From assembly GCF_018336935.1 (NCBI RefSeq), contig NZ_CP068771.1:4402001-4466000 (forward strand): DNA of 64,000 nucleotides, written 5' to 3'. The notes beneath the pieces are model-generated. The model was given only the letters and a program-made list of their open reading frames with translations. It made no database searches and was not told the origin of the DNA. Shown one piece after another: positions 1 through 64,000 of this stretch. Numbering within the stretch: position 1 is the stretch's first letter; the number at the start of each line of letters is the position of its first letter. A program made the translations under genes and the position numbers. The DNA is from Serratia plymuthica (GTDB taxonomy: Bacteria > Pseudomonadota > Gammaproteobacteria > Enterobacterales > Enterobacteriaceae).

Positions 1-61
1 GGTCATACAGGCCGGCTTTGATAAAGGTGCCGCCGCAGTCCAGCCCCAGCCAATAGTCCAT
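1..61 (-). CDS. FGGY-family sugar kinase, N-terminus only (window edge)
   Basis: Only the first 20 codons are inside the window; translation begins MDYWLGLDCGGTFIKAGLYD. The DCGGTFIKAGLYD stretch is the phosphate-1 ATP-binding motif of FGGY carbohydrate kinases. With yiaK and yiaL just upstream, the best guess is an L-xylulose kinase (LyxK/YiaP type), but that rests on context. The start codon shares its A with the TAA stop of the preceding transporter gene (TAATG), so translation is probably coupled. Gene is partial. Confidence 0.75.
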   Translation of the reverse strand, partial: MDYWLGLDCGGTFIKAGLYD

Positions 62-1356
62 TATTCGGCCCCCGCTTTTTGGTCGCATCTGTTCGGCAGC
101 ATCAACGCCAGCACCGAGGCGATGGCCAGCGACACCGCGAGGCTGTAAACGCCGACGTCTTTGCTGAACAAGGTGATCAACACGCCGACCATATAGGGGC
201 CGCAGAAACCGCCGAGGTTGCCCAGCGCATTGATCACGCCGCGCGCGCCGCCGGCTACTTCGGCGTTAAACAGCTTGGGCGGAATGGTCCAGAACACCCC
301 GGCGGCGGCCTGGATAAAGACGCCGCAGCCCACCAGCGCCGCGTACGACCACCAGATGTGATCCTTCAGCAGCACCGACAGCGCCATGCAGATGGCAAAG
401 CAGGCCAGCGGCAGTGCGACGAACACTTTGCGCTTGCCGGTGCGATCGGAGAGGGTGGAAATGATCAGCATGCCGAAGATGGCGCCGATATAGGGCAGGA
501 TGGCCAGCATCCCGACCTGCTCCATATTGCCGTTGGTGAGCCCCTTGAGAATGGTCGGCAGCCACAGGGTGTAGCCGTAAATCCCGGTCTGGTAGAAGAA
601 GTTCACCAGAATCAACTGCCACATGATTTTGTCGCCCAGCACCCGACGCAGCGAGGCGTTGCGCACCGTTTTGCCTTTGATCAGCAACTGTTCGTCGTGC
701 AGCGTCTTGATCAGATAATCTTTTTCCGCCTGCGAAATCCATTTGGCCTCTTGCGGACGGTTGCTGATGGTGAAATACCACAGCGCCATCACGACCAGCG
801 ACAGCGCGCCCTCGACCAGGAACAGCATGCGCCAGTCCCAGGCGGTGATGATCCAGCCGGACAGCGGTGCGGTGAGGATGCCGGCGATCGGCACGAACAT
901 GATGACGATGGCGTTGGCGCGGCCGCGTTCCTTGTCCGGGAACCAGTTGCTGATCATGGTCAGCACCACCGGCAGCATGCCGCCCTCGGAAACCCCGAGG
1001 GCGAAGCGCAGGAACAGCAATTGATACTGGTTGGCGACCAGCCCGGTCAGCACGGAAATCACCGCCCAGGCCAACAGCGACCAGCCGATGAATTTCTTGC
1101 CGTTGCCGTACACCGCCAGCTTGCCGCCCGGCACCTGCAGGAACAGATAACCGATAAAGAAGATACCGCCGGCCAACCCGGCCATCGAAGCGGTGATACC
1201 CAGTTCATCGTCCATGCCGCCGGGCATGGCGAAGGCGATGTTTACCCGGTCCATATAGGAAATAATGCAGGTAATAAGAATAGGAGGCACTATTCTCAAC
1301 CAGCGTAATTTGGGGATCGCCTGGCTTTGGGTGACAGAAACAGAGGCTGTATTCAT
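61..1356 (-). CDS. MFS transporter, anion:cation symporter type, of the yia-like operon
   Basis: 431 residues, the usual size for a 12-helix major facilitator. After a short cytoplasmic start come strongly hydrophobic segments, the first near residues 22-40 with the SYMDRVNIAFA signature seen in the ACS (hexuronate/glucarate) branch. The between-helix-2-and-3 motif appears as GGKLAVYGNGKK. It lies between yiaL and the sugar kinase, the place held by yiaX2 in the Klebsiella yia operon, so import of a sugar acid such as 2,3-diketo-L-gulonate is a fair inference. Substrate is not readable from sequence. A GC-rich hairpin without a T-run sits in the 97-bp gap to yiaL. Confidence 0.85.
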   Translation of the reverse strand: MNTASVSVTQSQAIPKLRWLRIVPPILITCIISYMDRVNIAFAMPGGMDDELGITASMAGLAGGIFFIGYLFLQVPGGKLAVYGNGKKFIGWSLLAWAVISVLTGLVANQYQLLFLRFALGVSEGGMLPVVLTMISNWFPDKERGRANAIVIMFVPIAGILTAPLSGWIITAWDWRMLFLVEGALSLVVMALWYFTISNRPQEAKWISQAEKDYLIKTLHDEQLLIKGKTVRNASLRRVLGDKIMWQLILVNFFYQTGIYGYTLWLPTILKGLTNGNMEQVGMLAILPYIGAIFGMLIISTLSDRTGKRKVFVALPLACFAICMALSVLLKDHIWWSYAALVGCGVFIQAAAGVFWTIPPKLFNAEVAGGARGVINALGNLGGFCGPYMVGVLITLFSKDVGVYSLAVSLAIASVLALMLPNRCDQKAGAE

Positions 1357-1453
1357 ATATACACCTGTAGAGTCATTTGGTGGCGTTAGGGCGTAGGGGC
1401 GCCCGCACAGGCCCGCAGGCCCGTGTTATGAGTCGTTATAAAATCAGCGTTGC

Positions 1454-1927
1454 TTATTGGGCGTTAAATAACGCCAGCGGTATTTTCACCACCACTTTGC
1501 GAATAGCGCAGGGCCGTTGATGAATACAGGCCGGGCGATGAACGTCCTGCGGAAAAAATACCGCGAAGTTGCCGGGGCGCATTGTGAGCCAGGATTCGTC
1601 CGCGACGTCCCGATAAAAAATGATGTCGCGCTGCGCCAGCAATTCCTGATGGACGGGGTTATCGCCGCGATCTGCCGCTACGCCGATCAATTCGGTACCG
1701 CTGACCAGAAACTGTACGTCGACGTTTTTACGGTGTACTTCGGGCCGCAGTTGGTCCGGCGGCTGAGTGTGCAGATCCAGCACCTGCACCACGTAACCCG
1801 TGGCGGGATCTTCATAACGCCCGGTGGGCAGGGCGCTGAAATCGGTATTCTGCAAATAGGCGACGGCATTGGCGACCGGCGCAGGGTAGTGTTCGGGGGC
1901 CGTATTGGCGATATGACCGAATATCAT
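1454..1927 (-). CDS. yiaL: YiaL / YhcH / YjgK family protein (DUF386)
   Basis: 157 residues starting MIFGHIANT, 13 bp after the yiaK stop, with AGGAGAACC just upstream of the ATG; an in-frame upstream extension into yiaK is rejected because it lacks a ribosome site and conserved residues. YiaL-family proteins are cupin-like folds linked to sugar-acid and sialic-acid catabolism with incompletely defined chemistry. Family-typical segments are HRKNVDVQFLVSGTELIG and the C-terminal FFPQDVHRPACI, which carry candidate metal-binding histidines. Part of the yiaK-yiaL-MFS-kinase operon. Confidence 0.88.
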   Translation of the reverse strand: MIFGHIANTAPEHYPAPVANAVAYLQNTDFSALPTGRYEDPATGYVVQVLDLHTQPPDQLRPEVHRKNVDVQFLVSGTELIGVAADRGDNPVHQELLAQRDIIFYRDVADESWLTMRPGNFAVFFPQDVHRPACIHQRPCAIRKVVVKIPLALFNAQ

Positions 1928-1940
1928 GGCGGTTCTCCTG

Positions 1941-2939
1941 TTACAGCGCCTGAATGCGCGCCCAGACGCGTTCATCGACCGGAATGCCGTCGCGCATGTT
2001 TTCCGCCTGGATACGCGGGAATTTATGGCCCGGCAGGCGAATGGCAACTTCCGGGTTATCGCGTTCGGCGCCGGTGATGTAATCCATGATCCGTTGCAGC
2101 TTTTCGTCGCGGGTATTGCCATCGATCAGGCGCTCGATCTCAATGGCGATAAACACCTGGGATACCCCGTACTCATCGCGGTTGTCTTCGGTCACCTCCG
2201 CCACCGAGGATCCGCCGGACAACAGGGTGGCGATCATATCCAGCACAATCGACAGCGCCGATCCTTTCCAGTAACCCATAGGTAGAATGCGGCGGTTCTC
2301 CTCAATGGTGGCCGGATCGCGCGTCAACTGGCCGTCGTTGTCGAAGCCGCCGTCTACCGGCAGCGTTTTGCCGGCCAGCCGGTTCAGCTCCAGCGCGCCG
2401 TAGGAGAACATCGACATCGACATATCCACCATGGTGATGGGGTTGCCCGGCACCGCGACGATCAGCGGGTTGGTGCCGATGCGGCACTCTTTGGATCCCC
2501 ACGGCGGCATCACGGCTGCCGAATTGGTCCAGCAGATACCGATATAGCCTTTCTCCGCCGCCTGCCAGCCGTAACCGCCGCCGCGCATCCAGTGATTGGC
2601 GTTGCGCAGCGCCACCAGGCCGATACCGTGGCTATCGGCCAGTTGCATGGCGCGATCCATCATCCTGCGGGCGGTGAGGTTGCCGATGCCCTGATGGGCG
2701 TCCCACTGTTCGATTGCGCCCAGCGACAGCAGCTTGCTGGGTTCGGCGTCCGGCACGATATCGCCTGCGTCGAGCTGCTGAATAAAGCGTGGAAACCGGT
2801 TAACGCCGTGGGAGTAAACGCCGCTGGCCGAGGTGTCGGCGAACATGCCGGCGCAGTCGTCAGCGGTGGCTTCCGCCACGCCCCGCGACAGCAGTACGCG
2901 TTTGAATTGCTGTTTCAGATCGGTGTAACTCACTCTCAT
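1941..2939 (-). CDS. dlgD: 2,3-diketo-L-gulonate reductase (malate/L-lactate dehydrogenase-like, YiaK/DlgD)
   Basis: 332 residues, very close to E. coli YiaK/DlgD in length and in conserved blocks: [18 protein letters not shown] near residues 39-56 with the catalytic-type [14 protein letters not shown] near 110-121, and [14 protein letters not shown] near 228. The enzyme reduces 2,3-diketo-L-gulonate with NADH to 3-keto-L-gulonate in L-ascorbate-type catabolism, in the cytosol. It is the first gene of a transcription unit with yiaL, an MFS carrier and a sugar kinase. An operator-like palindrome lies about 55-70 bp upstream. The family includes reductases for related keto acids, so the exact substrate is inferred. 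Confidence 0.9.
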
Positions 2940-2991
2940 GCGGGCTCTCCGTTACGGCGGTTTTGTGTGTTTTGTGTCCGTCATATTCCAA

Positions 2992-3012
2992 TATGCGAAA
3001 TCACATTTCAAA
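2992..3012. promoter_or_regulatory. IclR-type operator candidate upstream of yiaK
   Basis: GAAAT at 2997-3001, three bases, then ATTTC at 3005-3009 form a 5+5 palindrome; TATGC before and AAA after are shared with the site at 7901-7921. Both sites precede minus-strand units of the same pathway, so binding by the IclR regulator at 8189 is the natural inference. Confidence 0.6.
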
Positions 3013-3195
3013 TAAATGCTATACCTGCGGTTGAGTGAAGTCAAAGCAAGCAAAGAGAAAGTTATTTATATAAAACAGCAAGTTAAATTAATCTGGCGGT
3101 TTTGTGATCGGCGGCACGTTTTGGGCCGTTGACGTGCTTCAGGCGTGACGAAGCAGAGCGGTACAGGCCCGCTCTGCGTCCACTTTCCCTGTCAG

Positions 3196-4056
3196 TTATC
3201 CCTGAGTATTCAATATCCTGCGGTATAACGAGGTGGTGGCGGTAATGTACAGCTCGTTGCCGTCCGGCCCGCCGAAGGTGCAATTGGAGACGCGCTCCGG
3301 CACGTCGATTTTACCCCGCGTTTTCCCCTGGCTGTCGAAGATCAGCACGCCATCGGCGCAACTGCAAAACAGGTTGCCGGCCCTGTCTACGCAGAAGCCA
3401 TCAGGAAAGCCGGGGGCGACGGTGGCGAAACGCCGGCCGCTGCTCAACTCACGCCCCTCGACCTGATACACCCGCAATTCGCTGCGGCCGAGGGTCGGGA
3501 AATCGACGATCGACATATCCGCCACGTACAGCAGCGATTCATCCGGCGAAAAGGCCAGGCCGTTCGGGCGCTGCAGATCGCAGGCGGCAATGTTCAACGA
3601 ACCGTCGCGCGGGTCAAAGCAGTAGAGATAGCAGCCGATCACCTGGCTTTCCGACTTGTAACCTTCTTCGTCGCCGGTAATGCCGTAGGGCGGATCGGTA
3701 AACCAAATCGTGCCGTCAGAGCGCACCGCCACGTCGTTGGGTGAATTGAAACGTTTGCCGTCAACGCGTTCGATCAGCATTTGCACTTCACCGCTGCTTT
3801 CAGTGCGGGAGATGCCGCGGCGCCCGTGCTCGCAGCTGATCACCCGCCCTTCGGCGTCGCGGGCATTGCCGTTGGCGTAGTGCGAAGGGGAGCGCCACAG
3901 GCTCAGCTCCCCCTGCCGTGACCAGCGGAACATGCGGTTGCCTTTCACATCGCTGAACACCACCGCATCCTGCTGCGGCAGCCACACCGGTCCTTCAGCC
4001 CAGATGGCCGGTGAACACAGGCGCTCAAGCGGATGGTCCGCCATCAGTCCGTTCAT
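3196..4056 (-). CDS. SMP-30/gluconolactonase family lactonase
   Basis: 286 residues, typical for the six-bladed SMP-30/regucalcin beta-propeller. Diagnostic blocks are the metal-ligand glutamate in IWAEGPVWLP (about residues 18-27), FNSPNDVAVRSDGTIWFTDPPYG (about 103-125), RPNGLAFSPDESLLYVAD with the ligand asparagine (about 163-180) and the late FPDGFCVDRAGNL with a metal-ligand aspartate. Such enzymes hydrolyse sugar lactones in the presence of a divalent metal. It follows the substrate-binding protein gene by 12 bp, so it probably opens a lactone brought in by the ABC importer and feeds a sugar acid to the YiaK branch. No signal peptide: cytosolic. Confidence 0.85.
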   Translation of the reverse strand: MNGLMADHPLERLCSPAIWAEGPVWLPQQDAVVFSDVKGNRMFRWSRQGELSLWRSPSHYANGNARDAEGRVISCEHGRRGISRTESSGEVQMLIERVDGKRFNSPNDVAVRSDGTIWFTDPPYGITGDEEGYKSESQVIGCYLYCFDPRDGSLNIAACDLQRPNGLAFSPDESLLYVADMSIVDFPTLGRSELRVYQVEGRELSSGRRFATVAPGFPDGFCVDRAGNLFCSCADGVLIFDSQGKTRGKIDVPERVSNCTFGGPDGNELYITATTSLYRRILNTQG

Positions 4057-4068
4057 ACCGACCTCCGC

Positions 4069-5169
4069 TTACTTCACGCCCCAAATGGTTTTGTAGTGGC
4101 CCTGATAATCATTTTGCGGGTCATACAGGTTGTTGCTGCCACCGTCGGCGGCGATGTTGTCGCGCGTCACCAGGTGCGCCGGAGTGACATAGCCTGAAGG
4201 TGGCTGCTTGGCGAAGGCGCGGTTGAACTCATCCAGCAGTTGCCAACCGTGCAGTTTCAGCGGTTCGGGCACCGTGGCAGACTGGCTGTCGCCGGAACGG
4301 ATGCGCTGGTAGGCGGAAATGGAGCCGTCGCCGGCGGAGATGTTGTAAGGCGCGTTCTTGCCGCCTTTGCCTGCGGTTTTCAGCGCCGGCGCCATGAAAT
4401 CAAAGTACAAATCGTTGATCGCCAGCGCGTACTGGAATTTATCGCCGTATTTCTGCAGCAGGCTGAAGGTCATGGACGGCATGCGGTTGGAGGTGTCCGA
4501 CAGCGGGGTGTCGATAAACTCCACCACTTTACAGCCACTGCATTTGCCGATTTCTTCTTTCATCACGTTGGCCTTGTCCAGCGCGATTTGATACAGAGAA
4601 TCGGTAAAGATCAGCACGCTGGCCTTGCCGCCGGATTGCGCCACCGCGTATTGGGCGGCGATGCGCGCCACTTCGTTGGAATCTGAGGTGACGTTATAGA
4701 ACACGTTGTATTTGGCGATCGGTCCCGGCTCCGGCACCGCGTGCCAGGCGGTCAGCACTATGCCTTGCTGGATGGCCTTCTTCAGCGGGATCTTGGCTAC
4801 GTTCGGGTTCCAGCCGCCGATCACGATGCCGTCCGGTTTCTGGGCGATGGCCTGATTGAGCGAAGCCAACTGGTCTTTCACCGAGCCGCCGCCGTCCAAG
4901 GTTTCCAGCTTCCAGCCGGCGGCTTTCGCCGCTTCGCTCAGCCCTTCTTGCACGCCCTGCACGCCGCCGTTTTTCATGTCCGAAGCGATAAAGATGATTT
5001 TCTTGTTGGCCTGCAATTTTGGCCCGCTGGTGGGGCCGTCCCACTGGGTGACGCTGGCGGTGGCCTTGGCGACCGCCGCCGTGGCCTGATCGAGATAGGC
5101 ATCGGCCCAGGCGGGTGAAGTGGCGCTGGCCAGCAGCAGGGTAGTCGGTAAGATCCAAAGACGTTTCAT
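4069..5169 (-). CDS. Periplasmic sugar-binding protein of a ribose-type ABC importer
   Basis: 366 residues beginning with a cleavable signal peptide (MKRLWILPTTLLLASATSPAWA, cleavage probably after AWA near residue 22). The mature part carries the Peripla_BP_4 pattern: IIFIASDMKNGGVQGVQEGLSEAAKAAGW, the hinge-region PDGIVIGGWNP, and AINDLYFDFMAPAL. Two cysteines in a CSGC pair near residue 212 are unusual for the family and may form a periplasmic disulfide. Upstream neighbours are the permease (15-bp gap) and ATPase, downstream the lactonase. The ligand is probably a sugar, sugar acid or lactone; nothing in the sequence fixes it. Confidence 0.88.
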   Translation of the reverse strand: MKRLWILPTTLLLASATSPAWADAYLDQATAAVAKATASVTQWDGPTSGPKLQANKKIIFIASDMKNGGVQGVQEGLSEAAKAAGWKLETLDGGGSVKDQLASLNQAIAQKPDGIVIGGWNPNVAKIPLKKAIQQGIVLTAWHAVPEPGPIAKYNVFYNVTSDSNEVARIAAQYAVAQSGGKASVLIFTDSLYQIALDKANVMKEEIGKCSGCKVVEFIDTPLSDTSNRMPSMTFSLLQKYGDKFQYALAINDLYFDFMAPALKTAGKGGKNAPYNISAGDGSISAYQRIRSGDSQSATVPEPLKLHGWQLLDEFNRAFAKQPPSGYVTPAHLVTRDNIAADGGSNNLYDPQNDYQGHYKTIWGVK

Positions 5170-5184
5170 TGGGTGAGCTCCTGG

Positions 5185-6267
5185 TTAAGGATTGATCGCT
5201 TTTTGGTTATTTTTATCCGCCGTAACGGTCGGGCTGCGTTGTACCGCTTTTTGATTGAGTAACCGGCGGCGCTGGGCATAGCCCGCCAGGGTGATCGACA
5301 GCAGCAGCGTCGCGCCGTTGAACAGTGGCTCGACCCAGAATTCGCCGCCGAACTGCTGAATACCGGCGATGCCGATAGCCAGAATGGCGATGCCGACCAC
5401 GGTGCCCCAGACGTTAACCCGGCCGGGGCGAATGGTGGTGCTGCCAAGGAAGGCACCGACCAGTGCCGGCAGCAGGTAGTCCATGCCCACGCTGGCCTGG
5501 CCGACGCCCTGTTCGGCGGCGATCAGTACGCCGCTGAAGCCGGTCAACACGCTGGAGGCAATAAAGGCGCCGACAGTAAAGCGATTGACCGAGATACCGT
5601 TTAACCGCGCCGCCGCCGGGTTGCCGCCCACCGCGTACATGCAGCGGCCCAGCGGAGTGTGTTCGGTGATCAACCACAGCACCACGGCGACGATCAACAC
5701 GTAGAACGCGACGATCGGGATCCCGCCGATCTCGGTGTGGTGCAGGGCGATGAAGGCGTCCGGCAGATCGCCGACGATCTGGCGCCCGCCGGAGTGCCAC
5801 AGCGCTATCGCATACAGCACGGTGCCGGAACCCAGGGTGGCGACGAAGCTGTCGATATCCGCCAGCGCCACCAGAATGCCGTTCAGCAGGCCGTAAAGCG
5901 CGGAGATGGCCAACACCGTCAGCACCGCCATCTGCCACGAGAAGCCGTATTCCACCTGCAGGGTAATGGCCAGGATATGCCACAGCACGATGCCGAAGCC
6001 GACGTTAAGGTCGATTTTGCCGACGATCATCGGAATGGTCGCCGCCAGCGCCAGCAGGGCGATCTTGGATTTGCTGGAGAGGATCGCCTGCACCGTCAAC
6101 ATCGAGGCGAATGACGGCGCGATCAGTGAAAACAGGACCACCAGCGCAACGCACAGCAGCAGCAGGCCGTAGCGGGTGAGAACCTGCATCAGCCAGGGGC
6201 CGGCGCCGTCTTGCGACAGGCTGACCCTTTGCTCAAGCGCCGTTGATTTAACAGATGTTTTAGACAT
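5185..6267 (-). CDS. Ribose-type ABC transporter permease (RbsC-like)
   Basis: 360 residues with about ten hydrophobic segments, as in BPD_transp_2/RbsC permeases. A charged cytoplasmic N-terminus (about 30 residues) precedes the first helix. The conserved cytoplasmic segment YAVGGNPAAARLNGISVNRF (around residues 212-231), which meets the ATPase, is clearly present, followed by GMDYLLPALVGAFLGSTTIRPGRVNVWGTVVG. Its start overlaps the end of the ATPase gene by 8 bp, so the two are translationally coupled. It forms the membrane channel of the importer. Confidence 0.9.
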   Translation of the reverse strand: MSKTSVKSTALEQRVSLSQDGAGPWLMQVLTRYGLLLLCVALVVLFSLIAPSFASMLTVQAILSSKSKIALLALAATIPMIVGKIDLNVGFGIVLWHILAITLQVEYGFSWQMAVLTVLAISALYGLLNGILVALADIDSFVATLGSGTVLYAIALWHSGGRQIVGDLPDAFIALHHTEIGGIPIVAFYVLIVAVVLWLITEHTPLGRCMYAVGGNPAAARLNGISVNRFTVGAFIASSVLTGFSGVLIAAEQGVGQASVGMDYLLPALVGAFLGSTTIRPGRVNVWGTVVGIAILAIGIAGIQQFGGEFWVEPLFNGATLLLSITLAGYAQRRRLLNQKAVQRSPTVTADKNNQKAINP

Positions 6268-7813
6268 TACCCACCTCAGATTCTAACGTTGTTGCGAGGG
6301 TTTCCCCGGCGCTGGCGGAGGCCAGTTCCAATAAATTGGCGAATGACACCTGCTGATTTTTCAGCTCGCCGACCACTTTTCCCCGGTTAAACACCAGAGC
6401 GCGGTTGCAGATATGGGCGATCTCCTCAAAATCGTTGGAGACAACCAATACCGCCACGCCTTCTGCCAGGGATTTATTTAAGAGATGATAGATTTCCGCC
6501 CGTGCGCCGACGTCCACGCCGGCGGTGGGATCTTCCAGGATCAGCAGCGGTGCGCCCAGGTGCATCCAGCGCGCCATCACCACCTTCTGCTGGTTGCCGC
6601 CGGACAGGGCGCTGATATCGATATTGACGTCCTTGGGCCGCACATCGAACAGCTGGACCTTCCACCAACTGGCGCCTATCTCGGCGCGGCGGCTGTAGCG
6701 CGAAAGCAGCTTGTGGCCGGAGGCCGTCGGATTGATAAACAGGTTTTCGCGCACGCTCATCGACATCACCAGGCTTTCGCCGGTACGATCGCCCGCCACC
6801 AATGAGACGCCGCAGGCCATCGCCTGTTGCGGGTTGCCGGCCGTATAGGGCTGGTCACGAAAACGGATCTCGCCGCCGTCGGCCTGGCGCAGGCCGAACA
6901 GCAGCCGGCCGATCTCTTCTTGCCCGGCACCGCGCAGACCGGCCAGCGCCAGCATTTCGCCCGGTTGCAGGCTGAAACTGACCGGGCCGATATCGCCCAC
7001 CACCAGGTTATTGAGCTGCAATACCGGCGGCCGGTGTTCCGGCAGCGGCTCGCGCTGATCGTCGGCCATGGCTTCGCCGACGATCATCTGCACCAGATCG
7101 CGCAGCCTGTAGTCGGCGGTATTGCCACCGGCCACGTAGCGTCCGTCGCGCATTACGCACACCCGGTCGGCAATTTCGATCACTTCATCCAGCCGGTGAG
7201 TGACGTAAATCATGCCGACTTTTTTGGCGCGCAGCCGGTTGATGACCGCGAACAGATGGCGCACGTCGTTGGCGGGCAGCGAGGCGGTGGGTTCATCCAG
7301 CACCAGCAATTCGGCATTGACCGCCACTGCCCGGGCGATCGCCAGCAAGGATTTTTCGGTGCGCGACAGTTCGAATACCCTGGCATCGGGATCCAGCGCA
7401 ATGCCGACGTCCTGCAACGCCTGAACGGCGCGGTGGCGGATGGCGCGCCAGTTGATCAAGCCAAAACGGCGCGGGAAGCCCATCACCAGCGCCATGTTTT
7501 CCGCCACCGTCATCCATTCGATTAGCCCGAGATCCTGATGGATAAAGGCAATAGGCTGGCGGCTGTCACTTTTTATCGCCGCAGCGGAGGCTATGCTGGC
7601 TCCCTGAAACTGAATGTCGCCGCCGTCGCGCGGGTAAACCCCCGCCAACACCTTGATCAGCGTCGATTTGCCTGCGCCGTTCTCGCCCAGCAGGGCCAGC
7701 ACCTCGCCCGGCATGACGTGCAGGCTGACGTCATTGACCGCCACGTTGCCGCCAAAACGTTTGACGATATGGCTGAGGGTGAGAATGGGTTGTTCCGCAT
7801 GGTCTGGTGTCAT
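6260..7813 (-). CDS. Ribose-type ABC transporter ATPase, two fused nucleotide-binding domains (RbsA-like)
   Basis: 517 residues from the ATG at 7813 (MTPDHAEQP), preceded by AGGGG at a workable distance; a longer frame from 7900 would start inside the shared operator and has no ribosome site. Domain 1 carries Walker A GENGAGKST, signature LSRTEKSLLAIARA and Walker B LLVLDEPTA. Domain 2 has the degenerate Walker A (GLRGAGQEE) and signature SGGNQQKVVMARW normal for RbsA/MglA proteins, and LLILEDPTAGVDVGA. It powers sugar import. First gene of the operon ATPase-permease-binding protein-lactonase. Confidence 0.9.
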   Translation of the reverse strand: MTPDHAEQPILTLSHIVKRFGGNVAVNDVSLHVMPGEVLALLGENGAGKSTLIKVLAGVYPRDGGDIQFQGASIASAAAIKSDSRQPIAFIHQDLGLIEWMTVAENMALVMGFPRRFGLINWRAIRHRAVQALQDVGIALDPDARVFELSRTEKSLLAIARAVAVNAELLVLDEPTASLPANDVRHLFAVINRLRAKKVGMIYVTHRLDEVIEIADRVCVMRDGRYVAGGNTADYRLRDLVQMIVGEAMADDQREPLPEHRPPVLQLNNLVVGDIGPVSFSLQPGEMLALAGLRGAGQEEIGRLLFGLRQADGGEIRFRDQPYTAGNPQQAMACGVSLVAGDRTGESLVMSMSVRENLFINPTASGHKLLSRYSRRAEIGASWWKVQLFDVRPKDVNIDISALSGGNQQKVVMARWMHLGAPLLILEDPTAGVDVGARAEIYHLLNKSLAEGVAVLVVSNDFEEIAHICNRALVFNRGKVVGELKNQQVSFANLLELASASAGETLATTLESEVGNV

Positions 7814-7900
7814 GTGATGCGCCCCTGGTGTCCGGCATGCGCTATCGGCGCAATGCAAAATGGGTGAACTTCTGGTTGTTATATCGCCTTTAAATTTCAT

Positions 7901-7921
7901 TATGCGAAATTCAATTTCAAA
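7901..7921. promoter_or_regulatory. IclR-type operator candidate upstream of the ABC operon
   Basis: GAAAT at 7906-7910, TCA, ATTTC at 7914-7918, embedded in the same TATGC...AAA context as the site before yiaK. It lies about 90 bp upstream of the ATPase start, in the divergent promoter region with the IclR gene. Confidence 0.6.
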
Positions 7922-7971
7922 AATAATATGCCGATCGCTGATCTAAAGCAAAGCCAGAGGCATTTTAATTG

Positions 7972-7985
7972 TTGTTTTAAAACAA
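7972..7985. promoter_or_regulatory. 14-bp perfect palindrome in the ABC/IclR divergent promoter
   Basis: TTGTTTTAAAACAA reads the same on both strands. It sits in the 375-bp gap between the ABC operon and the IclR gene and could be a second regulator or autoregulation site. A/T-rich palindromes can arise by chance, so this is tentative. Confidence 0.3.
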
Positions 7986-8188
7986 TGTGTTATTTGTCTC
8001 TTTGCGGAATTGTGACGGACAACTCACTTCAGGTGTTGCCAGGTTGTTGCGCATTTTCAACCTGCTGCTGACAATGAAACGGCGTTCCGTCTTCACCTGA
8101 TGCGGGCCTTGGGGTAACATTCCCGACAAAGGAGCCGCTTGCCACGCCGTGGCGTTGACCGGCGGTTCGACATTGGAGAAATTGCGCT

Positions 8189-9007
8189 ATGAGCCTGAAA
8201 GCCGTCGACGAGAAAGATGACAAGAAAGATAAACCCCTGGGTAGCCAAAGCCTGTTCCGTGGTTTGCAACTGATCGAGATCCTGAGCAATTTCCCTAATG
8301 GCTGCCCGTTGGCGCACCTGTCCGAGCTGGCGGGAATGAACAAAAGCACTGTCCATCGTCTGTTGCAGGGATTGCATACCAGCGGCTATGTGACCCAGGC
8401 GCCGTCGCCTGGCAGCTATCGCCTGACCACCAAATTTATTTCCATCGGCCAGAAGGCGCTTTCTTCGCTGAATATCATCCACGTTGCCGCGCCGCATCTG
8501 GAACAACTGAATCTGGAAGTGGGGGAGACGGTGAATTTCTCCAGCCGGGAAGATGACCACGTCATTCTGATTTACAAGCTGGAGCCGACCACCGGCATGA
8601 TGCGTACCCGTGCCTATATCGGCCAGCATATGCCCCTGTACTGCTCGGCGATGGGCAAGATTTTCATGGCCTACGGCAACAACGACTATCCCGAACACTA
8701 TTGGCAAACCCATCAGCAAGAGATTCAGACGTTAACGCGCAATACCATTACCGAGTTGCCGAAGATGTATGAGGAATTGGCCGATATCCGCCAGCGCGGC
8801 ATGGCGATGGATCGTGAAGAGAATGAGCTGGGCGTCTCCTGCGTGGCGGCGCCGGTATTTGATATTCAGCAGAGGGTGCCCTATGCGGTGTCGGTGTCGT
8901 TGCCGACCGCCAAACTGCAACAGATTGGCGTGAAGGCCCTGATCAAGCCGGTGTTGGCGACCGCACAGCGCATTTCCCAGGAATTGGGGTTTGTGATCCC
9001 AGCCTGA
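8189..9007 (+). CDS. IclR-family transcriptional regulator of the sugar-acid regulon (YiaJ-like)
   Basis: 272 residues. An N-terminal winged helix-turn-helix (QSLFRGLQLIEILSNFPNGCPLAHLSELAGMNKSTVHRLLQGLHTSGYV, about residues 23-70) precedes the C-terminal IclR effector domain, which shows LYCSAMGKIFMA (about 150) and the ENELGVSCVAAPVFD block (about 210-225). It is divergent from the ABC importer operon and upstream of the yiaK unit, the arrangement of YiaJ with the yia operon. GGAGAA precedes the ATG by 12 bases. It most likely represses both units through the GAAATnnnATTTC sites and is relieved by a pathway intermediate. Confidence 0.88.
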   Translation: MSLKAVDEKDDKKDKPLGSQSLFRGLQLIEILSNFPNGCPLAHLSELAGMNKSTVHRLLQGLHTSGYVTQAPSPGSYRLTTKFISIGQKALSSLNIIHVAAPHLEQLNLEVGETVNFSSREDDHVILIYKLEPTTGMMRTRAYIGQHMPLYCSAMGKIFMAYGNNDYPEHYWQTHQQEIQTLTRNTITELPKMYEELADIRQRGMAMDREENELGVSCVAAPVFDIQQRVPYAVSVSLPTAKLQQIGVKALIKPVLATAQRISQELGFVIPA

Positions 9008-9131
9008 GTATTAGCATTCCTGATAGTTGATTAGAAATATCAATTTCACCTAATAATTTCTTCCTCGTATGATGCGCGTGTTGACCGACACGCGCCCCCT
9101 GAACGGCGCTTTTTTCTCTGTGAGGAACACC

Positions 9132-9749
9132 ATGCTAGCTGTTTTTATCCAGGGCTTCGCCCTGGGCGCCGCGATGATCCTGCCGCTTGGCCCGCAAAAC
9201 GTTTTTGTTATGAATCAGGGGATCCGCCGTCAGTATCATCTGATGATCGCGTCACTGTGCGCATTGAGCGATATTGTGCTGATCTGCGGCGGCGTTTTCG
9301 GCGGCAGCGCCTTGCTGAGCCGTTCGCCGCTACTGCTGGCGATTGTCACCTGGGGCGGCGTGGCGTTTCTGTTGTGGTACGGCTGGGGCGCGTTTCGCAC
9401 CGCTTTCGCCCGGCAATTGACCCTGGCGGCGGCCGAGGAGCTGAAACAAAGCCGCTGGCGCCTGGTGGTTACCATGCTGGCGGTGACCTGGTTGAACCCG
9501 CATGTCTACCTGGATACCTTCGTGGTTCTGGGCAGTCTGGGCGGCCAACTGATGCCGGATGTGCGCTCCTGGTTTGCGCTGGGTGCGGTGAGCGCCTCCA
9601 TCGTCTGGTTCTTCGGGCTGGCGTTGTTGGCTTCCTGGCTGGCGCCGTGGCTGAAAACCCAACTGGCGCAGCGCATTATCAATACGCTGGTGGGGCTGGT
9701 GATGTGGGCCATCGCAGGACAATTGGCCTGGCAGGGGGCAAATTTATAA
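9132..9749 (+). CDS. argO: Arginine exporter ArgO (LysE family)
   Basis: 205 residues from the ATG at 9132 behind GAGGAAC; an upstream in-frame extension is not conserved. The N-terminal [24 protein letters not shown] is the LysE-family signature, and about six hydrophobic helices follow, with [16 protein letters not shown] in the middle. ArgO exports L-arginine (and toxic canavanine) across the inner membrane. In E. coli it is activated by ArgP, whose gene lies 1 kb downstream here. An interrupted repeat GAAAT-atca-ATTTC at 9034-9047 and an AT-rich stretch in the 124-bp upstream gap belong to its promoter region. Confidence 0.93.
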
Positions 9750-9859
9750 GAGTTTGTCACTAATCCGAATTTAAAAACCCGCGCGATATGCTACGTTTTA
9801 TGCCAAGGAACCGGCTGTCAGGCCGGTAATCAGTTACAGCCTGTCATCAAGGAGACACT

Positions 9860-10591
9860 GTGAAGCTTAAAGCATTGGCTATGGCCGCAATGGTTGGATT
9901 AGGGACGCTGCCTCTGGCGCTGCAGGCGGCGGAGTTGCCGGAAGGGCCGCACGTCGTCACCTCGGGTACCTCGAGCGTGGACGCTACCCCAGATATCGCT
10001 ACGCTGGCTATCGAAGTCAGCGTTTCTTCCAAAGACGCCGGGCAGGCGAAGAAGCAGGTCGATGAGCGCGTGGCGCAATATTTCGATTTCCTGCAGAAAA
10101 ACAATATCGAGAAGAAAGACATCAGCGCCGCCAATCTGCGTACCCAGCCGGAATATGATTACCTGAAAACCGGCGAGTCGGTATTGAAAGGCTACCGTGC
10201 GGTTCGTCAGGTGCAGGTGACCTTGCGCCAACTGGATAAACTGAACGAGCTGCTGGACGGCGCGTTGAAATCCGGCCTGAACGAGATCCGCGCCGTTGAA
10301 CTGGGCGTGGCGAAGCCGGATGTTTACCGTGAGCAGGCGCGCCAGAAAGCCATTGAGAACGCCACCCAGCAGGCCGCTTCATTGGCGAAAGGCTTTAACG
10401 CCAAGCTGGGGCCGGTCTTCAGCATTCGTTACCATGTGGCCAATTACCAACCGATGCCGGTAGCGCGCATGTATAAATCGGCGGGTGCGGCAGCGGAAAC
10501 CGATGCGGCGCAAACCTACGAACAGCAAAGCATTCACTTTGACGATCAGGTGGATGTGGTGTTTGAGTTGCAGCGTAACGCCGCGCAGTAA
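9860..10591 (+). CDS. yggE: Periplasmic SIMPL-domain protein YggE
   Basis: 243 residues from a GTG start with GGAGA upstream. A signal peptide (MKLKALAMAAMVGLGTLPLALQA) is followed by a SIMPL domain: VTSGTSSVDATPDIATLAIEV, then GYRAVRQVQVTLRQLDKLNELLDGAL and the helix REQARQKAIENATQQAASLAKGF. YggE is linked to lower oxidative stress in E. coli; its biochemical function is unclear. It keeps the E. coli position between argO and argP and ends in a strong hairpin. Confidence 0.9.
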   Translation: MKLKALAMAAMVGLGTLPLALQAAELPEGPHVVTSGTSSVDATPDIATLAIEVSVSSKDAGQAKKQVDERVAQYFDFLQKNNIEKKDISAANLRTQPEYDYLKTGESVLKGYRAVRQVQVTLRQLDKLNELLDGALKSGLNEIRAVELGVAKPDVYREQARQKAIENATQQAASLAKGFNAKLGPVFSIRYHVANYQPMPVARMYKSAGAAAETDAAQTYEQQSIHFDDQVDVVFELQRNAAQ

Positions 10592-10612
10592 CGGCAGGCT
10601 TGTCGCAGTAAA

Positions 10613-10636
10613 AAAGGTTCGCCGCGGCGAACCTTT
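10613..10636 (+). terminator. yggE terminator, 24-bp perfect palindrome
   Basis: Core GGTTCGCCGCGGCGAACC flanked by AAA and TTT directly after yggE. The same 18-bp core recurs at 10771-10788. Confidence 0.75.
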
Positions 10637-10770
10637 GAGTTTGATGACAACGTTGTCTTGCAACCCGAGATACCCGGGCCTAGCGCACCGAGGGGCGCTC
10701 CGGCGGCAAGCCGCTACGACCCCTTCGGCACGCTCTCCCTAATAACGGGCTTTGTCAGCAGTCTGAAAGG

Positions 10771-10788
10771 GGTTCGCCGCGGCGAACC
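10771..10788 (-). terminator. argP-side terminator hairpin, copy of the yggE one
   Basis: Exact second copy of GGTTCGCCGCGGCGAACC, 8 bp beyond the argP stop. Flanking bases differ from the first copy. Probably terminates argP transcription coming from the other side. Confidence 0.6.
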
Positions 10789-10796
10789 TTTTCCAT

Positions 10797-11690
10797 TTAA
10801 TCCTGGCGCAAAACCTGGCGGCCATGCTCCAGCAGGGCATCGGTCACTTTGCGCATCATGCGGCTCTCCGGCGCGAAACGGTGCCAGAACAGCATGCGGC
10901 GCTGGAACAGGCCCGGCGTCAGATCGATAAGCTCGCCCGACTCCAGCTCTTTCTCAATTTGCAGGTGCGGGATCATGCAGCAGGTGGTGCCCTGGCGCGC
11001 CAGTTGCACGAAGGCTTCCGACGAGTTCACGATGTGGCAGGGCACGCTGCCTGGCGAAAGGTCAAAGTTCTGTTGCAGGAAAGCCTGGTGCATGTCGTCG
11101 AGATGATCGAACGCCACCGCAGGCGCTTTCAGCAGCGCAGAGCGTGTGACGCCGTTCGGGAAATAGCGCTCGGCAAAGCCTTTCGAGGCGACGAACAGAT
11201 AATCCAGTGCGCCCAGTTGATCCACCAGACAGCTTGGCAGCGGCTGCGGTTGGATACTTACCGCTCCCACCACTTCACCGCGGCGCAGCCTTTCCTGGGT
11301 GCGCGTTTCGTCTTCCACCTGCAGGTTCAGGCGGATAGGGGAATCGGTCAGCACCGGTTTCAACGCCGGCAGCAGCCAGGTCGCCAGACTGTCGGCGTTG
11401 ACCGCCAGCGACAGCAGCAGCGGCGTATCGGCGCCGGTGTCGTTACCCAACCACTCCTCTTCCAGCAGTTCCACCTGGTGCAACAGCGCCAGCAATTTCT
11501 GGCCCTGCTCGGTCGGGCGCGGCGGTACGGTGCGCACCAGCAGCGGCTGGCCGAACAGATTTTCCAACTGTTTAATGCGCTGGGATACCGCCGATTGGGT
11601 GATGCAAAGTTTCTGTGCGGCGCGTTCGAAGCCGCGCTCACGGATCACCGCGTCCAGCGCTTGCAGCGTTCGATAGTCTGGGCGTTTCAT
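10797..11690 (-). CDS. argP: LysR-type regulator ArgP (IciA)
   Basis: 297 residues, the same length as E. coli ArgP. The N-terminal helix-turn-helix is [58 protein letters not shown] split over residues 6-64. The rest is the two-lobed effector domain. ArgP senses arginine and lysine and activates argO, among others. It is convergent with yggE and divergent from rpiA, exactly as in E. coli. Confidence 0.95.
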
Positions 11691-11894
11691 CGGAAAGATA
11701 TCCCTTAAATTAGATTGATACTGGCACTATGCCACATTTCTGGTGTTTTACAGGTGGAAAAATCACGGGGCTATCTTGCTGCGGCGCGCCTAAAAATGCG
11801 GCTTGGGGTGAAGAAGTGTGATCCTGCCGGAGTGAAAAATAGCGATTTACCCTATAATACGCACACGTTTTCGTACAGAGGCAATGGACATATC

Positions 11895-12551
11895 ATGACG
11901 CAGGATGAACTGAAAAAAGCGGTTGGCTGGGCAGCGCTGGATTACGTTACCCCGGGCACCATCGTTGGGGTAGGTACCGGCTCTACCGCCGCCCACTTTA
12001 TTGACGCGCTCGGCTCTATCAAGCACCAGATCGAAGGCGCGGTGTCCAGCTCCGACGCCTCTACCGCCAAGCTGAAAAGCCTGGGTATCCACGTGTTCGA
12101 CAGCAATGAGGTGGATTCGCTGGATATTTACGTCGACGGCGCGGATGAAATCAACCGCCAGATGCAGATGATCAAAGGCGGCGGCGCGGCGCTGACGCGT
12201 GAAAAAATCATTGCCGCCATCGCGCGCAAGTTTATCTGTATCGTCGACTCCAGCAAACAGGTCGAGGTGCTGGGCAAGTTCCCGCTGCCGGTGGAGGTGA
12301 TCCCGATGGCGCGATCTTACGTGGCGCGTGAGTTGGTGAAGCTGGGCGGCCTGCCGGAATACCGTCAGAACGTGCTGACCGACAACGGCAACGTGATCCT
12401 CGATGTGCATAACCTGAGCATCATGGATGCCATTGCGCTGGAAAACAAAATCAACGGCATCGCCGGGGTGGTGACCGTCGGCCTGTTCGCCAACCGTGGC
12501 GCGGATGTGGCGCTGGTCGGTACGCCAGACGGCGTGAAGGTGGTTGAATAA
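11895..12551 (+). CDS. rpiA: Ribose-5-phosphate isomerase A
   Basis: 218 residues from the ATG at 11895 ([18 protein letters not shown]); a 60-codon upstream extension is not RpiA-like. Active-site blocks match the family: [11 protein letters not shown] (about 25-35), DGADEINRQ with D81 and D84, and [11 protein letters not shown] with K94 and catalytic E103. It interconverts ribose 5-phosphate and ribulose 5-phosphate in the cytosol. Divergent from argP, monocistronic, followed by a hairpin terminator. Confidence 0.97.
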
Positions 12552-12565
12552 ACCCCATGCTGCGG

Positions 12566-12587
12566 AGGCGCATAGGGTGCGCCTTTA
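12566..12587 (+). terminator. rpiA terminator
   Basis: Stem AGGCGCA / TGCGCCT with loop TAGGG, then TTA, 15 bp past the rpiA stop. Confidence 0.65.
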
Positions 12588-12876
12588 TCTTGTATGCGGT
12601 CTTGGATCCTGCCTGACCGCATAATTCACTGGCTAAAATATCTTTTATTAAAAGCGCCAAATTTGGTGACATATGTCACATTGTGAGCCTTGGCTCCACA
12701 AAGCTTCTGTCTATTTCTTTCCCTTTGGCATTTTCTGCCAAAAACCAGCAACAACGCTGAGCCTTGTACTGACGGGCAGGCAATCGTTTGTATTGCCGCC
12801 CGCGTTATTTTTGTTATGTTGGATGCGTGCTGTTTCATAACAGCCGCTTCTGAAGTCTGAATATAGGGTCGGGTAA
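12588..12876 (+). promoter_or_regulatory. rpiA-serA intergenic region
   Basis: About 290 bp of AT-rich DNA before serA. It holds a small inverted repeat TTTGGCA-ttttc-TGCCAAA at 12724-12742. E. coli serA is Lrp-activated from a comparable region, but I cannot assign Lrp boxes by eye. No gene seen. Confidence 0.4.
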
Positions 12877-14115
12877 ATGGCAAAAGTATCATTGGAGAAA
12901 GACAGGATTAAATTCCTGTTGGTGGAAGGGGTTCATCAGAGCACGGTAGATAATCTGCTGGCGGCCGGGTATACCAACATTGAATATCACAAAGGTGCGT
13001 TAGACACCGAAGCGCTTAAGGCATCCATCCGCGATGCTCACTTCGTCGGCATCCGATCGCGTACGCATCTGTCCGAAGAAGTTTTCGCTGCCGCAGAAAA
13101 ACTGGTGGCGGTGGGTTGTTTCTGTATCGGCACTAACCAGGTTGATCTGAAAGCGGCGACCAAACGCGGCATTCCGGTGTTTAACGCGCCTTTCTCCAAT
13201 ACCCGATCCGTGGCTGAAATGGTTCTCGGCGAGCTGTTGCTGATGCTGCGCGGCATTCCGTCCGCCAACGCCAAGGCGCACCGTGGCGTGTGGCAGAAAC
13301 TGGCCGTCGGCTCGTTCGAAGCGCGCGGCAAGAAGCTGGGGATTATCGGCTACGGCCATATCGGCACCCAGTTGGGTATCCTGGCCGAAGGCCTGGGCAT
13401 GAAGGTGTTTTTCTACGATATCGAGAACAAGCTGCCGTTGGGTAATGCCCAGCAGGTTCGGCACCTGTCCGATTTGCTCAATATGAGCGACGTGGTGACG
13501 CTGCACGTGCCGGAAACCCTGTCGACCAAAAACATGATGGGCGCAGAAGAGTTGGCGCTGATGAAGCCGGGCTCGATTCTGATCAACGCCTCGCGCGGCA
13601 CCGTGGTGGATATCCCTGCGCTGTGCAACGTGCTGGCCAGCAAACATTTGGCCGGTGCGGCGATCGACGTCTTCCCGGAAGAGCCTGCGACCAACAGCGA
13701 GCCATTCAACTCACCGCTGTGCGAGTTCGACAACGTGCTCCTGACTCCGCACATCGGCGGCTCCACTCAGGAAGCGCAGGAGAATATCGGCGACGAAGTG
13801 GCGGGCAAGCTGGCGAAATACTCCGACAACGGTTCGACCCTGTCGGCGGTCAACTTCCCGGAAGTATCGCTGCCGGCGCATGGCCCTAATGCCAGCCGCC
13901 TGCTGCATATCCACGAAAACCGCCCAGGCGTGCTGACGCAGATTAACCAGATCTTCGCCGAAGAAGGGGTTAACATCGCTGCACAGTACCTGCAAACCGG
14001 TCCGGAAATCGGCTACGTGGTTATCGATATCGAAGCGGAAACCGAGCGTGCCGATGCCGCACTGCAGCGCATGAAGGCCATTGCCGGCACCATTCGCGCC
14101 CGCCTGCTGTTCTGA
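12877..14115 (+). CDS. serA: D-3-phosphoglycerate dehydrogenase
   Basis: 412 residues (E. coli 410). Substrate domain, then an NAD-binding domain with IIGYGHIGTQLG, catalytic arginine in NASRGTVVD, glutamate in FPEEPA and histidine in LTPHIGGST, and a C-terminal ACT domain starting near LLHIHENRPGVLTQINQIFAEEGVNI that binds serine. It oxidises 3-phosphoglycerate to phosphohydroxypyruvate, the first step of serine synthesis, and is feedback-inhibited by serine through the ACT domain. Monocistronic. Confidence 0.97.
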   Translation: MAKVSLEKDRIKFLLVEGVHQSTVDNLLAAGYTNIEYHKGALDTEALKASIRDAHFVGIRSRTHLSEEVFAAAEKLVAVGCFCIGTNQVDLKAATKRGIPVFNAPFSNTRSVAEMVLGELLLMLRGIPSANAKAHRGVWQKLAVGSFEARGKKLGIIGYGHIGTQLGILAEGLGMKVFFYDIENKLPLGNAQQVRHLSDLLNMSDVVTLHVPETLSTKNMMGAEELALMKPGSILINASRGTVVDIPALCNVLASKHLAGAAIDVFPEEPATNSEPFNSPLCEFDNVLLTPHIGGSTQEAQENIGDEVAGKLAKYSDNGSTLSAVNFPEVSLPAHGPNASRLLHIHENRPGVLTQINQIFAEEGVNIAAQYLQTGPEIGYVVIDIEAETERADAALQRMKAIAGTIRARLLF

Positions 14116-14132
14116 GGTTTCGTACCCTAATG

Positions 14133-14158
14133 AAAAGGCCGGATTTATCCGGCCTTTT
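14133..14158. terminator. Bidirectional terminator between serA and fau
   Basis: AAAAGGCCGGAT, TT, ATCCGGCCTTTT: a 12-bp perfect stem with A-run and T-run on opposite sides, serving the convergent serA and fau. Confidence 0.85.
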
Positions 14159-14159
14159 G

Positions 14160-14768
14160 CTATTCCTGCTCCCGCCATACCCAATTCTGCGACGGGGTGA
14201 TGATTTCCGGTAGCGGAATATCCCAGTGTTCCACCGGCACTCTCTCCACCTGCTGACAGTCATGTGCCAACCCTATAGGGTAGGGGCCGGCATGTTGCCA
14301 GTTCTGCAGCGTGCGATCGTAGAAGCCGCCGCCCATCCCCAAACGCTGGCCTGCGCTGTCAAAAGCGACCAGCGGCGTCAGCACCACATCGAGTTCACCG
14401 ACGGGTAATACGTGGCGTACGTCGAGCTGTGGCTCAAGGATATTGAAGCGGTTGTTCACCAATAGCGTATCCGGGGCATAGCGCAGGAACAGCAGATTGC
14501 CGGCGCTGAACGGGTGCAGAACCGGCAGATAAACCCGCAAACCCTGCTGCCATAGCCGTTCGATCAGCGGAGCGGTATCCAGTTCGCCGTCAAACGACAG
14601 GAAGACCGCCACGTTCTTTGCCACCAGAATACGCGGATGCGCGGCGATACGTTCAGCCATCTGCAAGGCAAAATCATGTTGTTGGTCTGGCGTTAAGGCG
14701 CGACGACGCTGACGGACCTGGTTTCGGATATTTTGCCGCTGTTGGGCATATTGGGATTGAAAAGACAT
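14160..14768 (-). CDS. fau: 5-formyltetrahydrofolate cyclo-ligase (YgfA/Fau)
   Basis: 202 residues from MSFQSQYAQQRQNIRNQVRQ; an upstream in-frame extension runs into the 6S RNA gene and is rejected. Family blocks are the N-terminal RxxxRxRRR helix, FLSFDGELDTAPLIERLW (about 60-77) and the C-terminal PLVAFDSAGQRLGMGGGFYDRTL (about 135-157) with the GGGFYDR motif. It converts 5-formyl-THF to 5,10-methenyl-THF with ATP. It follows ssrS on the same strand, the conserved ssrS-fau arrangement of gammaproteobacteria. Confidence 0.95.
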   Translation of the reverse strand: MSFQSQYAQQRQNIRNQVRQRRRALTPDQQHDFALQMAERIAAHPRILVAKNVAVFLSFDGELDTAPLIERLWQQGLRVYLPVLHPFSAGNLLFLRYAPDTLLVNNRFNILEPQLDVRHVLPVGELDVVLTPLVAFDSAGQRLGMGGGFYDRTLQNWQHAGPYPIGLAHDCQQVERVPVEHWDIPLPEIITPSQNWVWREQE

Positions 14769-14795
14769 AGTCAGCACACATACCGCTGAGGAAGG

Positions 14796-14979
14796 GGGAA
14801 TCTCCGAGATGCCGTCGCAGGCTGTAACCCTTGAACCCATGGTTCAAGGTGAACGTGCTGTCGCAATCTTAAGGCTTCTCGGCGGGCCGAGCATGCACAC
14901 CGATCGCGGATCATCACATTCTGTTGGTACTAAATATCGGCTCAGGGGACTGGCCCGCTGGCGAACATCTCAGAGAAAT
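14796..14979 (-). ncRNA. ssrS: 6S RNA
   Basis: Read on the minus strand it starts ATTTCTCTGAGATGTTCG and ends near CATCTCGGAGATTCCCC, matching the closing stem ends of E. coli 6S RNA. Internal landmarks also match: GGGCCAGTCCCCTGAGCC, GAGCATGCTCGGCCC, GAGAAGCCTTAAG and AAGGGTTACAGCCTGC. About 184 nt. 6S RNA mimics an open promoter and sequesters sigma70 RNA polymerase in stationary phase. Ends are estimated by analogy with E. coli. Confidence 0.95.
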
Positions 14980-15020
14980 TTTTTACTCATTGCCGAAACC
15001 TTAGATTTCAGCAATTTAAG

Positions 15021-15350
15021 TTATTCGAATTGTGCATCCTGACGTTCAGAGATGCGACCCTGTTCAAGCAAAGCCTGTTCAATGGTCTGTTGCAGCATAC
15101 GAATGCGTTGTTCCATATTGGACGCATAATCACGGGTTTTCAACCGTTCTTGAGCAAGTTCGTGACATACGTTCAATGCCGCGATAAAAACCAGTTGCTC
15201 AGTATTTGAGACTCTAGTGCGAACTTTAAGATCTTGCAACCGTTGGTTAAGATCGTCCGCCGCCATGTTCAACGCATCTTGTTGTTCTGGCGGGCAATTG
15301 ACTCTTAACGAGCGGCCAAAAATTTGAATATCTACCGGTTGTGCAGACAT
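15021..15350 (-). CDS. zapA: Cell division protein ZapA
   Basis: 109 residues, identical in length to E. coli ZapA, starting [20 protein letters not shown]. The N-terminal globular part ends near residue 60 and a C-terminal coiled coil ([20 protein letters not shown] onward) follows. ZapA crosslinks FtsZ filaments at the Z-ring. The longer upstream frame is rejected because it lacks family similarity. Upstream of ssrS-fau and divergent from ygfB. Confidence 0.96.
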
Positions 15351-15669
15351 GCCACCTTCCTGCCTAAATTTCGCGCCAGCCCCAGTTACCCTTACCGGGC
15401 CACCAAAGCGGGCGCCACTATATATACCTCGGTACCAAGATACAACCCCTTTTTCAGTACCTGGTTGTAATCTACCGCGACAGACATTACCAGTCAAAAA
15501 AGGGTTTCAAAATGCGTATTTAGCGTCATTTTGATCCCTGCCGGCACTGTGTGAGTTCTGACGCATCACGATTATAACTAGCCACTGAGGTGTCGCGCTT
15601 ATCTGGTACAGCGATGGACCTTGGTGGTAGCATAACACGAACTTATCCTGCCAACGATGACGAATGCGC
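15351..15669. promoter_or_regulatory. zapA / ygfB divergent promoter region
   Basis: About 319 bp between divergent zapA and ygfB, expected to hold promoters for both. I see no unambiguous operator, hairpin or reading frame in it. Confidence 0.4.
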
Positions 15670-16248
15670 ATGTCCATACAGAATACATTTCCAAGTTACC
15701 AATCTTTGACCGTTGCTCTCAACCAGCAAGCGGTGGCGTTGACCGCAGCAGAAATGCACGGCCTGATCAGCGGTCTGTTGTGCGGTGGCAGCCGCGACGC
15801 CGGCTGGCAGACGCTGGTCTACGATCTGACTAACGAAGGCGTGGCCTTTCCGCAGGCATTGAACCTGCCGCTCCAGCAACTTTATGAAATTACGCGTGAA
15901 ACGCTGGAAGACGACGACTTCATGTTCCAACTGATGATGCCGGAAGGCGAAACGGTAACCGTTTTCGATCGCGCCGACGCGCTGGCCGGGTGGGTGAACC
16001 ATTTCCTGCTCGGGCTGGGGATGATGCAACCGAAACTGGCTCAGGTGAAAGACGAAGTGGGTGAGGCGATCGACGATCTGCGCAATATCGCCCAACTGGG
16101 TTACGACGAAGACGAAGATCAGGAAGAGCTGGAACACTCTCTGGAAGAAGTGGTGGAGTATGTGCGGGTGGCGGCCATTTTGTGCCATACCGAATTTACT
16201 CGCCGCAAGCCGACGGCGCCGGAGAACGCCAAACCGACCTTGCACTAA
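15670..16248 (+). CDS. ygfB: YgfB, UPF0149 family
   Basis: 192 residues from the second of two close ATGs ([10 protein letters not shown]), which gives the E. coli length. Family marks are [16 protein letters not shown] near residue 25-40 and a C-terminal acidic, helical half ([25 protein letters not shown]). In Pseudomonas a YgfB homologue affects AlpA-driven transcription and beta-lactam response; its role in enterobacteria is not settled. First gene of the ygfB-pepP-ubiH-ubiI run. Confidence 0.93.
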
Positions 16249-16308
16249 ACCCCGATACCACGCCCGCAGAGGTCGTGAGCACAGGCAGATTGATTTCAGG
16301 AGAAGGTG

Positions 16309-17622
16309 ATGACTCAGCAGGAATTCAACAACCGCCGTCAGGCGCTGTTGGCGAAAATGGCTCCGGCCAGCGCGGCAATTATTTTCTCTGCGCCGGAAGC
16401 GACGCGCAGTGCAGATACTGAATATCCCTACCGTCAGAACAGCGATTTCTGGTATTTGACCGGTTTCAACGAGCCGGAAGCGGTGTTGATTCTGGTGAAG
16501 AGCGACGAAACGCATAACCACAGCGTGGTGTTCAACCGGGTGCGCGATCTGACGGCGGAAATCTGGTTTGGCCGCCGCCTGGGCCAGGATGCCGCACCGG
16601 CGAAGCTCGGGGTGGATCGCGCGCTGCCGTTTGATGAAATCAACGACCAATTGCACCTGCTGCTCAATGGCCTGGATGTGGTTTATCACGCGCAGGGCGA
16701 ATACGCCTATGCCGATCAGATCCTGTTCGCGGCGCTGGACAAGCTGCGCAAAGGCTTCCGTCAGAACCTGCAAGCGCCGGCGACCCTTGTCGACTGGCGC
16801 CCTTGGCTGCACGAAATGCGCCTGTTCAAATCCGCTGAAGAGCTGGCCGTGATGCGTCGCGCCGGTGAGATCAGCGCGCTGGCTCATACCCGCGCGATGG
16901 AAAAATGTCGCCCTGGGATGTTTGAGTATCAGCTCGAGGCGGAAATCCTGCATGAATTTAACCGCCTTGGCGCCCGTTACCCGTCTTACAACACCATCGT
17001 CGGCGGCGGCGAAAATGCCTGCATCCTGCACTACACAGAAAACGAAAGTGAATTGCGCGATGGCGATCTGGTGCTGATCGACGCCGGTTGCGAGTATAAA
17101 GGCTATGCCGGCGACATCACCCGTACCTTCCCGGTGAACGGTAAATTCAGCAAACCGCAGCGTGCTCTGTACGACATCGTGCTGAAGTCGCTGCTGCGGG
17201 CGCTGGAGCTGTTAAAACCCGGCGCCAGCATCCGTGAGGCAAACGACGCAGTCGTGCGCATCATGATTACCGGGTTGGTGGAGTTGGGCGTCCTGAAAGG
17301 CGAGGTGGAGCAACTGATTGCCGAACAGGCGCACCGTCAGTTCTACATGCATGGGCTGGGCCACTGGCTGGGGCTGGACGTGCACGACGTCGGCAATTAC
17401 GTCACGCCAGCTCGCGATCGGGAACTGGAGCCGGGCATGGTGCTGACCGTCGAGCCGGGCCTGTACATCGCACCGGATGCCGACGTGCCGGAACAATACC
17501 GCGGTATCGGCATTCGCATTGAAGACGATATTGTGATCACCGCCGGCGGCAATGAAAACCTGACCGCCGGGGTGGTGAAAGACGCCGATGCCATTGAAGC
17601 GTTGATGGCGGCGGCAAGGTAA
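16309..17622 (+). CDS. pepP: Xaa-Pro aminopeptidase P
   Basis: 437 residues from ATG 16309 (MTQQEFNNRRQALL) behind AGGAGAAGG. N-terminal domain followed by a pita-bread domain with all five metal ligands visible: D in LIDAGCEYKGYAGD (two aspartates), H in FYMHGLGHWLGLDVHD, E in VLTVEPGLYI and E in GIRIEDDIVIT. It removes an N-terminal residue that precedes proline, using manganese. Four bases upstream of ubiH. Confidence 0.97.
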   Translation: MTQQEFNNRRQALLAKMAPASAAIIFSAPEATRSADTEYPYRQNSDFWYLTGFNEPEAVLILVKSDETHNHSVVFNRVRDLTAEIWFGRRLGQDAAPAKLGVDRALPFDEINDQLHLLLNGLDVVYHAQGEYAYADQILFAALDKLRKGFRQNLQAPATLVDWRPWLHEMRLFKSAEELAVMRRAGEISALAHTRAMEKCRPGMFEYQLEAEILHEFNRLGARYPSYNTIVGGGENACILHYTENESELRDGDLVLIDAGCEYKGYAGDITRTFPVNGKFSKPQRALYDIVLKSLLRALELLKPGASIREANDAVVRIMITGLVELGVLKGEVEQLIAEQAHRQFYMHGLGHWLGLDVHDVGNYVTPARDRELEPGMVLTVEPGLYIAPDADVPEQYRGIGIRIEDDIVITAGGNENLTAGVVKDADAIEALMAAAR

Positions 17623-17626
17623 GCGG

Positions 17627-18805
17627 ATGAGCGTAATTATCGTTGGCGGCGGCATGGCGGGCGCGACCTTGGCGCTGGCTATCTCGTCGCTTACACAAGG
17701 CAGAATGGCGGTTGATCTGATCGAAGCTACGCGGCCGGACGATCGCAGCCATCCGGGGTTTGACGCCCGCGCCATTGCCTTGGCGCAGGGCACTTGCCGG
17801 CAATTGACGCGTATCGGCGTCTGGCCGGCGCTGCGCGACTGCGCGACGGCCATTACCCATGTGCATGTCAGCGATCGCGGCCACGCCGGTTTTGTTAACC
17901 TGTATGCGCAAGATTATCAGGTCGACGCGCTTGGGCAGGTTATTGAGCTGCATGATGCCGGCCAGCGGCTGTTCGCGTTGCTGGCCAAAGCGCCCGGCGT
18001 CACGCTGCACTGCCCGGCACGGGTGGTCGACGTGCTGCGTACTGCGGATCGCGCCGAAGTGCTGTTGGATAACGGACGCCGCATCAACGGGCAACTGCTG
18101 GTGGCGGCGGACGGATCGCGTTCGGCGCTGGCGCAGGCCTGCAATGTGCAGTGGCAACAAAGCGAATACCCGCAGTTTGCCACCATCGCCAACGTCACCA
18201 CTTCAGAGGACCCGCAGGGGCGTGCCTTCGAACGTTTCACCCGCTATGGGCCATTGGCGCTGTTGCCGATGTCTCAGGGCCGCAGTTCGCTGGTGTGGTG
18301 CCATGCGCGTGAAGATCGCGCCGAGGTCGACAACTGGGACGACGCCCGCTTTATCCGTGAGCTGCAACAGGCGTTTGGCTGGCGGCTGGGCCGGATCGTC
18401 AAGGCCGGCAAACGGCACAGCTATCCGCTAAGTCTGCTGACCGCCAGCCAGCATGTCAGCCATCGGTTGGCATTGGTGGGCAATGCCGCGCAGACGCTGC
18501 ATCCGATAGCCGGTCAGGGGTTCAATCTGGGGCTGCGCGATGTGATGTCGCTGGCGGAAACGTTGGCAGAGGCGGAGCAGGCGGGCGAAGATCCCGGCGG
18601 CTATGCGCTGCTGAGCCGCTATCAGCAGCGGCGGCAGAAAGATCAGCAGGCGACCGTCGGCGTGACCGACGGCCTGATCCGGTTGTTCGCCAATCGTTAT
18701 GGTCCTTTAGTGGTCGGCCGCAATCTGGGCCTGATGGCGATGGAACAGCTGCCGGCGGTGCGCGATGCCTTTGCCAAACGTACGCTGGGCTGGGTGGATC
18801 GCTAG
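17627..18805 (+). CDS. ubiH: 2-octaprenyl-6-methoxyphenol hydroxylase UbiH
   Basis: 392 residues. FAD dinucleotide fold at the start (VIIVGGGMAGATLALAI), the DG motif in LVAADGSRSALAQA near residue 160, and the second FAD block GNAAQTLHPIAGQGFNLGLRD near 285-305. A class A flavin monooxygenase of ubiquinone synthesis, hydroxylating ring carbon 4 in a soluble/membrane-associated complex. Directly after pepP, before ubiI. Confidence 0.95.
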   Translation: MSVIIVGGGMAGATLALAISSLTQGRMAVDLIEATRPDDRSHPGFDARAIALAQGTCRQLTRIGVWPALRDCATAITHVHVSDRGHAGFVNLYAQDYQVDALGQVIELHDAGQRLFALLAKAPGVTLHCPARVVDVLRTADRAEVLLDNGRRINGQLLVAADGSRSALAQACNVQWQQSEYPQFATIANVTTSEDPQGRAFERFTRYGPLALLPMSQGRSSLVWCHAREDRAEVDNWDDARFIRELQQAFGWRLGRIVKAGKRHSYPLSLLTASQHVSHRLALVGNAAQTLHPIAGQGFNLGLRDVMSLAETLAEAEQAGEDPGGYALLSRYQQRRQKDQQATVGVTDGLIRLFANRYGPLVVGRNLGLMAMEQLPAVRDAFAKRTLGWVDR

Positions 18806-18891
18806 GCTGGTATTAAGCAGGGGTGCAGCGTGTTGCGCCCGGAACGCCGCGCAATCGCTGCGCAGCGAGTCATTTAAGGAAATTAAGCAGC

Positions 18892-20094
18892 ATGCAATCA
18901 TTTGACGTGGTCATCGCCGGCGGCGGTATGGTGGGGTTGGCGCTGGCCTGTGGCCTGCAAGGCAGCGGCCTGCGCGTTGCGGTGCTTGAACACCGGCAAC
19001 CGGAGATGGCACCGCCGCAGGAACAGCCGGCGCTGCGCGTATCCGCCATCAACGCCGCCAGTGAGCGCCTGCTGCAGCATATTGGCGTGTGGGACGAAAT
19101 CCTCGCCCTGCGTGCCAGCGCTTACAACGCGATGGAAGTGTGGGATCGCGACAGCTTCGGCAAAATCGCCTTTCGCGGCGATGAATGCGGCTTCAGTCAC
19201 CTCGGCCACATCATTGAGAATTCGGTGATCCAGCAGGCGCTGTGGAAGCGTGCGGAAAGCCTGAGCGATGTCACGCTGATCACCCCTGCGGCGCTAAAAC
19301 AGGTGGCCTGGGGCGAGAACGACGCCTTTATCACGCTTGAAGATGGCCGCATGCTGACCGCCCGGCTGGTGGTGGGTGCCGACGGCGCGCATTCCTGGCT
19401 GCGTCAGCACGCCGACATCCCGCTGACCTTCTGGGATTACCGCCATCATGCGCTGGTGGCCACCATCCGCACCGACGAGCCGCACCTGGCGACGGCGCGG
19501 CAGGTATTTTATGGCAATGGCATTCTGGCGTTTCTGCCGTTCAGCGATCCGCATCTGTGCTCGATCGTGTGGTCGGTAACGCCGGAAGAAGCGGAGCGCC
19601 TGAAGCAGCTGGAGCCGGAGCAGTTTAATCGCGAGCTGGCGATGACGTTCGATCTGCGCCTCGGCGCTTGCCGGCTTGAGAGTGAACGCCAGACCTTCCC
19701 GTTGACCGGGCGTTACGCGCGCAGCTTTGCCGCGCACCGGCTGGCGTTAGTGGGGGATGCGGCGCATACCGTGCATCCGTTGGCCGGCCAGGGGGTGAAC
19801 CTGGGCTTTATGGACGCCGCCGAGCTGATTGCCGAGCTGCGCCGCCTGCAACGCCAGGGCAAGGACATTGGCCAACACTTGTATCTGCGCCGTTATGAGC
19901 GCCGTCGCAAACACGGCGCGGCCGTGATGCTGGCGAGTATGCAAGGGTTCCGTGAGCTGTTCGACGGTAATCATCCGGCGAAGAAACTGCTGCGTGATGT
20001 CGGTCTGCGTCTGGCCGACAGCTTGCCGGGCGTGAAGCCAAAACTGGTACGCCAGGCAATGGGCCTGAACGATTTGCCGGAGTGGCTGGCTTAA
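18892..20094 (+). CDS. ubiI: FAD-dependent 2-octaprenylphenol hydroxylase UbiI (VisC)
   Basis: 400 residues from the ATG at 18892 (MQSFDVVIAGGGMVGLALACGL), equal to E. coli UbiI. DG motif VVGADGAHSWLRQ and GDAAHTVHPLAGQGVNLGFMD are in place. It hydroxylates carbon 5 of the ubiquinone ring. Paralogous to ubiH immediately upstream. In E. coli the next gene is gcvT; here a four-gene minus-strand operon intervenes. Confidence 0.95.
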   Translation: MQSFDVVIAGGGMVGLALACGLQGSGLRVAVLEHRQPEMAPPQEQPALRVSAINAASERLLQHIGVWDEILALRASAYNAMEVWDRDSFGKIAFRGDECGFSHLGHIIENSVIQQALWKRAESLSDVTLITPAALKQVAWGENDAFITLEDGRMLTARLVVGADGAHSWLRQHADIPLTFWDYRHHALVATIRTDEPHLATARQVFYGNGILAFLPFSDPHLCSIVWSVTPEEAERLKQLEPEQFNRELAMTFDLRLGACRLESERQTFPLTGRYARSFAAHRLALVGDAAHTVHPLAGQGVNLGFMDAAELIAELRRLQRQGKDIGQHLYLRRYERRRKHGAAVMLASMQGFRELFDGNHPAKKLLRDVGLRLADSLPGVKPKLVRQAMGLNDLPEWLA

Positions 20095-20172
20095 GGCTGG
20101 AAACCCAGGATGAAGCCTCGCCCGGACTTGTCGCAGGGGCGCTGCATGCCCGGCGCCCACCATGAAACAAAA

Positions 20173-20192
20173 AAGGCTCCTTGCGGAGCCTT
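20173..20192. terminator. Terminator shared by ubiI and the inserted operon
   Basis: AAGGCTCC, loop TTGC, GGAGCCTT with an A-run on the left. It lies between the convergent ubiI and the last gene of the inserted operon. Confidence 0.75.
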
Positions 20193-20218
20193 ATCAGCAT
20201 GGAATGAACCCAGGGGCG

Positions 20219-21433
20219 CTACTCTGCGGCGATCGGTCGCCGTTGCAGGGCCTGCGTCATGCCGTAAAGCGCATAGCACAACAGCTCCAGTATAATCAGC
20301 GCGGAAAAAATCGACAGCGACAGCATGACGCCATAATTGGGGATTTCGACGGCGTAAAATACGGCTAAAGGGGCCAGCATCGCCACCAGAATGCTGGCAT
20401 TGATGATCCTCAGCCGATTGTCGTTCATCAGGTTGGCGCGAATATAACCCCGTAAAATCCACAACATCGACACGCCGACGATGGCGATGAAAAACTCCGC
20501 ATTCATGTAAATCGTTCTGCTCCCGGCCGGCAACAGGTCAAATCGATCAAGAATAAGGCACAACGCGACGAACAATATGGGGGCCGCCAGACACAGCAGC
20601 GCCAGGAAGCCGAACTGCTGTTTTTTCTGCGGCTGATGCCCCAATATTTTTAAGAGGATGCTCTCGATATCCAACACCGCGCCGATGGAAATGCAGATCA
20701 GGCCAAAGGTTAACGGCCAGTATTGCAGCACTTCACTGCCGCCGATAACCCGGCTCAGACAGATGACGACAATGATGTTGCTCATGAGCGATGAGGCGGT
20801 CATCAGAAAGGCCGAGAAGTAGGGCGCGATGATTTGCCGATAGTCCCTGCCGCCCCCGTCGTGTAGCCGAATGCCCTGACGCAGGACCAACAGCAACAGC
20901 AAAATGGCCTCCGTATAGGCACCTGCCACAAGCGCCAGGATCGCCGCCATATCCACAGGTACTTGAAATCGGGTCAGCGCATAACAACCGAGCACCGAAA
21001 CCAGCACGCGTACGAATGAGGCGCGGCTCATCAGGGCGGTTTTCCCCTCCAGGATGCAGCATCCCTGCAGATAACGTCGGACGCCTACGGCCAGCAGAGA
21101 AAGAGAAAACACATGGGTAATAAAGGCGATATGCGGGCTGATATGTTGCCTGAAACCCCAAACGCCCAGATTGAATATCAAAAAGACCGCGGCGGCGAGC
21201 AGTGCGGAAAACATCAGCGTCTCCGCACTCTTTTTCATTTTGATGACCACCGCGCACAGAGGGAAAACAAACGCATTGGCAAACATGAACGTACTCAGGG
21301 CAATGGCGTAATCGCCGGATGCCTTGAGACTGTAGGCTGAAAGAATGAGCGAGATAATGGGGAGTTCCAGATTCAGCAGACTGATGCTGATCGCACTGGG
21401 AAACCATAACCGCAACATGCCGGCGGTATTCAT
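20219..21433 (-). CDS. MOP-superfamily (MATE/Wzx-like) exporter of the inserted operon
   Basis: 404 residues, almost entirely hydrophobic, with about 12 membrane segments. After the first helix pair comes RRYLQGCCILEGKT near residues 118-131, reminiscent of the short 'R..LQG....' loop motif of MATE and polysaccharide flippases. I cannot assign a closer family or substrate. Its ATG overlaps the ATP-grasp gene stop by 4 bp (ATGA). As the last gene of a dehydrogenase-aminomutase-ligase operon, its likely job is to export the finished metabolite, and so perhaps to give self-protection. Confidence 0.7.
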   Translation of the reverse strand: MNTAGMLRLWFPSAISISLLNLELPIISLILSAYSLKASGDYAIALSTFMFANAFVFPLCAVVIKMKKSAETLMFSALLAAAVFLIFNLGVWGFRQHISPHIAFITHVFSLSLLAVGVRRYLQGCCILEGKTALMSRASFVRVLVSVLGCYALTRFQVPVDMAAILALVAGAYTEAILLLLLVLRQGIRLHDGGGRDYRQIIAPYFSAFLMTASSLMSNIIVVICLSRVIGGSEVLQYWPLTFGLICISIGAVLDIESILLKILGHQPQKKQQFGFLALLCLAAPILFVALCLILDRFDLLPAGSRTIYMNAEFFIAIVGVSMLWILRGYIRANLMNDNRLRIINASILVAMLAPLAVFYAVEIPNYGVMLSLSIFSALIILELLCYALYGMTQALQRRPIAAE

Positions 21434-22692
21434 GTATTCTCCCCGATATCTGCCGCCACGGCATCGTGATAAGGCAGGTAGTCATTAACCAGCCATTGGA
21501 AGTCCGCCGTTAAAGACGCCAGCGAGTCATTCCACAGCAGGATCCCGCCAATGCGGTCGCGTACGCTCTGCGGTCTGGTCAGCAGAGTGCCTTGCGGCAC
21601 CTCCCATGTCGTTTTATATGCGCTGCCGACGCTGATGTTTTTTTCTATATCGGCACGCGCGCCTTCCCGATGCGGATACCACACCCAGGCGGCGTAACCG
21701 CCAGGCCGCTCGCTCGCCTGTTCCAGCAGACCCATTTGCGCCAGAAAGTGCTGTTCTTCGATATTGCGGCCAGAGCACAGGGCATGCATTTGCGGGATCC
21801 AGCCGCCGGGCGCGCGGGCGGCGATTTCCAGAAACACGATACGGTCATCTTTGGTCAGGAAGGCTTCCATATGGGTCGCGCCGTCGGGCACGTAACCCAA
21901 CGCATCGAATACGCGGGAGTTATACGCTTCCAGGCGTGAATACAGCGGATCTTCTTTGTCCAGCGGTAAGCTGCCCACTGGCTTGCCGTCAATAAACTCG
22001 GCGTTGGGGTAGCTGTATTGGCAGATATAAATATCGGCGATCTCTCCTTGATAAACCAGGCTGTCGATATGGAACAGCGTTCCTTCAATAAATTGGTCCA
22101 ACTCATAGTTTTCAACGTCTTTATTGGCTTCACACCAGTGCCGCAGCGCCGGGCGGTCATGAATTTTGGCGATTCGTTCACTGCCGGCAGAATCAATTTG
22201 TTTGGCGAATATCGGGTAAGACAAGGACTGTTCAACTTGTTGAAGATAACGTTCAGGAGAGTCCTGATAGGACTGCGGAGAAAAAGGCGTTACCCGAGGG
22301 ATCTCTATATTGCCGGCAGCCATGACAGCTTTCATGCGCAGCTTGTTGATAAAGGGTTCCGTCTGCGCGAACGTTGCGCCCTGAATACCGAATATTTCCC
22401 GCAGGCGTGCTGCGTGCCCCAGAAAATATTCGTCGTTGGTGATGATTCTCACCTCCGCCATATTGGTGATATTGCGGCGGGTAAACAGATCGCGACAGGC
22501 TTGTTCCAGCTCTTCTGTGGTGAAGGGATCGCAGATTTGAATATCGTCGAAACAGGGTTTTTGATCAGCAGGCAAATTGCCCCAGCCCTGTTTCCCCGTC
22601 AGCAGGCAAACGGCGTATTCTTCCTTGTCGATCAGCTTATTCCAGTCAGCCCGGAAGGTGACAATGTTCTGCAATATGATAAATGTTTTCAT
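21430..22692 (-). CDS. ATP-grasp carboxylate-amine ligase (L-amino acid ligase/BacD-like)
   Basis: 420 residues. ATP-grasp landmarks in order: KLRMK (118-121), lid lysine in YPIFAKQIDSAG (K164), hinge-type ELDQFIEGTLFHIDSLV (197-213), and the metal/phosphate block FLTKDDRIVFLEIAARAPGG (278-297) with E289 and R293. The layout matches amino-acid/dipeptide ligases, which activate a carboxylate as acyl phosphate and condense it with an amine. Follows the radical SAM gene by 24 bp and overlaps the exporter gene. Predicted to join the product of the upstream enzymes to a second building block; partners unknown. Confidence 0.82.
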   Translation of the reverse strand: MKTFIILQNIVTFRADWNKLIDKEEYAVCLLTGKQGWGNLPADQKPCFDDIQICDPFTTEELEQACRDLFTRRNITNMAEVRIITNDEYFLGHAARLREIFGIQGATFAQTEPFINKLRMKAVMAAGNIEIPRVTPFSPQSYQDSPERYLQQVEQSLSYPIFAKQIDSAGSERIAKIHDRPALRHWCEANKDVENYELDQFIEGTLFHIDSLVYQGEIADIYICQYSYPNAEFIDGKPVGSLPLDKEDPLYSRLEAYNSRVFDALGYVPDGATHMEAFLTKDDRIVFLEIAARAPGGWIPQMHALCSGRNIEEQHFLAQMGLLEQASERPGGYAAWVWYPHREGARADIEKNISVGSAYKTTWEVPQGTLLTRPQSVRDRIGGILLWNDSLASLTADFQWLVNDYLPYHDAVAADIGENT

Positions 22693-22716
22693 GAGATAGC
22701 CTCTCTCCCGGTTGTT

Positions 22717-23718
22717 TTAGTTGGTAATGGGCGACCAGTCGGCCGTTCTGACCGTTTTGCCATAAAAGTCCGTAACGGTAGCGGTATCCGTTTGCCAGTG
22801 ATCGCTCGGCACCACCACTTTGCCGGAAGCGCTGGGGATATCGATAACGTGCTGGGGGAAGGCGAGGCCGGACAGTTCATTGCGCAGTTGCGTCATGATT
22901 GCCATCTCATCTTCGAGGCGCATGACAAAACGCCGGGTAGAGGTGACTTCCTGACCGTGATAGATGTAATACGGGCGAACGCCCAACTCGAATAAACGCA
23001 AAAACAGGGTTTTCAGCGTGTCCTTGTCGTCATTGATTGTTTTCAGGAAGACGGTTTGCGTCAGCAACACATAGCCCATCTTTTTGAAAGCCCGGATCAT
23101 TTCGATGACTTCAGGTTGCAGCTCATCCGGATGATCGATATGCAGGCTCAAATATACCGTCGGTTTGGCCTGCGCCAGCTCTTCCATCAGTTCCATACGT
23201 ACCTTGCCGGGATTTTGCAGCGGATAGCGGGTATGGATCCTGACCACTTTTACATGGTCGATCGCTTTCAGTCGATTAAACAGATATTGCAGACCTTTGG
23301 GGTTGGTCAGCGGATCGCCACCGCTGGCGATGACCTCGTAGATGCTTTTATCGTTGGCGATATAGTCAACGATATCATCAATTTGAGACATTTTTAACCG
23401 GCCTTCCACATCCAGGCCAACCCCCACGCGATCCTGCCGTTCGCAATACCGACAGTTGGCGGCGCAGGTATAAGAGAGCAAGACCAGTAATTGGCCATCA
23501 TATTTTTTCACCGTACCAAAAACGGGGGTGGATGTTTTCTCGTTCAGCAGGTCAACGTCAAGATTGGCCGGCAATGTTTCATATTCAGGATTGAACTCAT
23601 ACATCTCCTTTATTGCCTGGCTGGTTTTGCTGAGTTCTTTTAAATACGGCGTCAGCTTTTCTGAAAAACGCGTTTCTTCTTCAACCTGTTTAACGACAAT
23701 ATTTTGCTCGGCAGACAT
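22717..23718 (-). CDS. KamA-type radical SAM / PLP aminomutase homologue
   Basis: 333 residues. The radical SAM motif CxxxCxxC is C85-AAN-C89-RY-C92, followed by R94, which aligns with the substrate-carboxylate arginine of lysine 2,3-aminomutase. SGGDPL is at 132-137 and VRIHTRYPL at 159-167. The PLP lysine aligns with K300 in DIPSASGK. Of the two aspartates that bind the substrate's distal amine in lysine 2,3-aminomutase, one aligns with D293; the other falls on Q256 in YIYHGQEV. The protein therefore looks like a true 2,3-aminomutase with altered substrate choice. It lacks the C-terminal extension of clostridial enzymes and is not the EpmB type by sequence. Confidence 0.85.
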   Translation of the reverse strand: MSAEQNIVVKQVEEETRFSEKLTPYLKELSKTSQAIKEMYEFNPEYETLPANLDVDLLNEKTSTPVFGTVKKYDGQLLVLLSYTCAANCRYCERQDRVGVGLDVEGRLKMSQIDDIVDYIANDKSIYEVIASGGDPLTNPKGLQYLFNRLKAIDHVKVVRIHTRYPLQNPGKVRMELMEELAQAKPTVYLSLHIDHPDELQPEVIEMIRAFKKMGYVLLTQTVFLKTINDDKDTLKTLFLRLFELGVRPYYIYHGQEVTSTRRFVMRLEDEMAIMTQLRNELSGLAFPQHVIDIPSASGKVVVPSDHWQTDTATVTDFYGKTVRTADWSPITN

Positions 23719-23742
23719 TGTTATTCTCCATGCTCTTATTGA

Positions 23743-24750
23743 TCACGAGGGTTGTGAAATACCGTTTCCGTTCACGCAGTTGCGTACATTAGCCCCGGCC
23801 ATGATGCCCAAAAGCAACTCGGCCGATTTGGTTCTCATTTCCAGGAATGACTCTTCAGTGTAAAAAGCTGAGTGTGCGGTAAGAATAACGTTATCCAGAG
23901 TTCTGAAACCTGCGGGGATATTGGGTTCATTCTCCAGGACGTCCAGCCCGGCCGCCGCCACCTTGCCGGTATTGAGCGCTGCCAACAAAGCCTGTGAATC
24001 CACAATGCCCCCGCGTGCCGTATTGACCAGCAATACGCCTTCTTTCATTTGCTGAAACTGCGGTTCGGAAAGGAGATGGTGGGAAGTGCGGTTTAGGGAA
24101 GCGTTGACAGACACGATATCCGACGAAGCGAGCAGTTCCTCAAGGGATTCGCAGCGCGTGACGCCATGCGTTTTATCAATCCCACTGGCGACATAGGGGT
24201 CGTAAAAGCGGATTTTCAGACCAAAGGCCGCCGCTCTTTTTGCCACGGCGCCGCCGATGCGGCCAAAACCGATGATCCCCAGCGTTTTATCACGCAAGCG
24301 GTACAACTTTTTGACGCTGGCCCAGTCCCAACCACCTTGTCTGACATGCAAATTGATGTCGTTGAGTTTGCGGGCTACGCCGAGCATCAGCGCCAAAGTG
24401 TGATCGGCCACTTCTTCCGTGCCGTAGTCGGGAATATTGTACACGGCGATGTCGAGCTGCCTGGCGGCGTCAATATCCACATTATCGTAACCGACGGCGG
24501 CTTTAACGATAGTGCGGCAGCGGCTTAAATTGCGTAAAAAAGTCTGATTGAACTGGATGGACGGGATGCATGCCCAGATGATCATAAACTCTATCTCGGG
24601 CAGGATTTCGGCGGGGATTTCATTGATATTGCTGATATGTGCCAAGTGAACATCATGCCCGGCCAGTATTTCTCGTTCAATATCTGGTTGGGGAAAATGT
24701 TTTTCCGTTGTCGAATCAATGATTAAAACCTTGGTACGTTTGGGTTCCAT
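23743..24750 (-). CDS. NAD-dependent D-isomer-specific 2-hydroxyacid dehydrogenase
   Basis: 335 residues. Nucleotide fold GIIGFGRIGGAVAKRA with GxGxxG at 161-166 and D184 after the second strand (NAD preference). The catalytic triad is visible: R246 in NTARGGIVD, E275 in VLENEP, H293 in LTAHSAF. It resembles the C-terminal-binding-protein/phosphoglycerate dehydrogenase branch but has no ACT domain. As first gene of the operon, 24 bp before the aminomutase gene, it likely supplies or consumes an alpha-keto/alpha-hydroxy acid for the pathway. GAGGTGG precedes the ATG at a good distance. Confidence 0.85.
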   Translation of the reverse strand: MEPKRTKVLIIDSTTEKHFPQPDIEREILAGHDVHLAHISNINEIPAEILPEIEFMIIWACIPSIQFNQTFLRNLSRCRTIVKAAVGYDNVDIDAARQLDIAVYNIPDYGTEEVADHTLALMLGVARKLNDINLHVRQGGWDWASVKKLYRLRDKTLGIIGFGRIGGAVAKRAAAFGLKIRFYDPYVASGIDKTHGVTRCESLEELLASSDIVSVNASLNRTSHHLLSEPQFQQMKEGVLLVNTARGGIVDSQALLAALNTGKVAAAGLDVLENEPNIPAGFRTLDNVILTAHSAFYTEESFLEMRTKSAELLLGIMAGANVRNCVNGNGISQPS

Positions 24751-25624
24751 CTAACGCCCACCTCATAATTGTTAAGATAACATTAACATTACAAACTGAG
24801 CGTTAATTGAAGCATGGTTCCTTTTTTCTAACAAGTTGATGACTTTCAGATTAAAAAATCGATTATCATTAATTTATTGGTTTATAAACCCAATGGTTAT
24901 GGTTTTGTTAATCTAAAAATCAGGAAATGGGTAAGAGATGGAAATATTAATCTTCTGAAAAAATATGATAAACGTGAAAAATATTTACCCTTTACCTAAA
25001 CCAGTAAACGAAACTTTTGCTCTCAGTGGGAGAACGAACGCTCCCCATCAGCCCGATGTGAAGCCACTGCGGTTTTTTGAGGGGCTGGGGCGGTGCGCAT
25101 TTTATCGTCATCAGGAAACTCACGTGGCCTAAGTGAACGACAAGTTTCGGGCTGCTCAAACCTGAGATCGCCCATAGCTTTTCCTTATATTACCCTTCAT
25201 TTGAAATAATCTAATTTCAGTCGGTTTTTCGCATTATTTTTTCTAATTCAATGGTCGATTATCAAAAATCGAAATTCCGCGTCAGGCCGTTGGTTTGTTA
25301 TATAAGTTCGGATTTTTGGTGCTTCAATTGTTGGTTTTGTGCCTTAAAGCGCATTTTTCCAGTTAAAAACTCTGCACACTAGCCCGGCTTTTCACTGGCG
25401 ACGGACACCGCCAAACCTATTTTAACTTATGGTTAATGGGGGCGTTCGGTGATAACGTCAGAACAAAGGTATCGTTTGCGTCACGACGGTCAGCCGCAGT
25501 TTCCGTACGTTTCGGCGCAGCGTTTCTGTTGGGCAGTCAGTGCGCCACGCAACCCGGCCCGCGAGCCATACCGTATTGCGTGGCAGCACCCTAACTTCAG
25601 CTATTGAGTGGAATGAGGGAAAAG
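24751..25624. promoter_or_regulatory. Divergent control region between the inserted operon and gcvT
   Basis: 874 bp without a gene. The left part (to about 25020) is very AT-rich and should hold the promoter of the inserted operon. At 25024-25069 there are nested inverted repeats (CAGTGG...CCACTG around GGGAG...CTCCC) followed by a T6 run, like a terminator or leader hairpin. The right part should be the gcvT control region: CTAAT, the core of GcvA sites in E. coli, occurs at 25211-25215 and 25243-25247, and CGTTTGCGT near 25473-25481 resembles a PurR half-site. These assignments are tentative. Confidence 0.4.
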
Positions 25625-26722
25625 ATGGCAAAGCAAACCCCACTGTACGACCAGCACGTGGCGTGCGGTGCGCGCATGGTAGATTTTCATGGCTGGATGA
25701 TGCCGCTGCATTACGGATCCCAGATCGATGAGCACCACGCCGTGCGTCAGGATGCCGGCATGTTCGACGTCTCCCATATGACCATTGTGGATCTGCACGG
25801 TGCCCGTACCCGCGAGTTCCTGCGTTATCTGCTGGCGAATGACGTCGCCAAACTCACTCAACCTGGCAAAGCGCTGTATACCGGCATGCTGAATGCGTCC
25901 GGTGGCGTGATCGACGATCTTATCGTTTATTTCCTTACTGAAGACTATTTCCGCCTGGTGGTGAACTCCGCCACGCGCGACAAAGACCTGGCCTGGATCG
26001 AAGAACACGCAGCACCTTATGGTATTGAACTGAAGGTACGTGACGATCTGGCGCTGATTGCGGTGCAGGGCCCACAGGCCAAAGAACGCGCCGCTACCCT
26101 GTTTACTCCGGAACAAAAAAGCGCGGTTGAAGGCATGAAGCCCTTCTTCGGCGTACAGGCCGGGGATCTGTTCATTGCCACCACCGGTTATACCGGCGAA
26201 GCGGGCTACGAAATCGCCCTGCCGAAAGAGCAGGCGGCGGATTTCTGGCAACAGCTGCTGGCTGCGGGCGTTAAACCGGCCGGTTTGGGCGCGCGCGACA
26301 CTCTGCGCCTGGAAGCGGGCATGAACCTGTATGGCCAGGAGATGGACGAAGGCGTTTCGCCGTTGGCGGCCAACATGGGCTGGACCATCGCCTGGCAGCC
26401 GGAAGATCGCCAGTTCATCGGCCGTGACGCGCTGGAACAGCAACGGGAACAGGGCACCGAACAACTGGTCGGCTTGATCATGACGGAAAAAGGCGTATTA
26501 CGTAATGAGCTGCCGGTGCGTTTCACCGACGCGGCAGGTCAGGCGCACGAAGGGGTGATCACCAGCGGCTCCTTCTCGCCGACCCTGGGCTTCAGCATTG
26601 CCCTGGCGCGCGTGCCCGCCGGTATCGGCGAGCAGGCTATCGTGCAAATCCGCAACCGCGAAATGCCGGTCAAGGTCACCAAGCCCGGCTTTGTCCGTGC
26701 CGGTAAGCCACTGACAAATTGA
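25625..26722 (+). CDS. gcvT: Glycine cleavage T-protein, aminomethyltransferase
   Basis: 365 residues from [21 protein letters not shown], one longer than E. coli GcvT. Family blocks include [15 protein letters not shown], the [13 protein letters not shown] folate-site region and the [27 protein letters not shown] segment. It takes the aminomethyl group from lipoyl-GcvH, releases ammonia and makes 5,10-methylene-THF. First gene of gcvTHP. Confidence 0.97.
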
Positions 26723-26819
26723 TTTTTTATTGGTTATTCCCAATGGATTTCGCACGCAGCCAACAACGCCGCGGTGTGAAAGACGCAGGGAAATTATTTC
26801 TTCGAAGGAGTAGCTGGCT

Positions 26820-27206
26820 ATGAGCAATGTGCCAACAGAATTGAAATACGCATCCTCCCACGAGTGGGTTCGTTCAGAAGGTAACGGCGTTTACACCGTA
26901 GGCATCACCGAACACGCGCAGGAACTGCTGGGCGATATGGTGTTTGTCGATCTGCCGGAAGTGGGCCGCAACGTCGCCGCCGGTGAAGATTGCGCCGTGG
27001 CGGAATCCGTCAAGGCGGCGTCGGACATTTACGCGCCAATCAGCGGCGAAATCGTGGCGGTGAACGGCGAGCTGGAAAGCGCCCCGGAACTGGTGAACAG
27101 CGAGCCCTACGGTGACGGCTTCCTGTTCCAGATTAAAGCTTCAGACGAAGGCGAGCTGGCAAACCTGCTGGACGCTGCAGCTTATCAGGCCTCGATCGAC
27201 GAGTAA
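26820..27206 (+). CDS. gcvH: Glycine cleavage H-protein
   Basis: 128 residues. The lipoyl-accepting lysine is K65 in the [13 protein letters not shown] turn. It shuttles the aminomethyl group between GcvP and GcvT. AAGGAG precedes the ATG. The 97-bp gap to gcvT and the hairpin after it suggest adjusted expression within the operon. Confidence 0.97.
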
Positions 27207-27215
27207 TAGTGGCCA

Positions 27216-27244
27216 CGCCCCAGGCCTTTCGGCCGGGGCGTTTT
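27216..27244 (+). terminator. Intra-operon hairpin between gcvH and gcvP
   Basis: CGCCCC-A-GGCC-TTTC-GGCC-GGGGCG followed by TTTTAG, 10 bp after the gcvH stop. It has the form of an intrinsic terminator inside the operon, so it may set a lower gcvP level or stabilise the gcvTH transcript. Confidence 0.65.
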
Positions 27245-27298
27245 AGTTACCGCTCAAGCTATATCCCGTATCACGCAAGCATTCAGGAATTTGTAGCA

Positions 27299-30178
27299 AT
27301 GACTCAGACACTCAGCCAACTTGAACACAGCGAAGCGTTCATCGAACGTCACATCGGCTCTTCTGCGCAACAACAGCAGGAGTTGCTGGCAGCGGTGGGC
27401 GCACGCTCACTCAACGCGCTGATCCAACAGATCGTACCGGCGGACATTCAGCTGCCGGGGCCGCCGCCGGTGGGCGATGCGGCGACTGAACATCAGGCGC
27501 TGGCTGAGTTGAAAGCGATCGCCTCGCAGAATCAACGTTACAAATCCTATATCGGCATGGGCTACAGCGCGGTGCTGACGCCGCCGGTTATCCTGCGCAA
27601 TATGCTGGAAAACCCGGGTTGGTACACCGCCTATACCCCTTATCAGCCGGAAGTGTCGCAGGGTCGCCTGGAGGCGTTGCTGAACTTCCAGACCGTCACG
27701 CTCGACCTGACCGGCCTGGATTTGGCCTCCGCCTCGTTGCTCGACGAAGCCACCGCCGCCGCCGAAGCCATGGCGTTGGCCAAACGCGCCAGCAAGCTGA
27801 AAGACGCCAACCGCTTCTTCGTCGCCGACGATGTGCACCCGCAAACGTTGGACGTGGTGCGTACTCGTGCCGAAACCTTCGGTTTTGAAGTGATCGTGGA
27901 TAAAGCCGAGAAGGTGCTGGAGCTGCAGGGCGTGTTCGGCGTGCTGCTGCAACAGGTGGGCACTACCGGTGAGCTGCACGACTACGGCGCGTTGCTGGCT
28001 GAGCTGAAAACCCGCAAAATCGTCACCAGCGTGGCGGCCGACATCATGGCGCTGGTGCTGTTGACCGCACCGGGCAAACAGGGCGCGGACGTGGTCTTCG
28101 GTTCCGCGCAGCGCTTTGGCGTGCCTATGGGTTACGGCGGCCCGCATGCCGCCTTCTTCGCCTGCCGCGACGAATTCAAACGCTCGATGCCGGGCCGCAT
28201 TATCGGCGTTTCCCGCGACGCCGCCGGCAACACCGCGTTGCGTATGGCGATGCAAACCCGTGAGCAACATATCCGCCGCGAAAAGGCCAACTCGAATATT
28301 TGTACCTCGCAGGTGCTGCTGGCCAACATCGCCAGCCTGTACGCGGTGTACCACGGCCCGCAGGGCCTGCAGCGCATTGCCGGGCGTATCCATCGCCTGA
28401 CCGACATTCTGGCCGCCGGGTTGCAACAGGCCGGTCTGGCGCTGCGTCATAAAACCTGGTTCGATACCCTGACTGTGGAAGTCAAAGACAAGGCCGCCGT
28501 GCTGGAACGCGCGCTGAGCTTTGGCATCAACCTGCGTACCGACATCCACGGCGCGGTTGGCATCACGCTGGACGAAGCCACCTCGCGTGAAGACGTGCAG
28601 ACGCTGTTCGCCCTGTTGGCGGGTGACGATCACGGGCTGGACATCGATACGCTGGACGCGGCGGTGAGCAAAAACGGCCAGTCGATCCCGGCGGCAATGC
28701 TGCGCAAGGATCCGATCCTCTCCCATCCGGTATTCAACCGCTACCACAGCGAAACCGAGATGATGCGTTACATGCACCGTCTGGAGCGCAAAGATCTGGC
28801 GCTCAACCAGGCGATGATCCCGCTCGGTTCCTGCACCATGAAGCTGAATGCTGCGGCGGAAATGATCCCGATCACCTGGCCTGAATTCTCCGAGCTGCAC
28901 CCATTCTGCCCGCCAGAGCAGGCGGCAGGCTATCAGCAGATGATTGGCCAGCTGTCGCAGTGGCTGGTGCAACTGACCGGTTACGACGCGGTTTGCATGC
29001 AGCCGAACTCTGGCGCCCAGGGCGAGTATGCCGGCCTGCTGGCGATCCGCCGTTACCACGAAAGCCGTAACGAAGCGGGCCGCCATATCTGCCTGATCCC
29101 AAGTTCCGCGCACGGCACCAACCCGGCTTCCGCCCAGATGGCGGGCATGAGCGTAGTGGTGGTGGCCTGCGACAAGAACGGCAACATCGATCTGCACGAT
29201 CTGCGCATCAAGGCGGAACAGGCGGGCGAAGAGCTGTCCTGCATCATGGTGACCTACCCGTCGACCCACGGCGTGTACGAAGAAACCATCCGTGAAGTGT
29301 GCCAGATCGTTCATCAGTTCGGCGGCCAGGTGTACCTTGACGGCGCCAACATGAATGCTCAGGTCGGCATCACCACGCCGGGTTACATCGGCGCGGACGT
29401 CTCGCACCTCAATCTGCACAAAACCTTCTGCATCCCGCACGGCGGCGGCGGCCCGGGCATGGGCCCGATCGGCGTCAAAGCGCATCTGGCTCCGTTCGTG
29501 CCGGGCCACAGCGTGGTACAGATCGACGGCGTAACCACTCAGCAAGGCGCGGTGTCCGCCGCGCCGTTCGGCAGCGCTTCTATTTTGCCAATCAGCTGGA
29601 TGTACATCCGCATGATGGGCGCGGAAGGGTTAAAACTGGCGAGCCAGGTGGCGATCCTCAACGCCAACTACATCGCAACCCGCCTGAAAGATGCCTATCC
29701 GGTGCTGTATACCGGCCGCGACCATCGCGTGGCGCATGAATGTATTCTCGACATTCGTCCGCTGAAAGAAGAGACCGGCATCAGCGAAATGGACATCGCC
29801 AAGCGCCTGATTGACTACGGCTTCCATGCGCCGACCATGTCCTTCCCGGTCGCGGGCACGCTGATGGTCGAGCCGACCGAATCGGAAAGCAAGGTGGAGC
29901 TGGATCGCTTTATCGACGCGATGCTGGCTATCCGCAGCGAGATTGACCGGGTGGCGAAAGGCGAATGGCCGCTGGAAGACAACCCGTTGGTGAACGCGCC
30001 GCACATTCAGGCGGAGCTGGTCGGCGATTGGCAGCATGCCTACAGCCGCGAACTGGCGGTGTTCCCTATCGCCGGTGTGCGTGAGAACAAATACTGGCCG
30101 AGCGTGAAGCGTCTGGATGACGTCTATGGCGACCGCAATCTGTTCTGCTCCTGCGTGCCAATGAGCGAATACGAATAA
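27299..30178 (+). CDS. gcvP: Glycine dehydrogenase (decarboxylating), P-protein
   Basis: 959 residues from the ATG at 27299 ([20 protein letters not shown]); a 30-codon GTG extension overlaps the hairpin and is rejected. The PLP lysine is K708 in [23 protein letters not shown]. Two homologous halves as usual. It decarboxylates glycine and passes the aminomethyl group to GcvH. Last gene of gcvTHP, with a strong terminator 24 bp beyond. Confidence 0.97.
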
Positions 30179-30201
30179 CACATTCGGCAACGTTTGTTGG
30201 C

Positions 30202-30234
30202 AAGGGACACCGCATGATGCGGTGTCCCTTTTTT
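30202..30234 (+). terminator. gcvTHP terminator
   Basis: AAGGGACACCGCA / TGCGGTGTCCCTT stem with a T-run right after, downstream of gcvP. Confidence 0.9.
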
Positions 30235-30300
30235 ATTGCCGGGCCGCAGTGATTGCGCTTCACTGCTTAATGGGCAAACTCAATGGCATAAGGAATCGTT

Positions 30301-31266
30301 ATGAAAGCGGCAATCGTAAAAGCGTTAGGGCAGCCACCGGTTTTCGGGTCGATCGAAGAGCCGCAGGCTCAGGCCGGCGAGGTGTTGATTGAGGTGACGC
30401 TGGCGGGCATCAAGCAGCTTGACCGCGCTATGGTCGCGGGAACCCACTACTCCAGCCCCAAGACCTTGCCGATTGTGCCCGGCACTGATGGCGTGGGCTA
30501 TACACCGGACGGCCAACGGGTTTATTTCGCCTCGTTCCGCCAGCCGCATGGCGCACTGGCGGAAAGAACCGTCGCGTCATGGACAGTGCCGGTACCGGAA
30601 GGCGTGGATGACGCCACGGCGGCGGCGCTGATTAACCCGGCTTTCGCCGCCTGGCTGCCGCTTCATTGGCGCGCCGAAGTGCAGCCGGGTGAAACCGTGC
30701 TGATTATTGGCGCCACGGGCACGTCGGGCAGGCTGGCGGTGGCCGCCGCGCGTCAGGCGGGAGCGGGGCGCATCGTGGCCGCCGGTCGTCGGCAGAGCGT
30801 GTTGGATGCGCTGGGCGTTGATGGCACGGTAGATCTCGGGCTGGCAGGCGCTGAGCTGGTACAGGCCTTTGCCGATGCAGCCGGCCCGGCAGGTTACAAC
30901 GTGATTGTCGATTATATCTGGGGAGCGGCCACCGAAGCGCTGCTCGCCACCTTGAACAACCACGATCTCTCTTCCTACGCCGGTGGGCGCGGCATCCGGC
31001 TGGTTAACGTCGGCTCAATGGCCGGGCCGGATATCCGGTTGCCGGCGGCGGTGCTGCGCAGTAATCAGCTGCAGATTATGGGCAGTGGCACCGGTAATTT
31101 CCCACCGGTGGCGGAAATGCAAAGATATGCCAACCAGATCCTGGCCCTGGCGGCGGCAGGCAAGATCACCGTCGAGACGCAGGAGCATGGCTTGTCCGAG
31201 ATTGCCGCGGTCTGGGATCTGAACAAGAAAAGCGATGTTCGTTCGGTGATCCGCATTTCGCGTTAG
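30301..31266 (+). CDS. Zinc-independent MDR/quinone oxidoreductase-like dehydrogenase
   Basis: 321 residues. GroES-like N-terminal part (MKAAIVKALGQPPVFGSIEEP, then PGTDGVGYTPDGQRVYFA) and a Rossmann domain with VLIIGATGTSGRLAVAAARQAGAG near residues 136-159. The catalytic zinc ligands of alcohol dehydrogenases are absent, so this is the quinone oxidoreductase/enoyl reductase type, probably NADPH-dependent. Substrate unknown. It stands alone between the gcv terminator and a convergent two-component operon. Confidence 0.75.
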   Translation: MKAAIVKALGQPPVFGSIEEPQAQAGEVLIEVTLAGIKQLDRAMVAGTHYSSPKTLPIVPGTDGVGYTPDGQRVYFASFRQPHGALAERTVASWTVPVPEGVDDATAAALINPAFAAWLPLHWRAEVQPGETVLIIGATGTSGRLAVAAARQAGAGRIVAAGRRQSVLDALGVDGTVDLGLAGAELVQAFADAAGPAGYNVIVDYIWGAATEALLATLNNHDLSSYAGGRGIRLVNVGSMAGPDIRLPAAVLRSNQLQIMGSGTGNFPPVAEMQRYANQILALAAAGKITVETQEHGLSEIAAVWDLNKKSDVRSVIRISR

Positions 31267-31374
31267 GCGTGAGCCCTGGCGGCCAGTTGGGTCGCCAGGA
31301 AAAAACGGGCCAGCGCCACCCCCCGATGGCCAGCCCGAGCCACAGCACCGTCCCCAAAAAATGGACCCGATCCC

Positions 31375-32784
31375 TTATTCTTTTCCCTGTGTGATCGGGT
31401 AATTTTCTGGCAGATCGATCACAAATCCGATACCGCGATCGTCAAGCCCTTCGGTGATCCGCAGCTGCGCGCCGATTTTATCGGCCAGGTTCTTGGCTAT
31501 CGCCAGCCCCAGGCCGCTGCCGATCTGCTGGGTGCCCGGCACGCGGTAAAAGCGTTCAAACAGGCGTTTACAATGTTCCTTATTCACTCCAGGCCCGTTG
31601 TCGCGCAGGCTAATATAGCAACCCATCGGTGACAGCGAACGGATATTGGCTTCGATGCGACCGCCAGCCGGCGCGTATTTGATGGCGTTATCCAGCAGGT
31701 TGGTGAATATGGCAATCAGCGAGTGGCGGTCAGTCTCAATCACCACACTTTCACTGCCATCCAGCGAAAGTTCGACGTTTTTCTCCAGCGCATAGGGCAC
31801 GTGCTGCGCAATGCACTTGCTGATTTCGGCGTAGATATCCACCGCTTCCATCTTCAGCGGAAAGTTTTCCGATTCCAGCTTGGCCAGATCAATCAGCTGG
31901 CGTGACAGCGATGCAGCGCGATCCAGCCCCTGCTGCATATCTTCGATAATTTCCTGCCGCTCGGTCTTGTCCGCTACCTGGGTCAACAAGTGCAACTGCG
32001 CCAGCACGGCGGCGATCGGGGTGCGCAGTTCGTGCGCGGCATCGGCCATAAAGCGTTTTTCACGCTGATTGGAGGCATCGATACGCGTCATCAACTTATT
32101 GATTTCAAGTACTACCGGCCGGATTTCCTGGTATTGCTCGCGGACGTTGATCGGCGATAAATTGCCGGGTTTGCGATCGGAGATCATTCTGGCGATTTGC
32201 CGCAGCGGCCGCAGGCTGAAATAGGCGGTGATCAGCAAGGTGACAATGATCGCAGCCAGGATCACCAGTAATGGGATCGCGGTGCTTTCCGCCGGGTTGC
32301 CGAAAATGGTGGTGCGGTTGTCAAAGGACTCGCCGACGATCACCCGAAACCGCCGTTTATCGCTCCAACTGCCGGCGATGTGCCATTTTACGTTGGCATA
32401 GCTGATGGTGCCGGACAGGACAGATGGGGGCAGGAGCAAGGGTTTTTCCTGCGGTGGCGACGTGTAGATCATCTGATTATTGTGGTCGTAAACCACAAAT
32501 AACGGACGATAGTCTATTTCGTCCTGTACACCGTTTTTGATCGAATCAATATACATTATCTCGATATCTTTGATGATCTCGAGATAATTATCGTTGGTAA
32601 TGTCGGTCTTATCGAGAATGTTGGCAATGCCATGTGCGACAATACGTTGTTGGTTGTCAAAGTACTTTTCCGCATCGGGGTAATACAGGTATTTAACCCA
32701 ACCAAGCAATATTCCCCACAGCAATAAAATAGCCATAACCTGAAAAACAATGGTGCGCATAAAAAAAGACTTGAAGCTAATCAT
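31375..32784 (-). CDS. Sensor histidine kinase (QseC/PmrB-like)
   Basis: 469 residues. Transmembrane helices at about 12-32 and 168-190 bracket a periplasmic sensor of about 135 residues. Next come a HAMP-like linker, the phospho-acceptor H251 in DAAHELRTPIAAV, and an ATPase domain with N box LDNAIKYAP, G1 RDNGPGV and G2 GSGLGLAIAKNL. Its ATG overlaps the regulator gene stop by 4 bp. QseC, PmrB and TctE relatives share this layout; the ligand cannot be told from sequence. Confidence 0.9.
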   Translation of the reverse strand: MISFKSFFMRTIVFQVMAILLLWGILLGWVKYLYYPDAEKYFDNQQRIVAHGIANILDKTDITNDNYLEIIKDIEIMYIDSIKNGVQDEIDYRPLFVVYDHNNQMIYTSPPQEKPLLLPPSVLSGTISYANVKWHIAGSWSDKRRFRVIVGESFDNRTTIFGNPAESTAIPLLVILAAIIVTLLITAYFSLRPLRQIARMISDRKPGNLSPINVREQYQEIRPVVLEINKLMTRIDASNQREKRFMADAAHELRTPIAAVLAQLHLLTQVADKTERQEIIEDMQQGLDRAASLSRQLIDLAKLESENFPLKMEAVDIYAEISKCIAQHVPYALEKNVELSLDGSESVVIETDRHSLIAIFTNLLDNAIKYAPAGGRIEANIRSLSPMGCYISLRDNGPGVNKEHCKRLFERFYRVPGTQQIGSGLGLAIAKNLADKIGAQLRITEGLDDRGIGFVIDLPENYPITQGKE

Positions 32785-33449
32785 CCCTGCGTCTCTTTTT
32801 TTAACAAATAGCCGATGCCGCGCACGGTAATAATTCTTTCCTTGCCGATCTTGCGCCGCAGGTTATGCATATGCACCTCCAGAGAATTACTCTCCACACA
32901 GTCGCCATTGCCGAACAGCCGCTGTTCCAGTGCGGCCTTGCGCACCACAGTGCCGGCGCAGCGCATCAGTTCATGCAGCAATCGGTACTCTTTTTTCGAC
33001 AGCAGCAACAGTTCGTCCTCCAATGTCACCTGATGGTTCATCGGGTCCAGATACAGATTGCCGAGGCTCCAGGTTTGGGAAGCAAACCCGGCCATACGCC
33101 GGTTCACCGCCCTCACGCGTGAAATCAGTTCCGGCAGTGCAAAAGGTTTGGCCAGAAAGTCGTCTGCGCCGGAGTCCAGACTATTGACCAGGCTCTCTAT
33201 GCGATCGCGGGCGGTCAGAATAATGATTGGAATATTTTGTCCGGTGGCGCGCCATTCGACCAGTCTCGTCAATCCGTCGCCGTCGGGCAGCGTCAGATCC
33301 AGCAGCATTAAATCGAAGCTGCGCTGCGATAATTTATGTTGTGCATCATGGAGCAGCCGTACCCAGCACAGGTCGAACCCTGCCAGTTCCAATGCGCGGC
33401 ACAGGGCTTTACCCAATTGCAGATCGTCTTCCACAAGCAATATGTTCAC
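32781..33449 (-). CDS. OmpR-family response regulator (QseB/PmrA-like)
   Basis: 222 residues. Receiver domain with acidic pocket E7-D8-D9, phosphorylation site D51 in LLDLTLPDGDG and lysine in DFLAKPFALPEL; C-terminal winged helix with LLSKKEYRLLHELM and VRGIGYLLKKE. Upstream of and overlapping the sensor kinase gene. It is divergent from the small protein-MipA-SDR operon. Four PmrA/QseB-like hexamers in helical phase lie between them and are its likely target. Confidence 0.92.
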   Translation of the reverse strand: MNILLVEDDLQLGKALCRALELAGFDLCWVRLLHDAQHKLSQRSFDLMLLDLTLPDGDGLTRLVEWRATGQNIPIIILTARDRIESLVNSLDSGADDFLAKPFALPELISRVRAVNRRMAGFASQTWSLGNLYLDPMNHQVTLEDELLLLSKKEYRLLHELMRCAGTVVRKAALEQRLFGNGDCVESNSLEVHMHNLRRKIGKERIITVRGIGYLLKKETQG

Positions 33450-33539
33450 TTGATATCCGGTTTATGTCACTGCGCTGGCGGCTATATAACTACAACCTTC
33501 GGAGGAAGACAACGCCGTGTGGCGGTTCGCACGCCCCTT

Positions 33540-33605
33540 CTTAAGCAAACCTTAATCTGGCGTTAATTTCACGTTAAGGGAGGTGCTCGGGGTTTCGGGT
33601 AGGAT
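33540..33605 (+). promoter_or_regulatory. Four phased TTAA hexamers and a -10 element
   Basis: CTTAAG (33540), CTTAAT (33551), GTTAAT (33562) and GTTAAG (33573) are spaced exactly 11 bp apart, separated by 5 bp. Pairs with this form (CTTAAx-N5-CTTAAx) are binding sites of PmrA/QseB-type regulators. TAGGAT at 33600-33605 could be the -10, with the last hexamers covering the -35 area, as for a class II activator of the rightward operon. Confidence 0.7.
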
Positions 33606-33637
33606 TTCCAGCACAGCTATCACCTCAGGGTAAAAAA

Positions 33638-33871
33638 ATGCATGCCGGAAACGCTTCAAATTCAACCATCACCGGGGGGATTACCCGCCCGCGCGCGATT
33701 TTATTCGTAGCTCTGGCCTCGATGCTTTTTAATGCCGGCGTCTGGGGCGAAAACGTACCCGCACCGCACCCGCCGGGCATGCAGCGTAGCTCGCATACGG
33801 CGATGCCGGATATTTTTAACAGCTTCAAACCCCGTATTAAAAAACAATTACGGCGCCTGGCGGCGCTATAA
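33638..33871 (+). CDS. Small exported or membrane-anchored protein, unknown
   Basis: 77 residues. AGGG lies just before the ATG. A basic/hydroxylated N-terminus leads to a hydrophobic stretch AILFVALASMLFNAGVWG (about 20-37), ending GVWGE, like a signal peptide. The remaining 40 residues are proline-rich then basic (FKPRIKKQLRRL). No family recognised. It starts 33 bp after the putative -10 and lies 29 bp before mipA, so it probably belongs to the two-component-controlled operon. Existence rests on position, start signals and lack of a better frame. Confidence 0.5.
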   Translation: MHAGNASNSTITGGITRPRAILFVALASMLFNAGVWGENVPAPHPPGMQRSSHTAMPDIFNSFKPRIKKQLRRLAAL

Positions 33872-33900
33872 GATCCCCATTAAATAATAAGGTAGAGAAG

Positions 33901-34713
33901 GTGAAGAATACTCTGGGTTATTCCGCAGCGACATTATTGATGCTTTTTCCCCTGCAAGGCTTTACGCAAGACGGCGGGGAAGCTTCATTGAAACTCGGCG
34001 GCGGCATGGCGGTGGCGCCGGTTTATCAGGGGGCTTCCAGCTATAGCGCCGAGCCGTTGTACGATATTGAGGCCGGCTACGCTAAATCGGCCTGGGGTGA
34101 TTTCAGTCTGGGCCTGCATGAGGGGGCACGCTGGCAGTTACCCTTGTCAGGGCCGTTTGGCATCGCTTTATTGGCCGGTTATGACGCCGGGCGGGATGAA
34201 GAGGTGAAAACGCTGAGCGGCCGCAATAAGCGGCTAAAAGGCATGGGTGATCTCGAGGGCGCTTTTGAGGCGGGCATTGAGCTGAGCTATAAATTTGATG
34301 TTTTCCATACCTATGTAAGAGGGATGCAGGCGACCAAGGCACGTCGTTATGGAGATGAAGATCTGGGGCATACCGCCTATGTCGATCTGGGTGTGGCGGC
34401 GGTTTATCCGCTGAGCGAGGCGCTGACCCTGTCGACCGATCTGAGCACCACCTGGGCCAACAGCGGCTATCAGCGCGGCTATTTCGGCGTAACGCAGCGT
34501 CAGGCGCAGCAAACCTCTTTCGCCGCCTATCGGCCGGGGAGCGGCTTTAAGCAGGTGGCGCTCAGTAGCGCGCTGAATTACCAATGGACGCCGGAAATCG
34601 CCTTCCAGGCCGGTGCGGGTATCTATACTCTGTTGGGCGATGCGGCCAAAAGCCCGATCGTCGAGAAAAAGGTGGCTGGGGTTGCCTTCCTGAGCGCCAG
34701 TTACAGTTTCTGA
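33901..34713 (+). CDS. MipA/OmpV family outer-membrane protein
   Basis: 270 residues from a GTG start. Signal peptide to about residue 22 (LMLFPLQGFTQ), then alternating beta-strand pattern: LKLGGGMAVAPVYQGASSY, DFSLGLHEGARWQLPL, and ending in SASYSF with the terminal phenylalanine expected for outer-membrane barrels. MipA/OmpV proteins act as porin-like or scaffold proteins; some bind MltA and MrcB. It sits behind phased regulator sites next to a QseBC/PmrAB-like pair, so envelope-stress or cation control is plausible. Confidence 0.85.
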   Translation: MKNTLGYSAATLLMLFPLQGFTQDGGEASLKLGGGMAVAPVYQGASSYSAEPLYDIEAGYAKSAWGDFSLGLHEGARWQLPLSGPFGIALLAGYDAGRDEEVKTLSGRNKRLKGMGDLEGAFEAGIELSYKFDVFHTYVRGMQATKARRYGDEDLGHTAYVDLGVAAVYPLSEALTLSTDLSTTWANSGYQRGYFGVTQRQAQQTSFAAYRPGSGFKQVALSSALNYQWTPEIAFQAGAGIYTLLGDAAKSPIVEKKVAGVAFLSASYSF

Positions 34714-34738
34714 TTTCCCAATCCTAAAAAGGAACAGC

Positions 34739-35485
34739 ATGTCGAAAGTTGCATTGGTCACCGGCGCCAGCCGGGGTATCGGGCGCGCCGCGGCGCTGCT
34801 GCTGGCCCGTCAGGGGTATGCAGTGGGCGTTAACTATCTGAAAGATGAAGCGGCGGCGCAGCAGGTTGTCGCTGAGATTGAGGCACTGGGTGGCCGGGCG
34901 CTGGCACTGCGGGCGGATATCGCTGACGAAAGCCAGGTGGTGGCGATGTTTGTGGCGCTGGACGCGGCCCTTGGCCCGATCGACGCATTGGTCAACAACG
35001 CCGGCATTCTGTTTCAGCAGGCCAGTATCGAGCAACTTACCGCCGAGCGCATCAACAAGGTATTGACCACCAACGTGACCGGCTATTTTCTCTGCTGCCG
35101 CGAGGCGGTGAAGCGCATGGCCAAGCGCCATGGAGGGAAGGGGGGCGCAATCGTTAATGTGTCGTCCGCCGCCGCCCGTTTGGGGGCGCCGGGCGAATAT
35201 GTCGACTATGCCGCATCAAAGGGCGCGGTCGACACGCTGACTACCGGGCTTTCACTGGAGGTGGCGGCGCAGGGCATTAGGGTCAACGGCGTGCGACCGG
35301 GGTTTATTTATACCGAAATGCATGCCAGCGGCGGTGAGCCGGGGCGTGTCGATCGGGTAAAAAGCGGGTTGCCGATGCAGCGTGGCGGCTATCCGGAAGA
35401 GGTGGCGGAAGCCATCGCCTTTCTGCTGTCCGATGCCGCGTCTTACGTGACCGGCAGTTTTATCGAGGCTGCCGGCGGGCGGTGA
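34739..35485 (+). CDS. Short-chain dehydrogenase/reductase
   Basis: 248 residues. Cofactor motif TGASRGIGRAAALLL (TGxxxGIG, residues 8-22), NNAG in LVNNAGILF, catalytic serine in NVSSAAARLG and YxxxK in YVDYAASKGAVDTL. The motif profile suits NADP(H) use. It resembles YgfF-type sugar/oxo reductases; substrate unknown. It follows mipA by 25 bp, so the two are likely co-transcribed, and converges with the GntR gene, 8 bp apart. Confidence 0.85.
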   Translation: MSKVALVTGASRGIGRAAALLLARQGYAVGVNYLKDEAAAQQVVAEIEALGGRALALRADIADESQVVAMFVALDAALGPIDALVNNAGILFQQASIEQLTAERINKVLTTNVTGYFLCCREAVKRMAKRHGGKGGAIVNVSSAAARLGAPGEYVDYAASKGAVDTLTTGLSLEVAAQGIRVNGVRPGFIYTEMHASGGEPGRVDRVKSGLPMQRGGYPEEVAEAIAFLLSDAASYVTGSFIEAAGGR

Positions 35486-35493
35486 TGGTTTTG

Positions 35494-36171
35494 TCAGCCC
35501 TCGTGCAGCAGTGCGCTGCGGAACGACAGAATATGCGCCTCTGCCGCTTTGGCCGCCGCGTCGCTGTCCTGGGCGGCCAAAGCAGCGATAATCGCCCGAT
35601 GCTCCTCGATCACCTCCCGCATATGCCCTTCCCGCGATAGCGTGCTGGCCCAGAAACGCTGCGCCCTGGCGTGCAGCACGCTCAAGATATCCACCAACAT
35701 GTTATTGCCGGCGATCAGCGCCAGTTCCTGATGGAAGGCGTGGTCGAGCGTCATCATCCGTACCCGGTCGCGGTTCTGGCAGGCGGCTTCGATTTGCTGG
35801 TTGAGCGCGGTCAGCGCAGCGATCTGTGGCTCGGTAATCCTTTTGCTAGCCAGCCGCATACACAGCATTTCATTGGCCAGCCGCACTTCGATCAGCTCCA
35901 GCGCGTCATCCATCGACAGCGGCGATACCATCACCCCTTTGCGCGGGATCACCTGCAGCAACCCTTCATTGGCCAAACGGTGAATCGCCTGATTGATCGG
36001 CGTTCTGCCCATATCCAGTTCGCTCATGACCTGTGCGGTATTGAGATATTCGCCGGGTTTATAGCTCAACGTTACCAGCGCCTGCTTGAAGCGCCGATAG
36101 GCCAGTTCATTCAGTGACAGCCCGGCTTCCTCTGCCGTCTGGAGTGCCTGGCTCTCTGCGTCAACGGTCAT
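35494..36171 (-). CDS. GntR-family (FadR/FCD-type) transcriptional regulator
   Basis: 225 residues from ATG 36171 behind AGGAGC (MTVDAESQ). Winged helix with YLNTAQVMSELDMGRTPINQAIHRLANEGLLQVIPRKGVMVSP (about 40-83) and a C-terminal all-helical FCD domain with DHAFHQELALIAGN and VIEEHRAIIAAL, which usually binds a metal and a carboxylate effector. Divergent from the DUF2848-amidase operon; a 44-bp palindromic block lies between. Confidence 0.9.
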   Translation of the reverse strand: MTVDAESQALQTAEEAGLSLNELAYRRFKQALVTLSYKPGEYLNTAQVMSELDMGRTPINQAIHRLANEGLLQVIPRKGVMVSPLSMDDALELIEVRLANEMLCMRLASKRITEPQIAALTALNQQIEAACQNRDRVRMMTLDHAFHQELALIAGNNMLVDILSVLHARAQRFWASTLSREGHMREVIEEHRAIIAALAAQDSDAAAKAAEAHILSFRSALLHEG

Positions 36172-36241
36172 CACGTTCTGCTCCTGCAAGAAGAAAGTTT
36201 TTAGACATAGTACACAAAAACATGGCACGGAAATCGCTTAT

Positions 36242-36285
36242 TTGGTTACTAAAGATATAGTGAAATTTCACAGTATTTTAACCAA
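36242..36285. promoter_or_regulatory. GntR operator candidate
   Basis: A 12-bp perfect palindrome GTGAAATTTCAC (36260-36271) sits inside an outer inverted repeat TTGGTT (36242-36247) / AACCAA (36280-36285), about 15-60 bp before the DUF2848 start and 70-130 bp before gntR. Fits an operator controlling both directions. Confidence 0.55.
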
Positions 36286-36299
36286 AGGGACGCAATGCC

Positions 36300-37013
36300 A
36301 TGAGATTGACCTTCACTTTACCCGAATCCTGCGGCGCCGGGGCGCTGGATACCGAAATTGATCACTTGGTGATCGCCGGCTGGACCGGCCGCGACCGCGA
36401 GGCGATTCTGCACCATATTCGGGAGTTGGCCGAGCTGGGCGTGCCCCAACCCAGTGCAATTCCGCTGTTTTACCGGGTGGCGGTTAACCAGCTGAGCCAG
36501 AGCGAACGCATCGAAGTGATCGGCAACGCCACCTCCGGGGAAGCGGAACCGTTGATCTTCGCCCATCGCGGCGAGCTGTACGTTTCGCTGGCGTCCGATC
36601 ATACCGATCGTCAACTGGAAGCGCACAGCGTAGCGCTCTCCAAACAGATCTGCGTCAAGCCGGTTGCGCGCGCGGCCTGGCCGCTGCGAGAGGTGGTTGC
36701 GCATTGGGATTCGCTGATCCTGCGTTCGTGGATCAAGGAAGACGGGGAGTTCCGGCTTTATCAGCAAGGGAGCCTTGCCAGCCTGCGCACCCCGGGCGAC
36801 CTGCTGGAGCGTTATCTGGGCGGCCAGCAGTTGCCGGAAGGTGGGCTGACGCTGCCGCAGCCGCGTGATGGATTCGCCATGACCTGCGGTACGGTGGCGG
36901 CGATTGGCGGCATCCGGCCGGCGGCAGAATTCCGCATGGAACTGGCGGACGAGGTTCTGGGGCGATCCATCACTCATGGCTATCACAGCATTGAACTGCC
37001 GGTGGTGGCGTGA
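36300..37013 (+). CDS. DUF2848 family protein
   Basis: 237 residues. The FAH-like segment VSLASDHTDRQLEAHSVALSKQICVKP (split over about 99-125) is the recognisable DUF2848 block. No biochemical function is established for the family. It is translationally coupled to the amidase gene (TGATG) and is often an amidase neighbour, so a role on the same small amide/acid substrate is inferred. Cytosolic, no signal peptide. Confidence 0.75.
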   Translation: MRLTFTLPESCGAGALDTEIDHLVIAGWTGRDREAILHHIRELAELGVPQPSAIPLFYRVAVNQLSQSERIEVIGNATSGEAEPLIFAHRGELYVSLASDHTDRQLEAHSVALSKQICVKPVARAAWPLREVVAHWDSLILRSWIKEDGEFRLYQQGSLASLRTPGDLLERYLGGQQLPEGGLTLPQPRDGFAMTCGTVAAIGGIRPAAEFRMELADEVLGRSITHGYHSIELPVVA

Positions 37014-38362
37014 TGAAAAAACTGACTTTAGGACAGGCCGCCGCCGGGCTGGCCAACGGTGAATTGACCGCCGCGCAACTGACCGCCGCCGCGCTGGCGC
37101 AGATTGCCGATGAGCAGGGCGAGGGGGAGCGCGTTTTTACCCGCGTGTATGCGCAGTGGGCGCAACGGCAGGCACTGGCGGCCGATCGCCGACGTGCGGA
37201 GGGGAAGTCTTTGTCAGCGCTGGACGGCGTGCCGGTGTCGGTCAAAGACCTGTTCGACGTGGCCGGTGAAGCCACCGCCGCCGGCTCACGGCTGCTGGCC
37301 GCTGCACCGGCCGCCGCAAAACATGCCGCCGTGGTGGAACGCTTGTTGCAGGCGGGGGCGGTGGTTATCGGTAAAACCAACATGACCGAGTTCGCCTATT
37401 CCGGGCTTGGGATTAACCCTCACTACGGCACGCCTGCCAACCCTTGGGATCGCGCTGCACGTCGTATTCCCGGCGGTTCATCCTCCGGCGCTGCGGTCGC
37501 GGTGGCCGACGGTATGTGCTTTGGTTCGATTGGCAGCGACACCGGCGGATCGGTGCGGATCCCGGCGGCCTTCTGCGGCCTGACCGGTTTTAAGCCTACC
37601 GCCCGGCGAATTAACGATGGCGGCCTGTTGCCGCTGTCGCCGTCGCTGGATTCGATCGGCGTGATCGCCCACGACGTTGCCGGTTGCCTCGCCCTGGATG
37701 CGGCGATAGCCGATCGGCCGTTGCAGCCGCAGTTAAAAAACGTGAGCCAGGCGCGTTTTGCGGTACCGCAAACCCTGGTGCTGGACGGCCTGGATGAAGA
37801 GGTCGCTGCGGCGTTTCACTTCAGCCTGCAACGGCTGGCGCAGGCCGGCGCGCAGATTGAAACCATTCCCTGCACGGAATTCGCCGAACTGGCGGCCATC
37901 AACGCCGCCGGCGGTTTTAGCGCGCTGGAGTCCTGGCGCTGGCACCAGGCGCTGATCGCTGAACATGCCGAGGAATATGACCCACGGGTGCTGTCGCGCA
38001 TTCGCCGCGGCCAGCCGTTGGGAGAGGGGGATTTGCAGCGGCTACAGCAGCTGCGTGCCGATTGGCAACGGCGGGTTGCGGCTGCCGTGCAAGCGTTTGA
38101 CGCGTTGCTGATGCCGACCGTACCGCTGGTCGCGCCGACCATTGCCGAGCTTGAAGCGGATGAAGACGCCTATTTCCGTATCAATGGCGCCGCGCTGCGC
38201 AATCCTTCGGTGATCAATTTCCTCGACGGCTGCGCGCTGTCGCTGCCTTGTCAGCGGCCCGGCGGAGCGCCGGTTGGCCTGATGCTGGCCGGGCTACCTA
38301 TGCATGACGAGGCGTTGCTGGGTTGGGCGCTGGCGATTGAACGCTGTCTCGCCGGTGCGTGA
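37013..38362 (+). CDS. Amidase signature family hydrolase
   Basis: 449 residues from the ATG overlapping the previous stop. Ser-cisSer-Lys triad region: K78 in PVSVKDLFDVAG, serines 156-158 in PGGSSSGAAVA, and nucleophile S180 in GSDTGGSVRIPA. Hydrolyses an amide (or urea-like) bond, releasing ammonia or an amine. AtzF-, GatA- and AtzE-like enzymes share the fold. The true substrate is unknown. It is the core enzyme of the GntR-controlled operon. Confidence 0.88.
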   Translation: MKKLTLGQAAAGLANGELTAAQLTAAALAQIADEQGEGERVFTRVYAQWAQRQALAADRRRAEGKSLSALDGVPVSVKDLFDVAGEATAAGSRLLAAAPAAAKHAAVVERLLQAGAVVIGKTNMTEFAYSGLGINPHYGTPANPWDRAARRIPGGSSSGAAVAVADGMCFGSIGSDTGGSVRIPAAFCGLTGFKPTARRINDGGLLPLSPSLDSIGVIAHDVAGCLALDAAIADRPLQPQLKNVSQARFAVPQTLVLDGLDEEVAAAFHFSLQRLAQAGAQIETIPCTEFAELAAINAAGGFSALESWRWHQALIAEHAEEYDPRVLSRIRRGQPLGEGDLQRLQQLRADWQRRVAAAVQAFDALLMPTVPLVAPTIAELEADEDAYFRINGAALRNPSVINFLDGCALSLPCQRPGGAPVGLMLAGLPMHDEALLGWALAIERCLAGA

Positions 38363-38415
38363 TTTTCCGGTGGGGCAAGGCCCCGCCATACTTTTGAGCT
38401 AACAGGAGAGTACCC

Positions 38416-39069
38416 ATGACCGGTTCCCCGAACGGAATGCTGTTTGTCGCAACAGATGTCGCCGCGCAGGACGAGGCGGATTTCAATCAGTGGTACGACC
38501 GTGAGCACGTGGAAGAGCGGGTACGCGTTCCCGGTTTCTTGTCGGGCACGCGCTACCAGGCATTGCAGGGCGGGCGTAAATACCTTGGGTTGTATAAAAC
38601 CGAATCCCTGGCCAGTTTTACCTCTGCGGCCTACCGCGCCGCCTTTACCCAGCAAACTCCCTGGTCGGTGTCGAGCCTCGATAAAATGCGTGATCCGATG
38701 CGTCGGGTGTGCGCGATAGAGGCGGTAACCGGGCAGGGCTGCGGCAGTCATTTGGCCATCATCACCCTTGAGCAGGCAGAACCTGAGGGCCTTAAGCTCG
38801 CCATTACCCATCTGGGAAGCATGCTGGCGGAACAACCCGGTTTTGTCCGCAGCTGCCTGCTCGTGCCCGACGCTGATCTCAGCTCGCCGTTGCCAAAAGA
38901 ATCACGCGAAAACCGTCGCCTGTCGCCGATGCTGCTGATTGAAAGCAGCAGCGCCGCCGCCGGCCAGCGGTTAAATGAACTGGCCTGTCGCCAGTTGAAA
39001 ACAACAACCGACGCCACTCAACACTATGCCCTTGGCTGGCAACTGACCAAGCAGGAGCTGACATCATGA
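38416..39069 (+). CDS. Dimeric alpha/beta-barrel (EthD-like) protein
   Basis: 217 residues. LFVATDVAAQDEADFNQWYDREHVEERVRVPGFLSGTRY (split over about 9-47) is the typical 'D..W....H...r...PGf..~~Ry' pattern of dimeric ferredoxin-like barrels of EthD/DUF4286 type; a weaker second copy may fill the C-terminal half. Function is unknown; relatives are isomerases, monooxygenase helpers or lyases. It overlaps the MFS gene by 4 bp (ATGA). Confidence 0.6.
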   Translation: MTGSPNGMLFVATDVAAQDEADFNQWYDREHVEERVRVPGFLSGTRYQALQGGRKYLGLYKTESLASFTSAAYRAAFTQQTPWSVSSLDKMRDPMRRVCAIEAVTGQGCGSHLAIITLEQAEPEGLKLAITHLGSMLAEQPGFVRSCLLVPDADLSSPLPKESRENRRLSPMLLIESSSAAAGQRLNELACRQLKTTTDATQHYALGWQLTKQELTS

Positions 39070-40391
39070 GCACATCAACCACTGAAACGCCGATCGTCGA
39101 TTCGTCTGCCGCCGCCTCTGCTGCCCGTCCGCCAAAAACCGGCCGGCTGGCGGCCGCCAGTTCGATTGGCACCGCACTGGAATGGTATGACTTCACCGTT
39201 TACAACATTATGGCGGCGCTGATTTTCAACCACGTATTCTTCCCGTCGTTCGATCCGCTGGTGGGCACCATTCTGGCGTTTTCCACCTATGCGGTCGGCT
39301 ATGTTTCGCGGCCGATCGGCGGCATCGTTTTCGGCCATCTCGGCGACGTATTGGGCCGGCGGTTTGTGCTGGTCACCACGCTGGTGATTATGGGGGTCAC
39401 CACCGCACTGATGGGGCTGCTGCCCGGTTACGCCACTTGGGGTGTCTGGAGCCCGCTGCTGCTGGTGACGCTGCGCTTTATTCAGGGCATCGCGCTGGGG
39501 GGCGAATGGGCGGGTGCGGTGTTGTTATCGATGGAGCATGGTAAGCCGCATCAGCGGGGACGCAACGCGTCGTTTGCTCAGGTTGGCCCTTCCTGCGGCA
39601 CGCTGATCGGCACCGGTTTGATCACGCTGGTGACGGTGGCGATGTCGGCGGATGATTTCCAGCAGTGGGGATGGCGCATTCCTTTCCTGCTCAGCCTGGT
39701 GCTGGTGATATTTGGCTTGTGGCTGCGCCGCGGCGTGGGGGAAACGCCGGCATTCCTGAAACTGGAGGCGTCTAAGGATGTGACTCAGGCTCCGATCCGC
39801 GAAGTATTTGCTCAACACCGGCGGCCGTTGCTGATCGCCGGCGGATCGCGTATCGGTTCCGACGTGCTGTATGCGTTGGTGGTGGTATTTACCCTGACCT
39901 ACGTCACTACGGTGCTGAATCTGCCGCGCCCGCTGGCGCTGACCGCCACCATGCTGGGGGCGATTGGCAATGCCATTACCGTGCCGATGTTCGGCGCGCT
40001 GTCCGATCGCTTTGGCCGTCGGCCGGTGTATATCGGCGGAGCGCTGGCGGCGATGGTTTGGGCGTTCGTGTTCTTTGTGCTGCTGGACAGCAGCCAGCCG
40101 GTGCTGATCTGTCTGGCGGTGGTGATCGGCTTGCTGATCCATGCGGCGATGTACGGCCCGCAGGCGGCATTTATCACCGAACAGTTCCCGACCCGGGTAC
40201 GTTATGCCGGTTCGTCGCTGGCCTACACGCTGGCCGGCATTCTGGGTGGCGGCTTCGCGCCGCTGATTATCGCTACGCTGTTCAAATCCTACGACAGCAC
40301 GCTGGCGATCTCGGCGTATGTCGTGGCGGCGTTACTGATCACGCTGTGGGCGGTGATTGCCGCCAAGGAGACGGCGCACAAACCCTTGTAA
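39066..40391 (+). CDS. MFS metabolite:proton symporter (ShiA/ProP type)
   Basis: 441 residues. Starts with about 30 soluble residues then AASSIGTALEWYDFTVYN, the MHS-family entry motif; the loop 2-3 motif is FGHLGDVLGRRFVL, and RFIQGIALGGEWAGAVLL marks helix 4-5. Such carriers import organic acids, amino acids or betaines with protons. Last gene of the DUF2848-amidase operon, so it most likely imports the amidase substrate. Confidence 0.88.
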   Translation: MSTSTTETPIVDSSAAASAARPPKTGRLAAASSIGTALEWYDFTVYNIMAALIFNHVFFPSFDPLVGTILAFSTYAVGYVSRPIGGIVFGHLGDVLGRRFVLVTTLVIMGVTTALMGLLPGYATWGVWSPLLLVTLRFIQGIALGGEWAGAVLLSMEHGKPHQRGRNASFAQVGPSCGTLIGTGLITLVTVAMSADDFQQWGWRIPFLLSLVLVIFGLWLRRGVGETPAFLKLEASKDVTQAPIREVFAQHRRPLLIAGGSRIGSDVLYALVVVFTLTYVTTVLNLPRPLALTATMLGAIGNAITVPMFGALSDRFGRRPVYIGGALAAMVWAFVFFVLLDSSQPVLICLAVVIGLLIHAAMYGPQAAFITEQFPTRVRYAGSSLAYTLAGILGGGFAPLIIATLFKSYDSTLAISAYVVAALLITLWAVIAAKETAHKPL

Positions 40392-40396
40392 GGAAG

Positions 40397-40419
40397 GCCG
40401 GGTGAGAGATTCACCCGGC
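40397..40419. terminator. Bidirectional terminator
   Basis: GCCGGGTGA, loop GAGAT, TCACCCGGC between the convergent MFS and HD-domain genes. Confidence 0.7.
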
Positions 40420-40436
40420 TTGCTGCGGCTGAGGCA

Positions 40437-41045
40437 TTACTTCAGCCAGCCTTTGCGCTGCGCATCCTGCAGGTGTTGCAGCAGGTGTTTCCACAGCTCC
40501 GGGTGGACTTCAGCGATCATCGCGTTGCGCGACAGCACCTGTTCGAGGCTGATGCCGTTCTCGACCCAGCTTTGGCCTTCGTTATGCAGGTTCATCAGCA
40601 TCGGCATGGTGCGGTCCAGCACCAGCGCAAAGCGCGCGTCGGCGCTTTCGCCATCTTCATACTCCTGCCATAAAGCGGTGAAATACTCGCGCTGTGCCGT
40701 CGGCAGCATGCCAAACAGCCGCCGTGCCGCCGCCACTTCCTGATCGTGAATTGCCGCGCGCGCCGCCAGATCGTAAACCAGCACGTCACCGGCATCGATT
40801 TCCACGATGTCATGCAGCAGCGCCATCTGGATCACTCGCTGGATATCCACACTTTCACCGGCGTACTCAGCCAGGCTGAGAGCGGCAATGGCAAAGTGCC
40901 AACTGTGCTCGGCGGAGTTCTCCTGGCGCTGAGTGCCGAGAACCTTGGTGCGGCGTTGCACGCTTTTCAACTTGTCGATTTCCATCAGGAACTGGACGAC
41001 CTGGGTCATGGAGCCGAAATCTAACGCGGGTACAGCGGATGACAT
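40437..41045 (-). CDS. HD-domain phosphohydrolase (HDDC2/YfbR-like)
   Basis: 202 residues from ATG 41045 (MSSAVPALDFGSMTQVVQFL). HD-domain ligands are visible: H in ENSAEHSWHFA, HD in ALLHDIVEIDAGD and a late aspartate in FALVLDRTMP. The family removes phosphate from deoxynucleoside 5'-monophosphates or related compounds. Divergent from yqfA with a striking palindrome in the gap. Confidence 0.82.
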   Translation of the reverse strand: MSSAVPALDFGSMTQVVQFLMEIDKLKSVQRRTKVLGTQRQENSAEHSWHFAIAALSLAEYAGESVDIQRVIQMALLHDIVEIDAGDVLVYDLAARAAIHDQEVAAARRLFGMLPTAQREYFTALWQEYEDGESADARFALVLDRTMPMLMNLHNEGQSWVENGISLEQVLSRNAMIAEVHPELWKHLLQHLQDAQRKGWLK

Positions 41046-41146
41046 GGTGTAAACCTCGAAGTAGATGGGTGAAGCCCGTCGATTGTAGACCAGTGGGCAG
41101 GGGATTTCGATGTTTGTGGCGTTACACGCGTTCACAGTTTTATTTT

Positions 41147-41164
41147 AGCGTACACGTGTACACT
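41147..41164. promoter_or_regulatory. 18-bp operator-like palindrome between HD gene and yqfA
   Basis: AGCGTACACGTGTACACT: perfect over the central 12 bp (GTACACGTGTAC, 41150-41161) with one mismatched pair further out. It lies about 100 bp before the HD start and 70 bp before yqfA, where a repressor could affect either gene. The binding protein is not identified. Confidence 0.55.
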
Positions 41165-41234
41165 GGAATTGTTCTCAGCTAAGCTTGCTTGCGGTAATTT
41201 CGAACAATATTGGGCGTTTGAGGGTTTGTGATTT

Positions 41235-41912
41235 ATGGGAAATTCAGGCGTATTGATGAAAGCCGAGGACGACAAAAATACCGCTGCGACCTATCCGTGG
41301 GCGGAAGAAATAGCCAATAGCATCAGCCACGGTATCGGACTGGTTTTCGGCATTGTCGGGCTGGTGTTGCTGCTGGTGCAGGCGGTGGATACCGGCGCCG
41401 GTATGACGGCCATCGCCAGTTACAGTCTTTATGGCGGCAGCATGATCCTGCTGTACCTTGCCTCCACCCTGTACCATGCCATTCCGCATCAGAAAGCCAA
41501 GCACTGGCTGAAGAAGTTTGACCATTGCGCCATTTACCTCTTGATTGCCGGCACCTACACGCCGTTTCTGCTGGTGGGACTAAACTCGCCGCTGGCCAAA
41601 GGGCTGATGGCGGTTATCTGGGGGCTGGCGCTGCTGGGGGTATTGTTCAAACTGGCGTTCGCCCATCGCTTTGAGGCGTTGTCGTTGGTCACTTATCTGA
41701 CGATGGGCTGGCTGTCATTGATCGTGATTTACCAGTTGGCGACTCGCCTGGCTCTCGGCGGCGTAACGTTGCTGGCGGTGGGGGGCGTGGTTTATACCCT
41801 GGGGGTGATCTTTTACGCTTCCAAACGGTTCCGCTTCGGCCACGCTATCTGGCATGGTTTCGTACTCGGCGGCAGCCTGTGCCATTTTATGGCGATTTAT
41901 CTGTACGTTTAA
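41235..41912 (+). CDS. trhA: Hemolysin III/PAQR family membrane protein (YqfA/TrhA)
   Basis: 225 residues from 41235, or 218 from the ATG at 41256, which fits E. coli YqfA (219) better; neither has a strong ribosome site. [31 protein letters not shown] is the conserved entry. Seven helices with family residues SxxxH in [29 protein letters not shown] and late [16 protein letters not shown]. In E. coli it is linked to membrane-energetics/lipid homeostasis and antibiotic sensitivity. Confidence 0.92.
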
Positions 41913-41944
41913 GCGTCGACCCCGCAGGTGTTAATGCCATATTG

Positions 41945-41983
41945 AACAAGCGTTTCTTTTAGGCTAAAAAGGGAGCGCTTGTT
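41945..41983 (+). terminator. Hairpin after yqfA
   Basis: AACAAGCG (41945-41952) pairs with CGCTTGTT (41976-41983), with an inner CTTTT/AAAAG pairing; followed by TCTT. Probably the yqfA terminator. Confidence 0.5.
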
Positions 41984-42074
41984 TCTTACGGGTATCCAGC
42001 AAGCCCCTTTCCCATTCCTGAGCCCGCACTCTTGCACTTTCGGTGCGCTTATCACTTTTTCAGGAATCATCGCT

Positions 42075-42572
42075 ATGATCGTTCGCTTATCTAAAACGCT
42101 GCTGGTATGTGCCATGGCGCTGTTCGCCACCCTGGTTGCCTTTGGCAATATTACGGATTACGGCTCCAACTTCGCCTTTGTGCGCCATGTTTTTATGATG
42201 GACACTATTTTCCCCGATGCGACCATCGCTTACCGCTCGATACAAACTCCCTGGCTGCATCACGCAGGCTATATCGTCATTATTTTGCTGGAAAGCCTGA
42301 CCGCGTTGCTGTGTTGGATCGGCGGCCTGCGTTTGTTGGCTGGCCTGAAACTGCCGTCGTCAGCGTTTAATGGCCGTAAGAAATTGGCGGTAGCCGGCCT
42401 GACGCTCGGGTTCCTGACCTGGCAAGTTGGCTTTATGTCGATCGGCGGAGAGTGGTTCGGTATGTGGATGTCGAAACAGTGGAACGGCGTGCCTGATGCC
42501 TTTCGTTTCTTTGTAACTCTTCTTTTAGTCCTGATCTATCTGGTTCAGCGTGACGGAGAGTTGGACGAATAG
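42075..42572 (+). CDS. DUF2165 family small inner-membrane protein
   Basis: 165 residues from ATG 42075 (MIVRLSKTLLVCAMALFATLVAFGNITDYGSNFAFVRHV). Four hydrophobic helices near 5-25, 62-87, 100-120 and 143-158. The NITDYGSNFAFVRHVFMMD and WMSKQWNGVPDAFRF segments are DUF2165 hallmarks. Function unknown. An upstream in-frame extension is rejected as it runs through a hairpin-rich leader. Confidence 0.8.
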   Translation: MIVRLSKTLLVCAMALFATLVAFGNITDYGSNFAFVRHVFMMDTIFPDATIAYRSIQTPWLHHAGYIVIILLESLTALLCWIGGLRLLAGLKLPSSAFNGRKKLAVAGLTLGFLTWQVGFMSIGGEWFGMWMSKQWNGVPDAFRFFVTLLLVLIYLVQRDGELDE

Positions 42573-42584
42573 CGAGGGGGTGTA

Positions 42585-42604
42585 GGGCGCAACAGGTTGC
42601 GCCC
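42585..42604. terminator. Hairpin between DUF2165 gene and ygfZ
   Basis: GGGCGCAA, CAGG, TTGCGCCC in a convergent gap. No T-run, but position suggests termination or mRNA 3' protection for both genes. Confidence 0.5.
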
Positions 42605-42626
42605 ACGGATTCTGCGTGCTGCTCCC

Positions 42627-43613
42627 TTACGCTTCCAGCGAATACGGCAAGGGTTTGATCGTCAACTGACTGCCGGCATCGTCACGTACCCGCAGCTGGC
42701 TGTCGGCGTCCAAATCGTTATTCAACACCGCTTGCACCCAAAGCCGGCCATCGGCCAGCTTGCCGGCGGCCAGCACCGTACCGGTCCGGCGCCAGTTCTC
42801 GCCCAACTGCAGTTCGAGCTCCTCTGCGGCCAGCGGCACCCGCCCGGCTTTGCCTTCCAGCCAGTACAGCGCACGCTTGTTGGCACCGCGGAACTTGGCG
42901 CGAGCGACCATCTCCTGGCCGGTATAGCAGCCCTTACTGAAGCTGATGCCCTCCAGCGCCTGCAGGTTGGTGGCCTGCGGAATCAACTGCCCGCTGTTGG
43001 CGGCGTCAATCACCGGGTAACCGGCTTCGATATCCAGCGTCAGCCATTGTTGGCTGTCGTTCAGCTCTGCCTGCTCGTTCAGCTTGCCCACTAATTGTTC
43101 GGCCACGGCGGCAGTGGTCACCAGCAGAAAACGTTCCGCCGGCAGGGAGAAATGCAGCAGGGTGGTTTCACCGTCTTGTACCACCTGATGCTCAGCATCC
43201 GGCAGGCTGTTGAATACGCCTGCCAACGCTGCGCGCGCCTGAAAACCGGCTACGCCCAGCAGCACCGCTTCGTTGTCGACGGCAATGGTGAGTTTGGAAA
43301 ACACCGCGTATTTCTTGATTTCCGCCAGTTGGCTGTCCAGCACGCTGCGGCGTTCCAGATAGGCAAAGCCTTCACCGCGGTGGAACAGACGCAGGTTGCT
43401 CCACATTTTGCCCTTGGCGTCGCAGTGGCCGCACAGCACGTGACGATCGTCCGCCAGCGCTTCGATGTCGGCGGTCACCTGGCCCTGGAGGTATTTCACC
43501 CGGTCCGGGCCGTTCAACGTCACCAACGCCCAGTCTTCCAGAGAGATCAGGGTCAGGGGCAAATGGGAGGAGGCGGAAGGCTGACGGGGTGGAAATGGAA
43601 TTTTATACGCCAT
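42627..43613 (-). CDS. ygfZ: Folate-binding Fe-S/tRNA-modification protein YgfZ
   Basis: 328 residues. GcvT-like fold with the invariant KGCYTGQE motif (K227, C229). YgfZ binds folate and supports some Fe-S enzymes, including the tRNA methylthiotransferase MiaB. Divergent from sdhE, as in E. coli. Confidence 0.95.
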
Positions 43614-43967
43614 AATAAGTTCCTGCTTAACGTTTAACTTAGAACCTATTCCACACGCCTATTGGGACAGGTTCTCAGGGGTATTGAACCCATGGTAAAA
43701 GAGGCGGCGGGCTTTGCAAACTGTTATTCGCGCTTGCCTCCCCGGCAGCGCTTTTTTTGACATTTAGCGCTTTATTCCACTTTACGCAGAGAACGTCCTT
43801 CCCGGCGAGTATGTCAAATTGTTACTCTATGGGCTTATGGTCAAAGGTAACCCTTGCAGACAGATCTTTGGCCGATGGAATTATATCGTGCAGGCGTTGC
43901 CATACAGTGTGTCGGTTGAACCCTGCGATGGCTTTTGCCACGCCGAAAAGAGGTTAGTCATAACAAC
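43614..43967. promoter_or_regulatory. ygfZ / sdhE divergent promoter region
   Basis: 354 bp with promoters expected for both genes. I see no clear operator, terminator or reading frame. Confidence 0.35.
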
Positions 43968-44234
43968 ATGGATATTAATAATAGAGCACGTATTCACTGG
44001 GCCTGCCGCCGTGGTATGCGCGAACTGGACATCTCAATCATGCCGTTCTTCGAGTATGAGTACGACCAGTTGAATGACACAGACAAAGCCCTGTTTATCC
44101 GCCTGCTCGAGAACGACGATCCCGATCTGTTCAACTGGCTGATGAATCATGGCGCTCCGCAAGACAGTGAACTGCAGAGAATGGTGACACTGATCCAGAC
44201 GCGAAATAAAGACCGTGGCCCAGTGGCGATGTAA
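43968..44234 (+). CDS. sdhE: FAD assembly factor SdhE (YgfY)
   Basis: 88 residues from [21 protein letters not shown], the known Serratia/E. coli length; an 11-codon upstream extension is rejected. The conserved RGMRELD (RGxxE) motif is at about residues 15-21, then [17 protein letters not shown]. SdhE promotes covalent FAD attachment to SdhA and FrdA. It overlaps ygfX by 20 bp; the two proteins are reported to interact in Serratia. Confidence 0.96.
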
Positions 44235-44637
44235 TGTCCGCATTTCCTGGCGCACCCAGTTACTCTCGCTGCTGACCCATGGCGTTCTGATCCTGCTGAT
44301 CCTGATTGCACCCTGGCCGGAAGGTTACGGCCCGATCTGGCTGGTACTGCTGACGCTGGTGGTGTTTGAATGTATTCGCAGCCAAAAGCGCATTGCGTCA
44401 CGGCAGGGCGAATTGCGCCTGCTGGCGAGTAAGCGTTTGAGCTGGCACGGACAGGAATGGTTGCTGGTAAAGCAGCCCTGGATGCCGCGTTACGGCATTC
44501 TGCTGACGCTGCAGCCGATACCGGGCAAAAAGCTCCGTCGGCTGTGGCTGGCCTCCGACAGCATGGGCAAAGCCGAGTGGCGGCATCTGCGCCAGCTGTT
44601 GCAGTACCCGTCGGCCGATGATGACGAGGAACCCTGA
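44215..44637 (+). CDS. ygfX: YgfX (CptA), membrane partner of SdhE
   Basis: 140 residues from a GTG within the end of sdhE. Two hydrophobic helices (about 15-50) then a soluble tail with [24 protein letters not shown] and [21 protein letters not shown]. Described in E. coli as an MreB/FtsZ-affecting toxin (CptA) and in Serratia as an SdhE-binding protein that affects pigment production; toxin status is disputed. Its stop overlaps the creB start (TGATG). Confidence 0.9.
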
Positions 44638-45332
44638 TGAAGCCGACGCTTTGGCTGGTGGAAGATGAACCCAGCATTGCCGATACGCTGATTTATACCC
44701 TGGAGAGCGAAGGCTTTCAGGTACGCTGGTTCGAACGCGGCGAGCCGGCATTACAGGCGTTGGCGCAAGGAGCGCCCGCGCTGGTGATCCTCGATGTCGG
44801 TTTGCCGGATATCAACGGTTTTGAACTGTGCCGCCGTTTGTTGTCGCAGTCGGCGGATTTGCCCATTTTGTTTCTCACCGCCCGCAGCGGCGAAGTCGAT
44901 CGCCTGATAGGGCTGGAGATTGGCGCCGACGATTATGTCGCCAAACCTTTTTCTCCCCGCGAAGTCAGCGCCCGCGTGCGTACCATTCTGCGTCGCCTGC
45001 AAAAACAGCAGCGCCTGCAGCAGCCTGCACTGTACACCTTTGGCCCTTTTGGCCTGGACGAACCCGCGGCGACCATTTATTACCACCAACGGCCGCTGCC
45101 GCTGACCCGCTACGAATTTCTGCTGTTGAAAACGCTGCTGTTGGCGCCCGGCCGGGTGTTTTCACGCCAGCAACTGATGGACAGCGTTTGGGCGCAGGCG
45201 GAAGAGAGCCTGGATCGCACTGTCGACACCCACATCAAAACGCTGCGCGCCAAGCTGCGCGCGATCGATCCCGGTGAGCCGCCTATTCATACCCATCGCG
45301 GCATGGGCTATAGCGTGAGCCGCCAATCATGA
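44637..45332 (+). CDS. creB: Response regulator CreB
   Basis: 231 residues, OmpR class. Receiver domain with E9-D10, phospho-site D53 in VILDVGLPDINGFELC and lysine in DYVAKPFSPREV; winged helix with LTRYEFLLLKTLLLAPGRVFSRQQLMD and THRGMGYSVSRQ. CreBC responds to growth on fermentation products/minimal medium in E. coli and controls creD. Its ATG overlaps the ygfX stop, so it is coupled to sdhE-ygfX; creA is not present here. Confidence 0.92.
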   Translation: MKPTLWLVEDEPSIADTLIYTLESEGFQVRWFERGEPALQALAQGAPALVILDVGLPDINGFELCRRLLSQSADLPILFLTARSGEVDRLIGLEIGADDYVAKPFSPREVSARVRTILRRLQKQQRLQQPALYTFGPFGLDEPAATIYYHQRPLPLTRYEFLLLKTLLLAPGRVFSRQQLMDSVWAQAEESLDRTVDTHIKTLRAKLRAIDPGEPPIHTHRGMGYSVSRQS

Positions 45333-46747
45333 GAATCGGCCTGCGCCTGCTGCTGGGGTATTTCCTGATTGTGGCGGTGGCGGGCTATTTCGTGCTGAGC
45401 ATTTTCGTACAGGAAGTGAAACCCGGCGTGCGGCGTGCGACCGAAGGCACCCTGGTGGACACCGCCAATCTGCTGGCGCAAATAGCGCGCCTGGATATGC
45501 AGCGCGACGACGTGGCGCACGGGCAACTGGCGCAGGCGTTCACCCAACTGAATCAACGGCCGATTGGCGCCAATATTGCCGGTATACGCAAGGATCGCAG
45601 CGAATATCACGTCTATCTGACCGATGCGCGCGGTAGGGTCATTTTTGACTCCGCCGGCCAGGCGGTCGGCCAGGACTACTCACGCTGGAATGACGTTTAT
45701 CTGACGCTGCGCGGCCAATATGGCGCGCGCAGTACGCGCAGCAATCCACAGGATGAAAACAGCTCGGTGATGTATGTCGCCGCGCCGGTGCGCGAGCAAG
45801 GCAATATTATCGGCGTGCTCAGCGTAGGTAAGCCTAACAGCACCATGGCGCCGGTGATCAAGCGCAGCGAGCGGAGGATCTTGTGGGCCGGCGCGTTGCT
45901 GCTGGGCATTGCCTTGCTGATCGGGCTGGGTTTCGTCTGGTGGATCAACCGCTCGATTGGCCGGTTGGTGCGCTATGCCGACGGTGTCTCGCAGGGCGAA
46001 AGCGCGCCGTTGCCGACAATGGGCAGCCACGAACTGACGCAATTGGCGCAAGCGCTGGAAAGCATGCGGATGAAGCTGGAAGGTAAAGCTTATATCGAAC
46101 AGTATGTGCATACCCTGACCCACGAACTGAAAAGCCCGCTGGCGGCGATCCGCGGTGCGGCCGAGCTGCTGCAGGAACTGCCGCCACCGGCGACTGCCCG
46201 GCGGTTTCTGACCAATATCGAACAGCAAAGCGCCCGTATTCAGCAACTGGTGGATAAGCTGCTGGTGCAGGCGCGCCTCGAGAGCCGGCCCGGCCTGGAG
46301 TTGGCGCCGCTGGCGATGGCGACGCTGGTGCGCCAGGCGGTGGCGGGCAAAGAGGCTCAGGCGGCGCAGCGCGGCGTTGTGTTGCAGGTGGATGCGCTGG
46401 CGGCGATCACGCTGACCGGCGATGGGCTGCTGATTAGCCAGGCGCTGACCAATCTGCTCGACAACGCGCTGGATTTCACCCCGCCGGGCGGCGCCGTCAG
46501 CGTGTGCGGCGAACGCCAGGAGAGCCATTACCTCATCACCGTCAGCGACAACGGCAGCGGCATCCCGGACTACGCGCTGGACAAAGTGTTTGAGCGTTTC
46601 TATTCGCTGGCGCGGGCAGATAAACCCAAAAGCAGCGGGCTGGGCCTGAACTTTGTGCAGGAAGTGGCGCGATTGCACCGGGGCGGCATTCAGTTGCACA
46701 ACCGCCAACCGCACGGCGTGGTAGCCGTTTTCACTTTATCGCTCTGA
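45329..46747 (+). CDS. creC: Sensor histidine kinase CreC
   Basis: 472 residues. N-terminal helix (6-27), periplasmic sensor about 28-183, second helix about 184-205, HAMP, then H265 in TLTHELKSPLAAIRGAAELL and an ATPase domain with LLDNALDFTP, SDNGSGIPD and SSGLGLNFVQEV. H265 falls at the same position as in E. coli CreC. Overlaps creB by 4 bp. Confidence 0.93.
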   Translation: MRIGLRLLLGYFLIVAVAGYFVLSIFVQEVKPGVRRATEGTLVDTANLLAQIARLDMQRDDVAHGQLAQAFTQLNQRPIGANIAGIRKDRSEYHVYLTDARGRVIFDSAGQAVGQDYSRWNDVYLTLRGQYGARSTRSNPQDENSSVMYVAAPVREQGNIIGVLSVGKPNSTMAPVIKRSERRILWAGALLLGIALLIGLGFVWWINRSIGRLVRYADGVSQGESAPLPTMGSHELTQLAQALESMRMKLEGKAYIEQYVHTLTHELKSPLAAIRGAAELLQELPPPATARRFLTNIEQQSARIQQLVDKLLVQARLESRPGLELAPLAMATLVRQAVAGKEAQAAQRGVVLQVDALAAITLTGDGLLISQALTNLLDNALDFTPPGGAVSVCGERQESHYLITVSDNGSGIPDYALDKVFERFYSLARADKPKSSGLGLNFVQEVARLHRGGIQLHNRQPHGVVAVFTLSL

Positions 46748-46748
46748 C

Positions 46749-46785
46749 TTCACCGTCTCTTCACATAACCACATCCTGTTTTCAC
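46749..46785 (+). promoter_or_regulatory. CreB binding site (Cre tag) with an extra half-site
   Basis: TTCAC-CGTCTC-TTCAC at 46749-46764 is an exact match to the Cre tag TTCACnnnnnnTTCAC. A third TTCAC at 46781-46785 starts 21 bp after the second, two helical turns on. Located just past creC and 47 bp before creD. Confidence 0.85.
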
Positions 46786-46831
46786 CTGCCGGTTTTATCG
46801 TGGCGCCATTACCTACAAGGAGCGCGCAGCG

Positions 46832-48196
46832 ATGATGAAATCGGTACTGTTTTGGAAAATAACCACTCTGCTGGGATTGATGATTTTAATGATTATCCCG
46901 GTGACGCAGTTGATGAACGTAATTGAGGAGCGCAGCGGCTATCGCCAGAGCGTGGTTGGGCAGGTGAGCGAAAGCACCAGCCGGGCGCAGCGTATTTTGG
47001 GGCCGTTGATTGTCATCCCTTATATCGAGCGGGAAGAGAAGAAGGATGACAAGGGGCAACCGGTAGTGCAGAGAGTGAGGCATTATCGTTATCTGCTGCC
47101 GGAGACTTTACAGGTCAGCGGCAAGCCGAATGTCGAGGTGCGCAAGCTGGGTATCTATCAAACCCAGGTATATCAGGGGCCGTTAAAGTTTCAGGTGAAG
47201 TTCGGTCAGCCGGATTTGGCTGATTTGCAGCGCAGCAACGTGGCCCTTGAGCAGCCTTACTTGCTGATCGCCCTCAGCGACTCGCGTGGCATCAAGAGCA
47301 TTTCGCCGCTTGCCAGCGCCCAGCCGCCAACCCCCTTTGAACCGGGCACGCGCGTGGATACATTGCCGCAGGGCATTCATGCGCCGCTGCAGCTTGCCGC
47401 GTTGCAAAAAGAGGGGCTGGATGCCGATTTTACCCTGACGTTGGCAGGCACCAGCAGCTTGTCATTGGTGCCGCTTGGCCGCAGCAGCGAATTGACGCTG
47501 CAAAGCAACTGGCCGCACCCCAATTTCCTCGGCAATTTCCTGCCGGATGAGCGCAAGGTGACGGAAAAAGGCTTTAGCGCCCGTTGGCGCAGCACCTGGT
47601 TCGCCAACAACATCAACAGTGCGTTTCACTATGACGACGGGATCATTGACGAAGACAAGCTGCCGGCCTTCAGCACCAGCCTGATTGAACCTGTGGATCA
47701 CTATCAACTGACCGAGCGTGCGGTGAAATATGCGGTGCTGTTTATCGGGCTGACGTTTATGGCGTTCTTCCTGTTCGAAACCCTGACCGGCTTGCGGGTA
47801 CACCCGATTCAGTATCTGCTGGTCGGTGCCGCGCTGGTACTGTTCTACCTGATCCTGCTGGCGTTCTCCGAACATTTCGGCTTCGCCACTGCCTACCTGT
47901 TGGCCAGCGTGGCCTGCAGCGGCCTGATTGCCTTTTATCTCAGCGCGGTGCTGCGCGGTAAGCGGCGCGGGGCGATGTTCGCCGGCAGCCTGCTGATGCT
48001 TTATGGCGTGTTGTACCTGCTGTTGCAGTCTGAAGACAATGCGCTGGTGCTGGGGGCAGGGCTGTTGTTCGTTATTCTGGCGGGGATCATGCTGCTGACG
48101 CGTAAGCTGGACTGGTATCAGGTGGCCGACCCGGCGCGGTTGAGCGGCGAAACGCCGACCGGCGACGGCGAAAACCGCTTCCGGTTGTGGAAATAA
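46832..48196 (+). CDS. creD: Inner-membrane protein CreD
   Basis: 454 residues. One N-terminal helix (about 9-27), then a large periplasmic region including YRQSVVGQVSESTSRAQRILGPLIVIPY, then a cluster of five C-terminal helices (about 295-440). CreD/CET family. It is the main CreB target, and expression affects beta-lactamase-related phenotypes and envelope integrity in Aeromonas, Stenotrophomonas and E. coli. AAGGAG before the first of two adjacent ATGs. Confidence 0.92.
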   Translation: MMKSVLFWKITTLLGLMILMIIPVTQLMNVIEERSGYRQSVVGQVSESTSRAQRILGPLIVIPYIEREEKKDDKGQPVVQRVRHYRYLLPETLQVSGKPNVEVRKLGIYQTQVYQGPLKFQVKFGQPDLADLQRSNVALEQPYLLIALSDSRGIKSISPLASAQPPTPFEPGTRVDTLPQGIHAPLQLAALQKEGLDADFTLTLAGTSSLSLVPLGRSSELTLQSNWPHPNFLGNFLPDERKVTEKGFSARWRSTWFANNINSAFHYDDGIIDEDKLPAFSTSLIEPVDHYQLTERAVKYAVLFIGLTFMAFFLFETLTGLRVHPIQYLLVGAALVLFYLILLAFSEHFGFATAYLLASVACSGLIAFYLSAVLRGKRRGAMFAGSLLMLYGVLYLLLQSEDNALVLGAGLLFVILAGIMLLTRKLDWYQVADPARLSGETPTGDGENRFRLWK

Positions 48197-48207
48197 GCAG
48201 AGGCGTT

Positions 48208-48226
48208 GGGCGCGGCAATCGCGCCC
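48208..48226. terminator. Hairpin between creD and fldB
   Basis: GGGCGCG, GCAAT, CGCGCCC in a convergent gap; no T-run. Related in sequence to the hairpin at 42585-42604. Confidence 0.45.
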
Positions 48227-48233
48227 ATTGGCA

Positions 48234-48752
48234 TTACAGCAGCGGTTCCATTTCCAGCAGGATCTGTTCGCACCACTGTTGCAGGCGGTCTTCGCTCATG
48301 TCGTATTGGTTCACCTCATCCAGCGCCAGGCCGACGAAGTGTTTGCCATCGGCGCTCAGCGGTTTCGGGCTGGTGAATTCAAAGCCTTCAATGGGCCAGA
48401 AGCCGATAAACTGCACGCCGAGCGGGGCAATGTGATCGTGCAGCATTCCGAGCGCATCGAGGAACCATTCACCGTAGCCGAGCTGATCGCCCATGCCGTA
48501 CATGGCGACGATTTTCCCTTTCAGATCCAACGTCGTCAGTTGTGGCCAGACGGCTTCCCAATCTTCCTGCAATTCACCGAAATCCCAGGTAGGAATGCCG
48601 AGGATCAGGATGGAATACTCTTCCATCAACTGCGGGGACACGTCTTTCAGGTTGTGCAGGTCGACCAGGTCTTCGCCCAGAATCTCACGGATTTTTTCTG
48701 CCGCCATCTCGGTGTAGCAGGTGCTGGAGCCGTAAAACAGACCAATCTTCAT
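48234..48752 (-). CDS. fldB: Flavodoxin 2
   Basis: 172 residues. FMN phosphate loop [16 protein letters not shown] at the start, flavin-stacking region [12 protein letters not shown] (about 54-65) and [13 protein letters not shown] (about 84-96). Electron carrier; the fldB gene is SoxRS-linked in E. coli. Divergent from xerD as in E. coli. Confidence 0.95.
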
Positions 48753-48858
48753 TTTTAAACCGTTATGTTACCGTTCGTGGAATGGCATCGAGTGTACCAG
48801 ATTTGCGCCGGCTTAAGGCATAATGGCGCAGGTGGAAAGCTAACAAAGAGAGGACCGC

Positions 48859-49758
48859 GTGCAACAGCAAGAGAGTGCGCTGATTGAGCAATTCCTGGAT
48901 GCGCTGTGGCTCGAACGCAATCTGGCAGAAAATACGCTGGCCTCTTACCGGCTGGATCTGCAGGCGCTGACCGCCTGGCTGAACCATCAAAATACCTCGC
49001 TGTTGCAGGCGCAGGCGCTGGATTTGCAGGCGTTTCTCGCCGAGCGGGTGGAGGGCGGCTACAAGGCGACCAGCTCTGCGCGTTTGTTGAGCGCCATGCG
49101 CCGCCTGTTCCAGTATCTGTACCGCGAAAATCTGCGGGAAGACGATCCGACCGCGTTGCTCGCCTCGCCGAAGTTGCCGCAGCGGCTGCCGAAAGATCTG
49201 AGCGAAGCGCAGGTCGATGCCTTGTTGCAGGCGCCATGCGTCGATCAGCCGCTGGAGCTGCGAGACAAGGCTATGCTGGAGGTGCTGTACGCCACCGGCC
49301 TGCGAGTATCCGAACTGGTCGGGTTGACCATCAGCGACGTCAGCCTGCGCCAGGGCGTGGTGCGGGTGATCGGTAAAGGCAACAAGGAACGGCTGGTACC
49401 GCTGGGCGAGGAGGCGGTGTATTGGATAGAAAATTATCTGGAGCACGGCCGCCCGTGGTTGGTCAACGGGCAGGCGCTGGATGTGCTGTTCCCAAGCAAC
49501 CGCTGCCAGCAGATGACCCGACAGACGTTCTGGCATCGCATCAAACACTATGCGATCCTAGCGGGCATTGATAGCGAGAGGCTGTCACCGCATGTGTTGC
49601 GCCACGCGTTTGCCACCCATTTGCTGAACCATGGGGCCGATCTCCGTGTCGTACAGATGTTATTGGGGCACAGCGACCTCTCTACCACACAAATTTATAC
49701 GCATGTAGCGACCGAACGACTTAAACAGCTACATCAACAGCATCACCCGCGTGCCTGA
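48859..49758 (+). CDS. xerD: Tyrosine recombinase XerD
   Basis: 299 residues from a GTG start. Catalytic residues all visible: R149 in YATGLRVSEL, K173 in IGKGNKERLV, H245 and R248 in SPHVLRHAFATH, H271 in LLGHSDLST, and nucleophile Y280 in QIYTHV. With XerC it resolves chromosome dimers at dif under FtsK control. Start of the xerD-dsbC-recJ-prfB-lysS run. Confidence 0.97.
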   Translation: MQQQESALIEQFLDALWLERNLAENTLASYRLDLQALTAWLNHQNTSLLQAQALDLQAFLAERVEGGYKATSSARLLSAMRRLFQYLYRENLREDDPTALLASPKLPQRLPKDLSEAQVDALLQAPCVDQPLELRDKAMLEVLYATGLRVSELVGLTISDVSLRQGVVRVIGKGNKERLVPLGEEAVYWIENYLEHGRPWLVNGQALDVLFPSNRCQQMTRQTFWHRIKHYAILAGIDSERLSPHVLRHAFATHLLNHGADLRVVQMLLGHSDLSTTQIYTHVATERLKQLHQQHHPRA

Positions 49759-49785
49759 CACGCCGGGATCAAAAGGATTGGAAGA

Positions 49786-50502
49786 ATGAAAAAAGGTTTA
49801 ATGCTGCTCTCTCTGCTGGTGGCTTCGGTGACCGGTACGGCCCAGGCCGACGATGCGGCAATCAAAAAAGCGCTCGAAAGCCTGGGCATTCAGCAGGCCG
49901 AAATACAGCCTTCACCGGTTAGCGGCCTGAAAACCGTGCTGACCGATAACGGCGCGCTGTATGTGACCGAAGACGGCAAACACATTCTGCAAGGCCCGTT
50001 GTACGACGTCAGCGGCAAAGAACCGGTGAATGTCACCAACCAACTGCTGACCGGAAAACTGGAAGCGCTGAAAGATCAGATGATCGTCTACAAAGCGCCA
50101 AAAGAAAAACACGTGATCACCGTATTTACCGACATCACCTGCGGCTATTGCCACAAGCTGCACGAGCAGATGAAAGAGTACAACGATCTGGGCATTACCG
50201 TCCGTTATTTGGCGTTCCCGCGCCAGGGGCTGAACTCCCAGGCCGAGAAAGACATGCAGTCAATCTGGTGTACCGCCGATAAAGCCAAGGCATTCGATTC
50301 CGCCATGAAAGGCGATGCGGTGTCCCCGGCGACCTGTAAAACCGACATCAGCAAACACTATGCGCTCGGCGTACAGTTCGGCATTCAGGGCACTCCGGCC
50401 ATCATTCTGCAAAACGGCATGATGATCCCGGGTTACCAGGGGCCGAAAGAGATGGCCGCCATGCTGGATGCGCATCAGACCGCAACCAAAACCGGTGGTT
50501 AA
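49786..50502 (+). CDS. dsbC: Periplasmic disulfide isomerase DsbC
   Basis: 238 residues with a signal peptide (MKKGLMLLSLLVASVTGTAQA). The N-terminal dimerisation domain is followed by a thioredoxin domain with active-site C119-G-Y-C122 and a second cysteine pair further on (WCTADKA...PATC). The cis-proline is in GIQGTPAIIL. It rearranges wrong disulfides and is kept reduced by DsbD. 6 bp before recJ. Confidence 0.96.
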   Translation: MKKGLMLLSLLVASVTGTAQADDAAIKKALESLGIQQAEIQPSPVSGLKTVLTDNGALYVTEDGKHILQGPLYDVSGKEPVNVTNQLLTGKLEALKDQMIVYKAPKEKHVITVFTDITCGYCHKLHEQMKEYNDLGITVRYLAFPRQGLNSQAEKDMQSIWCTADKAKAFDSAMKGDAVSPATCKTDISKHYALGVQFGIQGTPAIILQNGMMIPGYQGPKEMAAMLDAHQTATKTGG

Positions 50503-50508
50503 TCGCCG

Positions 50509-52242
50509 GTGAGCATCAAAACGCAACTACGCCGCCGAGCGGCGACGGACGACAGCCATCTGCCCGCCAGCCTGCATCCGCTGCTGCGTCGTTTATACGC
50601 GCTGCGCGGCGTTAAGGCTGAGAGGGAACTGGAGCGTGGCGTCAAAGGTTTGCTGCCCTGGCAGCAGTTGGACGGCATCGATACTGCGGTGGGCATTCTG
50701 CAACAGGCGCTGGCCGCGAATCGCCGCATCATGGTGGTGGGGGACTTTGACGCCGACGGTGCCACCAGTACCGCGTTGACGGTGCTGGCGCTGCGCAGCA
50801 TGGGCGGCACTGCCGTCGACTACCTGGTGCCGAACCGCTTCGAGGACGGCTACGGCCTGAGCCCGGAAGTGGTCGAGCAGGCGGCGGCGCGCGGCGCAGA
50901 GTTGATTCTGACCGTGGATAACGGCATCTCTTCTCACGCGGGCGTCGACGTGGCGCACGCCAAGGGCATGCAGGTCCTGGTTACCGACCACCACCTGCCG
51001 GGGGAAACCTTGCCGGCGGCGGAGGCGATCGTCAACCCGAACCTGCGCGGCTGCGAGTTTCCTTCAAAATCCCTGGCCGGTGTCGGTGTGGCTTTCTATC
51101 TGATGCTGGCGTTGCGTGCCCGGCTGCGTGACGGCGGCTGGTTCGAACAACGTGCGTTGGCGATGCCGAATCTGGCTGAACTGTTGGATCTGGTGGCTCT
51201 GGGTACGGTTGCCGATGTGGTACCGCTCGACGCCAACAACCGCATTATGGTGTATCAGGGCCTGAATCGCATTCGCGCCGGCAAATGTCGGCCGGGCATC
51301 CGGGCGCTGCTGGAAGTGGCCAATCGCGATGCACGCCAACTGGCGGCTAACGATCTTGGCTTTGCGCTGGGGCCGCGGCTCAATGCCGCCGGGCGGCTGG
51401 ACGACATGTCGATTGGCGTGGCGCTGTTGCTGAGCGATGACATTGCGCAGGCACGCATGCTGGCCAACGATCTCGATGCGCTGAACCTGACACGGCGTGA
51501 GATTGAGCAGGGTATGCAGGTCGAGGCCTTGCAGCTGTGCGACGAACTGGAGCGCAGCAGCACCGCTTTGCCGTATGGGTTGGCGATGTATCATCCGGAG
51601 TGGCATCAGGGCGTGGTGGGCATTCTGGCTTCGCGCATCAAAGAACGTTTCCACCGCCCGGTGATTGCTTTTGCGCCGGCGGGCGAGGGCATTCTGAAAG
51701 GTTCCGGCCGTTCGATAGCCGGCCTGCACATGCGCGATGCGCTGGAGCGGCTGGATACGCTGAATCCGGGCTTGATGATGAAGTTCGGCGGCCATGCGAT
51801 GGCGGCCGGGTTGTCGCTGGAAGAGGCCAAATTCGACGAATTCCGCCAGCGTTTTGGCGATCTGGTCGGGGAATGGCTCGATCCGGCGATGCTGGAAGGG
51901 GTGATCTGGTCCGACGGCGAACTGGCGATGCAGGAGCTTTCTCTGGAAACGGCGGAGCTGTTGCGCGAGGGCGGGCCGTGGGGGCAGGCGTTCCCTGAGC
52001 CGACTTTCGACGGTAGCTTCCGCATCCTGCAACAGCGGCTGGTGGGCGAGAAACACCTGAAGCTGATGGTTGAGCCGCTTGGCGGCGGCCCGCTGCTTGA
52101 TGGCATCGCCTTCAACGTGGACACCACCCTGTGGCCCGACAGCAGCGTGCGTGAAGTGGAGCTGGCCTATAAGCTCGACGTCAATGAGTTCCGCGGTAAT
52201 CGCAACGTGCAGTTATTGATTCAGCACCTCTGGCCGCGTTGA
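50509..52242 (+). CDS. recJ: Single-strand-specific exonuclease RecJ
   Basis: 577 residues from a GTG start 6 bp after dsbC. DHH-family phosphoesterase motifs: VVGDFDADGATSTAL, TVDNGISSHAGV, VTDHHLPGE (the DHH motif), and DHHA1 part with KGSGRSIAGLHM and FGGHAMAAGLSLEE. Degrades single-stranded DNA 5' to 3' in RecF recombination and mismatch/base-excision repair. Confidence 0.97.
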   Translation: MSIKTQLRRRAATDDSHLPASLHPLLRRLYALRGVKAERELERGVKGLLPWQQLDGIDTAVGILQQALAANRRIMVVGDFDADGATSTALTVLALRSMGGTAVDYLVPNRFEDGYGLSPEVVEQAAARGAELILTVDNGISSHAGVDVAHAKGMQVLVTDHHLPGETLPAAEAIVNPNLRGCEFPSKSLAGVGVAFYLMLALRARLRDGGWFEQRALAMPNLAELLDLVALGTVADVVPLDANNRIMVYQGLNRIRAGKCRPGIRALLEVANRDARQLAANDLGFALGPRLNAAGRLDDMSIGVALLLSDDIAQARMLANDLDALNLTRREIEQGMQVEALQLCDELERSSTALPYGLAMYHPEWHQGVVGILASRIKERFHRPVIAFAPAGEGILKGSGRSIAGLHMRDALERLDTLNPGLMMKFGGHAMAAGLSLEEAKFDEFRQRFGDLVGEWLDPAMLEGVIWSDGELAMQELSLETAELLREGGPWGQAFPEPTFDGSFRILQQRLVGEKHLKLMVEPLGGGPLLDGIAFNVDTTLWPDSSVREVELAYKLDVNEFRGNRNVQLLIQHLWPR

Positions 52243-52407
52243 TTTTTCCTGAACGGGCGCGGCGATGCCGCGTCTGATTCAGATACGCATTCCTCCCCCA
52301 CAAAAACTGACCAACTCGCTATAAACTGACGCCCGGATCCGATAGAATTACCGGTTCTAATGGCATTTCGCCATCGACGACATCAACGTAAAAGAACGCT
52401 AAAAACC

Positions 52408-53506
52408 ATGTTTGAAATTAATCCGGTAAAAAACCGAATTCAGGACCTGTCCGAGCGGACTGCCGTTCTTAGGGGGTATCTTTGACTATGATGCCAAGAA
52501 AGAACGCCTAGAAGAAGTCAACGCCGAGCTGGAACAGCCTGATGTTTGGAACGAACCCGAGCGCGCGCAGGCGCTGGGTAAAGAGCGTGCGGCGCTTGAA
52601 GCCATCGTGGAAACCATCGATCAGTTGGAACAGGGCGGCGAAGACGTCGCCGGTCTGCTGGAACTGGCGGTTGAAGCCGACGATGAAGAAACCTTTAACG
52701 AAGCCGTTGCCGAACTCGATCAACTGTCTGCCAAGCTGGAACAATTAGAGTTCCGCCGTATGTTCTCCGGTGAATATGACAGCGCGGATTGCTACCTGGA
52801 CATCCAGGCCGGCTCCGGCGGCACCGAAGCACAGGACTGGGCCAGCATGCTGCTGCGCATGTACCTGCGCTGGGCGGAATCCAAGGGCTTCAAAACGGAA
52901 GTGATTGAAGAGTCCGACGGCGACGTCGCGGGGCTGAAATCCGCCACCATCAAGATTATCGGCGACTACGCGTTCGGCTGGTTACGTACTGAAACCGGCG
53001 TGCATCGCCTGGTGCGCAAGAGCCCGTTCGACTCCGGCGGCCGCCGTCATACCTCGTTCAGCTCGGTGTTTATCTATCCGGAAGTGGATGACGATATCGA
53101 TATCGACATCAACCCGGCAGATCTGCGTATTGACGTTTACCGCGCCTCCGGTGCGGGTGGTCAGCACGTCAACAAAACCGAGTCGGCGGTACGTATTACC
53201 CACTTGCCGACCAACATCGTGGTGCAGTGCCAGAACGACCGTTCTCAGCATAAGAACAAGGATCAAGCGTTTAAACAGCTGCGAGCCAAGCTGTACGAGT
53301 TTGAGATGCAAAAGAAAAATGCTGATAAACAGCAGATGGAAGACAACAAGTCCGACATCGGCTGGGGCAGCCAAATCCGTTCTTACGTGCTGGATGATTC
53401 CCGTATCAAGGATTTGCGCACCAACGTTGAAACGCGTAACACGCAGGCCGTATTAGATGGCGACCTGGATAAATTCATTGAGGCAAGTTTGAAAGCCGGG
53501 TTATGA
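52408..53506 (+). CDS. prfB: Peptide chain release factor 2, with programmed +1 frameshift
   Basis: Translation starts [20 protein letters not shown] and meets an in-frame TGA at 52483-52485; the rest ([12 protein letters not shown]...) is in the +1 frame from 52484, giving 365 residues, the normal RF2 length. The main frame holds the SPF anticodon-like motif ([11 protein letters not shown]) and GGQ ([13 protein letters not shown]). The residue before SGAGGQ is alanine, where E. coli K-12 has the weak Thr246 variant. RF2 reads UGA and UAA. Confidence 0.97.
52471..52486 (+). promoter_or_regulatory. prfB: RF2 autoregulatory frameshift site
   Basis: Internal Shine-Dalgarno AGGGGG, TAT, slippery CTT, TGA stop, then C: the same order as in E. 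coli prfB. Low RF2 lets the ribosome slip +1 on CTT; high RF2 ends translation at TGA. Confidence 0.97.
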
Positions 53507-53515
53507 GGAACAGAA

Positions 53516-55033
53516 ATGTCTGAGCAACAACCACAGGGCGCCGATCAGGCGTTGGAACTCAATAACGAGTTGCAGTCACGCCGTGAGAAACTGGCCGGGC
53601 TGCGCGAGAACGGCATTGCGTTCCCTAATGATTTCCGTCGCGACACCACGTCCGACAAGCTGCACGCTGCGTACGGCGATAAAGATAACGAAGAGCTGGA
53701 AGCGCTGGGTGTAGAAGTCACCGTTGCCGGCCGCATGATGACTCGCCGTATCATGGGTAAAGCGTCATTCGTGACGCTGCAGGACGTTGGCGGCCGTATC
53801 CAGCTGTACGTCGCGCGCGACGATCTGGCGGAAGGCATTTATAACGAGCAGTTCAAGAAGTGGGACCTGGGCGATATCCTGGGCGCGCGCGGCAAGCTGT
53901 TCAAAACCAAGACCGGCGAACTGTCTATCCACTGTACCGAACTGCGCCTGCTGACCAAGGCCCTGCGCCCGTTGCCGGACAAGTTCCACGGCCTGGCCGA
54001 TCAGGAAACCCGTTACCGCCAGCGTTATCTGGACCTGATTGCCAACGATGAATCGCGCAACACCTTCAAGGTGCGCTCTCAGGTGATGGCGGGGATCCGC
54101 AACTTCATGGTGGAACGCGGCTTCATGGAAGTCGAAACCCCAATGATGCAGGTGATCCCGGGCGGCGCTTCTGCGCGTCCATTCGTGACTCACCACAATG
54201 CGCTGGACATCGATATGTACCTGCGTATCGCCCCTGAGCTGTACCTGAAGCGTTTGGTCGTAGGCGGCTTCGAGCGGGTATTCGAAATCAACCGTAACTT
54301 CCGTAACGAAGGCGTTTCTCCGCGCCATAACCCAGAGTTCACCATGATGGAACTCTATATGGCTTACGCGGATTACAAAGACCTTATCGAGCTGACCGAG
54401 TCGCTGTTCCGCACCCTGACTCAGGACGTGCTGGGCAAAACTCAGGTGCAGTACGGTGATGAAGTGTTCGACTTCGGCAAACCGTTTGAAAAACTGACCA
54501 TGACCGAAGCGATAAAAAAATACCGTCCTGAAACCGATCTGGCCGATCTGGCCGACATGGGCAAGGCGGTGGCTATCGCCGAATCCATCGGCATCAAGAT
54601 CGAGAAGAGCTGGGGTCTGGGCCGCGTAGTCACCGAGATCTTCGAAGAAGTGGCGGAAAGCCATCTGATTCAGCCGACCTTCATCACCGAATACCCGGCG
54701 GAAGTGTCCCCGCTGGCGCGCCGTAACGATGAGAACCCGGAAATCACCGACCGTTTCGAGTTCTTCATTGGCGGCCGTGAAATCGGTAACGGCTTCTCCG
54801 AGCTGAACGACGCGGAAGATCAGGCGCAGCGCTTTGCTGACCAGGTAAATGCGAAAGACGCAGGCGATGACGAGGCGATGTTCTACGACGAAGACTACGT
54901 CACTGCGCTGGAGCACGGTCTGCCGCCGACTGCAGGCTTGGGCATCGGTATCGATCGCATGGTCATGCTGTTCACCAACAGCCACACCATTCGCGATGTG
55001 ATTTTGTTCCCGGCAATGCGCCCGCAGAAATAA
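53516..55033 (+). CDS. lysS: Lysyl-tRNA synthetase, class II
   Basis: 505 residues. OB-fold anticodon domain ([23 protein letters not shown]) then the class II core: motif 1 near [17 protein letters not shown], motif 2 [24 protein letters not shown], motif 3 [14 protein letters not shown]. 9 bp after prfB, as in E. coli, and followed by a terminator. Confidence 0.97.
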
Positions 55034-55053
55034 TCTTTTGTGAAGTGAACATC

Positions 55054-55085
55054 AACCGGTGCAGGCAACTGCGCCGGTTTTTTTT
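55054..55085 (+). terminator. lysS terminator
   Basis: AACCGG-t-GCAG, GCAA, CTGC-g-CCGGTT followed by a T-run. Confidence 0.9.
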
Positions 55086-55203
55086 CGCTTGTTGGAAGGA
55101 AACAGGGGGCCGATGCGGCTAACTGCTTAAAACATCGGCAGTTACGCGCTATCTCCGCTTGCCCGGCGTGGATAACCGGTTATAATGCCAGTCGCACACC
55201 GAT

Positions 55204-55277
55204 GCGGGTGTAGTTCAATGGTAGAACGGCAGCTTCCCAAGCTGCATACGAGGGTTCGATTCCCTTCACCCGCTCCA
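55204..55277 (+). tRNA. glyU: tRNA-Gly (anticodon CCC)
   Basis: 74 nt with encoded CCA. Acceptor GCGGGTG pairs with CACCCGC. D arm TAGTTCAATGGTAGAA, anticodon stem GCAGC/GCTGC with loop TTCCCAA (anticodon CCC), T arm AGGGTTCGATTCCCT. Nearly identical to E. coli glyU. Confidence 0.97.
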
Positions 55278-55329
55278 AGCCCTTCTCCAAACTTCCTTTT
55301 GTCGTATCACACTTACCTGCCGGTCAGTT

Positions 55330-55458
55330 TTATGAAATGGCGATCAAAAAACCGATAATTGCGATCAACACGACCCAAAACCATTTAGAGGTTTTTTCCG
55401 GCTTCCATTCTTCGCCGTATTCAACCTGATAATCGGGTCTGAAATCCTTTCTTTTCAT
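55330..55458 (-). CDS. 42-residue single-pass membrane protein
   Basis: Reads MKRKDFRPDYQVEYGEEWKP followed by EKTSKWFWVVLIAIIGFLIAIS. A charged 25-residue head leads into a strong C-terminal transmembrane helix (about 26-42). CCAGGGA stands 5-11 bases before the ATG, a good ribosome site, and the codon run is free of stops until the TAA. Too short for usual gene-length cutoffs. No family recognised. It lies between tRNA-Gly and the cold-shock gene, on the strand of the latter. Likely a regulatory or complex-stabilising small membrane protein. Confidence 0.65.
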   Translation of the reverse strand: MKRKDFRPDYQVEYGEEWKPEKTSKWFWVVLIAIIGFLIAIS

Positions 55459-55728
55459 CACATTCCCTGGAAATTAACATCCCTGAATTCCTGCGGGCGT
55501 ATTTTAAGACGAATCTTAATGTTATTAAATTTAATGCGTTTTTTTTGGTAAAAATCTTAATAAAGCATGATCAATATGACGGGAGCGCAGGTGGGCTTAT
55601 GGTAGGGGATTGGCCTTGCGATGACTGGCTTTGCACTTTTGGTTTCTGGTTCGCTTTTCAGCGGGAATAGTGAAACCGCAGGTTCCATTTTATTGGTTTC
55701 GAAGCATTTTTCGATATTATAGAAATGC

Positions 55729-55753
55729 AAAAACCCGCCATAAGCGGGTTTTT
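55729..55753. terminator. Cold-shock gene terminator
   Basis: AAAAACCCGC, CATAA, GCGGGTTTTT: symmetrical hairpin 74 bp past the csp stop on the minus strand. Confidence 0.85.
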
Positions 55754-55826
55754 GTGATCACTAAGACTTAACTGCTCAGGCCGTTGCCTTCATCGCGATT
55801 GTAAGTTTTAGCGAGATTATCGGCGA

Positions 55827-56039
55827 TTAAAGCGCGATAACGTTTACGGCAGACGGGCCTTTAGCGCCGCTCTCAACAGAGAACTCCACTTTCTGACCTT
55901 CGTCCAGGGTTTTAAAATCGCTGCTCTGGATAGCGGAGAAATGTACGAATACATCTTTGCTGCCATCTTGTGGAGTGATAAAACCGAAACCTTTATCTGC
56001 GTTAAACCATTTTACTAAACCAGTCATTTTAGTAGACAT
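55827..56039 (-). CDS. CspA-family cold-shock protein
   Basis: 70 residues from [20 protein letters not shown] behind AAGGATG; a six-codon longer start is less likely. RNP1 KGFGFI and RNP2 VFVHF are intact. An OB-fold RNA chaperone that melts mRNA structure. E. coli has several paralogues and this one cannot be assigned to one of them. A long 5' leader (56040 outward) is expected, as for cold-regulated csp genes. Confidence 0.95.
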
Positions 56040-56129
56040 AGATACATCCTTTTTCAATTTTGAGCCACTTAGTGGCGAGCATGGCCTGTTTTGCAGAGTT
56101 TTACTTATGGGGCACTTAGGAGGAGGCTC

Positions 56130-56240
56130 ATGAAGAAGGGGTATCTAGAGATAACGCTTGAACTGAGGGCTGCTTTACTAAAACTGCTTTACATAAGGTC
56201 TGTGTTCCAAACCGATGACGCCATAGTAGGCTTGGTTTGA
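56130..56240 (+). CDS. Possible 36-residue peptide, antisense to the csp leader
   Basis: ATG at 56130 preceded by a near-ideal AGGAGGAGG, encoding [20 protein letters not shown] then [16 protein letters not shown], amphipathic. No family, no promoter visible. The strong ribosome site is the only real support, and its complement could instead be a structural part of the csp leader. Confidence 0.22.
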
Positions 56241-56370
56241 TTTATTAAGCAAGGATTAAATTTATTAATGTCATTGGCAGGCCAACATATTCCTGACGCG
56301 GTGCGATGATTTTAGTGCGATTGACTGGGGAAGGGGTTTTTTATCGCAATCTGGTTGATGCATAAAAGAT

Positions 56371-56401
56371 AAAAGCCCTGACCGTTGCAGCCAGGGCTTT
56401 T
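56371..56401. terminator. Orphan bidirectional hairpin
   Basis: AAAAGCCCTG ... CAGGGCTTTT with an 11-nt loop. There is no annotated gene within 330 bp on its left or about 760 bp on its right, so it marks the end of an unannotated transcript or the csp far-upstream boundary. Confidence 0.6.
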
Positions 56402-56884
56402 ATGGTACTATTGACTTCAGATTTGACATTAATGAACTTAATAATTTCTTGCTACTAAGATACTGCGTTTTAAATGTACAGGTTTATCACAGATAATATT
56501 GGGTGTTAATACTAACTCAATCCTCCCCTATATTTACCAGTTCGCTTCATCCACCAACCCGAATGACTATTCCAGGGGCTGGCATTTTAAACAAGTACAT
56601 CTCCCCTCGCGATATAGACTCTTGATGCGTAGCCTCACTTCCATTGCGATCTTGTTGCACTGTTTTCTACACTCTCTTGAAAATCAATCGCAAACAAAAA
56701 ACAATTGAATCATGGCCTTACATCATCGCGTTTTGGTCCACACCCTGCGATTGTAGATACTGACTACGTGGCCTTAAAGCGTCATCAAGCGAGGTTGTCA
56801 CTTTTTCTCGGCGTTGATGCCCATACAAAAAATACTTCGTGGCCTTTATCGCAAAATAAATTTAAATCAACTTAACTAACACTT

Positions 56885-56939
56885 TTGGTAATAACAGTCA
56901 GCTATCATTTCGCTGCTGCTGATTACCAATCTACGGGTT
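56885..56939 (+). ncRNA. Candidate structured RNA
   Basis: TTGGTAAT and ATTACCAA close a hairpin with inner CAG-CAGC/GCTG-CTG pairs. The following 110 nt run to a terminator-like hairpin at 57010-57046. Together they could be a small RNA of about 160 nt on the plus strand. Prediction by eye only. Confidence 0.3.
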
Positions 56940-56960
56940 TTTAAAGGGGTGTCAATACTG

Positions 56961-56988
56961 TTTTTAATGACATGTTTTTAATGACATG
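56961..56988. repeat. Tandem 14-bp repeat, two perfect copies
   Basis: TTTTTAATGACATG twice in a row, then TTTTTATTTA, which looks like a decayed third start. Confidence 0.9.
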
Positions 56989-57009
56989 TTTTTATTTACA
57001 GTGTTCATG

Positions 57010-57046
57010 CAGGCTCTATTTAAAACTTCGTTGAGAGCCTGTTTTT
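57010..57046 (+). terminator. Terminator-like hairpin with T-run
   Basis: CAGGCTCT (57010-57017) pairs with AGAGCCTG (57034-57041), 16-nt loop, then TTTTT. No gene precedes it on this strand. Confidence 0.55.
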
Positions 57047-57161
57047 CATCAACTTGCATTTTTTTATTTATTCTGTCTGAATTTTTTCTGCAGGGGCCGG
57101 GCAGAAGGTTGGGTAATATCAAGCTAGCCCGCTGCCGGCGCAACGGGCCGATCCCAGGATA

Positions 57162-57467
57162 TCAGGACCTGATGACGAACCGTGCAAGCTGTTGGTGCAA
57201 TTGGCTGTTTTCTTTACGCAGCTGCTCAATTTCCTCCAGCAGCGTCAAGGTGACCGCGATACCGGGCCAGTCCAGCGCCAATTCGCGATGCAGTTGTTGA
57301 GCGCGGTGAAAAATGGTCAGCGCCTGATCGTCAAATATCCAGTCCGCAGCCGTCGGGTTACGTGGTTCTATCACCCCAAGCCCGACGATTTCCGTTAATT
57401 CTTCCTCTGAAACGCCGGTATGCAGGCAAAATTCGGTAATGGTTAAAGTTACTTTTACGTTAGCCAT
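57162..57467 (-). CDS. cbpM: CbpA modulator CbpM
   Basis: 101 residues from [31 protein letters not shown], the E. coli length; a longer frame into cbpA is rejected. MerR-like helical protein with a coiled C-terminus ([22 protein letters not shown]). It binds the CbpA J-domain and blocks both co-chaperone and DNA-binding activity. Overlaps cbpA by 8 bp. Confidence 0.94.
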
Positions 57468-58386
57468 TTTGCTTACTCCACTCTTTGCGCGGGTCAAAAG
57501 CGGGTTGCGCCTCCGCCAGTTGTTGCCACAGCGCCGCATTTTTTTCGTCCGGCTTCGGTGGCATCACGACTTTGATCACCGCATATAAATCCCCGGTTTC
57601 TTTCTTGCCAACCAAGCCTTTCCCCTTGATACGCAGCCGCTGGCCGGTCTGGCTGCCGGCAGGGATGGTCAGCAGAATCGCGTCTTTCAGGGTCGGAACC
57701 GGTACCTTGGCGCCGAGCGCCGCCTCCCATGGCGCTACCGGCAGGACGATCTCCAGATTATGGCCGACGATGTCGAACAGAGGGTGCGGCGCGATGCGGA
57801 TGATCAGATAGAGGTCGCCGTTGGCGCCGCCGTCAGTACCCGGCGCACCCTGGCCTTTCAGGCGGATGCGTTCGCCATCGCCCACGCCGACGGGGATCTT
57901 CACATTAAGGGTTTTGGGTATTTCCTGCTCCACCATGCCGAAAGCGTTATAAACCGGCAGGCTATAACGGATGGTCCGGGTTTGCTCGGCCAGCGTTTCC
58001 TCAAGGAAAACCGCCACTTCCATCTCGATGTCTTGCCCGCGTATGGCGCGACTCTGGCGGCGATGTTGTGAACGCGCATGTTCGCCAAACATTGAGGAAA
58101 AGATATCGGAAAAATCTTCGGCGTTATTGGCGTTGCCGTGCTGCGCCTGGCGGCCATAATTGGGGTCGTTGCGGTGTTGCACTAATTGATCGTATTCGGC
58201 GCGGCGTTCATCGTCTTTTAACACCTCATAGGCTTCCGCGACTTCCTTGAACTGCGCTTCGGCATTCGATTCGGTGCTGACGTCGGGGTGATATTTTCGC
58301 GCCAGACGACGATAGGCCGTTTTGATAGCCTTGAGATCGTCGGATGGCTTAACCCCTAAAATGGCATAATAGTCCTTGAATTCCAT
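57460..58386 (-). CDS. cbpA: Curved DNA-binding co-chaperone CbpA
   Basis: 308 residues. J-domain at the N-terminus with HPD in [11 protein letters not shown] (about residues 29-40), a short linker, then two C-terminal beta-sandwich domains ([38 protein letters not shown]). No cysteine-rich zinc domain, which separates it from DnaJ. Co-chaperone of DnaK and nucleoid protein of stationary phase. cbpA-cbpM operon. Confidence 0.95.
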
Positions 58387-58454
58387 AGCGTAATCATCTC
58401 ATTTCAATCTTTCATCTGAGGGAATGGCTGAGCCTGCATTGCATGAAACCTTAC

Positions 58455-58715
58455 TCATGGTAAGACACTTGCCACCGGGACATCGACATAATTGTGCGGC
58501 CGGGCGGCCAATGAGTGAAAAAGCCGGGACGATAACACCCCCCTTATGCCGGCTAATGGACTGGTGATGAACAGGTAACCGATAATCAGATAAGCCACGC
58601 CCAGTAATATACCGCCCACCAAGAGCAGGAAGGCAATGATCAGCAGAGCAGTGCGTTGCTTTTTGAGACGTTCTTCACTCAGGAGGGGCAGATTTTTATG
58701 GTCAAAACTTAACAT
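58455..58715 (-). pseudogene. hdeD: hdeD remnant with internal deletion
   Basis: The open frame encodes 86 residues. The first 35 (FDHKNLPLLSEERLKKQRTA then LLIIAFLLLVGGILL) resemble the start of the acid-resistance membrane protein HdeD. The next block VAYLIIGYLFITSPLAGI resembles a later HdeD helix (VAYLLIGYFFIRAPELGI in E. coli as I recall it). About 60 residues that should lie between them are missing, and the frame then runs into unrelated sequence instead of the last three helices. It looks like a gene remnant made by deletion plus frame loss. A short functional derivative cannot be excluded. Confidence 0.55.
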
Positions 58716-58860
58716 GACAGTTCTCCATTTGTCGTCTGGTACCCAGTAATCCCTACTTGTTTAGCATAGTCCTTTTGGCGCTTTTTGACTGCCCCGGCGC
58801 AAATGTTACTATTGACGCCTGACGCGTATCAGCGCCCGGAAATATGATTGAGGACAGGAT

Positions 58861-59616
58861 TTGAGCACAGGAAGCAAACTTGCGTGGTGGCGCCGCGCCG
58901 CAGCGTGTCTGACATTGAGCCTGCTGTTGGCCGGTTGTTCGGGCAAAAACAGCTATAACCGCGACTACGACAAGCTGCCGAAGGGCAGTTATAGCGGCAA
59001 ATCCTATACCGTCAAACGTGGCGATACGTTGTATTACATCGCCTGGATCACTGACAGCGAAGTCAGCGAACTGGCCCGAATCAACAAGATACGCCCGCCC
59101 TACGGGCTGGAAGTCGGGCAAAAGCTGCGGCTGAGCGGCAGCGCCCCGACCAAAACGGCGTCAAACCGGCGTAAAAATACCTCTTCCGGCGCGGTGTTGG
59201 CTAAATCGACGCCGCCGCCGGGGGCTTCCCGCTGCTGGCGCTGGCCGGCTACCGGCAAGATTGTCCAAAAATATTCCACAGCAGACGGCGGCAACAAAGG
59301 CATAGATATCGCCGGCGCTCGCGGCCAGCCGATCTTCGCTTCCGCCAAAGGCAAGGTGGTGTACGTCGGTAACCAGCTGCGCGGCTACGGCAACCTGATC
59401 ATGATTAAGCATGGCGAAGACTTCATCACCGCCTATGCGCATAACGACACCACGCTGGTGCGTAACGGTCAGGATGTGAAGGCAGGGCAAAAGATCGGCA
59501 CCATGGGCAGCACGGGTACCGACTCGGTGTTCCTGCATTTCCAGATCCGCTATCGCGCCTCCGCACTCGATCCGCAGCGCTATCTGCCGCCGCAGGGCGC
59601 TTCGCCGTCCTGTTAA
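58861..59616 (+). CDS. actS: LysM/LytM-domain lipoprotein, amidase activator (ActS/YgeR)
   Basis: 251 residues from a TTG start behind GAGGAC. Lipobox LLLAGC gives a lipid-anchored cysteine near residue 26. LysM domain about 48-92 (YTVKRGDTLYYIAW ... YGLEVGQKLRLSG), a basic linker, then a LytM/M23 domain about 125-245. In that domain the first metal ligand (HxGID in active enzymes) is NKGID and the HxH motif is FLHF, so it is non-catalytic like NlpD, EnvC and ActS. Such proteins activate AmiA/B/C-type amidases for cell separation. Confidence 0.85.
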   Translation: MSTGSKLAWWRRAAACLTLSLLLAGCSGKNSYNRDYDKLPKGSYSGKSYTVKRGDTLYYIAWITDSEVSELARINKIRPPYGLEVGQKLRLSGSAPTKTASNRRKNTSSGAVLAKSTPPPGASRCWRWPATGKIVQKYSTADGGNKGIDIAGARGQPIFASAKGKVVYVGNQLRGYGNLIMIKHGEDFITAYAHNDTTLVRNGQDVKAGQKIGTMGSTGTDSVFLHFQIRYRASALDPQRYLPPQGASPSC

Positions 59617-59665
59617 GCGTGGAGATAACGGCCCGTTCCGTCTGGGAGCGGGCCCCTATCGCGGG

Positions 59666-61054
59666 CTATTTCCGCTTCCTTCCACATAGCCAGATCAACG
59701 CCAACAGCACCACCACCGCAACGCCGATGGCCGGAGCCATATAAGGCTGCAGCTTCGCCAGCAGCGGTACCGGGCCGCCGGTGCGCAGCATCGCTACGTC
59801 CTCCTCGCTTACCGTCACCTCAGGGTTGCCGTAGTTTTTCAGCACATAATTGCTGATGGCGGCGATTTGCCGATCGGTTAATGGATTGACGTAGGATTGC
59901 GGGCCAAAGTTCGGCATCAGCACGTCCTCGTTGCCTGCTTTGCGCTGCACGCCGAACAAAATGGCGGAGATCAGGTTGGCTGGGTTGCCGGAACCGGTGG
60001 CGGTATTGTTGAACAGCGAAGGATAGGCCTGGTTTTTGCTGCCGCTGCCGTCCGGTTGGTGGCAACTGGCGCAGTTGCCGCTGAATAAGGCCGCACCGTC
60101 GTTGACGGTATTATTGGCATTGGACGGGTGCAGGCCGCGTAGCATCGGTTCTACGTTCAGCGGTTGGCCAAAGCGGTCCGCCGCCTGCTTATCCTGAGCA
60201 TCGCGGATCGGTCGGGTACTTTTCAGGTAGACGGCAATGGCCATCAGATCCTGTTCAGGCAGATATTGCAGGCTGTTTTCCACTGCCTCCGCCATGCCGC
60301 CGGCGGCCTGATTTTTCCCGGCGACCCGCCCGGTTTTGAGATATTGCACCAGTTCTTCATTGCTCCAGCCGCCGATGCCGCTGACGGCGTCCGAGGTAAT
60401 GTTCGGTGCATACCAACTTCCCACCATGCCCCCCGCCAGCGGTTTATCGGCGCTTTCCGCCATCAGCAGGTTGCGTGGCGTATGGCAGGTATCGCAATGC
60501 CCAGGGCCGTTAACCAGATAGGCGCCGCGGTTCCACTGCTCGCTTTTCTCGGCATTGGGTTGAAAGCGGCCCTTATCCAGAAACAGCAAGTTCCAGCCGG
60601 CCATACTGAAGCGCATATTGAACGGGAAGGGCAGTGCAGTCGGCGTATTCTTCAGCTCTACCGGTTTCACTCCCTGCATAAAGTAGGTATAGAGCGCGTG
60701 GATGTCCGCATCGCTCAATTTGCTGTAGGAGGTATAGGGCATTGCCGGGTAGAGATAGCTGCCGTCGGCGCGTACCCCATCGCGCAGTGCGCGAGCGAAC
60801 TGCTGTTCCGTGTAACCACCTATGCCGTCATGCGCCGCAGGGGTGATATTGGTGGAGTAAATTACGCCCATCGGCGAGTTGATGCCGTAGCCGCCGGCAA
60901 AGGGTTTGCCGCCGCCCGGTTGGGTGTGGCAAGCCTGGCAATCCGAAGCTACGGCAAGCTGCTCACCCTGTTTAAGTAACGCCGCGCCATCGTCGTTCGC
61001 CAGGGCGGTGCCGCTCAGCCCCAGCAACAGGGCCAATCCAAGTTGTTTCTTCAT
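59666..61054 (-). CDS. Triheme cytochrome c subunit of a membrane FAD dehydrogenase
   Basis: 462 residues. Signal peptide (MKKQLGLALLLGLSGTALA), three CxxCH heme sites: C39-QA-CH, CDTCH near residue 187 and CASCH near 330. A C-terminal anchor helix (IGVAVVVLLALIWLC) ends in GRKRK. It passes electrons from the flavoprotein to ubiquinone, as in gluconate, sorbitol and alcohol dehydrogenases. Last gene of the three-subunit operon; overlaps the flavoprotein gene by 4 bp. Confidence 0.92.
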   Translation of the reverse strand: MKKQLGLALLLGLSGTALANDDGAALLKQGEQLAVASDCQACHTQPGGGKPFAGGYGINSPMGVIYSTNITPAAHDGIGGYTEQQFARALRDGVRADGSYLYPAMPYTSYSKLSDADIHALYTYFMQGVKPVELKNTPTALPFPFNMRFSMAGWNLLFLDKGRFQPNAEKSEQWNRGAYLVNGPGHCDTCHTPRNLLMAESADKPLAGGMVGSWYAPNITSDAVSGIGGWSNEELVQYLKTGRVAGKNQAAGGMAEAVENSLQYLPEQDLMAIAVYLKSTRPIRDAQDKQAADRFGQPLNVEPMLRGLHPSNANNTVNDGAALFSGNCASCHQPDGSGSKNQAYPSLFNNTATGSGNPANLISAILFGVQRKAGNEDVLMPNFGPQSYVNPLTDRQIAAISNYVLKNYGNPEVTVSEEDVAMLRTGGPVPLLAKLQPYMAPAIGVAVVVLLALIWLCGRKRK

Positions 61055-62706
61055 GATTTTACCGCCAGCGATTGGGCGATGTCGTCGGCGGCCTTGATGC
61101 CCAACGCTGCCATGGTTAGCGTGCTGTTGACGACGCTGGCGGAAGGAATGGCACCGCCACCGGGCAGCCAGAGGTTGGCATGGTCGTGGGTTCGACAGTT
61201 GCCGTCCACCACCGAATCATGCGGATCGCTGCCCATAATGGTGCCGCCCATGATGTGATTATTGGCGTTCAGGTTGGTGGTGATTTTGAACTCATCGGCA
61301 TCGAACAGGCGTCCGATATGCTCCAGTTGTTTATGCGCGGCCTCGGCGCCCTTGCGCACGTAATCGCCGACGTCGTAATGAATATCCGGACACGGCAGGC
61401 CGTGAGCGTCCTTGCGGTTGGCGCTCAGCGTCAGGCGGTTGTTCGGATCTGGTAACGGTTCCAGGCTAATCGACAAATCAACGCCATAGGCCGCGCGCCG
61501 GCGGATCTCTTCATCCAGCACTTTACCTACCAGGCCCTGCGCCAGCGCTTTTTGCGTTGCGGGAACTATCTGATTGATATTATTAAGTATCATCTTGTTG
61601 GCAGAATAGTCCTTACGGAACTCGCCGTCGCGCGGTCCCACCAGGCAGCTGCTTTGCGCCGGGCCGCGGCCGAGCCACAGTGGCTCCTTAGCCAGGAAGG
61701 TGCAGTGAAAGCCGGAGTGATCCATCATATTGCGCCCAACCTGATCGGAAGAGTTGGCGATGCCGTTGGGGTTCTGCTTATTGGCGGCAAGCAGCAGCAA
61801 ACGCGGCGTTTCGATGCCGTTGCAGGCCAGCGCGAAGGCTTTGGCGCTGGCTTTATGCGAGCGTTTTTGATTATCCAACCAGTGCACGGCGGTAACGCGA
61901 TTCTGGTCGTCGGTATCAATTTTGTAGACCACCGACTCTGCCAGCACCACTGCGCCTTTCATTTCCGCGCGTTCGACATGATGGATGCCGTTATACATGG
62001 CGCCAATCGGGCAAATCGGCTGGCAGTTGTTGTTGCCGCAGCAGGTCGGGCGGCCTTTCCACGGGCGGATGCTGCGTCCCTGCGGGATTGGCACCGATCG
62101 GTAGCCGTGCGGGTTGACCACTTCGGCGAAGCGGGTGTCGCCATAGGCCCAGGGCACCATGTCCATCGGATAAGGTTTGCTGCGCTCCACCGGCGATTGC
62201 TGCGCCGGATCGTTGGGGCCCGCGACACCGATTTCCTCTTCCGCGCGGCAGTAGTAGGGTTCGAGATCGTTATACGAAATCGGCCAGTCGCGGCCGACGC
62301 CGTACAGGGTTTTCATCTGGAAATCGCTCGGCAGATGGCGCCAGCAAGAGGCTGCCCAGTGCCAGGTGGTGCCGCCAACGGTGCGCAGATAGCCTTGTTT
62401 GAAACTGCCGGCGCTGGGGCCACTGAGGGCTACGTAGTTGTTTTCCGGGAAGTAGAGCGGTGCGGTGGCGTATTCAGATTGTGGATACAGCCCCTGGAAA
62501 TCTGAGCCCGCCCGGTTATCGAACGGCATATTGCGCCAGTTTTCCACCGCTTGGGCGCGATCGATGCGCAGGCCGGCCTCCAGCACCAGGACGGAATAGC
62601 CGAGGCTGACCAGTTGGTCGGCCATGATGCCGCCGACAATGCCGGACCCGACGATCACGATGTCGGCCGATGCGTCGCCATTGGCGGTAAATTCAGGTTT
62701 TTTCAT
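61051..62706 (-). CDS. GMC-family FAD-dependent dehydrogenase, large subunit
   Basis: 551 residues. FAD fold DIVIVGSGIVGGIMADQLVSLGYSVLVLEAG at 15-45 (split), a cysteine-rich loop RPTCCGNNNCQPICPIGAMYNG near 225-246 typical of gluconate 2-dehydrogenase large subunits (it may hold a [3Fe-4S] cluster), and the C-terminal catalytic region NNHIMGGTIMGSDPHDSVVD with LWLPGGGAIPSASVVNSTLT. Oxidises a sugar, gluconate or polyol in the periplasm. Substrate not fixed by sequence. Confidence 0.9.
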   Translation of the reverse strand: MKKPEFTANGDASADIVIVGSGIVGGIMADQLVSLGYSVLVLEAGLRIDRAQAVENWRNMPFDNRAGSDFQGLYPQSEYATAPLYFPENNYVALSGPSAGSFKQGYLRTVGGTTWHWAASCWRHLPSDFQMKTLYGVGRDWPISYNDLEPYYCRAEEEIGVAGPNDPAQQSPVERSKPYPMDMVPWAYGDTRFAEVVNPHGYRSVPIPQGRSIRPWKGRPTCCGNNNCQPICPIGAMYNGIHHVERAEMKGAVVLAESVVYKIDTDDQNRVTAVHWLDNQKRSHKASAKAFALACNGIETPRLLLLAANKQNPNGIANSSDQVGRNMMDHSGFHCTFLAKEPLWLGRGPAQSSCLVGPRDGEFRKDYSANKMILNNINQIVPATQKALAQGLVGKVLDEEIRRRAAYGVDLSISLEPLPDPNNRLTLSANRKDAHGLPCPDIHYDVGDYVRKGAEAAHKQLEHIGRLFDADEFKITTNLNANNHIMGGTIMGSDPHDSVVDGNCRTHDHANLWLPGGGAIPSASVVNSTLTMAALGIKAADDIAQSLAVKS

Positions 62707-62716
62707 CAGGATAATC

Positions 62717-63280
62717 TCAGCGAACGGGGGTCATGGTCATCGGCGGAGCGGCGGTCCACCACAACGGGCCGTTGCCGCAATAGGTCGGTACGATCAGCGC
62801 ATCGCTGGCAGGGCGGTACATCAGCGCATCCTTGTAGGCGATCAGCACAGCTTGCTGACCATGCCCGACGGTGCCGGTATACCAGGCGCTGATAATGGCG
62901 GTGAGCAGATCCTGCAGGCCGGCCTGGATTGCCAGCGTTTGCAGCTGTTTGGCACTTTGCTCCGGCTGCAGCAAGGCGCTTAGCTGCTTAATCTGAGCAG
63001 AGAAATTGGGGATGCTGGCGCTCAGGGCGGTGAATATTCGCGCCGACATGCCCTGGTCGATGTCCTGATGTTCGGTAATCGTCCGGGACAGAGTGAAGAA
63101 ACGTGCAAAGACAAGCGGGTTGGCTGCCGCGGTTTGCTGCTCGGCCTGGGTCAGAAATGGATAGCCAAGCAGGGAGGTGGCGACAAGGACGGAAGCCATG
63201 CCTAACAACACGTCTCTTCTTCTGAAACCGGTTCCATTTTTGTCCGAACGCGAATTTTCGCTGGGTAATACAGTGCTCAT
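62717..63280 (-). CDS. Small (gamma) subunit of the FAD dehydrogenase, Tat signal
   Basis: 187 residues. N-terminal FRRRDVLLGMASVLVATSLLG is a twin-arginine signal, which would carry the FAD-loaded large subunit across the membrane in a hitchhiker complex. The rest is the helical gluconate_2-dh3 domain (FFTLSRTITEHQDIDQGMSARIF, AWYTGTVG). First gene of the operon, 10 bp before the large subunit gene. Confidence 0.87.
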   Translation of the reverse strand: MSTVLPSENSRSDKNGTGFRRRDVLLGMASVLVATSLLGYPFLTQAEQQTAAANPLVFARFFTLSRTITEHQDIDQGMSARIFTALSASIPNFSAQIKQLSALLQPEQSAKQLQTLAIQAGLQDLLTAIISAWYTGTVGHGQQAVLIAYKDALMYRPASDALIVPTYCGNGPLWWTAAPPMTMTPVR

Positions 63281-63636
63281 GGTGAATTTCTCGCAACTGG
63301 TGTTAAAGCCTGAGTAGGCGAAGGTAGGGCAGATACTGAATACAAGATGATGAAATAAAGATACTTTTGATTATTGATCGGTAACCAATAATTCATTGTT
63401 TAATAATTTTTTCGGATATTAACTTGGTGGTAACTTATCGACAACAAATTTTAACGGCGAGCCTGAAAGATCGCACTTTAAGAATAAATTGGGCGCAGGA
63501 AGGCGGGCCAGGGATGCCGGCTAAGAGATCAAAAAAGGCGGCGATGGCGGATTTCATAAGGGTTTAGCCGCCATACGTGCCAAAATGGATCACTGGCCGA
63601 CGTCGTTACTTTGACTGAGAAGATAAATATTACCTT
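63281..63636. promoter_or_regulatory. Divergent promoter region, dehydrogenase operon / ABC transporter
   Basis: 356 bp, AT-rich on the left side. A hairpin ATGGCGG ... CCGCCAT lies at 63544-63574. No gene seen. Confidence 0.35.
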
Positions 63637-64000
63637 ATGGATCGCTCCCGTTTACTAACCTTCCTGCTGCCTTACCTGTGGCCGAAAAATAACCCCAAAC
63701 TGCGGTGGTATCTGGTTATCGCTTGTATTTTCATGGTGGTCGCCAAGGTCAGTACTTCGCTGGTGCCGCTGGCGTATAAGGCGATGGTCGACGCGCTGAG
63801 CGCGGATACTGCGAAAATGCTGGCCATTCCACTGGGGCTGATCCTCGCCTACGGTGTCGCGCGAGTCGGTGCCACGCTGTTTGAAGAACTGCGCAACGTG
63901 ATGTTCATTCATCTCAGCCAGAATGCCACCCGCTTGCTGGGGCTGCGGGTGTTCAGGCAATTGCATGCGCTGAGCCTGCGCTTTCACCTGGAACGCCAGA
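63637..64000 (+). CDS. Atm1-like ABC exporter, N-terminus only (window edge)
   Basis: First 121 codons, from MDRSRLLTFLLPYLWPKNNP. Two hydrophobic helices (about 27-45 and 63-80) and the typical ABC-exporter segment ELRNVMFIHLSQNATRLLGL with VFRQLHALSLRFHLERQ, which is the first intracellular-loop pattern of the Atm1/HMT family (export of glutathione-linked or metal-related substrates). The ATPase domain lies outside the window. Confidence 0.8.
   Translation, partial: MDRSRLLTFLLPYLWPKNNPKLRWYLVIACIFMVVAKVSTSLVPLAYKAMVDALSADTAKMLAIPLGLILAYGVARVGATLFEELRNVMFIHLSQNATRLLGLRVFRQLHALSLRFHLERQ

Follow-up and report, generated by a model that had tools for sequence, protein, structure and literature searches.

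A horizontally spread four-gene operon of Serratia plymuthica that may make and export a small specialised metabolite

What does the four-gene operon between ubiI and gcvT of Serratia plymuthica do, and how did it come to lie there? The window, i.e., the whole stretch of 64,000 nucleotides that was analysed, holds a dehydrogenase (DH), a KamA-type enzyme (KamA), an ATP-grasp ligase (GRASP) and a membrane protein side by side (Table 1). An earlier note on this DNA had read them as one operon on a single strand, and that description holds: the open reading frames are intact, all lie on the minus strand with gaps of 24, 24 and -4 bp by the ORF coordinates, and by their anatomy they form one transcription unit. 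The gene content of the Serratia unit includes neither a regulator nor a resistance gene. We consider it rather probable that the four genes are a complete unit, spread by horizontal transfer, for making and exporting a small specialised metabolite.

Table 1. Features of the operon and its surroundings (window coordinates)
Feature	Position	Strand	Remark
DH, D-2-hydroxyacid dehydrogenase, gene 1 of operon	23743..24750	-	335 aa ORF
KAM (KamA), KamA-type radical SAM/PLP enzyme	22717..23718	-	333 aa ORF
GRASP, ATP-grasp carboxylate-amine ligase, L-amino acid ligase type	21430..22692	-	420 aa ORF
Polytopic membrane protein, putative transporter	20219..21433	-	404 aa ORF
Intrinsic terminator-like hairpin, 3' of operon	20173..20192	-	8-pair stem + T run
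A+T-rich operon upstream region, conserved blocks; presumed promoter + leader	24751..25170	-	
Inserted segment, ubiI to gcvT upstream region	20095..25169	.	homology breakpoints vs Serratia without operon

The proposed insertion in the lineage is borne out inside the genus. The operon is present in three of 30 Serratia genomes, the window's own included, with DH and GRASP co-occurring in the identical three, and the site is without it in the remaining 27. Homology to all 27 operon-free genomes ends at 20090-20094 and restarts at 25161-25236, so that some 5.08 kb are inserted between ubiI and gcvT. The lower G+C content that had been judged by eye is also real, at 0.495-0.539 in the operon (50-54%) versus 0.584-0.640 (58-64%) in pepP, ubiH, ubiI, gcvT, gcvH and gcvP. 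In a sample of the class (n=369) only the window's own genome carried the operon, and in a sample of the order two of 394 genomes were positive, own included. No convincing repeats were seen at the insert ends, and similar DNA was not found in the E. coli collection by megablast. Among plasmids the KamA protein had no match at E 1e-60, and the ligase matched 75 records, all below 60% identity (24-29% in the best 20 of 75). Viral contigs gave two distant KamA relatives (30-36% identity) and therefore no sign of phage carriage.

A closing terminator had been claimed as well, and this stood in part. The hairpin with its T run is found at 20192-20173, and its stem is the longest among the ten sites in the list; the number of sites is in itself no evidence, because 7.2 are expected in shuffles. 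In S. plymuthica L005 the hairpin is retained and the adjacent T run is missing, and L006 yielded no counterpart for comparison. An intrinsic terminator behind the operon is therefore likely in the window itself. The region upstream of the operon shares 79% identity with L006 across 423 bases and 81% with L005 across 292, and the approximately 60 bases directly before the operon start are nearly invariant across the three Serratia. Its similarity to the upstream stretches of L007-L012 is not beyond chance, and Rfam gave no match at the gathering threshold within 19500-27500.

The four families co-occur across genomes in identical order. DH-KamA-ATP-grasp-membrane protein was found at eight of 79 KamA loci, L005-L012, from Serratia, Rahnella, Pantoea, Hafnia and Aeromonas, so that nine operons including the window could be compared. 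These eight loci are all the proteobacterial members of the window's KamA clade in the scan; none of them has a tRNA gene. Gene spacing ranges from -17 to +24 with the starts chosen here. In pairs with low dS (window and L005, window and L006, L007 and L010) dN/dS was 0.009-0.163, and by this measure the four genes are under purifying selection. Between Rahnella and Hafnia dS is 0.20-0.26 across the operon versus 0.84 for gcvT, and between Rahnella and Pantoea 0.06-0.10 versus 1.19; judged by these distances, the operon has moved recently between genera. At Pantoea L012 a fifth gene is related to hydroxylases of the VioC/GntD/clavaminate synthase kind (PDB E 1.7e-27), scoring below the cut-off of the three models concerned (165.2/345, 127.7/418.6 and 101.5/450 bits). 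A second module of seven genes, which includes another KamA-like enzyme, occurs in Rahnella, Pantoea and Hafnia.

All three enzyme families named earlier were recovered. DH reaches 187.5 bits with PF02826, where the cut-off is 25.1, and among solved structures it comes closest to C-terminal binding proteins (E 1.1e-57). It has a Rossmann motif from residue 158; Arg246, Glu275 and His293, which we take to be the catalytic triad of D-2-hydroxyacid dehydrogenases, are present in nine of nine operons. GRASP alone scores 23.4 bits, just below the Pfam cut-off of 24; its profile A2 matches 4wd3, an L-amino acid ligase, with E 4.9e-31, followed by 3vot (3.1e-13) and BacD (2.5e-10), and the single sequence matches 4wd3 at E 2.1e-9. 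Residues K117, K164, E276, E289 and R293 are invariant in 19 aligned sequences, own included. The NCBIfam models BacD and DdaF gave no match to GRASP at 0.001.

The assignment of the fourth gene to MOP exporters gained no support from the sequence. Hydrophobic segments run throughout the protein, which is present in all nine operons and is likely a transporter. It matched no Pfam or NCBIfam family and no PDB entry, and hhalign comparisons with Wzx-type (14 of 15 loci used, L136 dropped for its short frame) and MATE proteins of relatives (12 of 14, L150 and L151 left out) were not significant, the profiles being shallow. Wzx-type flippases gave the best of four such profile comparisons, at P 0.0098 and a probability of 4%, which is not significant. 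This result would suit a role in cell-envelope modification, in which a VanH/VanA-like pair makes an altered dipeptide or depsipeptide for attachment to a lipid-linked precursor, with the membrane protein as flippase. In glycopeptide resistance, VanH and VanA are a 2-hydroxyacid dehydrogenase and an ATP-grasp ligase encoded in one operon, and here too such a dehydrogenase shares its operon with a ligase, a distant relative of the D-Ala-D-Ala ligases. However, DH gains 146.5 of the 540 bits demanded by the NCBIfam model vanH_gen, the ligase profile is nearest to L-amino acid ligases, the four-gene unit is without glycosyltransferase and dipeptidase genes, and KamA would be left without a role. 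We regard an envelope function as improbable.

KamA belongs to its family by the best model, TIGR03822 (228.9 bits), and by its match to lysine 2,3-aminomutase 2a5h (E 1.5e-38), though it stays below the curated cut-off of all six KamA models matched. TIGR00238 gives 183.2 bits where 199.2 are needed, and none of the equivalogs for lysine, arginine and glutamate 2,3-aminomutase and EpmB is reached (166.4/525.4, 168.1/600, 189/650 and 184.2/369.3, respectively). In the alignment to 2a5h the CxxxCxxC at 85-92 (C85, C89, C92), K300 and R94 are conserved; by the residue roles and numbering of lysine 2,3-aminomutase, K300 is presumably the PLP lysine and R94 the carboxylate-binding arginine. Q256 and D293 occupy the columns of Asp293 and Asp330, which we assume to be the aspartates that hold the substrate side chain in lysine 2,3-aminomutase. 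The window and 15 loci form a clade of 16 rows in the tree (support 100/99), in which Q, H or T replaces one of these two aspartates; as aligned, its pocket pattern differs from those of lysine and arginine aminomutases. A handful of remote KamA proteins (L041, L054, L056 and L068) likewise have a Q in the Asp293 column, therefore only the pair of Q256 and an acidic 293 is peculiar. The stretch CERQDRVG follows the third cysteine in the clade, and its presence in all matches is partly by construction, because it was one of two search patterns. By its pocket pattern, the substrate of KamA is probably a polar amino acid, bound unlike in the lysine or arginine enzyme.

Since KamA falls below every curated cut-off, another radical/PLP reaction is possible, such as another shift, an elimination or C-C chemistry, and the product would then be a small antimetabolite of another class. 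The replaced aspartate and CERQDRVG, with the reservation given above, point the same way, whereas the iron-sulphur cysteines, the carboxylate-binding arginine and the PLP lysine are all retained. We hold this reading unlikely, and a 2,3-aminomutase is assumed in the following.

Adjacency of KamA and ATP-grasp genes was examined as a special mark of the clade and was not accepted as strong evidence for it. An ATP-grasp gene within 600 bp was found at 11 of 15 clade loci versus 28 of 64 other KamA loci, a count that favours the clade because some of the ligases behind our two ATP-grasp profiles come from the clade itself; the profiles overlook the ATP-grasp of L017, found by Pfam, and a doubtful one of L019. 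Adjacency is thus frequent elsewhere and by itself says little. The pairing of KamA with ATP-grasp is common, and the operon is a variant of it. Gene neighbourhoods of amidoligases were surveyed in 2009, and pairs of this kind have probably been noted before. Seven of the 15 clade loci (L013-L019) are without relatives of DH and the membrane protein in the DNA examined. At L013, L014 and L018 (Glycomyces, Saccharothrix and Streptomyces) KamA directly adjoins a different kind of ATP-grasp protein, L013 and L018 having AMP-ligase/carrier and condensation genes as well. In Planctomycetes, no ATP-grasp adjoining KamA was found at L016 among five neighbours scanned, nor at L015 with our own profiles.

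The motifs for catalysis are present in all three enzymes of the intact operon. Judged from family knowledge only, the operon probably makes and exports a product that resembles a dipeptide or depsipeptide and includes a beta-amino acid. KamA would convert an L-amino acid to its beta-isomer using SAM, an iron-sulphur cluster and PLP, and the dehydrogenase would reduce a 2-oxo acid to the 2-hydroxy acid with NADH. The ligase would activate one carboxylate as acyl phosphate and join the beta-amino acid and the 2-hydroxy acid through an amide or, less likely, an ester; alternatively, a second amino acid may take the place of the 2-hydroxy acid. The product would leave the cell by way of the membrane protein.

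A beta-amino acid or dipeptide made by KamA and the ligase could also serve as an osmoprotective compatible solute, with the membrane protein handling uptake or efflux. Beta-amino acids including N-acetyl-beta-lysine are known osmolytes, and KamA and ligase homologues occur in Marinobacter, a salt-tolerant genus. The unit has no acetyltransferase, however, its distribution is sparse, transferred and mainly in non-halophiles, and we know of no osmolyte route that combines a ligase with a dehydrogenase. This explanation appears very improbable to us.

Within the favoured reading of an exported specialised metabolite, we put forward tentatively, as a possibility that may well prove wrong, that no complete pathway is smaller than this operon among those leading to exported hydroxyacyl-beta-amino acid (or beta-depsipeptide) antimetabolites, which would be a new class. 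The KamA subfamily involved would have a substrate specificity of a third kind, not described so far. The cassette would have spread between enterobacteria and been elaborated with the hydroxylase in Pantoea L012 or the second module in Rahnella, Pantoea and Hafnia. A new beta-amino acid would mean a new radical aminomutase specificity, and CERQDRVG with Q256/D293 would then mark related clusters in Actinomycetota and metagenomes. The product can be sought directly, because four genes are few enough for joint expression. As the earlier note had supposed, no description of exactly this four-gene set was found in our searches of open-access literature. The Pantoea PNP-1 cluster was considered as the same system and set aside, as other genes are named in its passages on ATP-grasp (PMC4010436).

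Four known systems resemble the operon in part. VanH/VanA shares the joint occurrence of 2-hydroxyacid dehydrogenase and ATP-grasp ligase; DH is however far below VanH cut-offs, the ligase matches no D-Ala-D-Lac ligase model, and KamA and the membrane protein have no counterpart there. With the L-amino acid ligases (4wd3, BL00235, BacD) GRASP shares the family, a similar length and the profile match, while it is remote from them by single sequence. With the lysine, arginine and glutamate 2,3-aminomutases and EpmB, KamA has in common CxxxCxxC, the SGGD stretch, the PLP lysine and the carboxylate arginine; Asp293 of the lysine enzyme is exchanged for Q256 and the Asp330 column is still acidic, whereas the arginine-type L049 shows the reverse. 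The arginine 2,3-aminomutase loci L049 and L072 (Streptomyces and Embleya) are, unlike the operon, without a DH or membrane protein relative, and their KamA is of another subfamily (L049 scores 606.9 bits of 600). Like the operon, they have a frame containing an ATP-grasp part behind KamA; at L049 this part spans residues 532-761 of a stop-to-stop frame of 850 aa, which may be longer than the protein.

The four ORFs of the operon and the hairpin 3' of them are listed in the table below; the terminator-like hairpin is present in the four-gene operon of locus L005 too, there without an adjacent T run. G+C content was 0.518 in the 2-hydroxyacid dehydrogenase gene (DH), 0.495 in the KamA-type gene (KAM), 0.532 in the ATP-grasp ligase gene (GRASP) and 0.539 in the membrane protein gene, compared with 0.584-0.640 in the six flanking genes measured. 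The membrane protein is spanned in its entirety by overlapping hydrophobic segments in a simple hydropathy scan, and by position and topology it is a putative transporter. What the earlier note had observed at this locus was confirmed with the exception of the exporter family (MOP), as no family, PDB match or significant profile match was obtained for the membrane protein. The source genome, a single contig of 5.46 Mb, encodes one second KamA protein outside the operon, 34% identical to KAM, which we read as EpmB.

Features of the operon on the window
Feature	Position	Strand	Remarks
ORFs of DH, KAM, GRASP and membrane protein, in that order	24750 down to 20219	minus	spacing 24, 24 and -4 bases
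Hairpin and T run, 3' of the four ORFs	20192-20173	minus	terminator-like

Among 30 Serratia genomes, own included, ubiI was detected in all, while GRASP was found in three and DH in the same three. In the 27 genomes without the operon, homology to the window reaches the end of ubiI (20090-20094) and restarts at 25161-25236, upstream of gcvT. The spacer at the empty site comprises 45-94 bases in 23 of these genomes and 137-210 bases in the four most distant (L112-L115). No operon remnants were seen in the six spacers inspected, and neither a tRNA gene nor a convincing repeat was found at the insert ends. Between the window and either of the other two occupied Serratia genomes, the operon genes have diverged about as far as gcvT (dS 0.13-0.27 against 0.13 and 0.18), so the insert is probably older than the split of the three.

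The cassette is rare. KamA genes were sought in one genome per species (84,980 species) by two peptide motifs, CERQDRVG and RPYY[IL]YH[CG], taken from the alignment of KamA proteins, yielding 131 stretches with 106 confirmed relatives, of which the best 80, i.e., 79 loci, were retained. At eight of these 79 loci (L005-L012) the four genes occur in the same order, in S. plymuthica, S. inhibens, Rahnella bruchi, an uncultured Pantoea, Pantoea agglomerans HJS002 (two loci), Hafnia psychrotolerans and Aeromonas simiae; the DNA around KamA at the other 71 held no relatives of DH or the membrane protein. The two HJS002 loci, L009 and L012, are diverged copies on one chromosome. In smaller samples, own genome counted, GRASP was found in 2/198 genomes of the family (E 1e-20; one a 28% relative), and KamA in 2/394 of the order and 1/369 of the class. 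The largest contigs with KamA and ligase matches are equal in size (571942, 30463, 8558, 18952), hence the two genes may share contigs in four further protein clusters, or in one and the same Hafnia record.

Top identity to the window was 94.0-99.7% across the four proteins (KamA of S. plymuthica NBRC 102599, 99.7%), and the lowest was 54% for DH, 66% for KAM, 44% for GRASP and 35% for the membrane protein. Values of dN/dS were 0.009-0.163 (window against L005 and L006; L007 against L010); in more distant pairs, with dS high or saturated, the top value was 0.366 (membrane protein against L011, dS 1.28). Operon copies in Rahnella, Hafnia and Pantoea differ by dS of only 0.06-0.32, compared with 0.84-1.45 for their gcvT, which shows that the cassette was recently transferred among these genera.

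In the KamA tree (35 rows), the proteins of the window and of L005-L019 fall into a single 16-member clade (support 100/99), within which the nine operon copies group together (100/98), next to four Actinomycetota proteins. CERQDRVG follows the cluster cysteines in 15/15 clade loci, partly ensured by the search pattern. Two pocket columns were compared, with numbering and roles which we take from lysine 2,3-aminomutase. Of the 15 clade loci, 12 carry Q at the Asp293 column, two carry H and one carries T; at the Asp330 column 13 carry D and two carry E. Among the remote KamA proteins, the majority retain D at Asp293; Q is also found in four (L041, L054, L056, L068), there without the second acid. 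The Streptomyces L049 protein, an arginine 2,3-aminomutase by NCBIfam (606.9 bits, cut-off 600), keeps the first acid and lacks the second, whereas in the clade loci the first is replaced and the second position acidic. As the pocket columns differ and KAM reached the curated cut-off of none of the KamA models, we read the clade as having a separate substrate specificity.

An ATP-grasp gene lies within 600 bases of KamA in 11/15 clade loci against 28/64 other KamA loci (two ligase profiles); the two genes are often paired at KamA loci generally. In L013, L014 and L018 (Glycomyces, Saccharothrix, Streptomyces sp. CNH099) the gene directly after KamA encodes a D-Ala-D-Ala-ligase-type ATP-grasp protein; the neighbour in L017 (Bacteroidota), of glutathione synthetase type, is barely above the cut-off (23.5 bits against 23), and that in L019 is doubtful. 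AMP-ligase/carrier and condensation genes are found near KamA in L013 and L018; the carrier and AMP-ligase protein (L013, 12815-14533; L018, 12777-14534) looks by eye closer to an acyl ligase than to an amino-acid-activating domain. One or two D-Ala-D-Ala-ligase-like frames were also seen near several remote KamA loci within L023-L055 (Desulfovibrio relatives, Planctomycetota, Omnitrophota and others), and in L049 (10884-13433) and in L072 of Embleya (10884-13475) KamA is followed by a long frame, open from stop to stop, that includes an ATP-grasp part.

In all four of L007-L010 (Rahnella, Pantoea, Hafnia) a divergent gene precedes the cassette and seven genes follow it, the latter a module at about 13600-20842 that is conserved across three genera. 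Families, read in L010 only, are a LysR regulator upstream and, downstream, a second KamA-like protein, a metallo-beta-lactamase-fold hydrolase, an FAD/NAD(P) protein, a cupin, an MFS transporter, a glutathione-transferase-like protein and a CMD-family protein. The second KamA-like protein is very divergent, with called ORFs of 446-454 aa in L007-L010. In L012 the cassette is followed by a gene whose product is related to the arginine, enduracididine and clavaminate-type hydroxylases, with scores below the curated cut-offs.

The earlier interpretation, a peptide-like product with a rearranged amino acid, is reasonable and supported in part. The four-gene unit, its conservation, its transfer and its intact motifs are observed. 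KamA would form a beta-amino acid and DH a 2-hydroxy acid, GRASP would couple a carboxylate with an amine (or hydroxyl), and the product would leave the cell via the membrane protein. The operon would belong among the small ligase-based specialised-metabolite operons, a known kind, of which this variant is new.
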